NCBI RefSeq assembly: GCF_018446385.1 | Contig: NC_055996.1 | Span: forward strand, 131,426,532 to 131,490,531 | From: Zingiber officinale | Taxonomy: Eukaryota > Streptophyta > Magnoliopsida > Zingiberales > Zingiberaceae | Reading direction: 5' to 3' | DNA: 64,000 nucleotides | Part shown: one piece after another, positions 1 to 64,000 of the stretch | Numbering within the stretch: the first letter of the stretch is position 1 | Layout of the letters: the number at the start of each line of letters is the position of its first letter | Notes under the pieces: model-generated | What the model was told of the DNA's origin: nothing | What the model saw: the letters and a program-made list of their open reading frames with translations, nothing else | Databases searched by the model: none | Made by a program: the position numbers and the translations under genes

Positions 1-2590
1 ATAGGGGTTATAGGTTTGGAACAAGAAATGAAGAAGGAAAAACTAGCAAATGGAATTTTACAATAGCATATGACCTTATACTAGCTAATATGTTTTTGAA
101 GAAAAAAAACATTTGATCACATTGAAAATTAGAAATAATAAATTACAAATTGACTTTCTTATAGTCAGAAAAAGGATGGAAAAATTTATAAAAATTATAA
201 GGTCATCCCTGGAGAAAACTTAACTACCCAATATAGGTTAGTAGTGTTGGATATATTCCTCAATCATATTTTCAATAAAAGGAAATATACACGACTTCTA
301 AAATTAAGTGGTAGAAGTTGGAGGACATGGGAAGCAAAATATTAAAGAGAAGGTTAAATACAAACATTATGTGAAATATATAGTGACTCTAATACGACGT
401 AAGATAAGATGATATCATTATTGAAAATAGTAGCTAAGAGTGTACTCGGTGAGTCAAAGAGACATGCACCACCAAGGAATATTGATAGTAGAATGAAAAA
501 GTATAAGAGAAAATAAAAGAAAAATGAACAACTTATAACAAATTATATATTTATAAGAACAAGAAAAATTTACAAATATATATAATAACTAAGAAAGAAA
601 TTAAGATAATTAGTGAAATAAGCAAATAATGAAACTTTTAAATGGATATATCAAAAATTGTATAAAAAAAAAGAGAAATAGGAATTTATAGAATAGCTAA
701 AGTGAGAGAGAGGAAGAAAAGAGATCTTATTCAAATAAGATATATTAAAGATGAATGCAATAGATTCTGTAAAACAAAAAAGTGAAATTTGTCACCTTAC
801 CCCTCCCACACACACACACACACGACTATTCTACACCATTGGGAGGGAGTAAATCAGGAAATCGAAGTTAGTCATCACATGATAAGGTAATTCCTCAGTC
901 TTTGTCAGGATTCGATCTTTGCTCAATTCAACAAACCTGTCATATGATAACCAATTCAGTTATTCCCTGGGTACTAGTAAATGATAGAGAAATAAAAGAG
1001 CTATGAAATAGATATTTTCATCAAATTTTTAATGAAAATTTATATGACCAACTTAACTTAGGTAATTCAAGTAGGTAAAATAAATATAGAAATTTAAATT
1101 TTTATCATAGAATTCAAATTTTATAAGTAGAACAAACTTTAAATAGGATATAAAATGATAAAACTGTTGGACCAGATGGCACTTTAATAGAGGTATGGAA
1201 GTGTTTAGGGAACAAGATTTTGAATGACTTATAAAATTATTTAACATGATATTGAAAATGAAAAAAATGTTTAATCAATGGGTACTCTAGTCCCCTTATA
1301 TAAGAATAAGGGAGATTGTATAAAATTATGTAAACTATAGGGTATTAAACTAATAATTCATACCATAAAATTTTGGAAAAAAGTAATAGGAAAAAGATTA
1401 AAGGAAGAGACCACGATAACCGAAAATCAGTTTAGGTTTATGTTGGAAGGTCGACAATAGAAATTATATATTTTCTCAAACAACTAATTGAAAAGTATCA
1501 GGAGTAAAAGCAAGATCTACACATGGTATTTATTAACTTAGAAAAATTTTATAATAGAATCTCAAGAGAAATTATATGGAGGATTATAGAAAAGAGATGT
1601 GTTAGCGTAGTATATATCAAATCAATTAAGAATATATGTGAGGATGTAATGATCAAAGTGAAGATTTCAGATGAATTAATTGAAGTATTTCTAATAAAGA
1701 TAAGATTACATCAATGATCAACTCTAAATCTCTATCTTTTACATTAATTATGGACGAACTCATTGAATAAATTCAAAATACAGTATCGTGATATATATTA
1801 TTTACAGATGATATTATTTTAGTAAATGAGACATATGAAGGAGTAAATGTTAAACTAAAAGTTTGGTAGGAAATACTAAAAGTGAAAAGTTTTAAGCTTA
1901 GTAGAGTAAAAATAAAATATATGAAATTTAAGTTTAGCAATATTAAACGTAATGAGATAATTATTAAGATAGAATATGACGAGTTGTCTAGAATCAAAAG
2001 CTTTAAGCATTTAAGATCATTTTTAATTTGTAAAACAATAGAGAGATTAAGAGAGATGTCTTATATAAAATACAAGTATAATGGTTGAAATTGAGGAGAG
2101 CGTCAAGTGTTTTTTGTGATTATAAAGTATCTCTAAAACTTACAGAGATGTTCTGCAATACAGTGGTTAGACCTACTATGTTTTATGACGTTGAATGTTG
2201 AGTATAACTCGAGCACATGAGTAGAAGATGAGAGTTGCAGAGAAGAAGATGTTAAGGTAAACGCATGGATATACGAGGATGAACAAAATAAAAAATAAGA
2301 GCATGAAAGAGAAAGTCAAAATTGTATCTATTGAAGGAAAACTCTGAGAGACACATTTAATATGGTACGCTCATGAACTTAAACAGCCAATAAATATTCC
2401 TGTTAAGCGATGTGAAATTATGATAAATATGTACATCAAATGAGTAATAGGAAGACTAAAAAAGAATTGATCAGCAACAATAAGATAAAATTTATTTAAG
2501 TATAAATGATGATATAGTAGGAAGATAGAGTCTAATGACATATAAAGATCCATATAACCGACCCCACCTAATGTTAGAGTAAAAGATAAT
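1..2590 (+). mobile_element. Decayed RTE-like LINE (endonuclease end plus reverse transcriptase)
   Basis: Pieces of a plant non-LTR retrotransposon polyprotein can be read in order across all three frames. From 1 to about 350 is the end of the endonuclease region (GTRNEEGK, then KVIPGENLTTQYR). At 415-520 is a linker with VAKSVLGESKR. At 1523-1717 is the RT core start (FINLEKFYNRISREIIW), then a degraded MDEL segment near 1750 and the FTDDI catalytic box near 1800 (the family usually has FADD). From 1880 to 2560 is the RT thumb and C-terminal part with KLSRVKIKYMKF and the final HELKQPINIPVKRCE segment. Many stops and frame changes separate these pieces, and the base composition has drifted strongly to AT, so the copy is old and inactive. 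The 5' part lies outside the window. The exact 3' end and any tail are not clear. RTE-like rather than L1 is judged from remembered motifs. Confidence 0.85.
788..972 (-). mobile_element. Possible SINE-like insertion inside the LINE
   Basis: LINE-like coding reads up to about 780 (IKDECNRFCKT) and resumes at about 975 (LVNDREIKEL). The stretch between fits nothing in the LINE. On the minus strand it contains GATCGAATCC, similar to a Pol III B box, and a (CA)n run at its other end. No clear target site duplication was found, so the SINE label is tentative. Confidence 0.3.
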
Positions 2591-5223
2591 TACAATCACT
2601 TCAGGCGGCCCGGTATCACCGACTCCCTGGCCTGATATAGGCAGATAAATCATGAAGGCATTTTGCCCTAACACAGTAACACCCAATGAGATATTTTATA
2701 TCTATTGAAAATTGATCCCAAAATCTATTAGAGTAATTAATCATACAAATACTAACAACTGTGCTAATATATGGAGCTAAATGGATTCCACTAGTAGGAT
2801 AATATTAGGTTGTTGGTAATAAAATTTGAGATTTAAATATTTTTACAAAAACTTGAGTGAATGCTTATAATTTATATAAGTCATTATTCTAATCTACTGA
2901 CAACATATATCAATTTCTTATCTATATATTCAATGACCATATCAATTAATTATCACCTTTTTATTTATGTAATATAATAGTCGCGCAACTGCTATTATTT
3001 TTATTTTCGGTCTCCACTACTATTTCAATATAGTAATGATTATTTTTTTATCATTATAACGAATCCAAATATCCTATAAAAAAAATATAAAAATTAACTA
3101 AAAACATAAATCATCAAGCATTATATCAATACGTGCCTTCATCTCGTTGTAGAACCGAAAAACGAAATCACTTTTCTTTTTTTCCTTCATTCTCGTAGGT
3201 AAATGTGGCATTTACTCTTATAATACTGAACCTTTCAATTTTGAATATCTATATTAACAAAATAATAATTCGTAGGTCACGTTAGTTTCCTTTGAATAAT
3301 TGTAGTAGGATTTTAATACACTTTATAAATATTATGCTAAATTAAAAAAAAAAATTGATTACATGCTTTTAAAAAATTAAAAAGGGAGATTAATAGGCCT
3401 CCATTCTACCGGGCTTTGTCATGGTCCAAATGCTAATCAATTGCAAGTCCGAATTGAGTCATATTGAATAATTGACTCATGACATGAGGAGATTAAAATA
3501 ATTAATTTTCTTCTGGATTCAATCATTCATAATAATATGAATAAAATTGTCTTTCATTCCTTCATACGTCTAAAATAAATATATATAATCATCTTTTACT
3601 ATAATAAATAAAATAATATTTGTCCTCATGGACGACTGAGTTGGTACCCGAATAGTAAATTACCACATAAAAATAGGGGACAAATCCTCGAGATAATAAT
3701 CCCCGAGCTCTCTCACATAAAAAGACATCTCTCGATCATCATAATTTAATTCCCTTCCAAATACTTTGGTACATATATGAAGGGGCGCTTAAAGCAAACG
3801 AATTATTTTTTACCACGTGAATAAAATGACCTTGCCTCCATTGATATCATATAAAAGGAGTGACATTTAAATCTAGATAGGACAAATATCTTAGGATAAC
3901 TTTTAATTGTGCATAAATTCTATTCGAATCAAAAGGAAAGTCATCTACTTAAAGAATTATTCAATCAAGTGGAAACACCTAGATTATAAAAAAAAAATAG
4001 AGAGATAGATAATAAATTTGCCTTTTAATCATTTTCTCTTATTTTTCATGAGTAAACAAATAAAATAATCAAATTAGTAAAGCCAAGTCTATATAAAAAA
4101 TATCCTTCTAAGAAATAAAAGAGATAAATGAAATGGTATACTCTCGGAGCTTCTCTCTTCTAAACCCAAGCCTAACATTTTAGTTGAACTTCATTAAGTT
4201 CAAGTGAACTCATCATCATCATCATCATCATCATTATCATCGTAACCTCAACAACTACCTCTAATAGACGAAATCCATCTTGAATGAACTATTTCTTTCA
4301 TCTCAAAGAACTAACCTTAGCCTCTAAAAATCACATCCATCTCAATTGAATTAAGTGTGTTGTATCTAGACTAAACTAAGCGATTCATATTAGCTTCCAC
4401 TCACCTCAATCGACCTCAAATTAATTATATAAAATGAGACTATGCGTCAACATTGTAGTGGGAATCAAACAAATAAATGTATCATATATTCTATATATAT
4501 TTTATTGCCATCTCAATTAACAAAACCATATCTAATTTTTTAATAAATCACTTTAGTACATATAATTAGAGGTGTCAACTAGATTACAAATAGATTTGTA
4601 ATCTTGCATTTTGAACTATTAATTAATACCCCCAAATCCAAAAACCAGATTACAATTTAATTAAATTATTAATTAATTAATTAATTAAATCTATAGGGAA
4701 GATAAAGGAGGAGGAACTCCAACGGATTCGGTCGGATTTCTTTGTCGATAGAACATGCTCCGTCTTCCTCCAAACTACGATTAATCATTTATTTAATAAT
4801 CTTTAAATTATTCCCCAGCAAATCAACTGCATGCCACGTAGACAGCATGAATTAATGCTCTTAATCTTAAAATTATCAATCAATAATTAAAATAATTAAG
4901 GACCCACGTCCGTAATTAGCGCTGTGCCAGCTCTTGGAACTCAAAAGAGGCCTTGCGTCAACAAACTCCATGTCCTTTCTTTTAATTTTTTTTTCATAGT
5001 TAAGCTTTCATTAATGGAAATTTGTCGATTAATTAAATCATACTTATTCTCTATTATTGACAGCAAAATGTACATAATAATTTTATTAAAAACAGAGATT
5101 AGAACAAGAGATGGCACCATGCACGCGAAGCAACGCGACTCGATTAATTAAGAATTAATTAAACTCGATCGGCGATTAATTAATCAAACAGCAACTTTAA
5201 TTAGCTAGATTTTAATTAATTAA
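2591..5223. other. AT-rich intergenic DNA
   Basis: No coding region, RNA gene or clear transposon was recognised. It contains scattered TTAATTAA-rich stretches (about 4660-4690 and 5030-5225) and one ATC microsatellite. The last 300 bases lie downstream of the SAUR stop and so include its 3' region. Confidence 0.6.
4211..4241. repeat. ATC trinucleotide microsatellite
   Basis: About ten ATC units with one interruption, seen directly. Confidence 0.9.
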
Positions 5224-5634
5224 TCAGGAGCACGCGTAGTAGTCGACCAGCTCGTCCAGCGACTCCGGCGGCGGCTCGGCGTTCTCCAGCATCCACAGCA
5301 AGTGCTCGAAGAGCACCACCTCGCAGCCCACCACCGTGCCGCCGCCGGAGGCGGCCGGGAGGTCGCCGCCGGTGCGCTCGACTAGGACCTTGAAGAGCGG
5401 GTGGCGGAGCAGGTCGGCGGCCACCAGGTAGCGGCGGCGGGAGCGGCCTACGTAGACGGGGTGGAGGCCGGCGGGGACGACGTCGGCGCCGTGGAAGGAG
5501 CTGGCGGAGGAGAGATGCTGATGCTCCTCCTCGTCGACGGCGGAGGAGGAGGCCCCGCGGCCGGAGATCCTGCCGGAGGAATGCCACCGCTTGATCATGC
5601 ACTTGAGCTTGTTCAGCTTCCCGGTCATCGCCAT
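5224..5634 (-). CDS. SAUR family protein, SAUR76/77/78-like
   Basis: Single-exon gene for a 136-residue protein. The SAUR domain covers about residues 53-133: VPAGLHPVYVGRSRRRYLV, then HPLFKVLVER, then CEVVLFEHLLWMLENA and DELVDYYAC at the end. The CEVVLFEHLLWMLEN block and the basic start (TGKLNKLKCMIKRW) are typical of the SAUR76-78 branch rather than the PP2C-D-inhibiting SAUR19 type. SAUR proteins are small growth regulators; members of this branch have been linked to both auxin and ethylene responses. A Ser/Glu-rich linker lies at residues 28-48. The gene is very GC-rich while its flanks are AT-rich, as is common for monocot intronless genes. Start at the first Met; a second Met two codons later is possible. 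No convincing TATA box was found; the leader is CT-rich on the coding strand. Confidence 0.9.
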   Translation of the reverse strand: MAMTGKLNKLKCMIKRWHSSGRISGRGASSSAVDEEEHQHLSSASSFHGADVVPAGLHPVYVGRSRRRYLVAADLLRHPLFKVLVERTGGDLPAASGGGTVVGCEVVLFEHLLWMLENAEPPPESLDELVDYYACS

Positions 5635-7426
5635 GGTGGAGCTTGGCCGGAGAGAGGGAGAAGGGGAGAGGTGGGAGAGGTATGTAAAGGGAGGGACAGT
5701 GCGGTTTTGTAGACCGAGCCAACCGTCGACCGGTCTTGCCGGTTCAAAATTTAGTAGTATTTAAAATATAATTTAATTACCTGTATATATTTTAATAATA
5801 TCTACTTAACTATCAAAAGAATCTATTTTAAAATCTATTTTAACATTAATAATTTTTAATTCATCTATAAATTTACTTTATTTATTAAAAAAAAAAACTA
5901 GTTCAACTGCCGGTTCAATTTTAAAAGCATGTCCACCGGCAAGATGGGAAGCTGCCAGCTGAGGGAGACAAGATGGTAAGTGGGGTATAAATGAAATTTA
6001 AGGTGAGGATTTTAATTTATTAATTTATTCTTTAAAAAAATAAAATATGACTTTCTAATTAACATTCTGTTTCTCTTCATTGGAAATTATATTGATAATG
6101 ATTATGGGTGTCATAATTCATGTGATCCTAAAAGGAATATAAACTTCATTTCAGTTGGCTATGGTGGTAGCTAATGATCTTTAAGAACACATCACAAAAC
6201 TGAAAGCTTAGCTGCTCTGGCAGTTGAACTAGCTTTAGTACGTGCTGAAACTTTAAGTTAAAGATGGCTTAATTGTTCTTGTCAATTGAAAGAATGACCT
6301 ACCAAACAAAGCCAAATTAATTAGCCTCTTAGTCTTAATGACTGACCCAGCTAACAAGTTGCAATCTAAAGACTTGAGCAATCAGCTGCAGGAACCAAGG
6401 GAGTTGAAACGGGCACGTAAGCAATTCTGAAAAATAAAATAAATGCCATTATCATGAATGGTTGAAGTGATTCAAGCTATTGTTTGGTCTAAATCAAACA
6501 GATGTCAGAGCTGTCAGGTAGTGGGATTTGATTCATTCACAGACATGCAGGATCATCAAGTGCATAATGATTGTGTATTTAAATATTCAAGGAACTACAA
6601 GACAAAGGAGAGAAACGTGAGCATGAGAATGGAGACATGAACAGCTCGATTGATCTAGTGAAGGCATGAGTTGGGAGTTGGTCTAGGGACACGAAGACAC
6701 AGATGGAGGAACAGTATTCCTTTTTGTTGGTTGAGTCCACCCACATGAGTTCCATGCTCCTGTGTTTGGCTTGCACAGCCCCCTCACATGAGTTCCATAC
6801 TGAGGAGATGAAGCCAATTCGCCAGTATGGAGTAGTAGCAGACATGCATTGTATGTTCTCTCTCTCTCAAAATGTGTGCTACTGTTTTAAAATAATCAAA
6901 ATAGGACTATGTTATACAATAATAGAATGCTACAAGAAAACAAAAAACTCACCCTTGATCCAATCAATGCTCAGTTATGATTACATGAGAACAGACAACC
7001 AAGAAGAACCATAAAATAACAGGAAGTTTATAACAGTCACTGCAAGAGTAGCACGCATCAGGTTCAAGCATGTTTTAATTGTAACAACTACATCATGTAA
7101 CAGTATATGATGACAAGTAGTTAATAGTTAGTAGAAACATGTCAACAACATAAGCAATATATCAAGCCCCTTCGAAAATAGGATATTCAAATGTTTAATC
7201 AGTTAACCGTAGCTGACACAACTGATTCTCATTATCTCCGTAAGCATTGCTGCCTGAAACAAACGGGGAAAAGGGAGGTACCATCTTTCACAATGTTAAA
7301 TACTTTAGGCAAAAAAAATGGCTTAGCCATTCAAATGGAAGAAGATGACTTACATTTGCCTCTTAGTTACATAGTATAAGGTCCCTTGGCACTATTGGAA
7401 GAAGATGACTTACATTTGCTTCTTAT
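5635..7426. other. Intergenic DNA between the SAUR and ERF-VII genes
   Basis: Holds the SAUR promoter (right of 5634) and the 3' region of the ERF gene (left of 7427). Two short CCGGTTCAA-type stretches at about 5735 and 5910 hint at an old MITE, but no clean terminal repeats were found. No other gene was recognised. The 60-bp duplication at 7337-7456 is listed separately. Confidence 0.5.
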
Positions 7427-7456
7427 TTACATAGTATAAGGTCCATTGGCACTATT
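7337..7456. repeat. 60-bp tandem duplication across the ERF-VII stop codon
   Basis: Units 7337-7396 and 7397-7456 differ at only three positions. The right-hand unit contains the last codons and stop of the ERF-VII gene (minus strand). The left-hand unit is a copy of that end, now in the 3' untranslated region. Confidence 0.95.
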
Positions 7457-10400
7457 CTCTGGCATTGACAGGAGATCTTCAAAGTTCCAGAGATCCATAT
7501 CACATATATTCTGAATCACATCACTACTTAGAAAGTCTGAGTTACCACTGTATGGATAAGGCGCCTGCACAGAATTCATGGGATTGGAAAAAGAGAGTTT
7601 GAGTGCAGAGTTATCAGAAGGAATTAGTTCTCCAGCATCATTTTTCAGTTTCTTCGGCGGGGAACCTTGAAAGCAAGCCATTTCATCAGCTCCAGTCATG
7701 ATTGAAGCAAGAAATGCTGTGATCTCAGGAGTTTTAACCTCGGTAACACGGCTATTGTTGGAACCATCAAAAAAGTTGCTTTGTTGATCAGAGTGTAAAT
7801 TGTTTGCAGGTCCCCCAGTTGGTAGAGACTGTTTCATATTGGTGAAGGAATTCATGAACGATTGTCCAATAGGTACTTTCTCTTCAAGGAAGTCAAAAGA
7901 ACAGAAATCTTGATCTGGTTCATTCAGGAAATTGGTAAGATTATTGAAGTTGAACTTCTCAGGTTGGCTAGGCTCGCGTACTTTTGTTGCATTCAATTTC
8001 AGTGGATGATTTTGAATAGCTGGTGGTGTCTCATCAGGGAAGTTCACCTTAGCTTTCTTGCCACGGATACGACGGGCTTCATTATCATACGCTCTTGCAG
8101 CTTCTTCGGCAGTGTTGAAAGTTCCAAGCCAAACACGAACTCCCTTACAAGGATCTCTAATTTCAGCTGCCCATTTTCCCCATGGGCGCTGTCGGATCCC
8201 CCTGTATTGGGTCTTTCTCTTCCTCTTGGCACACTTAGCTGCAGGTCCACTGAATTCGACTGGTTTCAGTGCATGTGGTGCATTTGCTGCAGCTTAGTAG
8301 AATAGCAGTTTGAAATTTAGACCATTTGCAGTGTGATTATTATTAGTTTAGGGAAAATGAATGAAAACCAAGATAGAGTTACAAAATCAAAGAGTCTAGC
8401 AATCTAGCATATAAAAGAAAACCTTACTAGGAACCAGATTTGGATGCAACGTTCCTGCTTCCAAAATAAGAAAAATGATAAGAATGAAAAAGCATGAGCA
8501 AATAACATTTTCATTTCTAGGGAATATCATAATATGTTCGATAGCAGTCTCAACATTTATACTAGTCCAACAGAGAGGCGACAATAACAAACAAACAAAA
8601 GACCTATCTATTTTTGGTTATCTATACATATCTTATCCAATCATTGAACTTCATTCTAAGGCCATAACACCAACATTACCATTTTCTTTATTAATAGTCT
8701 TAAGAATAATTTAATTTGGTCTTATTCTACCCAACAAATCAATCCTAATCTCAGCATGTCTAATTATACAATCACATTAACATATCCATATCATCTTTAA
8801 TTTGTTTCCTCTCATTTTATTGGATACTGGAGATATGCCTAAATTTTCTAAGATAAGGGTGTTTTTTAAGCTTTCTACTAAAATCAAACATTCATCTTGG
8901 TATTGTTGTCCTACCCCACACTCCTAGGAAGTTATTGTTCTATAAAGAGACTATATCTTACTTAAACAGCCTCAAAATGCTAGCTTTCACCTTACATCAG
9001 TGTAACACTATCATAATAATTTTAACCATTTTTAATCAGGAATAGAATCCAGGTAAGAAAAGCATATTGCCTTATGTTTTGCCACAAATTTGAAGTTATG
9101 AGCTAATTGCAGGCTTCGGATGAGTCTACCTTGGAGAAACATATGCTCAAATTACAAATTGAAGCATAATAGATATGTTTAATTTTTTGTTTCATCAAAC
9201 TGTTACATAAACATTCTGTGGGCCAACCCTTACTGTGAGAGATAACTTTATGTTTCCAAACCAATAAAGAAAGTTGATTGTTCACACATTTAATACCACT
9301 AATTCAAGTATGCAAGCCGTGACAATGATTAGTCCTTTTACTAAAAAAAAAAAAAAAACAAACAATCAATTAAAAAAAGAAATAACTCTAAACTTTTACA
9401 CAAAGAAAACAATCAATTAAAGAACATAGATAATTCTTATTCATCTAAGTGGCCCAATTCGCTCAAATCCTTCTATCTGAATTGGTTTGATTTCTTCTGG
9501 ATTCGTGATAATTTTTCAATCCCCTATGAAACTTTCCCAATTGGCATTGATGTTATTTTGCTACATTGTTTATTACCTTGTATTTGTTGATATTATTCCT
9601 ACTTGTGCCTACCATGTATATATGGTGGGGGATTTACATTCTTATTTGAAGATGATGATTGTGCACGAGTATTGTGCAATTTCAAGTATTCAAAATACAA
9701 CAATTTTTTACCCTACTCTGTTCCATGGTATCATGGTGAATTCTCAACCCTTTAGTGTATCCCTTGTGTTTTATGTTTGAGTTGAAGCTCTAGGATGATC
9801 ATGGCTTGCCCCTCTCTTTCAACATGACTCCCTTTCCATCTTCTCTGCCATGATAATTAGTTGGTGATGACAATGCTTCTTCCATTGTATTGTCGCTGCC
9901 TTCTTCGTCCACTGCAAGTATGCCTATAAGGCCTGAGGTGCTTCACTAGGTTAGTGGATCTAGCTTCCTTTTCCTCACGGAACTGCTCCAACACTCCCCT
10001 CTTCACAGCCTTTTCGATCCCAAAACTTCATCCTTGAATTCCCACTGTCGATCGACAACTACATCATCCAAGTCATTCTCGACTTGGAGAACAACCTTAT
10101 CCTATGTGATCCTCAATCAGAGAATGCCCACTACATGCTCCTCTACATCTGTTGCTCTACATCACGCTGATGTCACATCTAACTACGACCAAGTCCAAGA
10201 GATTCACTTCCTCCAACTAGACTCCCGTTGAAGTCTCCCTACAACATGAACCACATCCAACTCCTTACAACTTGCAGATAGCGAATGGGAATCACCTTCC
10301 CAACTAACAAATCAAGGTCCTTAGACCCAAATTGACGATAGCACACCGGATATTGACAACAATACATCACCAACTCCGAGCCACCTAAATTGTCAAAGTT

Positions 10401-11882
10401 GATCCTCCACGCTATCAGCAACTTTGCACCACCTACTTGCCAAGATTCATCCGAACATACACCAAGATTTGCTTCCCAAATTGACACTAGAAAATTTCAT
10501 TTGCATGAGATGCAAATTGAAGATTCTTCCAACATCTTAAATTTGAAGGGGTGTTAAAAGAAGGAGATTGTTCTCAATCACCTACCTGATTCCCTCTGAT
10601 CCTCCTAGTCAATTTGGTTTGATTTCTTCCAAATTCATCTCTAATTATTTCAAAATCTATCTCTGGTACTTTCTTGATTCATAGTAATGTTATTCTCCTA
10701 TTTTGTATATTATGGTATTTGTTGTATTATTCCTACTCTTAACTACTATGAACGATGTGATTTACATCCTGATTTGAGGATGATCACCGTGTATAATATT
10801 GTACTATTTCAAGGACTGAAATCCCAACAACTTTTTCTCTCAAACTCTCACAAGCATGGTATACAAAATGCACCTTAAATACTGTACCAAAACATTGTAA
10901 AAAAAAAGGCAATGGCTACCTAAAAAAGAAAATCTATTACCAAGGTTGAAAAGTGAAACCATTCCAAAGAAACAACTTTGTGAATAGGAAGAATAGCCAC
11001 ATTAGACGAAAATAAAGAAATAAGTATGAGATGGAAAAACTTCAAAGGGAAAAAACAATCTCCATTCTCCACAAAATCACTTAATATAAAGAAGTGTTTT
11101 CTTCTTTTTTGCAAAAGATAAACAAAGAAGCTTCAATATGAATCATAGACAGAAGATTACTCCTTTAGAACTGGATGAAAAGGAGCAAACCCCCAAATAA
11201 AGTAAACCACATAATCTTCCCTGCAGAAAAGAAGCAATTGAAAAAGTTACAGTCACCAAACAAGAAAAGGAGTAAAGTGAATTCGAAAATATTTGTTGTC
11301 CGAAATGATGCTCATCCTCGAAGTAACAATAGGCAATAGAGAAACGGGAAAGGATGTAAGGCAAATCTCACCTTTAGCAACATAGGGAATAAATCTCTCC
11401 AAACAAGAAGAAAAACTTACTATGATTTAATATTTCCTAGTTCCTGGTAAAGGGAAGAAATTCGGTAAGAAATCAAAACCAATTAATCAATATCAAGCTC
11501 TGAGAAGAACTGGATGAAATCAAAATTACCAATCCTTTTCACCAATGCAGATTAAAAAGTTGAACAAAAAAAACCTAGAAAAGTTCACAAAGAAAAAAAA
11601 AACTATTTTTTTTCTCCACGGAACAATACCTTTGGATGCGAAAGCAAGCGGCTTGTGGTTGACTACCTCCACATCAGACTCCATCAGCTCCTCCTCGAAC
11701 TCCTCGAAGTCCTCCTCGAAGTCATCTTTCACCGCCGAGCGCCACCCGCCGTTCTTCTTCTTCTTCTTCCCCGCCGCACTAGCTCCGCCCTCCTTCAGAT
11801 CCGACCACAGGCAGTCGGAAGTTAGCCACCACGCGGGCCTACCCACCGGAATTAAGTCAGAGATGATCGCTCCTCCGCACAT
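7427..11882 (-). CDS. Group VII ERF transcription factor (RAP2.12/RAP2.2-like), two exons
   Basis: Exon 1 is 11882-11630 and exon 2 is 8292-7427, joined in phase 1 with GT-AG borders to give 372 residues. The protein starts [12 protein letters not shown], the conserved N-degron of group VII ERFs: after Met removal, Cys2 is oxidised by plant cysteine oxidases and the protein is degraded in air but stable in hypoxia. The frame continues 5' through AAG to a TTG, but only the ATG at 11882 gives Met-Cys, so that start was chosen. A basic cluster (AKRKRKT, residues 105-111) precedes the AP2/ERF domain (about 112-170) with [18 protein letters not shown] and WLGTF. The C-terminus is acidic and aromatic (DLWNFEDLL, about 351-359), like the activation region of RAP2.2/2.12. 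It should bind GCC-type and hypoxia-responsive promoter elements. The 3337-nt intron carries an old LTR element. Confidence 0.93.
9415..10858 (+). mobile_element. Small non-autonomous LTR retroelement fossil in the ERF-VII intron
   Basis: Two diverged direct repeats of roughly 300 bp (about 9415-9724 and 10552-10858) share an ordered set of matches, e.g. TTTGGTTTGATTTCTTC, a TGTATTT/TTTGTTG stretch and GATTTACAT-CTTATTTGAAGATGAT. The left repeat is followed by TGGTATCATGG, close to the usual initiator-Met tRNA primer site. The right repeat is preceded by a purine-rich GAAGGGGTG tract and begins TGTTA. The roughly 830-bp interior has no recognisable gag or pol. Together this fits a decayed, copia-style non-autonomous element. 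Its ends are approximate and it is old and broken. Confidence 0.6.
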
Positions 11883-11938
11883 CTTCAATCGCCGACTCCC
11901 CTTTTTGTTCTCAAAAACACCGCTGAGAGAGAATGTTG

Positions 11939-11948
11939 CTATATATAG
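11939..11948 (-). promoter_or_regulatory. Likely TATA box of the ERF-VII gene
   Basis: CTATATATAG lies 57 bp upstream of the start codon. The sequence is palindromic, so orientation is taken from the gene. CT-rich leader follows. Confidence 0.6.
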
Positions 11949-12881
11949 AAAGGGAGAAAGCTGAGGGATTGGCTTTATATTCTATTGAAATTACAGAAAC
12001 AAGGGAAGGTTAACGTATCCAATAATCAAATTTTGCTAAATATTGATAGGGAAAATTTTATTTTACACCTCATATTTATTTTCTCTGACAAAATAGTTTT
12101 AAACTTACGAGCGCTACGCTACCAAATTATTAGGGTTGTTTGTTTAATTTTCAAAGAAATTGGATGTAAAATAATTTTTTTGCACAACTTTTGGAAACAT
12201 TAATTATTTATAATTTAAAATCCAAGGAATATAATTATGTTTTTCTTTCCATAATATGCCACGGAAAATGCATTCAATTTGGCTACTTGGCATATTTTTC
12301 ATTTTTAATCTTATTTTTTAAGAAGGTTGTAATTTTAAAAGAATTTTATATTAAAATAAAAATAAAATAGATATTTTGTGTTAAAGCAAAATTTAGCTGA
12401 ATTAAAAATTATATTCAATTTGTTTTTTTACTATATTGACTTAATTTAGTATTATTACCATATCATAATTAAATTTTATTTTAGATTTTTTTTAATTATT
12501 TAAAAGTTTAGAAAAAAATAATTTATATTCAAACAAGGGTGGATATTTTTATTTTTGCAATACGTCATTCATCTTATTTATTTGGACAAGATCTAAAAGA
12601 AAATAATATGTATTTTTCTTCTTTTTTTTTCATTCAAATTGAGTTAAAAAAAAAACTAAAAGAAAAGCGTACGTCTGCATCAAGAAGCATCCAACTATTC
12701 ACTACTTAAACGGAAAAAGAAATATTATATTATTTTCAAATTTGTAATATAAAATTTAAAAAATGAAGGAAATATTATATTGTTTTCAAAATCTGATATA
12801 TTACTGATTATAATGATATTATTTTAAACCAAATAAAATTTAAAAAAAAGGATGATTCTTTTGATGTCCACCGTCGGATCA
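11949..12881. other. AT-rich intergenic DNA between the ERF-VII and PME genes
   Basis: Contains the distal ERF-VII promoter and the 3' region of the first PME. Long A/T runs, no gene or clear repeat seen. Confidence 0.6.
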
Positions 12882-15124
12882 CTAGGCGAAGAGTCCCAAG
12901 CGAACAGGTGTGTTGGTTTTGGGGATCCAATCGCCGCCCTGGATGAAGGTCGCCGGCGTGAAGGAGGCCGCCTCCGCCCGCGAGATGACCTTGACGCCGG
13001 GCCAATTGACTCTCTTGCCAGTGCCGCCGCCGCCGCCCGTGTTGCTGTACTCGGAGTAGGTTAGGGTTTTGAGGGCGAAGTCGCCGTCCCAAGGCATGTA
13101 GCCTTGGGTGTCGATGAAGTCGCCGATCTCGGATTCCATGATGGCGGTGCGCGAGTATTTCTGCCACGGGCGGCCGAGGTAGTTCCGGAAGGGCTGCTTC
13201 GGCGGAGGGTCGGGCTTGGCGAGGGTGGGATCGGGCACGATGCGGCAGTTATGGAGGACGAAGCCGGTGGTTTCCTGGGGGAGGGTGCGGCCCTGGGCGA
13301 GGACGATGGTCTGCTGGTTGTCGAGGGGGCGGAGGACGGTGAGGATGCAGTTCTGGAAGACGGCGGCGGCGTCTCCGAAGATGAAGTCGATGGTGCCGAG
13401 GATTAGACAGCCGCGGTAGAACTGGCGATGGCAGAGGGCGTAGAGGGTGTCCTGGTAGCCCTCCATGCGGCAGTTGAGGAAAATGGCGCGGTCCGACTGC
13501 ACACGGAGCGCCACCGCCTGGTGCTTGGCCGCGCCGGCCGTGTTCTGGAACCCCATCGCCACGGCCATGAACCCGTCGCCGATGGCAGCTAGCAGACAAA
13601 AAGGTAAGCAATTTTATTTCTTTTTTAAATATTATTCCTTTAAAAAATATAATTTTTTGTGGCTGCTGGGATTCGAGCCCAGGTCTCTACGGCCACAACG
13701 TAGAATTCTCACCACTAAACTACAGCCACAGTAGTGGATGAGATTAAGACCAAATTTTATTAATAGTAAGTTTACCGAAGGTAGCTGTGTGGAATGTCTT
13801 CACTCCATCGACGAAGTTTTTGCTTCCTGTTACAATCGTCTTCCTCGATCCATCGCCGTACATTGTGATGTTTATCATGCTTGATCCCACCTCCACGGTC
13901 TCCTCGTATACTCCCTCCTTCACATAGATCACATACCTTCATACAACGTCGTGACGATTGCTGAGAAAGCTAGAATTTTTTTTTGTTTGATAGATTGAGA
14001 ATTTTGCAGGTCGCGATTGCTTGCCTTCCATCATATTTCGCCGGCAAATGAGACAGCGCGTCCGAAATAGTCTTGAAATCTCCGGTTCCATCCTTGGCCA
14101 CAGTCACGTTGGGCGTGAACTCCTTCGTGGCGCGGCTCTCCAACACTCTCCGCTCTGACTCTGGCACCCATGCCGGAATTCCATTGGCGGAGTGGTTCTC
14201 CTCCTCCTCCTCCTGGAGGAGCCGGCTGCCTGAACCATGCAGCACCGGCGCAAAAGACGAGACTTTTCCCACGATGGTCAGCGCGTTGCTCGTCATCCGC
14301 TTCGCCGACTCCAGCCTCGCCTGCATCTTGTCCTGGAGCTCGCCTGCGGGGAACCCGTCGATGCATGTCTGCTGGTACGCGGAGGTGGCGCTCAGCCAGT
14401 TCTTGAGCTCGTGCACCTGCGCCGGGAGATGCGACAGGGAGTTCGCGTCGTCGATGGTGCCCAGGGTGCGGTTGAGCTCCCCGGAGGCATACCCGTGCAT
14501 CTCCCGGCATTGCTCGACGGCAACCTTCACGTCCGGGTCGTCGGATTTTATGTCGTCCAAGCTGGCGAAGGCCCCGTTGACCTCGTCCACGAGCGCAGAG
14601 ATGGCGGCGCGGACATATTCCTTGGGAGCGGAGTTGCCGTTCGTTGACTTCTTGAGGCTCGCCTCGCAGGCGCTCTTGTAGTCCGTCGACACGCAGATTA
14701 TCTGCTTCCCAATTAATCATCTCGTTAATTGAAATTCTTACCATTAAGATCAATTTAATTACTATACTTTCGGAGAATTTGATTATATGTTTTAAGGTCT
14801 AATTACGACCTGGATGACACTAGAAGTGGATCCATGGTCGTCGCCCTTGTGGGAAGCAGAGGACGAAGAGGATGATGATAAGGCGGTGGAGCCACCGGCG
14901 CCGGAATGCTTGCTCGACAATGAGTTTCCGTGTCCCCCATCCGCGGGCTTGTATACCACGGCGACCGCCGCGACCACGGCGAGGATAACCACCACGGAGG
15001 CGACGGCGCCGGCGATCATGAGGCGTTTCCTCATCCTTTGAGCCTTCTCGGCTCTCCGCCGCTCCGACACAAACCCAAACTCCTGGAACGCAGACATGGC
15101 TGCGACCTTCGTCGATCGACTCAA
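12882..15124 (-). CDS. Pectin methylesterase with inhibitor domain (type I PME), four exons
   Basis: Exons 15124-14810, 14701-14025, 13936-13776 and 13588-12882 give 619 residues. A signal-anchor helix lies at about 35-58, the PMEI domain at about 106-265, and the PME catalytic domain from about 303. The RRVL site (289-292) between them matches the processing motif at which the inhibitor part is cut off in the secretory pathway. Catalytic landmarks are all present: GVYEE (339-343), QAVAL (Q408), QDTLY (D431), DFIFG (D452) and LGRPW (R524). The enzyme removes methyl esters from wall homogalacturonan. Intron 2 (88 nt) appears to begin with GC rather than GT (GAAG|GCAAGC). Intron 3 (187 nt) holds a tRNA-His gene. 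The start could also be Met10 (MSAFQEFG, typical of the family). The second PME lies 229 bp upstream in the same direction. Confidence 0.92.
13642..13647 (-). terminator. Pol III terminator of the intronic tRNA-His
   Basis: On the minus strand a run of six T begins 10 nt after the tRNA 3' end, the usual RNA polymerase III stop signal. Confidence 0.7.
13658..13729 (-). tRNA. trnH-GUG: tRNA-His (anticodon GTG), nested in PME intron 3
   Basis: A 72-nt cloverleaf on the minus strand. The acceptor stem GTGGCTG/CAGCCAC has 7 perfect pairs, the anticodon stem CTACG/CGTAG has 5 perfect pairs around loop TTGTGGC (anticodon GTG), and the T stem CTGGG/CCCAG is perfect around CTCGAAT. The A box reads TAGTTTAGTGG and the B box GGCTCGAATCC. 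The discriminator base is A. The extra G at position -1 of tRNA-His is normally added after transcription. From memory it matches plant cytosolic tRNA-His with one compensating base pair change in the anticodon stem, so it looks functional. It lies wholly within the 187-nt intron 3 of the pectin methylesterase gene, on the same strand. Confidence 0.95.
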
Positions 15125-15295
15125 ACTTTCTTTGCTCTTTATCTGCCTCTGCCTGATTCCTTCTCTCTAGGAGGGAAGATTTGTAAGTTTTATCAATTAG
15201 AGAAATTTGTTCAGAAAAACCAGAGGCGGGGAGCAGTTTGAGGATCTGCTGCATTGGGTGGTCAATGGCAATTCCAAGATTCTTAATTTCTCGCG

Positions 15296-15303
15296 ATTTT
15301 ATA
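15296..15303 (-). promoter_or_regulatory. Likely TATA box of the first PME gene
   Basis: TATAAAAT on the minus strand, 171 bp upstream of the start codon and inside the 229-bp gap between the two PME genes. It implies a leader of about 140 nt and a promoter separate from that of the upstream PME. Confidence 0.6.
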
Positions 15304-15353
15304 GACATTAATTAGTAATCCAATTTCTTCAACTATTGCAGGAATGAAATGCT

Positions 15354-17256
15354 CTATAGGAGCCCACTGCTGTAAGGAATTGATGTAGAAGACAGCCATG
15401 CGTCGGTGGAAGTGAAGTTAACGAGAGTGAAGTTGTAGGCGTCCATGGAGTTCATGAGGCTGAAGCCGGGCCACTTTACCCGCCCGACGGTGTCGGCGCC
15501 GGGACCGTAGTTCTGGAACTCGCCGTAGTAGAGCGTGCAGAGCGCGAAGGGGCCGCTCCACTCTAGCCACCCCGCCGGATCCACCGCGTCGCCGATGAAG
15601 GACTGCATAACCACCGTGCGAGAGTAGGCTTTCCATGGGCGGCCGAGGAAGGTTTTGGCGGCACGGCCGAGTTCGGGGGCGGCGCTCACCGTGCAGTTCT
15701 GGATGGAAATCCCTGTGGACTGTTCCGGCATGGTGCGGCCCTGTGCCGTGATGACGTTGGATTGACCGTGGAGAGGGAGGCGCGCGTAGAGGTTGCAGCT
15801 CTGGAAGACGGCGGCGGCGTTGCCGAAGATGAAGTCGACGGTGCCGTAGACATCGCAGTCGCGGTAGAACTGGCGGAGAGTGTGCACGTATAGCGTGTCC
15901 TGGTAACCGAGGAAGCTGCAGCGGTAGAATATGGAGAGGTCGGCGCTGTTCCGCGCCGCCACCGCCTGGAACTTCGCCGCCCCTGCAGTGTTCTCGAAGG
16001 TGATGCCGACGGCGATGAACCGCTCCCCGTTAACCGCTGCAATAGGCATATTAACATGTCAATTAATTCATTTCTTCGCGTCAAAACTCCAACTTGTGAT
16101 CGGAGAAGGTATCAAAATTTCATCTTGACCATCGATTTGATTGATATTCTCACCGAATGTAGCGGAGTTGAAGGTCGTCCATCCATCGCCGACGCTGTGA
16201 TTAGACGTGATTACTGTCCGATTTATGCCAGATCCGATCAAAATAAGATTCCTCTTGTTCATGGGGACGACCACATTTTCGCAGTAAACGCCTTCGCTTA
16301 TGTAGACAGCGAAGTACCCGGCGACAGCAGCGGCAGTGTCGTTGGGGGCGAAAGCGACGGCGTCGGAGATGGAAGTGAAGTCGCCGGTCCCATCTTGGGC
16401 TACCCTCACCCCTGACTTCGATAGCTTTACCGGCACGATCAGGCTGAGCTCCTCGACGAGGCTCCGCCCGGCGGTCGTCGGAGGAGCAAGCGGTGGAGGT
16501 CCTGTTAACAAAAGCACGAACATCGAATCAAACAGATATTCAACCATGAGATCGCTTGACACGAGGCATTTCATGGCCTCAAGATCTCCCTTTTTCCAAA
16601 TCTGGGTCCCAAAATAAAGCTCGCGAAAACACATTTGTTTTGAGTTATTGTCGTTGATCACCTGTGTTGGCGGCGGCGGAGCTCCGGCCCAGCGCGGTGG
16701 CGACGAGCCCGAGCGAGACGCCGTAGAGCTGCGTCCCGTTCGCGAGCGTGCTCTGCAACTCCGGAAATCCGCCGTCGCGGGACGCCTGCAGGCCGTCGTA
16801 GCATGTCTGCTGGTTAGTCACCACGGCGCTCATGAGCGCGCGCACCCGCCCAGCGGCGGCCACGTCTAGCGACTTCCCACGCCCCAGCTCAGCCTGCGCA
16901 GCAGCCAGGTACTCCGCGCTCAGCCCGGCCAGGTCGCGGCAGTCCTTCATCGCCCCGCCGCCTCCAACTCCGCGATGCGCCCTCGCGCCGCCGAGCCTGC
17001 CGGCCAGATAACCGTCGAGGAGCGCGGCCGTGCGCCGCGCCTGCCGCAGCGCCTGCCGCACGGAGTACTTGCCGTACTCGTACTGGTTCTTCGGCGTGGA
17101 CCGTAGAGGAGAAAGCATTGCGATGCAAAGCTTGGGATAGAAAGACGACTTGCAGGCAGCCGCTGGAGACACCAACGAAGCCGGCGGTGAGCCGGCGGCG
17201 GCGACCAAGGGGATTAGAAAGCAGAGCAGGAGAAGAAGAGCTCCGTTCGACAGCAT
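15354..17256 (-). CDS. Pectin methylesterase with inhibitor domain (PME7/40/41-like), three exons
   Basis: Exons 17256-16662, 16501-16154 and 16036-15354 join in phase with GT-AG borders to give 541 residues. Residues 1-21 form a cleavable signal peptide (MLSNGALLLLLCFLIPLVA). The PMEI domain (about 30-190) has the Cys pattern AACKSSFYPKLC and an NQYEYGKYSVRQ block, as in Arabidopsis PME7/40/41. The catalytic domain starts near 229 with GVYCEN (269-274), QAVAA (Q338), QDTLY (D361), DFIFG (D382) and LGRPW (R447), so all known active-site residues are present. The processing site between the domains is weak: GRSLVEE stands where many relatives have RRLL. It should be secreted to the cell wall. 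Introns are 160 and 117 nt. Its partner gene follows 229 bp downstream but differs in N-terminus and introns, so the pair is not a recent duplicate. Confidence 0.93.
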
Positions 17257-18066
17257 TGCTACACGTGTGACAGTAGAAAAGGTTTAGCGGCCTGCTCCAC
17301 TTGGATGGATCGGCGAACGATCGAGCCTATAAATAGTGAGTGGAAGGGACTAAATGGAAGACATGATCGGCCGCCCACTTAGAGCTATCACCGTCCACAT
17401 CGTCTTCCACTTCGCGAGTGTGCAGATCTATAAAGGAAGTAATTTCGATCGGAGGAGGAGAAGACGTGGTTGGCCTGAGGATGCCTTGTCACAAGGGACG
17501 GTGCAATAAAGTTGGAGGAAGAGTTAGAGAAAAGGGTTGGGGAAAAATGAAAAGAGCTTCATATCATCATGTTTTTTATATATAAAAAAAAATCAACCTC
17601 CACCATTGCCACCAAGACATGGTAAGATCTGAACTACAAGACATGTGTTTTTAATTTTAATTTTATTCATTTTATAATCCAAGAACATCCGACTAATCTT
17701 CATAGTGACCCATGTAATCCTATGGAAGTTTTTCAGAGTATCGGGAAGTGAATATGAGTCCTGACATATATATGACCCAATATTATAAATGATTTATGTA
17801 ATATGCCTCAAAGTGAGATTTAAACTTTTATTGCTTAGAAAACTCATCTCATCGTTTATCATCACACCATAATCCCGAGAACCTTGACATGTGTTTTTAA
17901 AAAAGATAGATTTGCTATCTTATCGGCCCCCCAGTGTCGTTGACATGTATTTTTAAGCAAACAAGCAGAGTGGTCTTTGAGCAAAAATGGTTGTTTTTAA
18001 GCAAACATCACAAAAATATAGTTATTCTTCCCGTCTAAGACCGTGATTTGATGAGTTAGTGAAGAG
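17257..18066. other. Upstream region of the second PME gene
   Basis: Promoter and intergenic DNA up to the copia element. Nothing else was recognised. Confidence 0.5.
17327..17336 (-). promoter_or_regulatory. Possible TATA box of the second PME gene
   Basis: CTATTTATAG on the minus strand, about 70 bp upstream of the start codon. On the plus strand it reads TATAAATA, a stronger match, so orientation is uncertain; position favours the PME. Confidence 0.45.
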
Positions 18067-18071
18067 CAACT

Positions 18072-18411
18072 TGTAGATTTATATTCTAAATGCACGATAA
18101 ATAAATTAATTAAATGCGATAAAAACTTACAGCGATCTCCCGCAGATCCGCAATCAGTAATGGCGAAACTCATTGTCGGAAGAGCGATCACAGGATTGGA
18201 AAGCCCTCCGCAATTCCACAAACCAAATCCTACCGCCTTGGATATTCACCTCTTACTCTCGTCTCCAATCCACCCTGATTCTCATTCTTGATCCTTGGAC
18301 GCATCCCCTTTATATAGGGAAATAAACCAGGAGCATAATGGACCTTTTTCATTATGAGTAGTGGAGAACATAGGTCATGTTCCCATATCCCCACTCTCCC
18401 CATTTCCAACA
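18072..18411 (-). repeat. 3' LTR of element D
   Basis: Matches 27265-27605 over its full length at about 95%. A purine-rich GGGAGA tract lies just before it in element orientation. Confidence 0.95.
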
Positions 18412-19678
18412 TCTCCCATTCATCCAAGGTAAGTCACTAAGACTAGTTCATTCAGGTAAGTCACAAAGACTTAATAAGTCACATAGACTATTAGAGAGTT
18501 TGGTAACATAGACCATATGAGAACATCCAATCCATACTTAGAGAAAATGGTTCGTGCGACAGCAAGCACACTGAGCGATAGTTGCTAAGAAGATTGTTAC
18601 ACATTGACTTAACCGCTCCTTGAGCAAGCAATGCTAATAAAGTTGTTACACTTTGCTTAGCTGCTCAAATAAATTAGAGACACACTCTTCATGGTACATA
18701 TCCTCTTTCCTAGTGGCACATAGCTTTTATCCAGGATCCATCCAATCTTCAAGTGACACACAACCATTATTTTGAAGATATCCATGTCTTGCTATTTACC
18801 CAGATTAAATAATTTTTATTTACATCGATATGAACATCTCTAATCTCTTATAATGACCATTATGTCAAGAGCATGTTTCATATCCAAAATTCACATTCAT
18901 TTCTATACATAACAGAAATGGGTCGACCAGTAAATAACAACAAAAGATGTAAATATATTTAATCTTCCTTTTTAGCTAAAATCAATTCATTTTAATCAGT
19001 CGCTTTCCTAGTTATGCTCCATAGACCGAATCATCCATAGTCATAGGATACACGCTAAAGTAGCAGACACTGATTAAAACTTCAAATAAACAGCTAAATA
19101 GTCACTAAGGCAAAAATTGAGATTAACATATAATCTCAAAGGTCTCACATAGTAGAGAAATAGGGATTCTTTCTTCTACTACCTTTATTGTCGCAATAGC
19201 ACATGTGGTATGAATAACATGTTACGATGTTATTCTCTTTACTAAAAAAAGCACATGTTGTCTTCAAATTTAATATCGTACAGATTTTGATCTAGACATA
19301 CTTAACGTCTAATCCGGAATTCAACATATGAATTCTAATCTGGCCTTCAACAGGTTCAGTAAATGGTGGGTTCATTTACTTAGATCATTATTTACACATA
19401 AATGATCTCATCTTAACACAATTATCAAGGCGACCTCAACTTATGAATCTGTCTCTAATTTCATAATTTCAGCTACGTAAGATGTTTCATAAGTAACAAT
19501 CTTACCCCTATTTGTACTTAACAAACAGAGATGATTGTCCATGTGAGTGGACCAATCTCCACCTGTCAACATGCTCACCGAGATCTTATATGAATGTAAC
19601 AAATACAACATATACACTGAATAAATTATGACAAATGGCACAATCAAAACACAAAGTCTGATTGTTATTTCAATGGTG

Positions 19679-21105
19679 TTACATGTTGGTGCAACCTTAG
19701 GTCAAGGTTGATCTAGTTGACCAGACTCGAGTTGACTTGACTCGAGTTGTGTTTTGATGTTTGACGAGTTATGTTTGACAATGTTTGACGTGAACAGAAA
19801 AGTTGTATCTTGATGTTTGACAAGGATACAAGCTTGGGAGATTATGGGTGCAACCAGTGGTCAAGGTTGACCTGGTTGACCCGGGGTCAAGATTGACCAA
19901 ACATCTGGTGAAAAGTCTAAGCAGAGAGCTTGGCACGGGAAAAGTCCAAGTATGGAGACTTGGCATGGAGAAGTCCAAGTATGGAAACTTGGCATGGGAA
20001 GTCGGAGAGAGCTCGGTAGCTCGTTCTCTGGACCGGACGAAGTCGGAGAGGGCTCGGTAGCTCGTTCTCCGGACTAGGTCAGAGAGGGCTCGGTAGCTCG
20101 TTCTCTGGACCGGACGTGGAAGTCGGAGAGGGCTCGGTAGCTCGTTCTCCGGACTAGGTCAGAGAGGGCTCGGTAGCTCATTCTCTAGACCAAGCGTTAG
20201 GGTTTAGAGCTGGGAAGCTCTAACCTAGCCATTGGATCGGTCGGCAGACCGATCCAGTGATGCCTCTATGAGCTTACTGATCGGTCTGGGGACCGATCAG
20301 CATGAAGCCTGATCGGTCCCCGGGACCGATCAGGGTACGCACAGAGAGTTGGGCAACTCTCTGTGAAGCATTCTGATCGGTCTAGGGACCGATCAGCATA
20401 GAGCCTGATCAGTCCCCACGACCGATCAGATCAGCCCCAGACCGATCAGGGTGATGCCTGATCGGTCTGGCTCTAGCCGTTGAGAGACAACGGCTAGATT
20501 CTTCTGCTGTCTTTGGACTCTGTTCTTCTCGCAGGTGGATGCAGGCTATAAAAGGGCTGAGGGCTTCTACAGTGGAGTCTCTCTCTTACTCTTCTTCTTC
20601 CTCTCTGTTCCTTCTTGCTGCTACTATTTCTCTAGAGCTTTGCTGAGCTCTCGTCTAAGCTTCGCGTGAGCTTCCTTTCGGCTGGGTTCCTGCTGTTGTA
20701 GGCGTCGCTTGAAGCTGCTGCTTTATCCAGTTGAAGAGAATGCAAGTAAGCGAAGGTTTTACAGTTGTATTGTATTTTGCTTCTTGCTGTACTTGTACTC
20801 CTTCTTGCTGTTGTAAGTTTTTGTGGCGAGGTTTCTCCACCCATAAGGAGTTTATATTAGCCGGTTTTCCGGGGACTCATCCACCGACGGATTGATAGAC
20901 TTCGTCCACCTTACGGACACGCCGAGGAGTAGGAGTATCATCTCCGAACCTCGTTACATCTTCGTGTTGAGGTTTGCTTTTCTTTTTTCGTTTCTATTTG
21001 TTATTTCCGCTGCACTAACCCTAATCGTAGGAAGAAACGAAAGAATTTGAGGTCGGCTATTCACACCCCCCCTCTCTAGCCGCGTACATCGATCCTAACA
21101 TTACA
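19679..21105 (+). mobile_element. Solo LTR of the SIRE-like family A, inserted in element D
   Basis: 19684-21100 starts TGTTGGTGCAACC, ends GATCCTAACA and matches the LTRs of element A (31745-33629) in outline, including the GATCGGTC palindromes, the TATAAAAG promoter region near 20547 and the CTATTCACAC end. It is flanked by the duplication TTACA (19679-19683 and 21101-21105) with no internal region, so it is a solo LTR left by recombination. It is shorter (1417 bp) and clearly diverged from element A. The insertion point overlaps the end of the copia polyprotein region. Confidence 0.93.
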
Positions 21106-24100
21106 TTCTACGAAGTCCCAAAGACTTTACATGTTCTTTAAATGACTCTTTAGTCATTGGCTTAGTAAAAGGATCTGCAAGCATAACACGTGTAGGTACA
21201 TACTCAAGGATGACTTTTCTTTTAGCCACAATATCCCTTACAAAATTATATTTAATTTCTATATGCTTACCTTTGCTATGATATTTAGGATCCTTGGAAA
21301 AAGCTATTGCAGCTTGACTGTCACAGTAGACAGTTACTGGACTCCCACTATCCTCAGCAATTTTCAGATGCTTCAAAAACCTTCTTAACCAGACTGCTTC
21401 TTGCACAGCCGCTGAACATGCCACATATTCATCTTCCATAGTCGACAAAGCTACACAAGCTTGTTTCTTGCTATTCCAGGAGATGGCGCCACTATTCAGC
21501 AAGAATGCATAGCCTGATATGGATTTTCTATCATTCAGGTCTCCAGCCCAATCTACATCTGAATAACCTTTCAGACTCATATCTGATCCTTGAAAACAGA
21601 GACAATAATCTGTTGTCGCCTTCAGATATCTGAATATCCTTTTTACTGCCTTCCAGTGTCTCGGTCCTGGGTTTGACTGGAAGCGATTGACCAAGCCCAC
21701 AACATAGCTGATATCGGGACGTGTACACAATATAGTGTACATCAAACTACCAATAGCACTGACATATGGGTTTTTATTCATTTCAGTTATTTCCTCTGGA
21801 GTTTTAGGACACATACTCTTGCTCAACACAGTACCTTTCACAATAGGTGTATGTTCTATGTTGCAATTAGACATGCTAAAATGATATAACATCTTATTTA
21901 TATAAGACTCTTGTGACAAACCCAAAAGTCCTTTAGAACGATCTCTTATGATATTCACCCCTTAGATGTATTCAACTTCTCCCATATCTGTTGTATCAAA
22001 TTGTGATGACAGCCACTTCTTGACTTCATTCACATATCCTATGTCATTTCCAGCTATCAGCATATCATCAACATATAATGATAAAATGACATACTTTCCT
22101 TTTTCCCTTTTCAGGAAAACACAATGATCCTCATTGATCATCTCGAAACCATAAGATAACACGACTTCGTTAAATCTTATGTTCCATTGTCTTGACGCTT
22201 GCTTTAGCCCATATATTGACTTTTTAAGTCTACATACTTTTTGCTCTTGGCCTTCAGCAATGAAACCTTCTGGTTGAACCATATAGATTTCTTCGTCAAG
22301 ATCACCATTAAGGAAAGCGATTTTTACATCCATTTGATGTAATTCCAAGTCATAATGTGCCACAAAGGCCAAAATAACTCTTATTGATACAAATTTCACT
22401 ACAGGAGAAAATGTCTCTTCAAAGTCAATACCCTCAATTTGGGTATATCCATTTGCAACTAAACGAGCTTTGTATCTGTTAATCGATCCATCTGTTTTCC
22501 TCTTTATTTTGAGAATCCACTTATTCCCAATAGCTCTTCGGCCCGGAGGAAGATCGACTAAGTCTTAAACATGATTTTGAATCATGGACTCCATTTCTTC
22601 AACCATTGCAGCTTTCCATTTTTCTCTAACTCTACATCCCAATGCTTCCTCAATGGATTGAGGTTCGTCATCGTCAATTAGAAGTGTAACCAATGCCTCA
22701 TTCTCAATATCAAACCTCTTCTTAGGTTTGATCTTACGAACACTTCTCCGTAAGTTAGGCTGTTGAGAAGTCAACTCATGACTCGGTATTTCACTCCCAC
22801 TCGGTTGACTAGACTCAGGTATCCCTTTTGACACCTCTCTCGTTGATAATATCTCATCCTCCTCAAATAGAAGAACATTTTTATCAACATTACCTCTGAT
22901 TGGAAACTTTGTTTCGAGAAAAGTCGCATCTCTCGAGTCTATTTCGGATATGGTTCCATCTAGTTGCTCACCTATGAAAACATAACCTTTGGAGGTCTCA
23001 TGATATCTTATAAAGATACATTTCTTACCCCTAGGTCATAGTTTTCCATACTTGTGAGAACTGTCATGAATATAAGCAGCTGACCCCCAGGGTCTCAGAT
23101 TACTCAAATCTGGTTTTCTGCCTGTCCAACGTTTATATGGGGTAGATGGAACTGACTTTGAAGGCACTTTGTTAAGTATATAGGCTGCAGTTAATAATGC
23201 ATCTCCCCAATAGGAAATTGGCAAATTAGCTTGCGCTATCATAGACCTAACCATTTCAAGAAGAGTCCTATTTCTTCTTTCAGCTACCCCATTTTGCTGT
23301 GGAGTTCCAGGGATTGTCAGCTGTCTAATAATCCCTCTATCATTACATATTGTCTTGAACATATCAGACAAATACTCTCCTCCACGGTCAGTGCGTAAAG
23401 CCTTAACTTTACGTTCCGTTTGATTCTCAACTTCGTTCATATAACGAATGAAGCAATCTAATGCTTCATATTTGTGAGAAATCAAATACACATGACCGAA
23501 CCTAGAGAAATCATCAATAAATGTAATGAAATAGGAAGCTCCATGTCTAGCCTTCATATTCATTGGACCACAAATATCCAAATGAATTAACTACAATGTT
23601 GATTCAGATCTAATAGCTTTACCAAATGGTTTCCTAGTTGCCTTTCCAACAAGACAATGCTCACATATAGACAATTGAATCTTAGCTCGAGTGCCTAATA
23701 GACCCTCTCTAGCTAACCGATTCATACGTTCTTGTCCTATGTGTCCTAATCTAGCATGTCAAACTTCATCAGTTATATCTGCATCACTAGTTAAAGCAAT
23801 GTTTGAAAAATAACCATCAATAGCATAATTGTCATCTGGTTCTACATCAAGAACCATAAAATCATTTGTTAAAAAACCATATCCGATTGACACTGAGTCA
23901 ATCTTAAGTTCAACAGACCGACTGTAAAAATTAATACAATACCCTAAATCAAGAAGACACGTAACGGAAACAAGATTCCGTCGAATTTCAGGAGTATACA
24001 GGACATCATGTAGAAATAAAACTCTACCACCACGTAGGTTGAGTTTGCAAGTGTCGACTCCTTTGACTTCAACTCTTGCATTATTTCCCACATAGATCCA

Positions 24101-25096
24101 CTTGTTGGCAGCTGGTACCCGACGGTACTCAACAAATGTAACTCGTTCCCGAGCTACATGGTTGGTTGCTCCCGAATCCATAATCCACAAAGGATAAGAA
24201 TCAGCTAACAACACTGAACTAGCAACAAAATACTCTTGAAAAGAAGACACGCTTGGATTTACCTTTTTCGACTCAGTGCATTCCCGAGCAAAGAGGCCCT
24301 TTTTGCCACAATTAAAACAAGTCAACTTGTTTTTAGGTTTCTTTACAGTCTTCTTGACTATCTTCTTAATTGGGTCTTGTCCCACAACAGCAGCTTCCTT
24401 CTTCTTTCCCTTCCCTTTCAAGAACCATTTTTTTTTCTTGGATCCATATGATCCTGCAGAACCTACAGCCACATAGGCTTGTCCAGAAATCCTTGCGGAT
24501 TCAACTCTCTCCACCTCCAATTCTACATGGCGTGAGACGTCAGTGAAAGTCTTGGTACTCTCACTGTGAGTTAGGGTCTGCTTCATGGTCTCCCAAGAAT
24601 CTGGAAGTGAACGAATAACTGCTTGAACCTGTTGTTCATCAGTCAACTCATGACCAGCAGTTTTAAGCTCCCGAATCATGTTCGACATCTCCCTGAGGTG
24701 TTGAACCATTGATACATTCGGATGCTTTTTGTAGCTGCCAAACTTGATTGTCAGTTGGCGAAGCTTGCTCAGACTTACTCCACTATATTTTTCTTTAAGG
24801 GCAACCCAGACTTCATGAGCCGTAAGATATGACTCATATTCAAAAGCTAGGTCGTCTACCATTGAACTAATCAATATACCCTTTGCAGTGGAGTCCTTTT
24901 TCTTCCATGCCTTATGGGCATCAAGATCTCGTCTGTGTTGTGCAGTGGGACCATCTACAGGTACTTCCATAACCTGATTTACAGCCTCTAGAACTTCTTG
25001 TTCCTCAAGTACGTATCCTGAGGTGCCAGATCTTGTAGTTATCCTTATTAAGTTTTCACCTTTGTTGAGTTCAGCTATTATGTTTTTGGTTGTCAT
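21101..25096 (-). pseudogene. gag-pol region of copia element D (fossil)
   Basis: In element order: gag (from 25096) with a UBN2-like capsid part and a CCHC knuckle (CFNCGKKGLFAREC); protease with MDSGATNH; integrase with LRTDRGGEYLS and GTPQQNGVAERRNRT (about 23036-23581); RT with LYVDDMLIAG (about 21962-22399); RNase H up to VKSLGLRRM at 21101. The parts are those of a Ty1-copia element, perhaps Tork-related, though the lineage is not certain. The region is broken in a few places and is not a functional gene. Confidence 0.93.
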
Positions 25097-25535
25097 AATC
25101 TATCATAAATAAACACATTATTTAGTATTCAGTGTATATCATATGTATGCAATTTATGATTGACTTAATATTACTTTGAGTTGGTTTACAAAATCAAATG
25201 ACAATTATGTTTTCACTCATCATTCGTATGACCAATCAAATTAATATTAATCAATTTTATTACATACATCCCAACAAATGAACTAATCATTTTTAATATC
25301 ATGAATTCTTTAATTAAATGAACTAATCATTTAATATATCATTTTTTTTAATTAAATGAACTAATCATTTAATACTTCATGAACTAATTATGCATCATGT
25401 CAAGCAAACGGTATAAATAAATGAACACATCAATAACATAAAATTATGCTGCAAATTGTTAACATATAACTAATTGACATAAATGAAATGGACTAACTAT
25501 TGTTCATACAAAACGACAATAAAAATAACAGAACT

Positions 25536-26039
25536 CTAATAAACTAGATAGACAACTACCGCTCCCACTAGGACAGACACTAGTGCAGTGGCCAAAATAA
25601 TCTCTCTCAGCCTGGACTCATTTGGGGTAATCACAGGCAGGACAGCTTCAAGGCTCTCTATTGGATCCACAATTGGATCCTCTTCTGGTTCCTCCTCGAT
25701 CATTTCTGGGTCCTCTTCGAACTCTTCCGGATCCTCTTCAGTCATATGATGAAGCAACTCCTCACATAGTACAGAATATGTGACGTGTCCTTGATGACAC
25801 CCCCAAATATAGTCCGCTATCATCCTAGGATTTTCTAGCAATGATTGCATCAAAGCCCAAATCCTATAACTGTCCAGGACTGGAAACTCTTCTCGCTCAA
25901 GTTTCCAAAACAGATCATCAAGCCGTCCAATGTGTCCGTCGACTCCATAAGCAGAGTTATACTCTATCTCCTGAATCTCCTCCCTGAGCTGATTTCGTCG
26001 CACTTCGCGACGAGTCAATGTGGTAATCATCCGTGCCAT
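25536..26039 (-). other. Extra reading frame between the 5' LTR and gag of element D
   Basis: An open frame of 167 codons beginning MARMITTLTRREVRRNQL. It is basic at the start, has a charged middle with YRIWALMQSLLENPR, a strongly acidic stretch (EEDPEEFEEDPEMIEEEPEE, about 112-131) and ends in a hydrophobic segment of about 20 residues (ATALVSVLVGAVVVYLVY) that could be a membrane anchor. The product is not recognised and does not look like gag. On the coding strand it is preceded by TACTAAC, a T-rich tract and CAG directly before the ATG, which resembles a splice branch point and acceptor. It could be a captured host fragment or a lineage-specific extra ORF; the function is unknown. Confidence 0.5.
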
Positions 26040-27248
26040 CTGAAAAATTGAAAATAAATAAGTTAGTACAAAACCGACTAACCAGTACAAAACTAGCTTA
26101 TTTCAATTTATATAAGCATAGTACCAACATAATAAATGAAGAAAAACAAATCTTCTCGATTTTCAGGAGTTTAAGTCGACAATTAGAACTAATCTAATTG
26201 GTCAGACCCATTGGATTGGTTGATTAGGGATCCAGATCCTAAGCTTGGTCCATTGTCCATAATTAGAACTAATCTAATTGGACAGGGATTTTTGTACCTA
26301 TGTTCTGTTACTTTTTCTCTAAGTCCATTCCTACCAATTTCAGACTTATTGATCAAACTCAGGTCCGTTTGATCAAACCAATGCTCATTGGTTTAAGTCC
26401 AACCAATTAGAACAAATCTAATTGTTTTGATCAAATCTAACTCATTAGAACAAATCTGGTCATTTGATCATATTTGGTCCAAGTCTAATTAATCAACCCA
26501 AATTAATTTAGGGTTGGATCAAATTGGTTTAATTAAACCCAATGGTTTAATCTAAACCGGGTCTAATTGGACCAACCAGTTTAAACCCACCTGATTAATT
26601 AAAATTAATCAATAATTATAATTTTAATTAATTTTAACATGCATTATTTATATATATTAATATAAATAATTTTTTTTCAAACACGTAAGCTTAAAAAAAA
26701 TTCTGCATGAAAAAAAATTAAACAAAAAAAATTTAATTGCATGTGGCAATAAAATTCTTATCTCTGTGAACGTATCACAGCATTACCAGCTTTCTGTTTT
26801 TGTTTTGAAAAAAAAAAACAAAAACTTCATCTTTATCTCTATTCGTTTTTCTTTGCCTCACAACCCCGCATATCGTGCACGTCGTGTACGCTGTGCACGC
26901 CACCAAGCCGCCCACTTCTATCACGCTGCCCACGCCGCAACTGCGACAAACACAGTCGTCAGCCATGCCAGCCTTCTGCCGGTGGCAGCCGGTCCTTTCA
27001 GGCCCGACGAGATCGCCAACTGTGGTTCTGCCCGTCCTAGCTACTAACACATAGCCGGCCAGCCAAGACGTCATCGACGACCACAGACTTCCGTCGTCGG
27101 CAAATCCAGCGGTCTTGATTTTGCAAATTTGGTACAACGTGTATGCAACGACACATTAGTCGTGCAAAACAGCGACGGGAAATAACAAAATGAGGAAACA
27201 TTCGTACGACAATTTCATAATTCATCTATAAGCATTTAGAAATAACTA

Positions 27249-27263
27249 GGCGCTCTGATACCA
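27249..27263 (-). other. Primer binding site of element D
   Basis: TGGTATCAGAGCGCC in element orientation, one base after the 5' LTR, complementary to initiator-Met tRNA as in most plant copia elements. Confidence 0.9.
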
Positions 27264-27264
27264 T

Positions 27265-27605
27265 TGTAGATTTATATTCTAAATGCATGATAGACAAATT
27301 AATTAAATGCGGTAAAAACTTACAGCGATCTCCCGCAGATCCGTAATCGGTAATGGCGAAACTCGCTATCGGAAGAGCGATCACAGGATCGGAAAGCCCT
27401 CCGCAATTCCACAAACCAAATCCCACCGCCTTGGATATTCACCTCTTACTCTCGTCTCCAATCCACCCTGATTCTCATTCTTGATCCTTGGGCGCATCCC
27501 CTTTATATAGGGAAATAAACCAGGGGCATGATGGACCTTTTCCATTATGAGTAGTGGGGGAACATGGGTCATGTTCCCATATCCCCACTCTCCCCATTTC
27601 CAACA
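27265..27605 (-). repeat. 5' LTR of element D
   Basis: 341 bp, TGTTGG...CTACA in element orientation, paired with 18072-18411. Contains CTATATAAAGG (about 27500-27510 on the minus strand), a likely TATA box. Confidence 0.95.
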
Positions 27606-27610
27606 CAACT

Positions 27611-28566
27611 GTCATTGAGAAAATTTCAAGTGACACAATGGTAAAGGGTTTCGAGAGTACTCTACTGATACTTAACAAAAGGGGTTAGAATAGGAGCCGA
27701 GGTTGGACTCGGTGTGACTACTCTGATGCTCAAGTTAGCATAAGCATTAGGAAAAAAAATGCAAACAATTGAGTAATAAAGAAGTCCATATGGTTGTGTG
27801 CGCATATCTATGCCCACGAGAATGGGCGTCCTATTATAGAACCGTAGTTATAACCTCTTGTTTTCCACGTGTTCCGAGATAGATGCTTATGTTGCCCACT
27901 TCATCTGAAATGAACAACTACATTACCCATGTCTTCCAAAATTAAATGGCTATGTTACCCATGTCCTTCGGGAGATAACGACTAGGTTGTCAGCGGATCA
28001 ATAAGCCACTTCAGATACGAGTCCCTGCTGAGAGAGTCGGGAGACTGAGCTGAGAGGGAGTCGAGTAACCGAGCTCTTGGAATCGATATCCTAAGATGAT
28101 GGAGTCTGGTGATCGAGCTGTTGAAGTCACATTCCTGAGCAGATGGAGTCAGGTGTTGCTATGTTCTGACCTAATCTGATATATCTGTGATATGGGCTAT
28201 AACGAGTATACCCAGGAGGTATCGCAGCAGCTAAAGTCAAGATGATGAGACAACTAAAGTCGAAAAAGGAGAACATCTCCTCACCTGGCTTTGATTGGTC
28301 GCTCAACACTAAGGTTTTTAGATCCAACCTGACCCTAGCCACTAGTCGACCGGGGAGAGACAGCAATCCTTAAGACAATCGAATTTAGGGAGTTTAGTGC
28401 CTTAAGGAAGGCTAACCTTATATGTCGGCCAGAATGGCCGACTCACTCCATAATAGACCAGCCGTATGTTTAATCGAGGAGAAGGTTAAACTCCTTATTA
28501 CTTTGTACGAGTCTCTCTATACACACCCGAGTAACTATGATTGTCGATCGCCCCAATGGGTCTCCT
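27611..28566. mobile_element. Unclassified repetitive DNA, probably Gypsy-like LTR remnant
   Basis: No coding sequence was recognised. The phrase CTCTGATGCTCAAGTTAG near 27720 resembles CTCCGACGCTCAAGTCAG in the LTR-like block at 53590-54410, and the style (GC-balanced, GAGTCGGGAGACTGAG-type repeats at 28030-28150) is that of a Gypsy LTR. Borders are not resolved. Confidence 0.35.
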
Positions 28567-29853
28567 TGTAGAATCGAAACGCATTAGAGGGGGGGTGAAT
28601 AGTGCTCGTGGCTTTCACATTCGTTTAAAAACAATCGGAATAAAGCACAGCAAAATAAAGGAAAAAATCAAAACAAGCAATCACTAACAGTTTGATTTAC
28701 TTGGTTCAGAGCCTGTGACGACTCCTACTCCAAGGCCCGCGATCGTCGATCGCTTTCGTTAGGCAATCACTATTAATCTGAATAAGTTACAAAAATAATT
28801 ACAAGTGTGTATAAGTAACTTGAACAATTAAAGAAAATAATGACGACTAAGAGGAAGAAATCTTCAGCGTAATTGTTGTCGGATCAACTTTCGAGTGTCA
28901 TGGAGGCATTTTCTGAGCAGCACGCAGAAATAGAAGATGTTCGGAATGTTGCTCTCTAACTGCTGGTTGAAACCTTCTTTTATAGTCCACTCTGGACGCT
29001 TGGAACCTCCCTCGGGCGCCCCCACAAGGCTGACATGGCGTGTTCTGGTCAAAACTCGATCTAGCAGAAGTTATTCACCTTCGAACGTCCGAACCACCCT
29101 CAAGTGCCCCTATCGTGATGTAGGTTTGCCAATCACCACGCTCTAGCTCGCTGTAAATATTGAGTTTTTACCGTCCGGGCGCCTAGAGCAACTCCAGGTG
29201 CCTGGACCATGAGGGTGCCTGGCCAAGCACCCTGCCTATTGACGAAGCCAACCCAGACCATCATTTTTGCGACTTTGTCTTCCTGCAAAATAAGGTTAAT
29301 CCAGATAAATAATATGTGAAAAATGATAAGATTTGATAGCCTTCGGACAGTTCGGTTCTGATTTTGAGTTTCGCTAAAACTCTAGGTAGGACTGACGCCT
29401 ACTGTTCCCTCTTCGGGGAACCCGTCCTCGCCTACTCCTCTCAGAAGAAATTAACGGTTGTTAGACCGACCCTCCAAACTGTTTGAACTTTTGCTCCGCA
29501 TCTGAGACTTCAGGACTTCATGCTGAACGTCCGATCCATTACCCGTCCAGTCTTCCACGTGATGTCCGCGACCCCCAAGATTTTCATCTAGAATTCTCGA
29601 CTCTAGAATTTCACCCAAAGTCCTCGACCCGCTAAGACTTCGCCCAGTCCCCCAAACTAGGACTTCGTTGCCTAACCATATCTATAATTTTTCTAGTTGT
29701 CTAAACGCAACTAAAACTTTCTTTTGCCTACAATCACTTAGGACTTTCCTGCACATTTAGTTCAACTTGTTAGACAACAAGACAATTTAACTTTGAACCC
29801 CTTTGCCATTATCAAAATACATGTTTGATCATCTGGTGCTCCCTGCACCAATA
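28567..29853 (-). repeat. 3' LTR of element C
   Basis: In element orientation it starts TATTGGTGCAGGGAGCACC after a polypurine tract and ends with CTATTCACCCCCCCTCTA followed by GATTCTACA, the usual SIRE-like LTR end. A second copy to compare is not present. Confidence 0.7.
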
Positions 29854-31005
29854 ATCTCTCATTTTTATTATGGCAACCTGGTTCAAAAGTTAAGTAAAAA
29901 CATACAAAGTAGTAAGTCATGAAGAATAAATAACAAGTAAATTTTCAAGTAACATTTTTCAAGACAAAAATAAAATATTGCTCACTCACTTTTTATCAAA
30001 ATAAGACTTTTTACTTTACTTTTAACACATTTCTTCCCCTTTGATATATATCAAAAATAGTTACTAAATAGAGAGACAAGTTGTAAAAAAGTCTTTAAAT
30101 TTGAAAAGTTAACTTCTTAATATTTTCCTTTAAGCTCTTCGTGAAAGTAGCACTTAACTTTTCAAAAAATGTGTTTAACTTAAAAAATCTTAGCTAAATA
30201 CATAGCTTTGAAAAGAATTTCTTTAAAAAAATACTTAGTTAAATACTTAGGATGTGTTTTTTTTATACATTTTTCATTTTTATTTTCTGGAAAACGTGAA
30301 AATTGTGTTTGGTATGTATTTTCCATGTCCGTTTTCTAAAAAAATAGATAACATTTTTTGAAAAATAAAGAATGTCTAAAAGTCATTTTCTATTCTCTAG
30401 AAAATGCGTGTTTCCATAAAATAGAAATGAAAAATGCATAAACCAAACGAACCCTTAGCTTTTTAAAAAAAATCCTTTGAAAAATACTTAGCTAAATACT
30501 TAAAATACTTGGCTTTAAAAAAATTTCTTAAAAAGACCTAACTAAATTCTTAGCTTTGTAAAGACTTGCTTGGACCAATACTTAGCTTTTTAAAGGACTT
30601 TTTTTAAAAAAAAATACTTAGTTTTAAAAAGAATTTCTATATAAAATACTTAGCTTTGAAAAAAAATATTTCTTAAAATTTTAAAAAAGTAGTTGATTTT
30701 GAAAGAGCTTACCTTATAAATATTCTTTTGAAATATACCCCCAAAAAACTTAATTTTAAAAAAACAACTCACTATTTCTCTTTCTCTTAAAAAGTTTGAA
30801 TAATTTGTAGGGGATAGTGAGCTTAAATAATTTAACTAATGCCTTGATTAATGACTATGATCCTAGAGTCTAAGCGTGAAATTTTTTTTAAAAGAAATAT
30901 GGAAGTAATTATCTATTTTCTTGATTTTCTATCTCACTCATTCTATATTATTAAATATATTCAGCTTATGAGTTTGTGTGAGATGAAGTTAAGTTAAGTT
31001 TTAAG
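29854..31005. other. Interior of element C, A/T-rich with degenerate repeats
   Basis: Apart from the MITE, this stretch is made of loose repeats of an AATACTTAGCTTTGAAAA-like phrase (about 30170-30760). No coding sequence was recognised. Confidence 0.6.
30247..30457. mobile_element. Tourist-like MITE, about 205 bp, with TTA target duplication
   Basis: 30250-30454 has terminal inverted repeats of about 40 bp: the left end GGATGTG...TTTTTCATTTTTATTTTCTGG matches the reverse complement of the right end GGGTTCGTTTGGTTTATGC. TTA lies at both borders (30247-30249 and 30455-30457), the target duplication of PIF/Harbinger elements. No coding capacity. It lies in the AT-rich interior of element C. 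Confidence 0.75.
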
Positions 31006-31739
31006 TGTTAGTGCAGTTTGCACTAACGGTCTAACTAAGGTTTTGATAAATGACAAAATAAGTCAAGTTAGGTATTGTTGTGATCTAACCACTTTACTAA
31101 GTGTGCAGGAGTTAACCAGATAACGGGCCAACCAGATATCTAGTGTGAAGTCTAGATAGGTCAACGGACCGACCGAATATCTGGCAAGAAGTCCAGATAG
31201 GTCGACGGGTCGACCGGATATCTGGCAAGAAGTCCAGATAGGTTGACGGGCAGACCGGATATCTGATAAGAAGTCCAAATAGGTCGACGGACCGACCGGA
31301 TATCTAGTAGAAAGTCCAGTTGGGTCTGCAGACTAGACAACTAGCAAACTGGTAAGTAAAGGTAAGTCACTAGAGGAGAGTGACTAAGTGCGGGCGCGCC
31401 CCGGTTGAAGGGACAGTAGGCGTCGGTCCAAGTTGTCCATTTCGGATCCCTAATTTAAGACCTTAACTAGTTCTGGGTCTTGGGAGGACAGGAACTAATT
31501 ACTACTCATTATTATAACTGTGCTAACTTTATTTTGTAGGGCATATGTTTTAGTTTTGGACTAACATCTTTTTGCATGACAAAAGAGCAAAAAGCCTTCA
31601 GATGAATAGTACTCGAAGGCACCTTCGCACTATTTATGGAATGCGCCTTCAAAGGCTTTGGAAGGAGCCTTTCGTAGGATGAACTTTAGTCGTCATCACG
31701 GATAAGAGCCAGGACGATCGGGATCAGACTTCTCGGGTT
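31006..31739 (+). repeat. 5' LTR of element B, left part
   Basis: Matches 45053-45735. Contains about five tandem copies of a 38-40 bp unit with AGTCCAGATAGGTCGACGG (31130-31320). The LTR continues at 38980 after the insertion. Confidence 0.9.
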
Positions 31740-31744
31740 GAAAG

Positions 31745-33629
31745 TGTTGGTGCAACCTTAGGTCAAGGTTGACCTGGTTGACCCGACTCGAGTTGACGTG
31801 ACTCGAGTTGTATTTTGATGTTTGACTTGGGAAGATTGTCGGTGCAACCTTAGGTCAAGGTTGACCTAGTTGTGTTGCATGTTGATGTTTGACACTCGTG
31901 AGAGAGTTCTATTCTTGATGTGGGACAAGAATAGATGTTTGGGAGATTATTGGTGCAACCGTAGGTCAAGGTTGACCTGGTTGACCTGATTCGGGAAAAG
32001 TCCAAGTATAAAGACTTGGCACGGAAAAGTCCAAGCAGGGAGCTTGGCACTGGAAAAGTCCAAGTATGGAGACTTGGCACGGAAAAGTCCAAGCAGGGAG
32101 CTTGGCACGTGAAAAGTCCAAGTATGGAGACTTGGCACGGGGAAAGTCCAAACAGGGAGTTTGGCACGGGGAAAAATCCTAGTGAGTGAAGCTAGGTGAA
32201 GGTGAAAGTCCTGGTGAGTGAAGCCAGGCATTCGGGAAAATCCTGGTGAGTGAAGCCAGGTGAAAATCCTAGTGAGTGAAGCTAGGTGAATGAGAAAGTC
32301 CTAACTGGGATGTTAGGCAGTGTGGAAAGTCCTGGTGAGTGAAGCCGGGTGGAAAGTCCTGGTGAGTGAAGCTGTAGAGGAGAAAGTCCTAACTGGATGT
32401 TAGGCGGTGGAAATCTGGTGAGTGAAGCGGTGAAAGTCCCGTGAGTGAAGCCAGCAAGGAAAATCCAGATGGATCGGGATGATCGGACTTGGTGTTGGAA
32501 AGTCCAAGTAGGTCAAAGGGATTGACCGGACACTTGGCGAGGAGTTCTAGCAGGTCAAGGAGTGACCGGATGCTAGGGATGAAGTACCAATAGGTCAAGG
32601 TTGACGGATATTGGTTTGAAGTCTTGGGACTTGGTTTGGGCAAAACCAAGCTTGGATCGGTCACCGACCGATCCAATGCCTTGTGTCACCGATCGGTCTC
32701 GTGACCGATCGATACCAAGTCTTCGTTGATTCTTGATCGGTCGGTGACCGATCGATAGTTCTGATCGGCCGGACCGATCGCAACGATCGAGGCGCAAAGT
32801 TCGGAGAAGCTCGGTCTACGGACCGATCAGAGGTTCCTGATCGGTCTGTGGACCGATCAGGAGCTTCCCTGATCGGTCTGTGGACCGATCAGGAGCTTCC
32901 CTGATCGGTCCATGGACCGATCAGAGACGGAACAGAAGCAAAGTTAGGGAATGGATCGGTCTGTGGACCGATCCACATGGAGCCTGATCGGTCCATAGAC
33001 CGATCCAGGCACTAGCCGTTGCGACGCAACGGCTAGATTTCTTCTGTGTTTTCTTCGCTTTCTTCGCAGGTTATAAAAGGAGGGCTGCTGCTGCGAGCCT
33101 CTCTCTTCTTCTTCTTCCTCCTTCCTGTTGCTAAGTGCTGCTGTGCTTGAGCTTTGTTGAGCTCGTCCAAAGCTTCGCGTGAGCTTCCCCGACTGGAACA
33201 GCTGCTGCTGTTAGAGTTTTTGAAGCTGCTGCTTCATCCGGACTCCAGTCGACGAGAAAGCAAGATTGGTAGAGTGCTTGAGTATTCTTATTGTATTTCT
33301 TGCTTATTCTTTGTACTTGTACTTTTTGTTTGCTGTTGCAAACGTTTGTGGCGAGGTTTCTCCACCCACAAGGAGTATATTGTATTAGCCGGTTCTCCGG
33401 GGACTCATCCACCGACGGATTGACTGGACTCGTCCACCTTACGGACACGCCGAGGAGTAGGAGCCCTAATCTCCGAACCTCGTTACATCCTTGCGTTGAG
33501 GTTTGATTTCTTCTCCTGTTTTCGTTTCTATTTGTATTTCCGCTGCACTAACCTAATCGTAGGAAGAAACGAGTAATTTGGGGTCGGCTATTCACACCCC
33601 CCTCTCTAGCCGTACGAAGGATCCTAACA
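31745..33629 (+). repeat. 5' LTR of element A
   Basis: Contains tandem AAGTCCAAG/CTTGGCAC units (31995-32170), GGTGAGTGAAGC units (32185-32460), palindromic GATCGGTC units (32650-33010), a TATA box GGTTATAAAAGG (33069-33080) and a TTCTTCTTCTT leader. Confidence 0.95.
32649..33008. repeat. Array of short palindromes in the 5' LTR of element A
   Basis: Repeated hairpin units CTGATCGGTC-TGTG-GACCGATCAG and variants, arms of 10 bases with 4-base loops. In the regular part they are spaced about 32 bp apart. The counterpart in the 3' LTR is 37935-38350, with more regular units. Confidence 0.9.
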
Positions 33630-33631
33630 AG

Positions 33632-33643
33632 TGGTATCAGAGC
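33632..33643 (+). other. Primer binding site of element A
   Basis: TGGTATCAGAGC two bases after the 5' LTR, complementary to initiator-Met tRNA. Confidence 0.9.
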
Positions 33644-33692
33644 GAAGGTTCGCTCTTCATCGGATCAACACCCGTGGGAGCAAAGCTAGAGA

Positions 33693-35164
33693 ATGGATCT
33701 CTATGGAGAAGATGTCACCATTCCACCCTTCTACGAATGCGGCGACTTCGCGTATTGGAAGGTAAGGATGAAGTATTTTCTTATGACTAACATAATGAAT
33801 TGGTTTTGTGTACAAGAAGGATTTACTCCTCCGGTGGATAAGGAAGGAAAACCACTTGAGAAGAAGGAGTGGACAAGAGAACAAATTCACAAATCCGAAA
33901 TCAACGAAGAGGTAACGAAAATAATTGAATTTTCATTGCCTACTAACATCTTGTGTAAGATAGGTTACAACAATGCCAAGGAATTATGGGATAACTTGGC
34001 TAAGTACCATGAAGAGAGCTCCACTTCAAGCCATGAAGAGGAGCCTAGTGAGCCAAGTAGCTCACATCATGGAGGGAGCAAATTAGAAGGTGAGGTTACT
34101 CAACATCTAAGGACGAAGAGGAGGAAAGTTCTTCTTCAAGTTCGGAGCAAGAAGAAGAAGCTTCTACCTCCGAAAGAGATGAAGAAGAGAGCTCGCATCC
34201 ACCCTCAACCCTAGGTAACTCGAGCAATTTAAGTTCAATTAAATTACACATTATGTGCTTTGAGTGTAGGGAACATGGACATTACAAGAGTAAGTGTCCA
34301 AAGAGGGTAAGAAAGACTCCACCGGCGCCAAAGGTCAAGGTAGCCAGAGTCCCGACACGCAAGGGCAAGGAGCACGTGGTGTGCTTCCAATGCAAGCGAA
34401 GGGGACATTATCGGAGTCATTGTCCGAGGGGGAGGCAACCTCACAAGAGCAAGAGACCGAGCACTTCTATAGGGGGAGCTAAGGCAAACCCTAAGGTATC
34501 ATTTAAGTCTCATTCGTGCAATACTAGTAAGATGCATGCTAGAAATTTTATTGCACTAGTCAATAATGATAAGCATGATAACATTAGAAATCGATACACA
34601 TGCTTAGGTGCCAAACATGTGAGCCTAGATAAGGATAACACTAGGAAAGCCAACCCTAGAATTACCTCATCTAAGGTTAAGGAGAACCTAGGTAGGAATC
34701 CCAAATCAACTAGACACATGCCTAGGAATGCCTCAAAGAAAAATGACAAATCAAAAATTGAGGTACTAGAGAAGGAGAATCAAGTCTTGAGGTCAAGACT
34801 TGATACTTTGGAAAATGCTCTTAAGAACTTGGAGAAGTCATCTCTAGGGTTTAAGGGTCAAAAACCAATGTCCAAGGACAAAAAGGGTTTGGGTCACAAA
34901 CTTAAGTCCCAAGTGGTCAAGCCCACTTATCATAATGTTCCATTCGATTATGGAACAAAACCTAGGGCTAGGAAGACCATTGCCAAGGTCACAAGGGGAG
35001 TCACCCCTAGAGTTGATCTTGATGAGTCCCAAATGGCCAAGGCTTTAAAGCCTAAGAGGGTCATTAGGAGGGTTGCTAGGGAAGTTATCCCTAGTGAATA
35101 TTTAGTGAACCCAATGAGCTCAAGTAGGTATTGGGTTCCTAGGAGCATTTTCTCTACCCCATAG
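33693..35164 (+). pseudogene. gag region of element A (fossil)
   Basis: Starts MDLYGEDVTIPPFYECGDFAYW, a SIRE-like capsid beginning with a YWKVRMKYFL-type motif. It continues with two CCHC zinc knuckles (CFECREHGHYKSKC and CFQCKRRGHYRSHC), a coiled-coil-like stretch (VLEKENQVLRSRLDTLENAL) and ends at SIFSTP. It is the only coding region of the element and is broken at least once. No protease, integrase or RT follows. Confidence 0.85.
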
Positions 35165-37020
35165 ATGGGTTAGAGAGTGTCAACTCCAATAAGAAGGGTA
35201 GTTAACCCAACTTTGAGGAAATTGACACTCAAGGAGCATTTTCAAGGTTTTGTTAACCTTTGAAAAAATAGAATTACTAGTTACTCCTTGAAGAGCTAAA
35301 TGTGCCTAATGGTGGAAATATCATTTTTAATCTTAAGTGGCACAATTTGAGGAAAACCTAGGGAAATACCATAATTGGGATTTTGGTTTCCCTTAGGGAT
35401 ATAAGGGCAATCTAGGATTAGATGTTAAATTAGCTAAGTGATTAAGGATACTTAGATAGGTAATCTAGGTATTTCATTTGTGCTAACTTACCATGATTGT
35501 TTGCCATATGCCATGTCATGACATCATATTTAATTTATGATCATTTGAAATGTCATGATAATGCTTAGGTTATTTATATGTCATGCTTTAGTTAAAATTC
35601 AAACTTTATGCCATGACATCATGACATTGGCACATGTTTTTACTTATGATATCATTATATGCCATGTCATCATCTCTTGCATTATAATCAATAAAATTGA
35701 TTTAAGGACAAACATATAATTTGATATTGAGATCAAATTGATGTTTAGAAAATGCATGAGAACTTAGCCTAAGTTGACCTTAACCCATATCTCACATCAA
35801 ATTGACTTGAATGTGGTTTGATACACCTTAGATGTGTGTGAGATATTAGGATCATGAGTTAGGATCAAGGTGCATAGTTTTTGTACCTAGATGAGCCTAA
35901 TTCAAGAAAAGGAGGATCATAGGGAAAGCTTGTGTACAAGTCATGTACATCTAGCCCTAAGATTATGGTCCTAAATTCAAATGATTTTAAAAGCATTTTA
36001 AAATTGATTTGAAAAACCTTGATGAAGCTTTCCTAGTGATAGCATTCATCATTGAACATTGTGATACAAAGTTGAGTTAAACTTGAACTATTTCAAAGTT
36101 TTTGAACTTTGTATCAAGATTGAAAAATAGAAACTATTTTCATAGAAAATTATTTTTCCGTGATAGTATATGGTATGAGGAGTGTATCCTCAAAATTTTA
36201 CGATTTTTGGAATTTTCTGGAATTTATTAGGAGTTTCTGAATTTCCGGGAAGGGAAATCAGAAATCTCTAATTTCAGAGTATGGATCGGTCACCGGACCG
36301 ATCTGGGGAAGTTCTGATCGGTCTGGTGAACGATCAGTGACGATCCAGTCCGATCCCAGTGAATGTGGATCGGTCTGGGGACCGATCCAATGGGATCCTG
36401 ATCGGTCTGGTGACCGATCAGGGCGTGCCAAAAGCTGAATTTCGACTGTTGGTCTGAAATTTCAGCTGGAAGTTGGGTTTTGTGGATTTCTAAAGGTTTG
36501 AAACTCTCCAAGACATTATTGGTGCAATGGTCAAGGGGGAGTTGACTTTTAGGGGGAGTTTTACTCCAAAAGATTTTTAAGGATTAGTGATATGGGATTA
36601 TCACTAAGTTGATTGTTGAGTTTAGTATCAAGGGGGAAATTAAGAGTTTCAATGAAAGGTATGGGACTTTCATTAGGAAGAAACTCTTGACCTTGATACC
36701 CTCCTTTTCTTTTGATGTGTGTCAAAAAGGGGGAGAATTATTGGAGAACCCAAGTTAGGTTATCGGGTTAACCTAAGCTAGGGGAAGAATGTCAAGGAAT
36801 GTTCAAGGAAGAACATTGGAATTCTTTTTGATGTGTGTCAAAAAGGGGGAGAATTATTGGAGAACCCAAGTTAGGTTATCGGGTTAACCTAAGGGGAGAA
36901 TGTCCAGAGAATGTTCAAGGAAAGAACATTGGACATTGGAAGATGATTGAAAACCTAAGTTAGGTTATCGGGTTAACCTAACTTGATTATGGTTTTGTCA
37001 AACATCAAAAAGGGGGAGAT
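35165..37020 (+). other. Noncoding 3' interior of element A with repeated polypurine blocks
   Basis: After gag comes noncoding sequence with ATGCCATGTCATG-type repeats (35500-35660) and GATCGGTC palindromes (36283-36423). A roughly 118-bp unit holding GTCAAAAAGGGGGAGAATT and GTTAGGTTATCGGGTTAACC is repeated about two and a half times (36709-37020). The last copy provides the polypurine tract next to the 3' LTR. Confidence 0.75.
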
Positions 37021-38974
37021 TGTTGGTGCAACCTTAGGTCAAGGTTGACCTGGTTGACCCGACTCGAGTTGACGTGACTCGAGTTGTATTTTGATGTTTG
37101 ACTTGGGAAGATTGTCGGTGCAACCTTAGGTCAAGGTTGACCTAGTTGTGTTGCATGTTGATGTTTGACACTCGTGAGAGAGTTCTATTCTTGATGTGGG
37201 ACAAGAATAGATGTTTGGGAGATTATTGGTGCAACCGTAGGTCAAGGTTGACCTGGTTGACCTGATTCGGGAAAAGTCCAAGTATAAAGACTTGGCACGG
37301 AAAAGTCCAAGCAGGGAGCTTGGCACTGGAAAAGTCCAAGTATGGAGACTTGGCACGGAAAAGTCCAAGCAGGGAGCTTGGCACGTGAAAAGTCCAAGTA
37401 TGGAGACTTGGCACGGGGAAAGTCCAAACAGGGAGTTTGGCACGGGGAAAAATCCTAGTGAGTGAAGCTAGGTGAAGGTGAAAGTCCTGGTGAGTGAAGC
37501 CAGGCATTCGGGAAAATCCTGGTGAGTGAAGCCAGGTGAAAATCCTAGTGAGTGAAGCTAGGTGAATGAGAAAGTCCTAACTGGGATGTTAGGCAGTGTG
37601 GAAAGTCCTGGTGAGTGAAGCCAGGCAGTGGGAAAGTCCTGGTGAGTGAAGCCAGGCAGTGAGAAAGTCCTAACTGGATGTTAGGCGGTGTGGAAATCCG
37701 GTGAGTGAAGCGGTGAAAGTCCGTGAGTGAAGCTGTGCAAGGAAAATCCAGATGGATCGGGGATGATCGGACTTGGTGTTGGAAAGTCCAAGTAGGTCAA
37801 AGGATTGACGGACACTTGGGGGAGTTCTAGCAGTCAAGGGAGTGACCGATGCTAGGGATGAAGTACCAATAGGTCAAGGTTGACCGGATATTGGTTTGAA
37901 GTCTTGGGACTTGGTTTGGGCAAAAACAAGCTCGGATCGGTCACCGACCGATCCAATGACTGTTACTGATCGGTCTCGTGATCGATCGGTGACCACACAG
38001 AAAGTCTCTGTGTGGTGACCGATCGATACCGAAGCTCTGTTGATCGATCGGTGACCGATCAGATTAGTTCCCGATCGGTCCGTCGGTGACCGATCAGTAC
38101 GAGTTCGGAGGAAAGCTGATCGGTCTACGGACCGATCAGGAGGTTCCCTGATCGGTCTGTGGACCGATCAGGAGCTTCCCTGATCGGTCTGTGGACCGAT
38201 CAGGAGCTTCCCTGATCGGTCTGTGGACCGATCAGGAGCTTCCCTGATCGGTCCATGGACCGATCAGAGACGGAACAGAAGCAAAGTTAGGGAATGGATC
38301 GGTCTGTGGACCGATCCACATGGAGCCTGATCGGTCCATAGACCGATCCAGGCACTAGCCGTTGCGACGCAACGGCTAGATTTCTTCTGTGTTTTCTTCG
38401 CTTTCTTCGCAGGTTATAAAAGGAGGGCTGCTGCTGCGAGCCTCTCTCTTCTTCTTCTTCCTCCTTCCTGTTGCTAAGTGCTGCTGTGCTTGAGCTTTGT
38501 TGAGCTCGTCCAAAGCTTCGCGTGAGCTTCCCCGACTGGAACAGCTGCTGCTGTTAGAGTTTTTGAAGCTGCTGCTTCATCCGGACTCCAGTCGACGAGA
38601 AAGCAAGATTGGTAGAGTGCTTGAGTATTCTTATTGTATTTCTTGCTTATTCTTTGTACTTGTACTTTTTGTTTGCTGTTGCAAACGTTTGTGGCGAGGT
38701 TTCTCCACCCACAAGGAGTATATTGTATTAGCCGGTTCTCCGGGGACTCATCCACCGACGGATTGACTGGACTCGTCCACCTTACGGACACGCCGAGGAG
38801 TAGGAGCCCTAATCTCCGAACCTCGTTACATCCTTGCGTTGAGGTTTGATTTCTTCTCCTGTTTTCGTTTCTATTTGTATTTCCGCTGCACTAACCTAAT
38901 CGTAGGAAGAAACGAGTAATTTGGGGTCGGCTATTCACACCCCCCTCTCTAGCCGCGTACGAAGGATCCTAACA
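37021..38974 (+). repeat. 3' LTR of element A
   Basis: Matches 31745-33629. It contains at least four near-identical 32-bp palindrome units at 38115-38260. Confidence 0.95.
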
Positions 38975-38985
38975 GAAAGTGCCTT

Positions 38986-41113
38986 CAATGACTATGGAAG
39001 GTGCCTTCCAAGCCCTTTATAAGGATGCTCGCCCAAAGCTTCATACACAACACATATACGAGCTTCTACGCATCTAAACGGCTTTCCGACTGCTCCAGAC
39101 TCCTGCTGCTGCCTTGCTACGACTCTACTACACTCTACTGTCATCGAAAAGCTGACCAAACACTGAGCGCAAACCGACCAACTTCAGATATAGTTTGGTA
39201 ACATTTGTTAATTGCACTTAAATTCTATAAACGGAAAGTGTAGTCTGTTACACTTCTCTGATCTCCTTTCTGTACTCGATTTCCTCTTCCAGAGGTACCG
39301 AAAGAGACTTTTAGTGGATTACCCATCGATAGGTCCGTGGGATCTGGGTCTTGGAGTAGGAGTCGTCGAAGGTTTTGAACCAAATAAATCACTTGTGTTC
39401 TCTTTGTGACTTTCCATTTTCTTATGTCTTTTTCCGCTGCGCATACTTGTTTCTTTTAAAAAGATAAAACAAGATTATTGAAAATCACGTGATTCACCCC
39501 CCCTCCTCCTTCTCACGTGTGACTCGATCCAACAAGTGGTATCAGAGCTGGTACCACTCTGAATTGGTGCAACCACCCGTCAAGAAAATGGAGGGGTCCT
39601 CTTTTTGAAAGAAAAATTATATATCGTTTTTGAAAAATTACTACACTCACACCTTTTATTTTTTCCCTCCAATTTTTTTTGAAAAATTTACTTTCATTTT
39701 TTCACTATTAGTTAGAATTGGTGAAATAACCCTTTCAACAAAATCTATCATAATATTTTTATTATTTTTTTATTATTTTTTTATTTTTTTAAAATTGGTA
39801 AAACACCTTTATTTTCTATCTCTCACACTACTTATCCCAAGACAAGTTTTGGAAATTGCTTCTCATCTATAATTTTTGCCAGTATACCAATGTCTCATCA
39901 AGAAAGATGGAGCATCCACGAATCACCACCATATGAGATGTACAAGATACAAGAATTCAATCTGTGGAGGATGCAGATAGAAAATTTCATCCTTATGAAC
40001 AACTTCGATGGTGGCATGACACTGAGGCGATCAACCAAAAACACAGTATACCAATGACTATGGAAGGTGCCTTCCAAGCCCTTTATAAGGATGCTCGCCC
40101 AAAGCTTCATACACAACACATATACGAGCTTCTACGCATCTAAACGGCTTTCCGACTGCTCCAGACTCCTGCTGCTGCCTTGCTACGACTCTACTACACT
40201 CTACTGTCATCGAAAAGCTGACCAAACACTGAGCGCAAACCGACCAACTTCAGATATAGTTTGGTAACATTTGTTAATTGCACTTAAATTCTATAAACGG
40301 AAAGTGTAGTCTGTTACACTTCTCTGATCTCCTTTCTGTACTCGATTTCCTCTTCCAGAGGTACCGAAAGAGACTTTTAGTGGATTACCCATCGATAGGT
40401 CCGTGGGATCTGGGTCTTGGAGTAGGAGTCGTCGAAGGTTTTGAACCAAATAAATCACTTGTGTTCTCTTTGTGACTTTCCATTTTCTTATGTCTTTTTC
40501 CGCTGCGCATACTTGTTTCTTTTAAAAAGATAAAACAAGATTATTGAAAACCACGTGATTCACCCCCCCTCCTCCTTCTCACGTGTGACTCGATCCAACA
40601 AGTGGTATCAGAGCTGGTACCACTCTGAATTGGTGCAACCACCCGTCAAGAAAATGGAGGGGTCCTCTTTTTGAAAGAAAAATTATATATCATTTTTGAA
40701 AAATTACTACACTCACGCCTTATATTTTTTCACTCCAATTTTTTTTGAAAAATTTACTTTCATTTTTTCACTATTAGTTAGAATTGGTGAAATAACCCTT
40801 TCAACAAAATCTATCATAATATTTTTATTATTTTTTTATTATTTTATTATTTTTTTAAAATTGGTAAAACACCTTTATTTTCTATCTCTCACACTACTTA
40901 TCCCAAGACAAAGTTTTGGAAATTGCTTCTCATCTATAATTTTTGCCAGTATACCAATGTCTCATCAAGAAAGATGGAGTATCCACGAATCACCACCATA
41001 TGAGATGTACAAGATACAAGAATTCAATCTGTGGAGGATGCAGATAGAAAATTTCATCCTTATGAACAACTTCGATGGCGGCATGACATTGAGGCGATCA
41101 ACCAAAAACACAG
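38986..41113 (+). repeat. Tandem duplication of about 1066 bp inside element B
   Basis: Unit 1 is 38986-40046 and unit 2 is 40052-41113, nearly identical, with TATAC between them. Each unit holds the right part of the 5' LTR, the primer site (39537 and about 40603) and the first part of gag. The join shares AGTATACCAATG with a site at about 39878 inside the unit. Confidence 0.93.
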
Positions 41114-41430
41114 AAGCAAACCAAAAGGTAATCAAATTAATTTCAGACTTATTACCTAACAAAATTACAAGTAGGATAGGAAAGGTTAAAGATGCCCATG
41201 AGTTTTGGACCCGCCTGACCAAGCTTCATGAGGAGCCAATAAAGGTAGAGGAGCAAATCAAAAGTGAATCTAGACTCGAATCAAATCCAACGGAGAAACC
41301 TACTAAATTAGGGGATGCGCTTAAGGTTAGTATAATTTACCAAAATATCTCTATCAGTAGTAGTTTAAATAATCTATATAATAAGTTAGTGAAATACGAA
41401 ATTATCCCAAATATGTCCATGATAGTCTAG
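40957..41430 (+). pseudogene. gag remnant of element B (fossil)
   Basis: Reads MSHQERWSIHESPPYEMYKI and then FNLWRMQIENFILMNN, and later KDAHEFWTRLTKLHEE, the start of a SIRE-like gag with its capsid helix. No zinc knuckle or pol part was found further on. A second partial copy lies in the first duplication unit (from about 39891). Confidence 0.75.
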
Positions 41431-44400
41431 ATTCTAATCAAATCAATAAAGATTTTGATCAAATTAACATTAACCTTGACTTGGTCAAACAACATGGACC
41501 AAATCAATTCAAGTAAACTAATTAATTCAAATATTAAGGTAAATTCAAAACTTAAAAAATAAAGAGATTAGATAAAATTAATAAATATCTTAATAAAATA
41601 TTTGACAATCTAGATAATATCAACCTAGAAAATCCTATCCAAAACTAAAATAATTTAATTGACAAAAAATTAAATCTTAAAAATAAGAATATAGATCAAA
41701 CTAATCTAATAAATTCAAACTTAAAAGACAAAGAAAATATAAGAATAAAATCAACCACTTTGATAGAATCAAAATCAAATTTAACAAATTCAAAATTAAA
41801 TATTAAAAATAACATCCTAAACAAAGATAATCTACCAAATTCAAAATTAATAATTAATAAAAACTTAAGCATTAAAAATAATCTCTTAAAGAAAGATAAT
41901 TCAAGTAACTTAATAAAATTAAAATTGAAAGAAAATTTAAATATTAAGTACACTCCACAATTTAACCAATTTAATTAATTCAAAAGTAAAAATATAAATT
42001 CAACCTAAACTATAATTAATTAAATGTTAACTAAAACTTAATTAAATTAAACTTAAAGAAAGGGTTCCTAAGCTTGTCTAACTAAGCAAGAAGAACCAAA
42101 CCAAATCCAAATAAAATTAAAAATTCAATAATTCAGGGGAAACTTCAAATTAGCTAGCACCCCCAAAATAATAGTCTACCCACTTGGATAATTAGGATTA
42201 GTCAGAAAGGGACAAAAGTTTAACTTGATTAACCATAATAGTGAAGTTTTGGATGATAGTAGGTTAGGGAAACTCTATCTATGCATGTCTAGGAAGATAT
42301 AACTTCACCATGGTGCATTTGGCTTAGTTGAAGCTACCTCTTATGAATCCTAACTTGTTGGACCAGAGTTTTGTTATTAAGTTCAGTGGATAGGACTATT
42401 TGGAAAACCTCGAAGACATAGTTACTCTAATGATGTCCAGGTGACTCACCATAGCCCAATAGTTTATTCGAAAAATGTCTATTTATTGAACTCAAAACTA
42501 AATTTGAATCTAACACAATGTTAAACTCAACCCTAAAATTCAACCTAAACTCATCTCACAAAATTATAGGATACCATGATTGAAAATAAGATTGGTGAGA
42601 TGACTAAGAATCATAAAATTAAATCAAATTAAATTTAAACTAAATAAAATTAAATAAACTTAATTTAAATTAAATTAAATTAAGCTAAATTTAAAAAAAT
42701 AAATTAAATTAAATTAAATTTAAAATAAACTAAATTTAATTTAAATTAAATTAAATTATATCAAATCAAATTTAAATTAAATAAAATCAAATTAAATCAA
42801 ATGTAAATTAAATTAAATTACAATAAATTAAAATTAAAATTAAAATTAAATTTAAATTAAATTAAATTAAATTTAAATTAAATTCAATTCAATACCAATA
42901 TTAATTTAACACCAAAATCAAAATTGAATTAAACATATTTTAATTAACGTATCATATATAAATTATTTTTAAAAAATTATTATTGTAAAAATATTTTGAA
43001 TTTTTTTAAAAAAAATTCTTTTATAAATCTTTTTAAAAAATATTTTAAAAATTCTTTTAATTTTTTTTTTTTAAAAAACCTTCAAAAAATAATTTTAAAA
43101 ATTATTTTTAAAATTCTTTAAAAAATATTTTAATTCTTTTATAAACCCTTAAAAAAACTTAACTTAAAACTTAAATTTTCATTTACAAACGATCAAAATT
43201 CAATTAACTTAAACTTTAAACTCAATTAAGCAATTAATAAGCAAATAGTTAAAATTTAATTATTTAGACTAACCTTTTTTAAGATTTAACTTAACTTGTT
43301 TAGAACCCTAATTTAATCAAATTAAAATAAAATTTACTCTAATGCACTTTAAATCAAACTTGAATTTACAAGTTAATTAATGCTTAACCTTTATTTAACT
43401 TAATCAACTTTAATTTCAATGTTAATATAAAATATTAACTTTTATTTAATTAATTCATAATTTATATTAATCAAAGATGGACTCAAATTAAACCTTAACT
43501 GGTTTACTAATTTTAATAAATTTAACTCTGAATTAATTCAAACTTACAACTTAGTTAATCCTAACTTAACTTTAATAAAAATAAATTTTAAGTTAAACCT
43601 AATTAAAACTAATACTTTCATTCATTAATCAATTAACTCAATTCATTAATATGAAATGTAAGTTGTTTAAATCAAATAAGTAGTAAATTATTGAATTGAG
43701 TCAAGTAAAAGTTAATCAAATCATTGATAATGATTAACTATTATTGAATTAATAACAAATTCTTTCATTTAACCTAAAACTTAATTTTAACTTAATACAC
43801 CAAAATCTATGGTTATTTTTTTTAAAGATTAACTAACTTACATGAACAATCATAATAAGGTGTAAATAATATATTTGATGAACATTTGTGTTACAAATAG
43901 TAAGTTCCTTAAACACTAAGATAGAAATCCTTGTTGCTAACAAAGATAACTAGAAGGTGCTAGGTTAAGGGGAAGCAAGGGCCTTGAAAGTGTGTTCAAT
44001 TTAATATGTCCAAACCCTAGTACAATTTAAGGAGTAGTGTTAATTTAAGGGGAAGAAAAGGTTCAATTATTTTGAAAATATGTTGAAACATTGATGTGAA
44101 AAAATTAAAAAAAATTGCAAATTATGAAAAATTATTTGCTCTGAGAAAGTTTTTGAAAAATCAAATTATTTTTTTTTTAATTTCTTCCACTTTGAAAATC
44201 TTTCTTAAATCTTTTTTTGTAAAATTACCTTGAATTTCTTTTCAAACTTACATTGAAAGTCTTTCTTAGAAAATTTTCTTCAAAATTATTTTTACAAAAT
44301 ATTTTTAATTTATTCTAAAATACATTTTGACAATATTTTCAAAATTAATTTACTAAATTTCTTTAACACATCGATTTGAAAAAACTCTTCTAAAATTTGC

Positions 44401-45052
44401 CTAAAAATATATAAGATGCTTTGTTGAATCTTGTTTGAAAAATATGAAATATTTCAAAACTAATTTTATTCTCTTTGAAAATGTTTTTCAAAATTATTGC
44501 AAACTTTCAAAATTTGAAAATCTAAAGAGACTAAACTTTTTAAAAATTACAAAATTACTTTGAAAATAGATAACTTTGAAAGTGTTTTTGAAAACTACTT
44601 TAAACCAACTTTGAAAGATATTTTTTACCACCTTGGAAAGCTTTCATTCTTGCAAAACTTATTTTCAATTTTCCTTAAAACTTATCATGTTTAAAGCATC
44701 TTAAAAGTATTTTCTAAGTTCAAATTCCTTCCTAAAGTATTTTGACCAAGTTAATATTATAATATTCTTTAAACTCCTCTGATAATCCTGAAATTTCTTT
44801 GTTGCCAAATATTCATTATCTTTTTACTTAGCAGTTATTTATTCATGATTTTTGAAGAATGTCAAAGGGGGAGCGTCAGGGTTTAAGTTAGAAAATAAAG
44901 AAAAATTAAAAACAACTTAACCCTAAAAATGATCAAGAGAACAAAACCAATTGTCTCAATTCTTGTTTCTGTTAAAATCATTTATTGTACTTGCTTTACA
45001 TTTTTTTTTCCTGACTTAATTCAGGTTGTCATTGCATCAAAAAAGGAGAGAT
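41431..45052. other. A/T-rich interior of element B
   Basis: Long A-rich stretches with AAATTAAATTAAA-type low complexity (most regular at 42600-42900) and T-rich runs after 42950. No pol coding was seen. The AAAAAAGGAGAGAT tract at the right end is the polypurine tract for the 3' LTR. Confidence 0.7.
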
Positions 45053-46282
45053 TATTGGTGTAGTTTGCACTAATGGTCTATTTAAGGTTTTGATGAATGA
45101 CAAAGTAAGTTAAGTTAGGTATTGTTGTGATCTAATCACTTTACTAAGTGTGCAGGAGTTAACCAGATAGGTCAACGGGCCGACCAGATATCTGGTGCGA
45201 AATCTAGATAGGTCAACAGGCCGACCGGATATCTGGCAAGAAGTCCAGATAGGTCGACGGATCGACCAGATATCTGGTAAGATGTCCATATAGGTCGACG
45301 GACTGACCGGATATCTGACAAGAAGTTCAGTTGGGTCTGCAAACCAAACAACTGACAAACGGGTAAGTAAAGGTAAGTAACTAGAAGAGAGTGACTAAGT
45401 GAGAACGCGTCTCGATTGAAGGGACAATAGGTGTCAATCCAGGTTAGGTCAATTTCGGATCTCTAATTTGAGACCTTGACTAGTTCCGGATTCTGGGAGG
45501 ACAAGAATTAATTAATACTCATTATTATAACTTTACTAACTTTGTTTTGTAGGGTAGATGTTTCAGTTTTGGACTAACATCTTTTTACAGGACAAAAGAG
45601 AAAAAAACCTTCGGATAAACAGTACTCAAAGGCGCCTTCAAAGACTTTGGAAGGAGCCTTCCGCAGTATGAACTTTAGACGTCATCACGGATAAGAGCCA
45701 GGATAATCCGGATCAGACTTCTCGAGTTGAAGGTGCCTTCAATGACTATGGAAGGCGCCTTCCAAGCCCTTTATAAGGATGCTCGCCCAAAGATTCATAT
45801 ACAACACATATACGAGCTTCTACGCATCCAAACTGCTTTCCGACTGCTCCAGGCTCCTGCTGCTACCCTGCTACGACTCTACTACACTCTACTGTCACGA
45901 GAAGCCGACCAAACACTCAGTGCAAACCGACCAACTTCAGATATAGTTTGGTAACATTTGTTAATTGCACTTAAATTTTGCAAACGAAAAGTATAGTCTG
46001 TTACACTTCTTCGATCTCCTTTCTGTACTCGATTTCCTCTTCCAGAGGTACCAGAATAGACTACTTTTAGTGGATTACCCATCGATAGGTCTGCGGGACC
46101 TGGGTCATGGAGTAGAAGTCATCGAAGGTTCCAAACCAAGTAAACTGCTTGTGTTCTCTTTGTGACTTTCCGTTTTCTAATTTCTTTTCCCGCTGCACGT
46201 ACTTCTTTCTTTTAAAATGATAAAACAAGATTTTTGAAAACCACGTGATTCACCCCCCTCTCACGTGTAACTCGATCCAACA
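45053..46282 (+). repeat. 3' LTR of element B
   Basis: Starts TATTGGTGTAGTTTGCAC and ends CTCGATCCAACA, matching 31006-31739 plus 38980-39534. It shows the uninterrupted form of the LTR at the place where element A is inserted (AGTTGAAGGTGCC). Confidence 0.92.
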
Positions 46283-46287
46283 TTAAG

Positions 46288-47683
46288 TTGATTTTAAGTT
46301 TGAGAATATTATTCCTGACTTTGAGAAATATTTAAATTTAAAATTTAAGAGTGAACATTTAATTTATAAATTTTAAAAAAATATTCAAGATTAAATATTT
46401 AAGTTTGAATTTTGAACAAATATTTATATCTGAATTTCAAAAATATTTAAGTTTGAATAATTAAATTTTAAAAAATTTAATTAAGATTTGAAAATAGTTA
46501 AGATTGAAAATTAATTAACATTTGAAAATAATTAAGATTTTGAAATTAAAATGTAATTTTTTTTTATGATTTGAAGATTAACATTTTAAAATAATTAAAA
46601 TTTTAAAATTTAAATTTAAAAATTAATTATGATTTAAAAATTAATATATATTTAAAAATAATTAAGAGTTTGAAAATAAAATTTGAAAATTAATAATGAT
46701 TTGAAAATAATTAAGATTTTAAAATTAAAATTTGAAAATTAATTAAAATTTGGTTTAAGTTTGATTAAGTTTAGGTTAAGTTTGATTAAGTTTATTTTAA
46801 ACCTAAATCCATTTCACCCTTTTTCTAGATTTTCAATCAGGGAACCTTATCTGTTTTGTAAGATGATTAATTTTATCTTCAATTTAGATTCAAATCTAAG
46901 GATTGATTTACACATCAGTTTGATTAAGGTTTAATAGTTAGTTAACTAAACATTCATTTTAATAATTGACTTCCAGGATATGGCGAGGTACTAGGCCTTC
47001 TTGGATATTGGAACAACAATCACTTCTATAAAAAGCCTTTTAAAGAAATTAAATATTAACTTTCTTTCTGAAAATTCTTGGTCTAACTGAACAAGTATCG
47101 ATCAAGTCTAAGTCCTTATCTATCTTAATCTAAGCATGTATAAGGAAAAGGCAGTAAATCAAGCCTGAATTAGATTTATCTAATAATAAAGATGGTCTTT
47201 CTATTGGCCCCCCTGAATCATAGTCTCGATAAGTTCTATCAAGATAGTGGATTTGATCATTGGGAATCCAATCTTGATCAAGTTCAACTTGATTATCTAG
47301 ATTAGACTTGGGGGCCATGCTTGGACTAGGTTTTTAGTTGATTGATTCACTAAAGACAAGTAAGATTTGAATTGATGTCTAGCCTTGTACCTAAGTCCGG
47401 TTCGGTTGTATACGACCCTTTATTTTCTAAAAATCATATCAAGGTTCTTGGAATCCAAGGTGAACCGTTCCAACGTGTCCTTAAGTCCTTTGACTTAAGT
47501 TTTCAGATTGAAATTTTCTTCCTCAAGTTGTTGGACTTGGTCGAATTTTCACTTTGAACTGGCTCAGTCAAAGGACTTGTGTTAGTCTTCCCCTTAAGAG
47601 ATTTGTCTAGACCCGGATATTGGACTTAGATAATTTTCATGATAAGTAAGAAATTAAATTATGAGATATAATTAAAGAATTAC
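46288..47683. other. Interior of element C right of element B
   Basis: A/T-rich noncoding sequence with AATTAAGATTTGAAAATTAA-like repeats (46440-46760), then less repetitive DNA. No coding sequence was recognised. Confidence 0.55.
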
Positions 47684-48411
47684 TTACAGTGGATTTAGAA
47701 TCTTCTGAGCCGGATACAGATATGTGGTTTGCTCGGACTCAGCTTCTGATTCTGTCTCATACTTCGATTCAGTCTCGGTAACATGGGCATGTACGGGTAG
47801 TGCAAGGAAACTTGCTTGAGTTTGTTCTTTTTCGTCCGACTCTTCCGATGACTCAGACCACGTTGCCTTCAATGCCTTCCTTCTTCCTTGCTTCTGGTTT
47901 GGACATTTGGGCATGTAGTGTCTCTTCTTGTTGCAGCCGTAGCAGGTAATTCCAATCTTAGCCTTCATGTTTGATTGAGTCACCTAATTGATCTCTTGTC
48001 TGGTGAAGCCTTTCTTCTTCTTGTACAGTTTTTATACCAATTTCACGAGCTCGGTGGTGATTTCATTGTTGTCTTCTGAGTTCGATTCATCTTCGGACTC
48101 AGGTTCGGTGACGCTTGTTCCTAGACTCCTTGGTCTTGCTTGTACCTGCAACCAACGCAATACCTTTTTCGGTTGGAAGTGCATTAGTCTATTTAGGCAA
48201 TTCAAATTCTAAAAATAGCTCATCTAGTCTAATTAAAGAAAGATCATTGGATACTTTATAAGCATCTACCATTGATGCCGACAAGGTATTCCTCGGAAAA
48301 GTATTTAATGCGTACCTGATGACACCACGATTCTCCACTTTTTGTCCGATCGCATAGAGGTCCTTCAGAAGATCTTGGATACAACGTGTAATTGGCTCAC
48401 CGACTCACTGA
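47684..48411 (-). pseudogene. gag remnant of element C (fossil)
   Basis: Minus-strand pieces of a SIRE-like gag: DDLYAIGQKVENRG and NTLSASMVDAYKVSNDLS (about 48200-48370), then a zinc knuckle CYGCNKKRHYMPKC and ALKATWSESSEESDE (within 47684-47983). Broken and cut off at its 5' end. Confidence 0.8.
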
Positions 48412-48905
48412 TGTGCATAAATCTTATAATCTTTTATGCATGTTTCGACGCACATTCACGTATTTTATTCATGATGGATTTATGCATTCTTACACTCTTT
48501 ATCATGTTTACAGCATAACTACTCTTCTATTTCAGAGATATGCTCTTTATGTGCATTTGTGTTCATAGGGATGACTTTTGGAGCAAAAGCGGTGATCGTC
48601 ATCGTATCAGAGAGCAAAGCAGAAGGCTAACCGACACTGGTCGTGTGGCCCTATACAGCCGTGCAACACATCCAAAGGAGAAGGAGAACATGGTCGTGTG
48701 ACCCTACATGACCGTGTGAATACTTGTGTGTGCAGTTGTCCAACCATGCCTCTTGGATGCATGCGTTGTCTAGAGGCCTAGTCGCTGAGACCTCCTGGTT
48801 AGGAGGTCGTCTGACCCAACTGACTGCTTGGTCTAGCGCGACTTCTTGCTTGGAGGCTTCATCGTGCAGTCACACAAGTGGTCAAGTGGCCGCATAAATT
48901 TATTT
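48412..48905 (+). mobile_element. LTR-like fragment, perhaps Athila/Gypsy
   Basis: Starts TGTGCATAAATC exactly where the gag of element C stops. It contains TGGTCGTGTGGCCCTA and TGGTCGTGTGACCCTACA, phrases common in Athila-type LTRs. The right end is not defined and no coding was seen. Confidence 0.35.
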
Positions 48906-49895
48906 TAATAAAAGGGTGTTTTTTTAAAAAAAAATTACCCCCTTTGAAAAAAATGAAACTTCATTGTCCTTTTTAAAAAATTCTGAAACTCTCCTTTGAA
49001 AGCATGCATTTACTTATTGTTAGCCTCTTAGTTTTTTAGAGAGAATAAAATGAGTAAAAAAGTAAGTTCCACTCAAGTTACATTAATACTATGTTTATTT
49101 TGGAAAGGGGAAAGTAAAATTAATGGAAAATTTCGGTAGTAAAAAAGTTTTCAAGTTTACTTCATTAAAAAATTTTAGAAAAAAAAAATACAATACATTA
49201 GTGGATAGTTTTTAAAGTCAAAATTAATCATCTCAAAATTAGACAGAAAATAATAGATGAAAAAAAAAGATATATATACTATTTTCATTTATAAAATTAT
49301 ACTATGTACCATAAAAATGATGCTTACATCCTTTTTAACTAACAAAATTGTACTATATATCCAAAATATGATGCATACATCTTTTTTTTAATTACAAAAA
49401 TTATACTACACGTATTCACCTTCTTCAATAAAGGTAAACAAATATTCAAAGAAAGAAATTTCTTTTCTTTTCTATTCTCTTTTCATGCCCCTAAATTTAT
49501 TTAATCTATCCATCATCTACTCCTTCAGTTAAATAGAGCTAAGAGTCATTATCAAAGTGAACGTGCAAATTTGGACAGATAAAAAAAATAAAAATATTAA
49601 AGAGAAAACCAATATCTCACGTAGTGAGAAATTTTTTTAAAAAAAATACATTTAAGATGATATAAATATAGATAATTAATAAATATTTATGTGAGATTAT
49701 TATAAATATGTAAATTAATTGAAAAAAAATAAAAAAATATATTAATTATTAATAATAATAAAATAAAAAATATTTAAATATGAATCATCGAGTCCAATAA
49801 CTGTTATTAAAGGATTAAACGATTCAGGTTGTTAACCTATTTAGTAGGATAAATATTTAAATTATTGTAAATGTTACATGCATGAATGCACTGGT
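48906..49895. other. AT-rich intergenic DNA
   Basis: Nothing recognised beyond A/T runs. Confidence 0.6.
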
Positions 49896-50311
49896 TAGGG
49901 GTGTAAATCAACCGAATCGAATCGAATATGTAGAAAAATTTAAGTTTCGATTCGAAGCTCGAACAATTCAAAATGTTTGGTTAGAATTCGGTTCGAATTA
50001 AGGTTCGGGTTCGAGTTCGGCTCGAAATATTCGAACATGTTCGTGAACTATTCGAATTATTGGTCGAAAATAGATTCGAAAGGCTCAAAGTTTATTTATT
50101 TAATATATATTTAACTTATATTAATAAATATTAAGACTCGCGAGCAGCTCGCGAGTGGCTCGAACAATATAATTTGAACTCGAATTCGGCTCGAAAAAAA
50201 GTTCGAACATGTTCGAATTCGGCTCGAATTCGATAAATTCGAATACGAATCGAATATTTTTCGAGCTGGCTCGAAAAGCTCACGAGCTGACTCGATTCGT
50301 TTGCAGCCCTA
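49896..50311. mobile_element. hAT-like non-autonomous DNA transposon rich in TTCGAA
   Basis: Left end TAGGGGTGTAAAT and right end (reverse complement) TAGGGCTGCAAAC are short inverted repeats of hAT style. The interior holds a very dense set of TTCGAA/CTCGAA motifs, including GTTCGAACATGTTCGAA near both halves, so the element can pair with itself. An 8-bp duplication is not clear. No coding capacity. Confidence 0.65.
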
Positions 50312-51599
50312 GAGCCACTGCTATACAACAAAAAACATTAGGTAACCTTTAAGAGCACGCGCTACCAAATTCAAACCACTAAACATGGATTGAGCTATTG
50401 CTAGAACAAATTTTCTTTACCATTATTTTTTTGTGATAATTATAATAGCAATAGTAGTTGAAATGGAAAGGAAAGTACTTGTGCCATGGATTGATATCCT
50501 CTCCAAAAGACTTGATGTAAAAAAGTTGCATGGATTCATTGGATGTGTTAAGTGGTTGCAAGCTTTGATTCATTTAACGTGAATTGTGTGGGAATTGTGG
50601 TTGACTTCTACTAGTTCACTAATGGCTGCAGTGAAGTGGGGTAGTAGTCCTCATGGCACACTTAGAAAAAGGATGGCTGAGGAACTCAAGTACTTGAGTC
50701 TCTGTGAGAAATGAGGTAGATACTTTGAACTCTCATGCCATATTATATTATTCATTGTGATCAAATGGAATCTTTATCAGCCTCACTGTAATCCACCCTC
50801 ACAAATATAAAGGGTTACAAGTTAAGGATATACCTACTCAGTGATTAAAAATAATTGTGTAATCTTTGCTATTCAACTTAATTATTTAAAGTATAAGATT
50901 TATATATTCAATATGTTGTTTTGATGAACAGGGTCTAGTTTGTTTTGGGTCATATTTGTGTCTTCCTTCAATCCTCTATCCATTTTATGCATGTCGGTCT
51001 CATTTTCTACTTCGCCATTGCTTGTTATCTTATCTTCCCTTGAGGATGTCCTTATCGGTCGCCCTCCCTCCCTTCTATCCTCTATCCATCCTATACATAG
51101 CATGTCATTCAATGAGACTTTCACTCTTATTTTCTTCTCCGCCATTGCTTATAATCTTATCTTTCTTTGAGGATGTCCTTATCGCTCCTCTCAGTCTTCT
51201 TTTTTCCTCTTGTTTGGTTCATTGGGAATAGTCTCGATACAAATTTCTTCGGTTACATTTTTATTGTCACTATCGATGCATGACTCAACAACTTAACTTC
51301 CACTGATCCCAAAACTGCCTCTATTGATTTCGCGTGATGGAATATCAAGCTCTCTTGGAGCAATGGTGCAACAAACAGACATAGCATTTTTTTTATTTAT
51401 CAGACATTTAAGAATTAAATTTCAACTTCAATAAATTATCCGATCAATTTTCCTTAAAAGATGGAAATAACACTAGACTGATAGATTATCATCATTTTCT
51501 AATTTATCTTAATGGTCGATGAGAAACTTCTGTAAAATCGGATGAGCCACCACTTGAATTAGTCAGGTAAGTTGAATACATGATGTCAACTAAAATAAA
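50312..51599. other. Intergenic DNA
   Basis: No gene recognised. A local tandem duplication is listed separately. Confidence 0.5.
50965..51190. repeat. Imperfect tandem duplication of about 106 bp
   Basis: ATCCTCTATCCAT...GCCATTGCTT...GAGGATGTCCTTATCG occurs at about 50971-51056 and again at about 51077-51185. Confidence 0.8.
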
Positions 51600-52085
51600 A
51601 ACATATTGAGATTAGTGTGGTGGTATGAAGAAGGATGCATTTTCCAAAGAACCAAAGTTTAATTTCCACGCAAGGAACATCTACGGCAATTGAACTACAA
51701 GTGAAGTTGGGACACCACGTCAGAAGTCAACGCTCTTGAATTTACTTAGTGGACAGAATATGGGGTTGGATCCTCTATCCCAGGATTAGTATGGTTGTAA
51801 AATCTAGATACCATATATATTATAAAAAAAAAAGACATAATGAGACTACGGGACTATGGTGCGATGGTAAGAGGTAGGGCGGGCACCCTAAGCAATAAGA
51901 GTTAAAATCTCACTTAGGCACATTATACTTGGAGAGTTTGAAAAATTTATGATGCTAAGTTGTCCGCTAGGATCTATCTACTTTCCCATTTACCCTAGTG
52001 GCAGGTGAAAAACTTTCATTGGATTGGATTGATCACTTGATTAGTCAGATTGTAAAAATGGGATACTTGGATTACAAAAAACAAA
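51600..52085 (+). mobile_element. Two adjacent SINE-like units
   Basis: Unit 1 (about 51600-51832) has GTGTGGTGGTATG and GTTTAATTTCCAC, which resemble Pol III A and B boxes, and ends in an A-rich tail. Unit 2 (about 51834-52085) has GACTATGGTGCGATGGTAAG, TAAAATCTCAC, and a tail ATTAGTCAGATTGTAAAAATGG then TTGGATTACAAAAAA. A similar tail ends the unit at 52930-53161. Borders are approximate. Confidence 0.45.
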
Positions 52086-52929
52086 AACACATAATGAGAC
52101 CTCTTGGACTACGGTGCAACGACAAGCAGCTTTCACAGTTAACTAAGCACTCATGGGTCAATTCCTAGCTAGGGACGAATCTAGGAATTGTAATTTGGAT
52201 GGACCTAAACTTAATGTAATAGCTTGATGAATGAGTCTCCCGTCAATACGAGGCCCCAGGGAAGGATTTTGTATGCAATTTTACTATGATTTGCATGAGG
52301 CTGTTTTCAAAACTCGAGCTAGTGACTTCTGGGTCACATGATAATAACTTTACTATTACATCAAAACTTTCCTTATTAAAAAAATATAGTAAATTATATA
52401 TATAATAAAAAAAGACATTACATTATATTATACTAGGGTTGCTATTAAGAAGGAGGGTCATTGCTCTTGAGAAAAGGAAGAATAAAAGAAAATTGATATT
52501 GAAGAAGGGGAAGAGAAAAACAGAAAAAATAGAGAGAAGAAAGGAGAAGATCAAAAGAAAAAGAAGCCGACTTGTGGAGTATTGGCGAGGTTGTGTATGT
52601 GGAAAATAATGGGGAAAAAAAAAAGAGAGATAGGTTTTTCTTAAAAATTTCCTAATGCATTTTAAATAGATTGAATCAATTTAATCTATTAAATTTAGTT
52701 TAGTCATAACTTAATAAAATTAAAACCAAATCAATCCTGATTTAAACGAACATATTCTTTATCTTCACACTTACTCGATAAATTTTTATTTGACCCCAAT
52801 CCAATTTTAAATCAGCAGCTTCACTTGTGATGAATCAATTTATTTATTTATTTATTTATTTATTTATTTTGTTAAAAATAAATAAATCCTTATTAAAATT
52901 TATACAGATAATAATAATTAAAAAAATTA
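52086..52929. other. Intergenic DNA with a further SINE-like start
   Basis: CATAATGAGACCTCTTGGAC and TACGGTGCAACGACAAG near 52090-52130 repeat the start of the SINE-like unit, but its tail was not found. A TTTA microsatellite lies at about 52840-52870. No gene was seen. Confidence 0.4.
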
Positions 52930-53161
52930 GGTGGGATATAGCCAAGATGACCTAATATGAATCTATCTCTATTTTAGTTGTGGTGTACTACAAATTAATT
53001 TCCTCCTATAGGAAGACAACCTTGAGATGTTGGTTGCATATCGACGTTCCATTCGTATCTCCAAATTTACTCTAGTCATCAGTGGAAAACTTTCATAGGA
53101 TCAGACCGTTTACCTCCATGATTAGTCGATTCGAAAAATTAAATATCTAGATTAAAAAAAT
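52930..53161 (+). mobile_element. SINE-like unit
   Basis: Shares its 3' part with the unit ending near 52080: TTTACTCTAGTCATCAGTGG, AACTTTCATAGGATCAG, ATGATTAGTCGATTCG, and an ATATCTAGATTAAAAAAA tail. The A and B boxes are weak. Confidence 0.45.
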
Positions 53162-53363
53162 TGTTAGGACCAAAATAATTTATATATCTCCATAATATTA
53201 TGATATTGTCCACTTTAAACCTAAACTCTCATGGATTTATTTTTGAGCTCTACCCAAAATATCTTATACCAATAGAGATATATTCCATCTTATAAACTTA
53301 TAATCTTTTGCATGAATTTTTAATGTAGAATTTTGATTGTATTTCCAATAATCCGGATAAAAA

Positions 53364-53435
53364 AGGGGTGTGGTCAAGCGATAAAGCAGCAAATTTTGGT
53401 CTCGTTACTTGGAGGTTTGAATCCTTGTGTCTCAT
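53364..53435 (+). pseudogene. Decayed plastid-type tRNA-Gln(TTG) copy
   Basis: The 72 bases AGGGGTGTGGTCAAGCGATA... through TTTTGGT (anticodon loop with TTG) and GGAGGTTTGAATCC follow the plastid trnQ-UUG sequence, as remembered, over the full length. Most differences are transitions (C to T, G to A) that spoil stem pairs. This fits an old plastid insertion in the nucleus that has decayed by deamination. Flanking plastid genes were not recognised. Confidence 0.7.
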
Positions 53436-53589
53436 ATCCCATCTATCAGAAATAGAAGATAGGATCACACTATATCCTACATAAAAATACCACATATGTA
53501 AGAGAGCAAAAATTTGTTCTAAATTCTTAGAATGTATTTTTTTTATTTCTAATTAAATTATTTTTTGATCAATCAATGAGTAATTCAAT

Positions 53590-54410
53590 CATCCTTGACT
53601 TATTCCGGACCTCCTCTCAAACATTTGGTTATCCTTGATGATCCTATCCGAAAGCTGAATCAACGGACGCTGGGCACGTGGCGCTCTCCGGTTGCTGACG
53701 TAGATCTTCGACTGATCGTGTGGAGCTCCGGCGAACCTGCAAAGAAGTCGGGCCGGGAACGGGTTCCCGGCGACGACCCTCCGACGCTCAAGTCAGGTAA
53801 GCGGACAACGAAGAAGTGGCTCCAAGTATCAAAGAACGCGTACCTCGGTGAAGTGCAAGGCCCCTTATATAGAGTTGGGAAGGAGCTCATGCACACATGC
53901 CGAGGCAAATACGTGTCCCCAGCCCGTACCTCAGTAAGGGCTTGTCAGAAGGCTTATCTGACACCATACTGCCACAGTTCAAGCATGTCTTCGATGGGAC
54001 AACAGAACCCCTTGTCGCCAGATTTGGAGTATGGCCTAGTCATAGAGCATGACAGCTGTCAGAAGATGTTCCTTGTCTTTCTCTCCTTACTCCATGCCGG
54101 GGTGTCCGGCCGGCCGACACTCACCTCACGTCCGGCCGGCCGGCACTCACATCACGTCCGGCCATCCATATGTACTGGTATGCTTAGGAGATCCTCGGTA
54201 ATGTGCTCTGTGGGGACTGTTCGTAGTATGCTACCTTATGTCTTCGACCGAGCGTGTCCGGTCGGTTCCCGTATCCAACCTTTTCAAGGTTGTCCGGTCG
54301 GTCCATCCTTGTCCGGTCGGCCACCTAACCCTTTGACTTCCACGTGGCATTGACTTTACCCTCATGAGGGTCCCCCGGCCTTACCACCGGATCACCATGA
54401 CCTGTTTAAT
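53590..54410 (+). mobile_element. Gypsy-like LTR fragment or solo LTR
   Basis: A GC-rich block in AT-rich surroundings with CTCCGACGCTCAAGTCAG, GGGAACGGGTTCCCGG, a CCCCTTATATAGAG promoter-like site (about 53861-53874), and repeated TGTCCGGCCGGCCG and TGTCCGGTCGG phrases (54105-54330). It carries a long open frame (53595-54353) that encodes nothing recognisable. Ends are not defined. Confidence 0.5.
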
Positions 54411-54984
54411 TTTTTTCGTTTAGAGTTCACTCCTCTAAGAATCCTCACCTCCTTCTTTCAAAATTATTATTCCACTCGCATGACTGATCAATATATTATT
54501 CATTTTAAATCTAAGTATTCATAAATTTATTTTTGAGTTATATTCAAAGGACTCATACTAATGTATATATTTTGTATTTTATAAATTCATAATATTTTCT
54601 ATTTATTTTTAATATAAGAGTTTAATTGTATTATTAAAAAATCACATAATGAGAACATCAAATTAGGATAGATAAAAAAGGGATAAAAATTAAAGCGGCC
54701 TCAATTTTGTAAATCATTAGAAGGGCGACTTATTTTAGGTCTAAAATACTCTTTATTCTAGTGTTATTATAGCAGTTATCATAGCACTATTGACTTGGTA
54801 AAAAATCAACCCTTTTACTTTAATTAAAATTGTTACAAAATATTTTCATATTTATATTTGGTCAAAATTACTTAAACTTTATTGAGATTATATTAGATTG
54901 GTCAAAATCACTTTTAAACAAATATAATAATTAGCTATAGTTGTAGCGTAGATACAATTTGAAACGTCTTTTTAATATTTTTCT

Positions 54985-54985
<1 letters not shown>
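54411..54985. other. AT-rich intergenic DNA
   Basis: Nothing recognised. Confidence 0.5.

Positions 54986-54986
<1 letters not shown>

Positions 54987-55069
<83 letters not shown>
54987..55069. repeat. (AT)n then (AG)n microsatellite
   Basis: About 32 AT units (54987-55050) followed by about 9 AG units. Two more TA tracts lie at about 55325-55361 and 55769-55790. Confidence 0.95.
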
Positions 55070-55322
55070 AATATTATGCTGCGATGCCTTATGTGCGGTT
55101 TTACTGTGGTACTTACCACGTCAGCGAGAAAACATAAAAAAAATATGTTTTCTTCCGATCGGTCAGACCGATCAGAAGACTCCCAGACCGATCAGGTTGG
55201 AGCCTGATCGGTCCAGGCCTAGATTCTCTTCTACCAGCGTTGATTTTTTTTTTTTATATTTTCTCGCTGACGTGGTAAGTACCACAGCAAAATCGCACAT
55301 AAGGCACCGCAGCATAATTTTT

Positions 55323-55325
<3 letters not shown>
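55069..55325. mobile_element. Foldback MITE with inverted repeats of about 72 bp
   Basis: The left arm (about 55070-55145) and right arm (about 55249-55320) are inverted copies, about 90-95% alike: both contain TTATGCTGCG(A/G)TGCCTTATG and TGGTACTTACCACGTCAGCG in the same order. The short centre carries GATCGGTC/GACCGATC motifs like those in the LTRs of element A. TA repeats flank both sides, so a TA target is possible but cannot be shown. Confidence 0.85.
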
Positions 55326-55363
<38 letters not shown>

Positions 55364-55707
55364 AGTGATCTTCTGGGTTTTTTTTTTTTTTTCGTTTTTT
55401 TTAATATTTTAAATTTAAAAAATCAATTAAAAAATTAAATATTTCCTTATATAAATTTTTAATACCTTAATATATCCCCTTAACATATTACAATACTCAA
55501 TAAATACTTAAATTAATTTTATTTTAATGTTTTTTTTAAATCAAATACTATAATCTAATTGGAAAGCCTAAACCCCATAGGTAAAATCTAAAAAAAAAAA
55601 TAGTTTTAACACTACAACCAAAGCCTGAACCCTAGAAATAAACTCATAAAAAAAATTTTTAATTATTTTTTTAATTTAAAAACTAAGAAAAAAAAATAAA
55701 AAATACC
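55326..55707. other. AT-rich DNA between the foldback element and the hairpin
   Basis: TA tract followed by T-rich and A-rich runs. Nothing else was recognised. Confidence 0.6.
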
Positions 55708-55764
55708 GATTGATATGCTGCGCGCGCACAGTCGCGCACTGTGCAGCCGCGCAGCATATCAATC
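55708..55764. repeat. Perfect GC-rich hairpin with nested inner hairpin
   Basis: Outer arms GATTGATATGCTGCGCG (55708-55724) and CGCGCAGCATATCAATC (55748-55764) are perfect 17-base inverted repeats. Inside, GCACAGT and ACTGTGC pair around CGCGC. A TA tract follows. Confidence 0.9.
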
Positions 55765-57522
55765 TTTTATATATATATATATATATATATAAAAAGCGTG
55801 CAATTTATTGCGAGATGGAATGGAAGATTCGCCCGTGAAAGCTACTTCTAATTAATCTGATTGCGGTATTTATAGTGGGTTTTATGCAGGCTTATGTTGA
55901 AGATCTTTTGACTCATCTATCTTAGAAAAAACAAAAAAAAAGTATTTATATTTTAGTTTCTCCATGATGTTTTGAAATATTTAAATCACCTATTCAAATT
56001 TAAAATTATCAAATCTTCTAATACCTATTTTACCCCCCTCAACATTTATTTCAATCAGGATATGATTGATTTATTAGTACAGGTAAGTCTCCCAGTGATT
56101 ACTACAGTCAATCAATCAATTAAATATATGTATTTTAAAAAACAATCGATTTATATTTAAAAAATTATTACTATCAATATATTATATCAAATTAATATTT
56201 AAGAACATAAATATAATTATAAAACATACATAAACACGTATGATTTTATTCAATATTATTTCGAGCTTGACTAATAGATATAGAGAGTTCGTAATGATAT
56301 CAAATTAGGTCTTATATATTCGTCTAATTCTTCTGATTATATCTACGTTCTCAAATATTAATTTGATATAATATATTAAGAGCAGTATTTTTTGAATACG
56401 AATCAGTTATTAAAAAAATAAAAATTAATCGATTACTACGATGTATCAATCAATTAAAATTACTAATCATAATCATATAACTTTACCGAATTGATTATTG
56501 CAATATAACAATCGGTTAAAAAAATATGATACTTTTTTTAAAAATCACTATTCACATAAGTGTATCAAATTAATATTTGAATACATAGATAATTAAGAGA
56601 ATTAGACAAACACAAAAGACCTAATTCTATGTCATTTTGAATTATTTAGGTCCATTAACATATTTTAACTGAAACCGACTTATTGACTTAAAGAGTTCGA
56701 AATAATATAGAATCAGGTATTAGTGTTCGTCTAATTTTTTTTATTATATTTATATTTTTAAATATTAATTTAATGCATTATATTAAAAATAGTGATTTGT
56801 TGAAATGGAATAAGATTTTATGATTTAGAGTTTAGAGTGGTAAAATGATTTATAGAATTCATTGATAAATCTATATTGGGAACAATAAAACGAGTTAAAA
56901 TGGGTATATCGTGATTTGATAATTTTAAAATTTAGGTTGATAGATTTAGATATTGAAAAACTTTAACTTAATTAATTTGTCGTTTTAGTTTTATAATATA
57001 AATATAAAATATCCAAATATTTAAATAAAGGTAGGATTGACGGCTAAATGTGTCAAGTAACTACTTATTTGATCACTTTTAACATATTTATGTACTTTCC
57101 AAACTTAATTTATCACGAATAACTAATTTTTTATGTATTAGATGAAAACCTAACGAATTTACTGCATAAAAAATTAACAAATAATTAATCTATTAGCGTG
57201 AGGCAAACAAATAGTAGCCCTTTTCGTGCGTTTCTTGCTGCGACGACGAACTAACAAACGCTCGCAACTCCAACCAACTAAAGATGACAACGACGATATC
57301 TTCCGTTCGATTGGAAAATTATGAACATGCCATCGAGATTTAGGAAATGTGGAAAAAGCTCTCGACTTCTTGAGTTCGATGTCTAAACATTTATGAAAAT
57401 TTGAGAGGTGTTTTAACAAAGAAGATTTAGTGGGTCATTTTGAAAATTAGCCATCTAGTTCATATTCATTTCCTCGCGGCTCGACGATCACAAATCGGGA
57501 ACAGCGTCAGATTCGCCTCGCC
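55765..57522. other. AT-rich intergenic DNA upstream of the PMEI gene
   Basis: No gene was recognised. Two loosely similar stretches (about 56150-56380 and 56540-56790) contain TATCAAATTAATATTTAAGAA-like text and may be an old inverted or direct duplication. The promoter of the PMEI gene should lie at the right end; no clear TATA box. Confidence 0.45.
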
Positions 57523-58113
57523 ATGGCGGCTTCTCTTCCTCCTCCTTCACCGCCGCTGCCTCTCTTCTTGTTCTTCGCATTCGCCGCCGCATCTTCATTT
57601 GCTGTCGTGGTCCATTCCCACCGCGACGCACCTTCCCTCGCCGCCGGCAGCCTCATCGCCTCCACCTGCAACCGCACGCTCTACTACGACGTCTGTGTCG
57701 CCTCCCTCTCCTCCCGCCCCAGAAGCCGCCGCGCTGACCTTCAGGGACTCGCCGCCATCGCCCTCGAAGTCAGCCTCGCACACGCCAAGGTCACCGTCGC
57801 CCTCGCCAAGAACCTCTCCAGGCGCCACGACGCCAGCGGCGGGGAAGGCCACACCTACGCCGCCTGGTGCCTGAGAGACTGCGTCGAGGAGTACAAGGAG
57901 GCCGTGGACGTGCTCCGGCAGTCCTCCGCCGCACTTCGCCGCGGAGCCTACTACGACGTAAACGACCTCGTCTCCAGCGCCATGACCTACTCCGACACTT
58001 GCGAGAGCGCCTACGCCGACAAGCCCGGGCTGCAGTCGCCCTTCGCGGAGAGGAGCGAGTACTTCTTCAAGCTCTGTAGCGTCGCCATTGCCATCGCCAA
58101 TCTCCTCCCATGA
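57523..58113 (+). CDS. Invertase/pectin methylesterase inhibitor domain protein
   Basis: Single-exon gene for 196 residues. Residues 1-31 form a signal peptide with a hydrophobic FLFFAFAAASSFAVVV core. The PMEI domain covers about 42-193. The four conserved Cys are C49 and C58 (STCNRTLYYDVC), C120 (LRDCVEEY) and C160 (DTCESAY), which form two disulfides in known family members. The LRDCVEEYKEAVDVL and MTYSDTCESAY blocks are typical, and C116 and C185 are extra. The protein should be secreted to the wall or vacuole, where family members bind pectin methylesterases or acid invertases one to one; the sequence does not decide which. The coding region is very GC-rich. Two PME genes with built-in PMEI domains lie 40 kb away, but this is a separate family branch. 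Confidence 0.92.
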   Translation: MAASLPPPSPPLPLFLFFAFAAASSFAVVVHSHRDAPSLAAGSLIASTCNRTLYYDVCVASLSSRPRSRRADLQGLAAIALEVSLAHAKVTVALAKNLSRRHDASGGEGHTYAAWCLRDCVEEYKEAVDVLRQSSAALRRGAYYDVNDLVSSAMTYSDTCESAYADKPGLQSPFAERSEYFFKLCSVAIAIANLLP

Positions 58114-58516
58114 GCTCTCTAAATTCATCGCTTAGATCATTAATTGTTTGCGTTTAATTTGGTTCTCATAAATTACATGGCATGAATAGAAGTTCGATAT
58201 ATTACATGAAGTAACAACCGAGAACGAAGAATATTTGAGAACTGAAATTGCTCAGTTGTCAGTGTCATAACAAAGATTGAGAATTCCCACAAAATGGGGA
58301 AAATTTCAGAAACTTGCCATCGATCAAGGAGGTATATCCAAGTATTCACAATTCTTCCATTTCAAGGTGCTCTAGATGCATCTATTATTGCATCGAGAAG
58401 AGAATTGATCGAATTTTCTTTTACTTCCAAAATATAGTGAAATGTGGAAGGAAAGAAAAAGCTTCCGACAAACTGGGAGGGCTGTGTTGGCCGTAAAAGT
58501 TTTGAGATTCAATTTC
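58114..58516. other. Convergent intergenic space
   Basis: 3' regions of the PMEI gene (plus) and the HAD-like gene (minus) face each other here. No further gene was seen. Confidence 0.6.
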
Positions 58517-61260
58517 CTATCTTGGTACCCACGAGAGCAGCTGCAACTCTACCTCCTGCCAATTGTGAACCTTTGTCACTAAAGGATGTGAGATTGCTGA
58601 ATCTGACTTGCACCAAGGATACGAGTTGTCGTAATCAAAGAGTAGTACTCTCATGCCAATTTCTGCACATTCGATAGCATATTTTGGATTGTCGTCGATG
58701 AGGACATGTGCTCCCAGAGATCTGCAAAGAGCAACTCTATGGGCTTCAATGGCAGATACTCGAAGAATAATAAACATACAAAACGCTATAAAGATAAGAC
58801 TTTGGGCGTGTAAAAAAGCTCAAAAGATTTTCATGATAAAACGTGTCTGAAGTCGGATCTGAGAAACACAAAGATTTTTCTGAAACTTTCATCAAATTCG
58901 CAATTTGGATGGAATCCAAGTATAAAAGTTGCATTCCTAGAATAATATAATATAAGCAGGCCTTCGCCTTACAGACTCTCCCCAATCACTACGGATGGAA
59001 CTATATATTGAAGTTCATGTTAGTTGACTGCATCTTCCATGCCTTGCCCAATCAAATTCCATTCTTCTTTTCTTAGTGTGTTTCCTAGGAGGGACGGAAA
59101 CTCGGACAAAAACAAGGTGACAAGATTTCCCTAACACTTTTACATTTTTGGATGCAATGAAACTCAAATCCAGGCTTAAAAAATTTAAAATATTTTAACT
59201 TCAAAATCTATTTTAATTTGTGATTCTCTTTATGTTTTTAACAAAAAAAGTTTTTGAAATTTCCCTTTTCTCCTTTCCTCCAAGAAATCAGCTGAACAGA
59301 TAACTCTACACTACCTCTTTCTCCCTCCAGGGAAACCAAACCCAGACAGTATTCTTTTTTCTTTCAGTTTAGCCCTTTTCCTATGAGTTTTTTCCCCTAG
59401 CTATATCAGCCTGTTTAAGACTAAATCCCAATGTATTCTAATGATATGCCTTAATTCTTTCTTGGCAGATAAGGCATGCTCTAAATAGACATCTTCACCT
59501 TACGCAAGAAATCTAAACTTAGCTCAATTCCATGTCTGAATAAAATAAGTCTGATGATGAACACTAGAAACAATAATAAGAATAAAAATAACCTGCAAAT
59601 ATCAGACTTTGGCCTTGATACTCCATCTAGAGCAAAATGATTGCCAAAGTAAATTTCCTGAAACAAGCCTGGATAATGCTCTTCTATCCATTCAACTGTG
59701 TGATCCTTAATAGCATTCTGACGAGAACTATTGAAAAAAAAAATCATTTATGATACAGATGACCACAATTCCCTTATAAAGACCTAAACCAGAAATAAGA
59801 ATCAAAAAGACTCACGTTACCACAGATAGGTTGCAAAAAGTAGACAGATTATGGAGAGCATGCTGTGCACCAGGGATTGGACGAATGCCAGATTTGAAGT
59901 AAGAAGTTTTGAAGAACTCATGGACACGGATATCAGCTAAAAAACAAAAGGGAGGGGAACATGACGCATCTCAAAATGAAAAGAAACAGCTCCAAGTCGA
60001 TAAAATAGAAAAAAAAATAAAGAATATAGACCAGCTACCTTCAGCTCGAGAACATTTCCAGACCTGTTGATATCGTAGATGACTAATGTCAGTGAGAACT
60101 AAATTATAAGGGAAAACCAATTTCTAGGTCCTTTTGCATGTAAAAAATTGAGCTTAAATTAAACCAATTTCAATTCAACATATGATACCTTGAAAAACTC
60201 GTAGACATGGTACTCTGCAACGGAATGATTTGAGGAGTAGCGATCCGCAATAAATTTGTTCAAAACTGAAAGAAAGCTTCCCAAGACTGAAAATCATAAA
60301 AATAGGTAAGAAGTCAAGTGAGTAGATTTAGCTTAGAATTATGCGATGGGCTGTGTCAATATCAACAGAGCAAGATTGCATATAACAAAAAGCAACATGG
60401 CAGATAAAACTGCGACAACAGAGACATTCAATTTTAACAGTGACAATTTGTTTTAGATAAAGATTGTGCTAGTATTATTAGCCAAGGTCATGCATAAGAA
60501 AGAGCAGTTGCTCCAAAAATATTATTTAATTTGAACTGATTATTTTCCTAGAGGATCTAACAATCCTTAGACTATAGATCACAAAGCAAATTAAATCCAA
60601 TTCCTTCCAAACAATAGTGGATAGGATCTAGTTAGTAGGTACAGTTAACAATAGGACAAGGATGAATATTCTTGGTGTGTTCACCAGACATTCAAATGAC
60701 AATGGACTAACACTAATGGATTAGGCTTCTCAAATCTGGGGACCCTCGTGCAATATAAGTATCATAGCAATCCTAACACAGATAATAATAAGTTTACTAA
60801 GAATACCTTCATCAACATCAACAGCGACAATCATCTTCTCACCACCTGAAAGGCCCAGAAATCCAAAATGATTTACATGTTTACATGATCCATCTCCATT
60901 CACCAACTTCAACCTCAAATCCTCTGATAGAATGGCTTCAGAATCACGATTAACTTGGCGATGGGGTGCCAAAACATTCCACTTCAAATTTTTATCATCT
61001 GCTCTCCTAGGAACACCACTGTGGTGCTCCAAGCTGCTGATCAAGCTCAATCCATTGCAGGGACAACCGGTGGAACCAATGTCCATGCGAACCAAAAACT
61101 TCCCTTCGTGTTTTCTTGTCTCCTTAGCTACCCTCATCTGGCTGAACCCACAGGAATGAGCACACAGGAGAGGCTTATTCAAAGCCATCGAAGGAGAACG
61201 ATCACTTCGAAGGAATCCAAACAGAGAAAAGCACGACCGCAGAGCTTCTCTCTTTAACAT
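58517..61260 (-). CDS. HAD-like phosphatase, NT5C/YqfW-type putative nucleotidase, six exons
   Basis: Exons 61260-60807, 60286-60189, 60063-60039, 59936-59816, 59727-59593 and 58721-58517 join with GT-AG borders and matching phases to give 345 residues. Residues 1-140 resemble an organelle-targeting or plant-specific leader with no known domain. HAD motif I is MIVAVDVDEVLGSF (D148, D150), motif II is VVTSRQN (T233/S234), a Lys for motif III lies in SRPKSDICR (K273) and motif IV is VLIDDNP (D287, D288). The arrangement fits the 5'(3')-deoxyribonucleotidase-like group; the substrate is unknown. Exon 3 is only 25 nt and is supported by its splice sites and by the VWKCSRAE text it encodes. The start could also be Met25. 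Introns are 520, 125, 102, 88 and 871 nt. The leader probably extends to about 61700. Confidence 0.88.
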
Positions 61261-62632
61261 GCCGATGCCCACATTCCAGAAGAAGAATTATGTGACAACG
61301 ATCGAATCTTCGAATCAGATGATACCGCAAGATCGCTAACAAGAATAAACCACCAAGGAATCTTACAAAGCTACAGAGACCTTTAATATGTCGGCAAGAG
61401 ATTCCAATAGGCGACAAGAATACATCAATCTAAAAGCAAAATCGAAGCTTGATCTATACGAGAAGAGGCATCCCGGGCTCACTGAAATCGGAAACCACAA
61501 AAAAGTGTGGCAAACCGGATCAACAAATCGTATAAATCCAGGATCGATGCGCCGCACCCTGGAGATCAAAAGAGTTAAGAACACGAAATCAAAGAAGAAG
61601 TAGACGATTGCCCCCGATCCTAGACGGCGCGACGGGATTAGGGGGCAAATCCAATCAACGGACGGCCTCCTCCCACCGCTGCCGCTCCGTTTCTCCGGCG
61701 CACCTCCTGTCGTTGCGTGCGCTTTGCCCTTGGCCTTTTTAGGGTTAATATTCCATGTTGTGTTGGAGATCGCGCACCTGGGCTGATGATTCGAATGGTG
61801 TCGGAATCGGAGTGAGAGACAAGCAATAAATCACGCCACCATTTCTGTCGTCTTTTTGATTTTCTAAAAAAAAACATCTCTTATGTTTTTTTGATGTTTT
61901 TTCTTGATTACAATAATTCGATATGACATATTTTGAGATCAGATTAACAAAATTCAACATTCAATATATTAAGGGGAAATTTATTCCACTTTTACGAGTG
62001 AGACAACAACCATTACAATACTATAGCACTCTTAAATTTAGCATTTGCTTTTTTTTTTTTTAGTATTGTAGGAATTAATTGATCAAATAAAGAGTCATTA
62101 TCCTCTTATAATTATAACTAAGATAAATCATTTTTTTTATTGGGCTCCCATTAGATTTCCTTTTCTTTTACAAGTTTATTATTATTATATATATACATAA
62201 TTTTCTTTATTATACATAATACTTTAACCATATTACACTATGTATCAATTATTTTATAACTCCAGAAGTGAGTTAATCAAAGTTAAAAATTCTATTCAAT
62301 TAATTAGGTAAAGATGAAATAACGGTAAAGCACAACCTGTTTCTTTAAGATGAAATGATCCTAACTTTGATGAACTTACAATGCTTTAAAAAAAACAAGT
62401 GCTAAATTTATGAGAGTTCTAAGATTACAAGGTTAGTCCTTGTGAGCAATTGATTAATAATTAAATCATGGGTTAAATCAAAATTTAATAAATTAATTTT
62501 TTTATCTAATTAAATTGATCAACCTTTCCTAACAAATCGAACAAACAGCTGATAAAATATAAATTAAATCAATCAAAAATCAAATAATCGAACTTTCAAT
62601 CAAATTATAACTCGAGTTGGAAGTAAAGATAA
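61261..62632. other. Upstream region of the HAD-like gene and AT-rich DNA
   Basis: 61261-61740 is relatively GC-rich and likely holds the leader and promoter of the HAD-like gene. 61860-62632 is AT-rich without recognised features. Confidence 0.5.
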
Positions 62633-63500
62633 TGTTGGTACAACGGTCGATAAGAGGAGGGTGAATTACTTATAAAAACAAAATAAAACTCCTTCCCATT
62701 CTTTTAGCACAATTCTAATTAAGCAACAACAATAAATGAAATAACAACTTAAAAGAAAAAAATAAGTAAGAGACTAAGATTGTTACTTGGTTACAATTTA
62801 GATGGTTGTTAATCCAAGGCGGTTGCAAAATTCTACTAAATGCGTCTCCTTTGATGAAGGCGGAGAAGTCGCTTATACTCTTTGAAAAGCTCAGAAAGTT
62901 AATACAGGAGTTGTATTTTTTTCTAGGTATAGGGGCCTTTTTATAGCCCCTGAAAAAATTTCTCCGAGACTGAAATGTGTCTTCAATAGAGTGGAAGGCG
63001 CCTCCAGCGTGACAAATCCTATACGTGCGAAGATAAAGTTCATCTTCACAATGGTTACTGTTTGAAGGCGCCTTTAAGGGGTTGAAGGCGCATTCCATAG
63101 AAGCTCGAAGGCGCCTTCAAAGGTTGAAGGCGTCTTCTTCCTGAAAGGCCCAAGGGCGCCTTCAATGTCATTAAAAGCGCCTTCAGCAGCTGCTACCGAG
63201 CTCCAAACTTCTCATTTGGTTCTTCCACTGCTCCGCTCACTTGGATGATTTCGACCATCCGAAATAGGATTCACCTGAACTCATTTTTTGACTTTCTTCT
63301 CGAGCAGGCTTCCTCTCCAGTTTCTCATCCCTCAAACGTTGCGCACGTTCTTCTTGTCCACCAGTATATTCTTCCGCAGTACCTTGTTGCTTAGATGTAC
63401 CAAACCCATCAATTCTTTCCCCATGACATCTTTCTCGCTAGTTACATTTTCCGCTCGACTTTTTGTGTTCTTAAATTTCTACCTACTTAAACACAAGTAT
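62633..63500 (-). mobile_element. SIRE-like LTR fragment or solo LTR
   Basis: In minus orientation it ends AATTCACCCTCCTCTTATCG and then CCAACA at 62633, like the LTRs of elements A, B and C. It contains repeated GAAGGCGCCTTC phrases (63060-63185), as the LTR of element B does. The other border is not clear and the 63500 end is a guess. Confidence 0.55.
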
Positions 63501-64000
63501 TAAATACAATAGTACCTAATTGAGCTTAGTTTACCACATCAAAATTATGCGGGTACTTACATATAAGTCACGAATTATGAAATTAGAGATTCTAATTTGA
63601 TCATGGTTGAATTCGTTTTAATCCGTTTAATCGAATTCAATTTTTTAAACCTAGACCGAATTTATTTGATTGAAATAATCAATATTTATAAAAGCATTAA
63701 TTTTTAAATTAATCAAATTCAACTTGATTCATTTAGTTAATTTAATTGACTTTTCATCACCCATAATTATATCTTTGAAATATAGAAATTCTAATTTGAA
63801 ATATCTTTTTAAGTCTATTAAGAGTATGCTTTAATGTAATATTAGCTATAATGAGAACAAATAATATTTAAAATATAGAGAAATAGTCCAAATGATGTAA
63901 AATTACTATGTACATATTTTACCAAATCATATTTGAAAATATTTTTATATTATGTAATCAAGCTAGCTTTGCTTTAATAAAACTTCACCTTAATAAAAAA
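63501..64000. other. AT-rich DNA at the window end
   Basis: Nothing recognised. Confidence 0.5.

Follow-up and report, generated by a model that had tools for sequence, protein, structure and literature searches.

Can an intact nuclear tRNA gene work from within a short intron of a plant protein gene, and does its presence cost the host gene anything? The question is raised by the minus strand of a 64,000-nt stretch of the Zingiber officinale genome (hereafter the window, meaning the whole stretch of DNA that was analysed), which lies on contig C11. ARAGORN detected a single tRNA in the 64-kb window, a tRNA-His with anticodon GTG at 13657-13730 on the minus strand, and Rfam RF00005 matched 13658-13729 on the same strand over its full length with 64.4 bits (cut-off 29; E 1.1e-11). 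Delimited accordingly, the tRNA-His(GUG) gene (13658..13729) is 72 nt long, has its discriminator A at 13658 and carries no encoded CCA, and every pair of its cloverleaf is Watson-Crick or G-U (21/21). Downstream, the first run of at least four T residues is a T6 (13642..13647, minus) whose first base is the 11th beyond the tRNA end; it is the probable Pol III terminator and is a T5 in the allele on contig C12. The leader contains a TATA-like AT-rich stretch and lacks the CAA motif, which 24 of 36 tRNA-His leaders have within 50 nt when both alleles are counted. The first-pass annotation had called an intact tRNA-His gene with a T-run stop; the call of an intact gene holds, and a T run does follow it.

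By the gene model, the host gene on the minus strand encodes 610 aa in four exons: exon 1 (14810..15097, start codon beginning at 15097), exon 2 (14025..14701, carrying the PMEI domain and followed by a GC-AG intron), exon 3 (13776..13936) and exon 4 (12882..13588, carrying most of the pectinesterase domain and the stop codon, which ends at 12882). The protein matched the Pfam families PMEI (PF04043, E 4.1e-26) and Pectinesterase (PF01095, E 5.6e-129), and its best solved relatives were the plant PMEs 1gq8_A and 1xg2_A, which we take to be those of carrot and tomato, respectively. With its N-terminal PMEI domain ahead of a pectinesterase domain, the predicted host product is a type-I pectin methylesterase. 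Elsewhere in the window, a stand-alone PMEI-domain gene was observed at 57523-58110 on the plus strand, at a distance of approximately 40 kb from the host and its PME neighbour, and two similar tandem-repeat blocks (31777-32924 and 37053-38267), approximately 5.3 kb apart, share units of 15, 29, 58, 90 and 32 nt.

Intron 3 of the host (13589..13775, minus) is 187 nt long and of the GT-AG type (G/GTAAAC...CTAG/C, slashes marking the exon boundaries). The tRNA occupies 72 of the 187 nt (38%), at 46 nt from the 5' splice site and 69 nt from the 3' splice site, and the intron would measure 115 nt without it. Retention of intron 3 would stop translation 10 residues past the last whole codon of exon 3, the spliced protein aligned to 1gq8_A and 1xg2_A with no gap over the intron-3 junction, and an intron occurs at the same site in the neighbouring PME and in the paralogs on contigs C13 and C14. 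These three observations indirectly support intron 3, and by the gene model the whole tRNA falls within a spliceosomal intron, with the intact host gene on the same strand. The earlier description of a sense-oriented tRNA filling more than a third of a 187-nt PME intron 3 was correct to the base in all its coordinates, and exact in both distances to the splice sites. The fold of the whole intron 3 was nothing unusual (z -0.94). All three 5' splice sites of the C11 host allele have weak predicted U1 pairing; intron 1 starts with GTCGTA, and intron 2 (14024-13937) is a GC-AG intron beginning AAG/GCAAGC.

The 72-nt tRNA-His was then used as a query against its own genome (3,090,333,446 bases in 211 contigs, whose pairing among the large contigs suggests two haplotypes of 11 chromosomes). 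The search returned 41 matches, 38 of which covered at least 70 of the 72 nt, own locus included. These near full-length copies are spread over many chromosome-sized contigs, 34 at 96-100% identity and 4 at 94%, and by sequence the nested tRNA belongs with them to a tRNA-His family dispersed through its own genome. We consider it likely that intron 3 of the type-I PME gene hosts, in sense orientation, an ordinary nuclear Pol III tRNA-His gene equipped with an internal promoter and a terminator. Transcription by Pol III would be directed by the tRNA's internal A and B boxes and end at the T run, Pol II would pass through the same DNA whenever the PME is expressed, and the tRNA would leave with the spliced intron.

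Several observations concern tRNA genes beyond this locus. A loose tRNA-His cluster was found on one chromosome pair (C15:140193367-140294213 and C16:113964371-114034400), in which a few copies are truncated or have a changed stem base. The same two contigs carry a short tandem cluster of tRNA-Lys(TTT) at a spacing of approximately 150 nt, with three genes on C15 (115536619) and four on C16 (96122666). Additionally, a grapevine small RNA, GGUGGCUGUAGUUUAGUGGU, given in a table of PMC6896114, equals the 5' end of the nested tRNA-His preceded by one G; judging from that identity, it may derive from tRNA-His, as a fragment bearing the added G-1, and not be a microRNA.

Comparison of the two haplotypes revealed the tRNA at the same position, in the same intron of the same PME gene, on C12 (144811355-144811426), and the nesting is kept on both. 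Between the C11 and C12 alleles, the host exons showed 9 mismatches in 1830 positions and a 3-nt indel, introns 1 and 2 no mismatch in 196 positions and one gap column, and the tRNA body 1 mismatch in 72 positions. The intron-3 flanks of the tRNA, by comparison, carried 13 mismatches in 111 positions plus a 4-nt indel, a significant excess by Fisher's exact test over introns 1 and 2 (P = 1.1e-6) and over the rest of the gene (P = 3.4e-12). Both sides contributed: the DNA 5' of the tRNA (13730..13775, minus), which includes the TATA-like stretch, had 6 mismatches in 46 positions, and the DNA 3' of it (13589..13657, minus), which includes the T6 run, had 7 in 65 aligned positions plus the 4-nt indel. 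Across 11450-17900, 61 of 6415 aligned positions were mismatched; the two 100-bp intervals containing the tRNA had 7 mismatches each, and no other interval exceeded 4. Farther along the window, the stretch at approximately 18071-27606 has no counterpart on C12, where the alignment skips from 18071 to 27606, and contains ORFs for a copia-type gag and an integrase core; from this content, it looks like an insertion on one haplotype only.

We compared this hotspot with the flanks of other tRNA genes, using 33 reciprocal tRNA allele pairs from the same genome, the nested case included. Fourteen pairs were excluded (the nested case, 5 overlapping cluster neighbours and 8 whose divergence at 150-500 nt exceeded 9%), and 19 were kept as controls. 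In the controls, divergence was 7.2% (105/1465) within 40 nt of the tRNA and 3.8% (486/12790) at 150-500 nt; it was higher near than far in 16 of the 19 pairs, and 3 of the 19 were without this pattern. The control tRNA bodies differed at 3 of 1401 positions. In most of the 8 pairs excluded for high divergence, near divergence was not above far divergence. The flanks of the nested tRNA diverged at 11 of 76 positions (14.5%, counted from the ARAGORN ends) within 40 nt and at 2 of 700 at 150-500 nt, where the sequence is mostly coding; the near value stands at the high end of the controls (range 0 to 17.3%), in which the pattern is weaker. These results indicate that tRNA flanks in this genome tend to diverge more than their surroundings, and the hotspot in intron 3 is likely to reflect transcription-associated mutation at an active Pol III gene. 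It could also have arisen through relaxed constraint or in a single complex mutation event. Gene conversion from another tRNA locus was considered as a source and rejected, as no donor for the flank differences was present among the fetched tRNA loci.

In 2018, Thornlow et al. reportedly described transcription-associated mutation at active tRNA genes, with a conserved body and fast-changing immediate flanks. The nested tRNA has the conserved body and fast flanks in common with those genes, but here the hotspot surrounds a tRNA that is nested in a protein-coding gene, and it extends as far as a splice site. Since the flank hotspot resembles that of other tRNA genes, we infer that Pol III is active on the nested copy.

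It is unlikely, in our estimate, that the tRNA is intact but untranscribed, one of 38 redundant copies over two haplotypes that is drifting towards a pseudogene, as the C12 copy may already be. The single difference in the tRNA body is a G-to-A change on C12 at the second G of the D-loop pair, which we take to be G19. This G is retained in 35 of 36 distinct tRNA-His copies, C12 alone having A, and the Rfam score of the C12 tRNA is 61.3, compared with 64.4 for C11. The change suggests that constraint on the nested copy is weak, and it favours a silent copy, as do the presence of 38 near full-length copies in the genome and the leader without CAA. In the same direction, PMC12308677 states that the contribution of many human tRNA genes to the tRNA pool is small and that similar findings have been reported in plants. 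Against silence, the flank divergence of the nested gene is among the highest when set beside the controls, which fits transcription, and the C11 tRNA is still identical at all 72 positions to the copies on contigs C5 and C6.

The second change of note affects splicing. The 5' splice site of intron 3 (13770..13775, minus) reads GTAAAC on C11 and GTAAGA in the C12 allele and in the C13 and C14 paralogs; because GTAAGA is common to all three, C11 has the derived state, in which the +5 G is lost. The predicted U1 duplex weakens with it, from -8.2 kcal/mol for GTAAGA to -5.5 kcal/mol on C11. By these predictions, each haplotype has one weakened side, the splice site on C11 and the tRNA on C12. The two alleles therefore form a natural experiment within one genome, an intact tRNA with a weakened splice site against a changed tRNA with the ancestral splice site, and this contrast could reveal whether a nested Pol III gene costs a plant host gene anything.

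The first-pass annotation had suggested that tRNA processing or Pol III activity might affect the host. One such cost would arise if Pol III occupancy, or cutting of the nascent pre-mRNA by RNase P/Z at the tRNA, competed with splicing and lowered PME mRNA, most strongly on C11. The pairing of alleles agrees with this proposal, as C11 combines the intact tRNA with the weakened GTAAAC and C12 the stronger splice site with the changed tRNA. In PMC7722341, a significant drop in mRNA was seen with five nuclear tRNAs in the intron of a human reporter. In another reporter, however, no effect could be measured for a single sense-oriented MIR, likewise a Pol III unit, and the antisense orientation cut expression by 20-30%, according to PMC5358760. 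Structure prediction also argues against efficient cutting: the intron upstream of the tRNA is predicted to pair with the D arm, so that the acceptor stem, kept with a leader of at most 12 nt, would be lost in the pre-mRNA (predicted formation 2e-5 on C11 and 2e-4 on C12), limiting cutting. On balance, an effect of this kind on PME output seems quite improbable.

The masking of the acceptor stem by the leader was also considered as a special adaptation and rejected. Misfolding of the acceptor stem in the presence of a leader is predicted to be common among tRNA-His loci: values below 0.05 were obtained for 7 of 36 tRNA-His leaders, the nested one included, and for 23% of shuffled leaders. Values as low as the one observed occurred with 11% of shuffled leaders, and with 5% of sequences when both intron flanks were shuffled. 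Returning to the reading of an active, nested Pol III gene, we infer that the tRNA and the PME are largely independent, and that any cost to the PME is small and falls mostly through splicing and mutation, not regulation.

When did the tRNA enter the intron? The first-pass annotation had proposed dating the nesting from the same intron in related species, and comparison with relatives did help. The closest host paralogs, on C13 and C14, have tRNA-free introns of 117 and 133 nt at the same site, and exon 4 of the host is separated from C13 by a dS of 0.62 over 219 codons. Beside the host, the neighbouring PME (15354..17256, minus) has a same-site intron of 117 nt (16153-16037), also without a tRNA. 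Its closest relatives lie on C5 and C6 (88% identity), followed by a gene at C11:119016310 (87%) and its C12 partner (86%); dS to the C5 copy is about 0.22 over 123 codons. This neighbour serves as one synteny anchor to C5/C6. The anchor on the other side is an ERF-VII-like gene (7427..11887, minus), which is duplicated on C5 and C6 and has the N-terminus MCGGAIISD; its family is presumably ERF-VII, with an N-terminus of the oxygen-sensing N-degron type. A 206-aa C-terminal ORF of this gene matched no Pfam family. A SAUR gene at 5224-5634 of the window gave no further anchor: no copy was found near C5:39.7 Mb, and a weak hit lay far away at C5:160604950.

On the plus strand of C5, the neighbour PME (39649632-39650309), a tRNA-His (39684582-39684653) and the ERF-VII-like gene (39695398) follow one another as in the window, with the same relative strands, and C6 agrees in order (PME 30937658, tRNA 30975485, ERF-VII-like gene 30986723). 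Both tRNAs are the 72/72 identical copies noted above. On C5 as well as C6, the neighbour PME is directly followed by what is left of a decayed host exon 2. The C5 remnant (39650473-39650746) aligned at 67-68% identity over 213 columns and gave two protein matches in different frames. The C5/C6 remnant is nearer to host exon 2 than to the PMEI exon of the neighbour, and a 41-nt piece of the host 5' flank precedes it at 90% identity. Host exons 1, 3 and 4 scored no better in the C5 interval than shuffles (25 each); C6 was covered in parts. As an identical tRNA on the same strand stands between the same neighbours together with a decayed host, the tRNA-His and the host PME were probably together at the locus before the C5/C6 duplication. 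Thereafter, the tRNA was probably kept on C5/C6 while the host copy there decayed. The simplest reading of these sequences, by parsimony only, puts the tRNA inside the intron before the duplication took place.

A different history, in which the tRNA was intergenic beside the host before the duplication and entered intron 3 only on the C11/C12 segment, is conceivable but somewhat doubtful. It would account for the lack of any trace of host exons 3 or 4 around the C5 tRNA. It also draws on a weak AT-rich match to the host 3' flank adjoining the C5 exon 2 remnant; if real, this match would tentatively place the C5 tRNA outside the former host gene. That match, however, was equalled by 41-77 of 400 query shuffles (and by 0 of 200 target shuffles), and an intergenic origin requires that the tRNA by itself made one further move over a short distance. 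The duplicate locus is one at which the tRNA probably remained and the host PME copy died. The +5 G missing from intron 3 on one haplotype, together with the identical tRNA beside a dead PME on C5/C6, led us to consider that a working tRNA gene endangers a host with a short intron through mutation. Changes linked to its transcription would reach the splice sites and aid decay of the host while the tRNA itself persists; we give this broader proposition little credence at present.

As for the source of the nested copy, a tRNA-derived SINE was rejected, because the fetched copies have no shared body and share the tRNA with at most short AT-rich extensions. The flanks of the nested tRNA had no match longer than 15 nt at the other fetched loci except its own allele, and the repeat scan detected no target-site duplication at the tRNA, the only direct repeat lying within the tRNA itself. 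In the literature searched, which was largely outside subscription journals, we found no paper on tRNA genes nested in introns of plant nuclear genes and no base rate for tRNA genes in plant introns.

Intronic tRNA genes are nevertheless known as a kind, and this locus is another one. In Caenorhabditis elegans, 44% of 609 tRNA genes are intronic, a share no different from chance, and Pol III occupancy of the intronic genes is lower on the same strand as the host than on the opposite strand, according to PMC4999229. As described there, these genes, such as sup-7 in intron 3 of C03B1.2, likewise lie in introns of protein genes and are redundant with copies elsewhere, 56% of them in the direction of the host. 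That work tested host-promoter effects and cross-species conservation, whereas here the setting is a 187-nt plant intron and the comparison is among alleles and duplicates. The intronic MIR of Polr3e (PMC5358760) is likewise a Pol III unit within a Pol II intron, and polymerase interference was studied there. It is, however, derived from a SINE and antisense to its host, whereas the nested tRNA-His is in sense, the orientation that was without measurable effect in that system. The nimtRNAs (PMC7722341) are likewise tRNA-shaped intron sequences with possible effects on splicing. They are of mitochondrial origin and are not processed as tRNAs in 293T cells, whereas the sequence nested here matches a dispersed tRNA-His family of its own nuclear genome.
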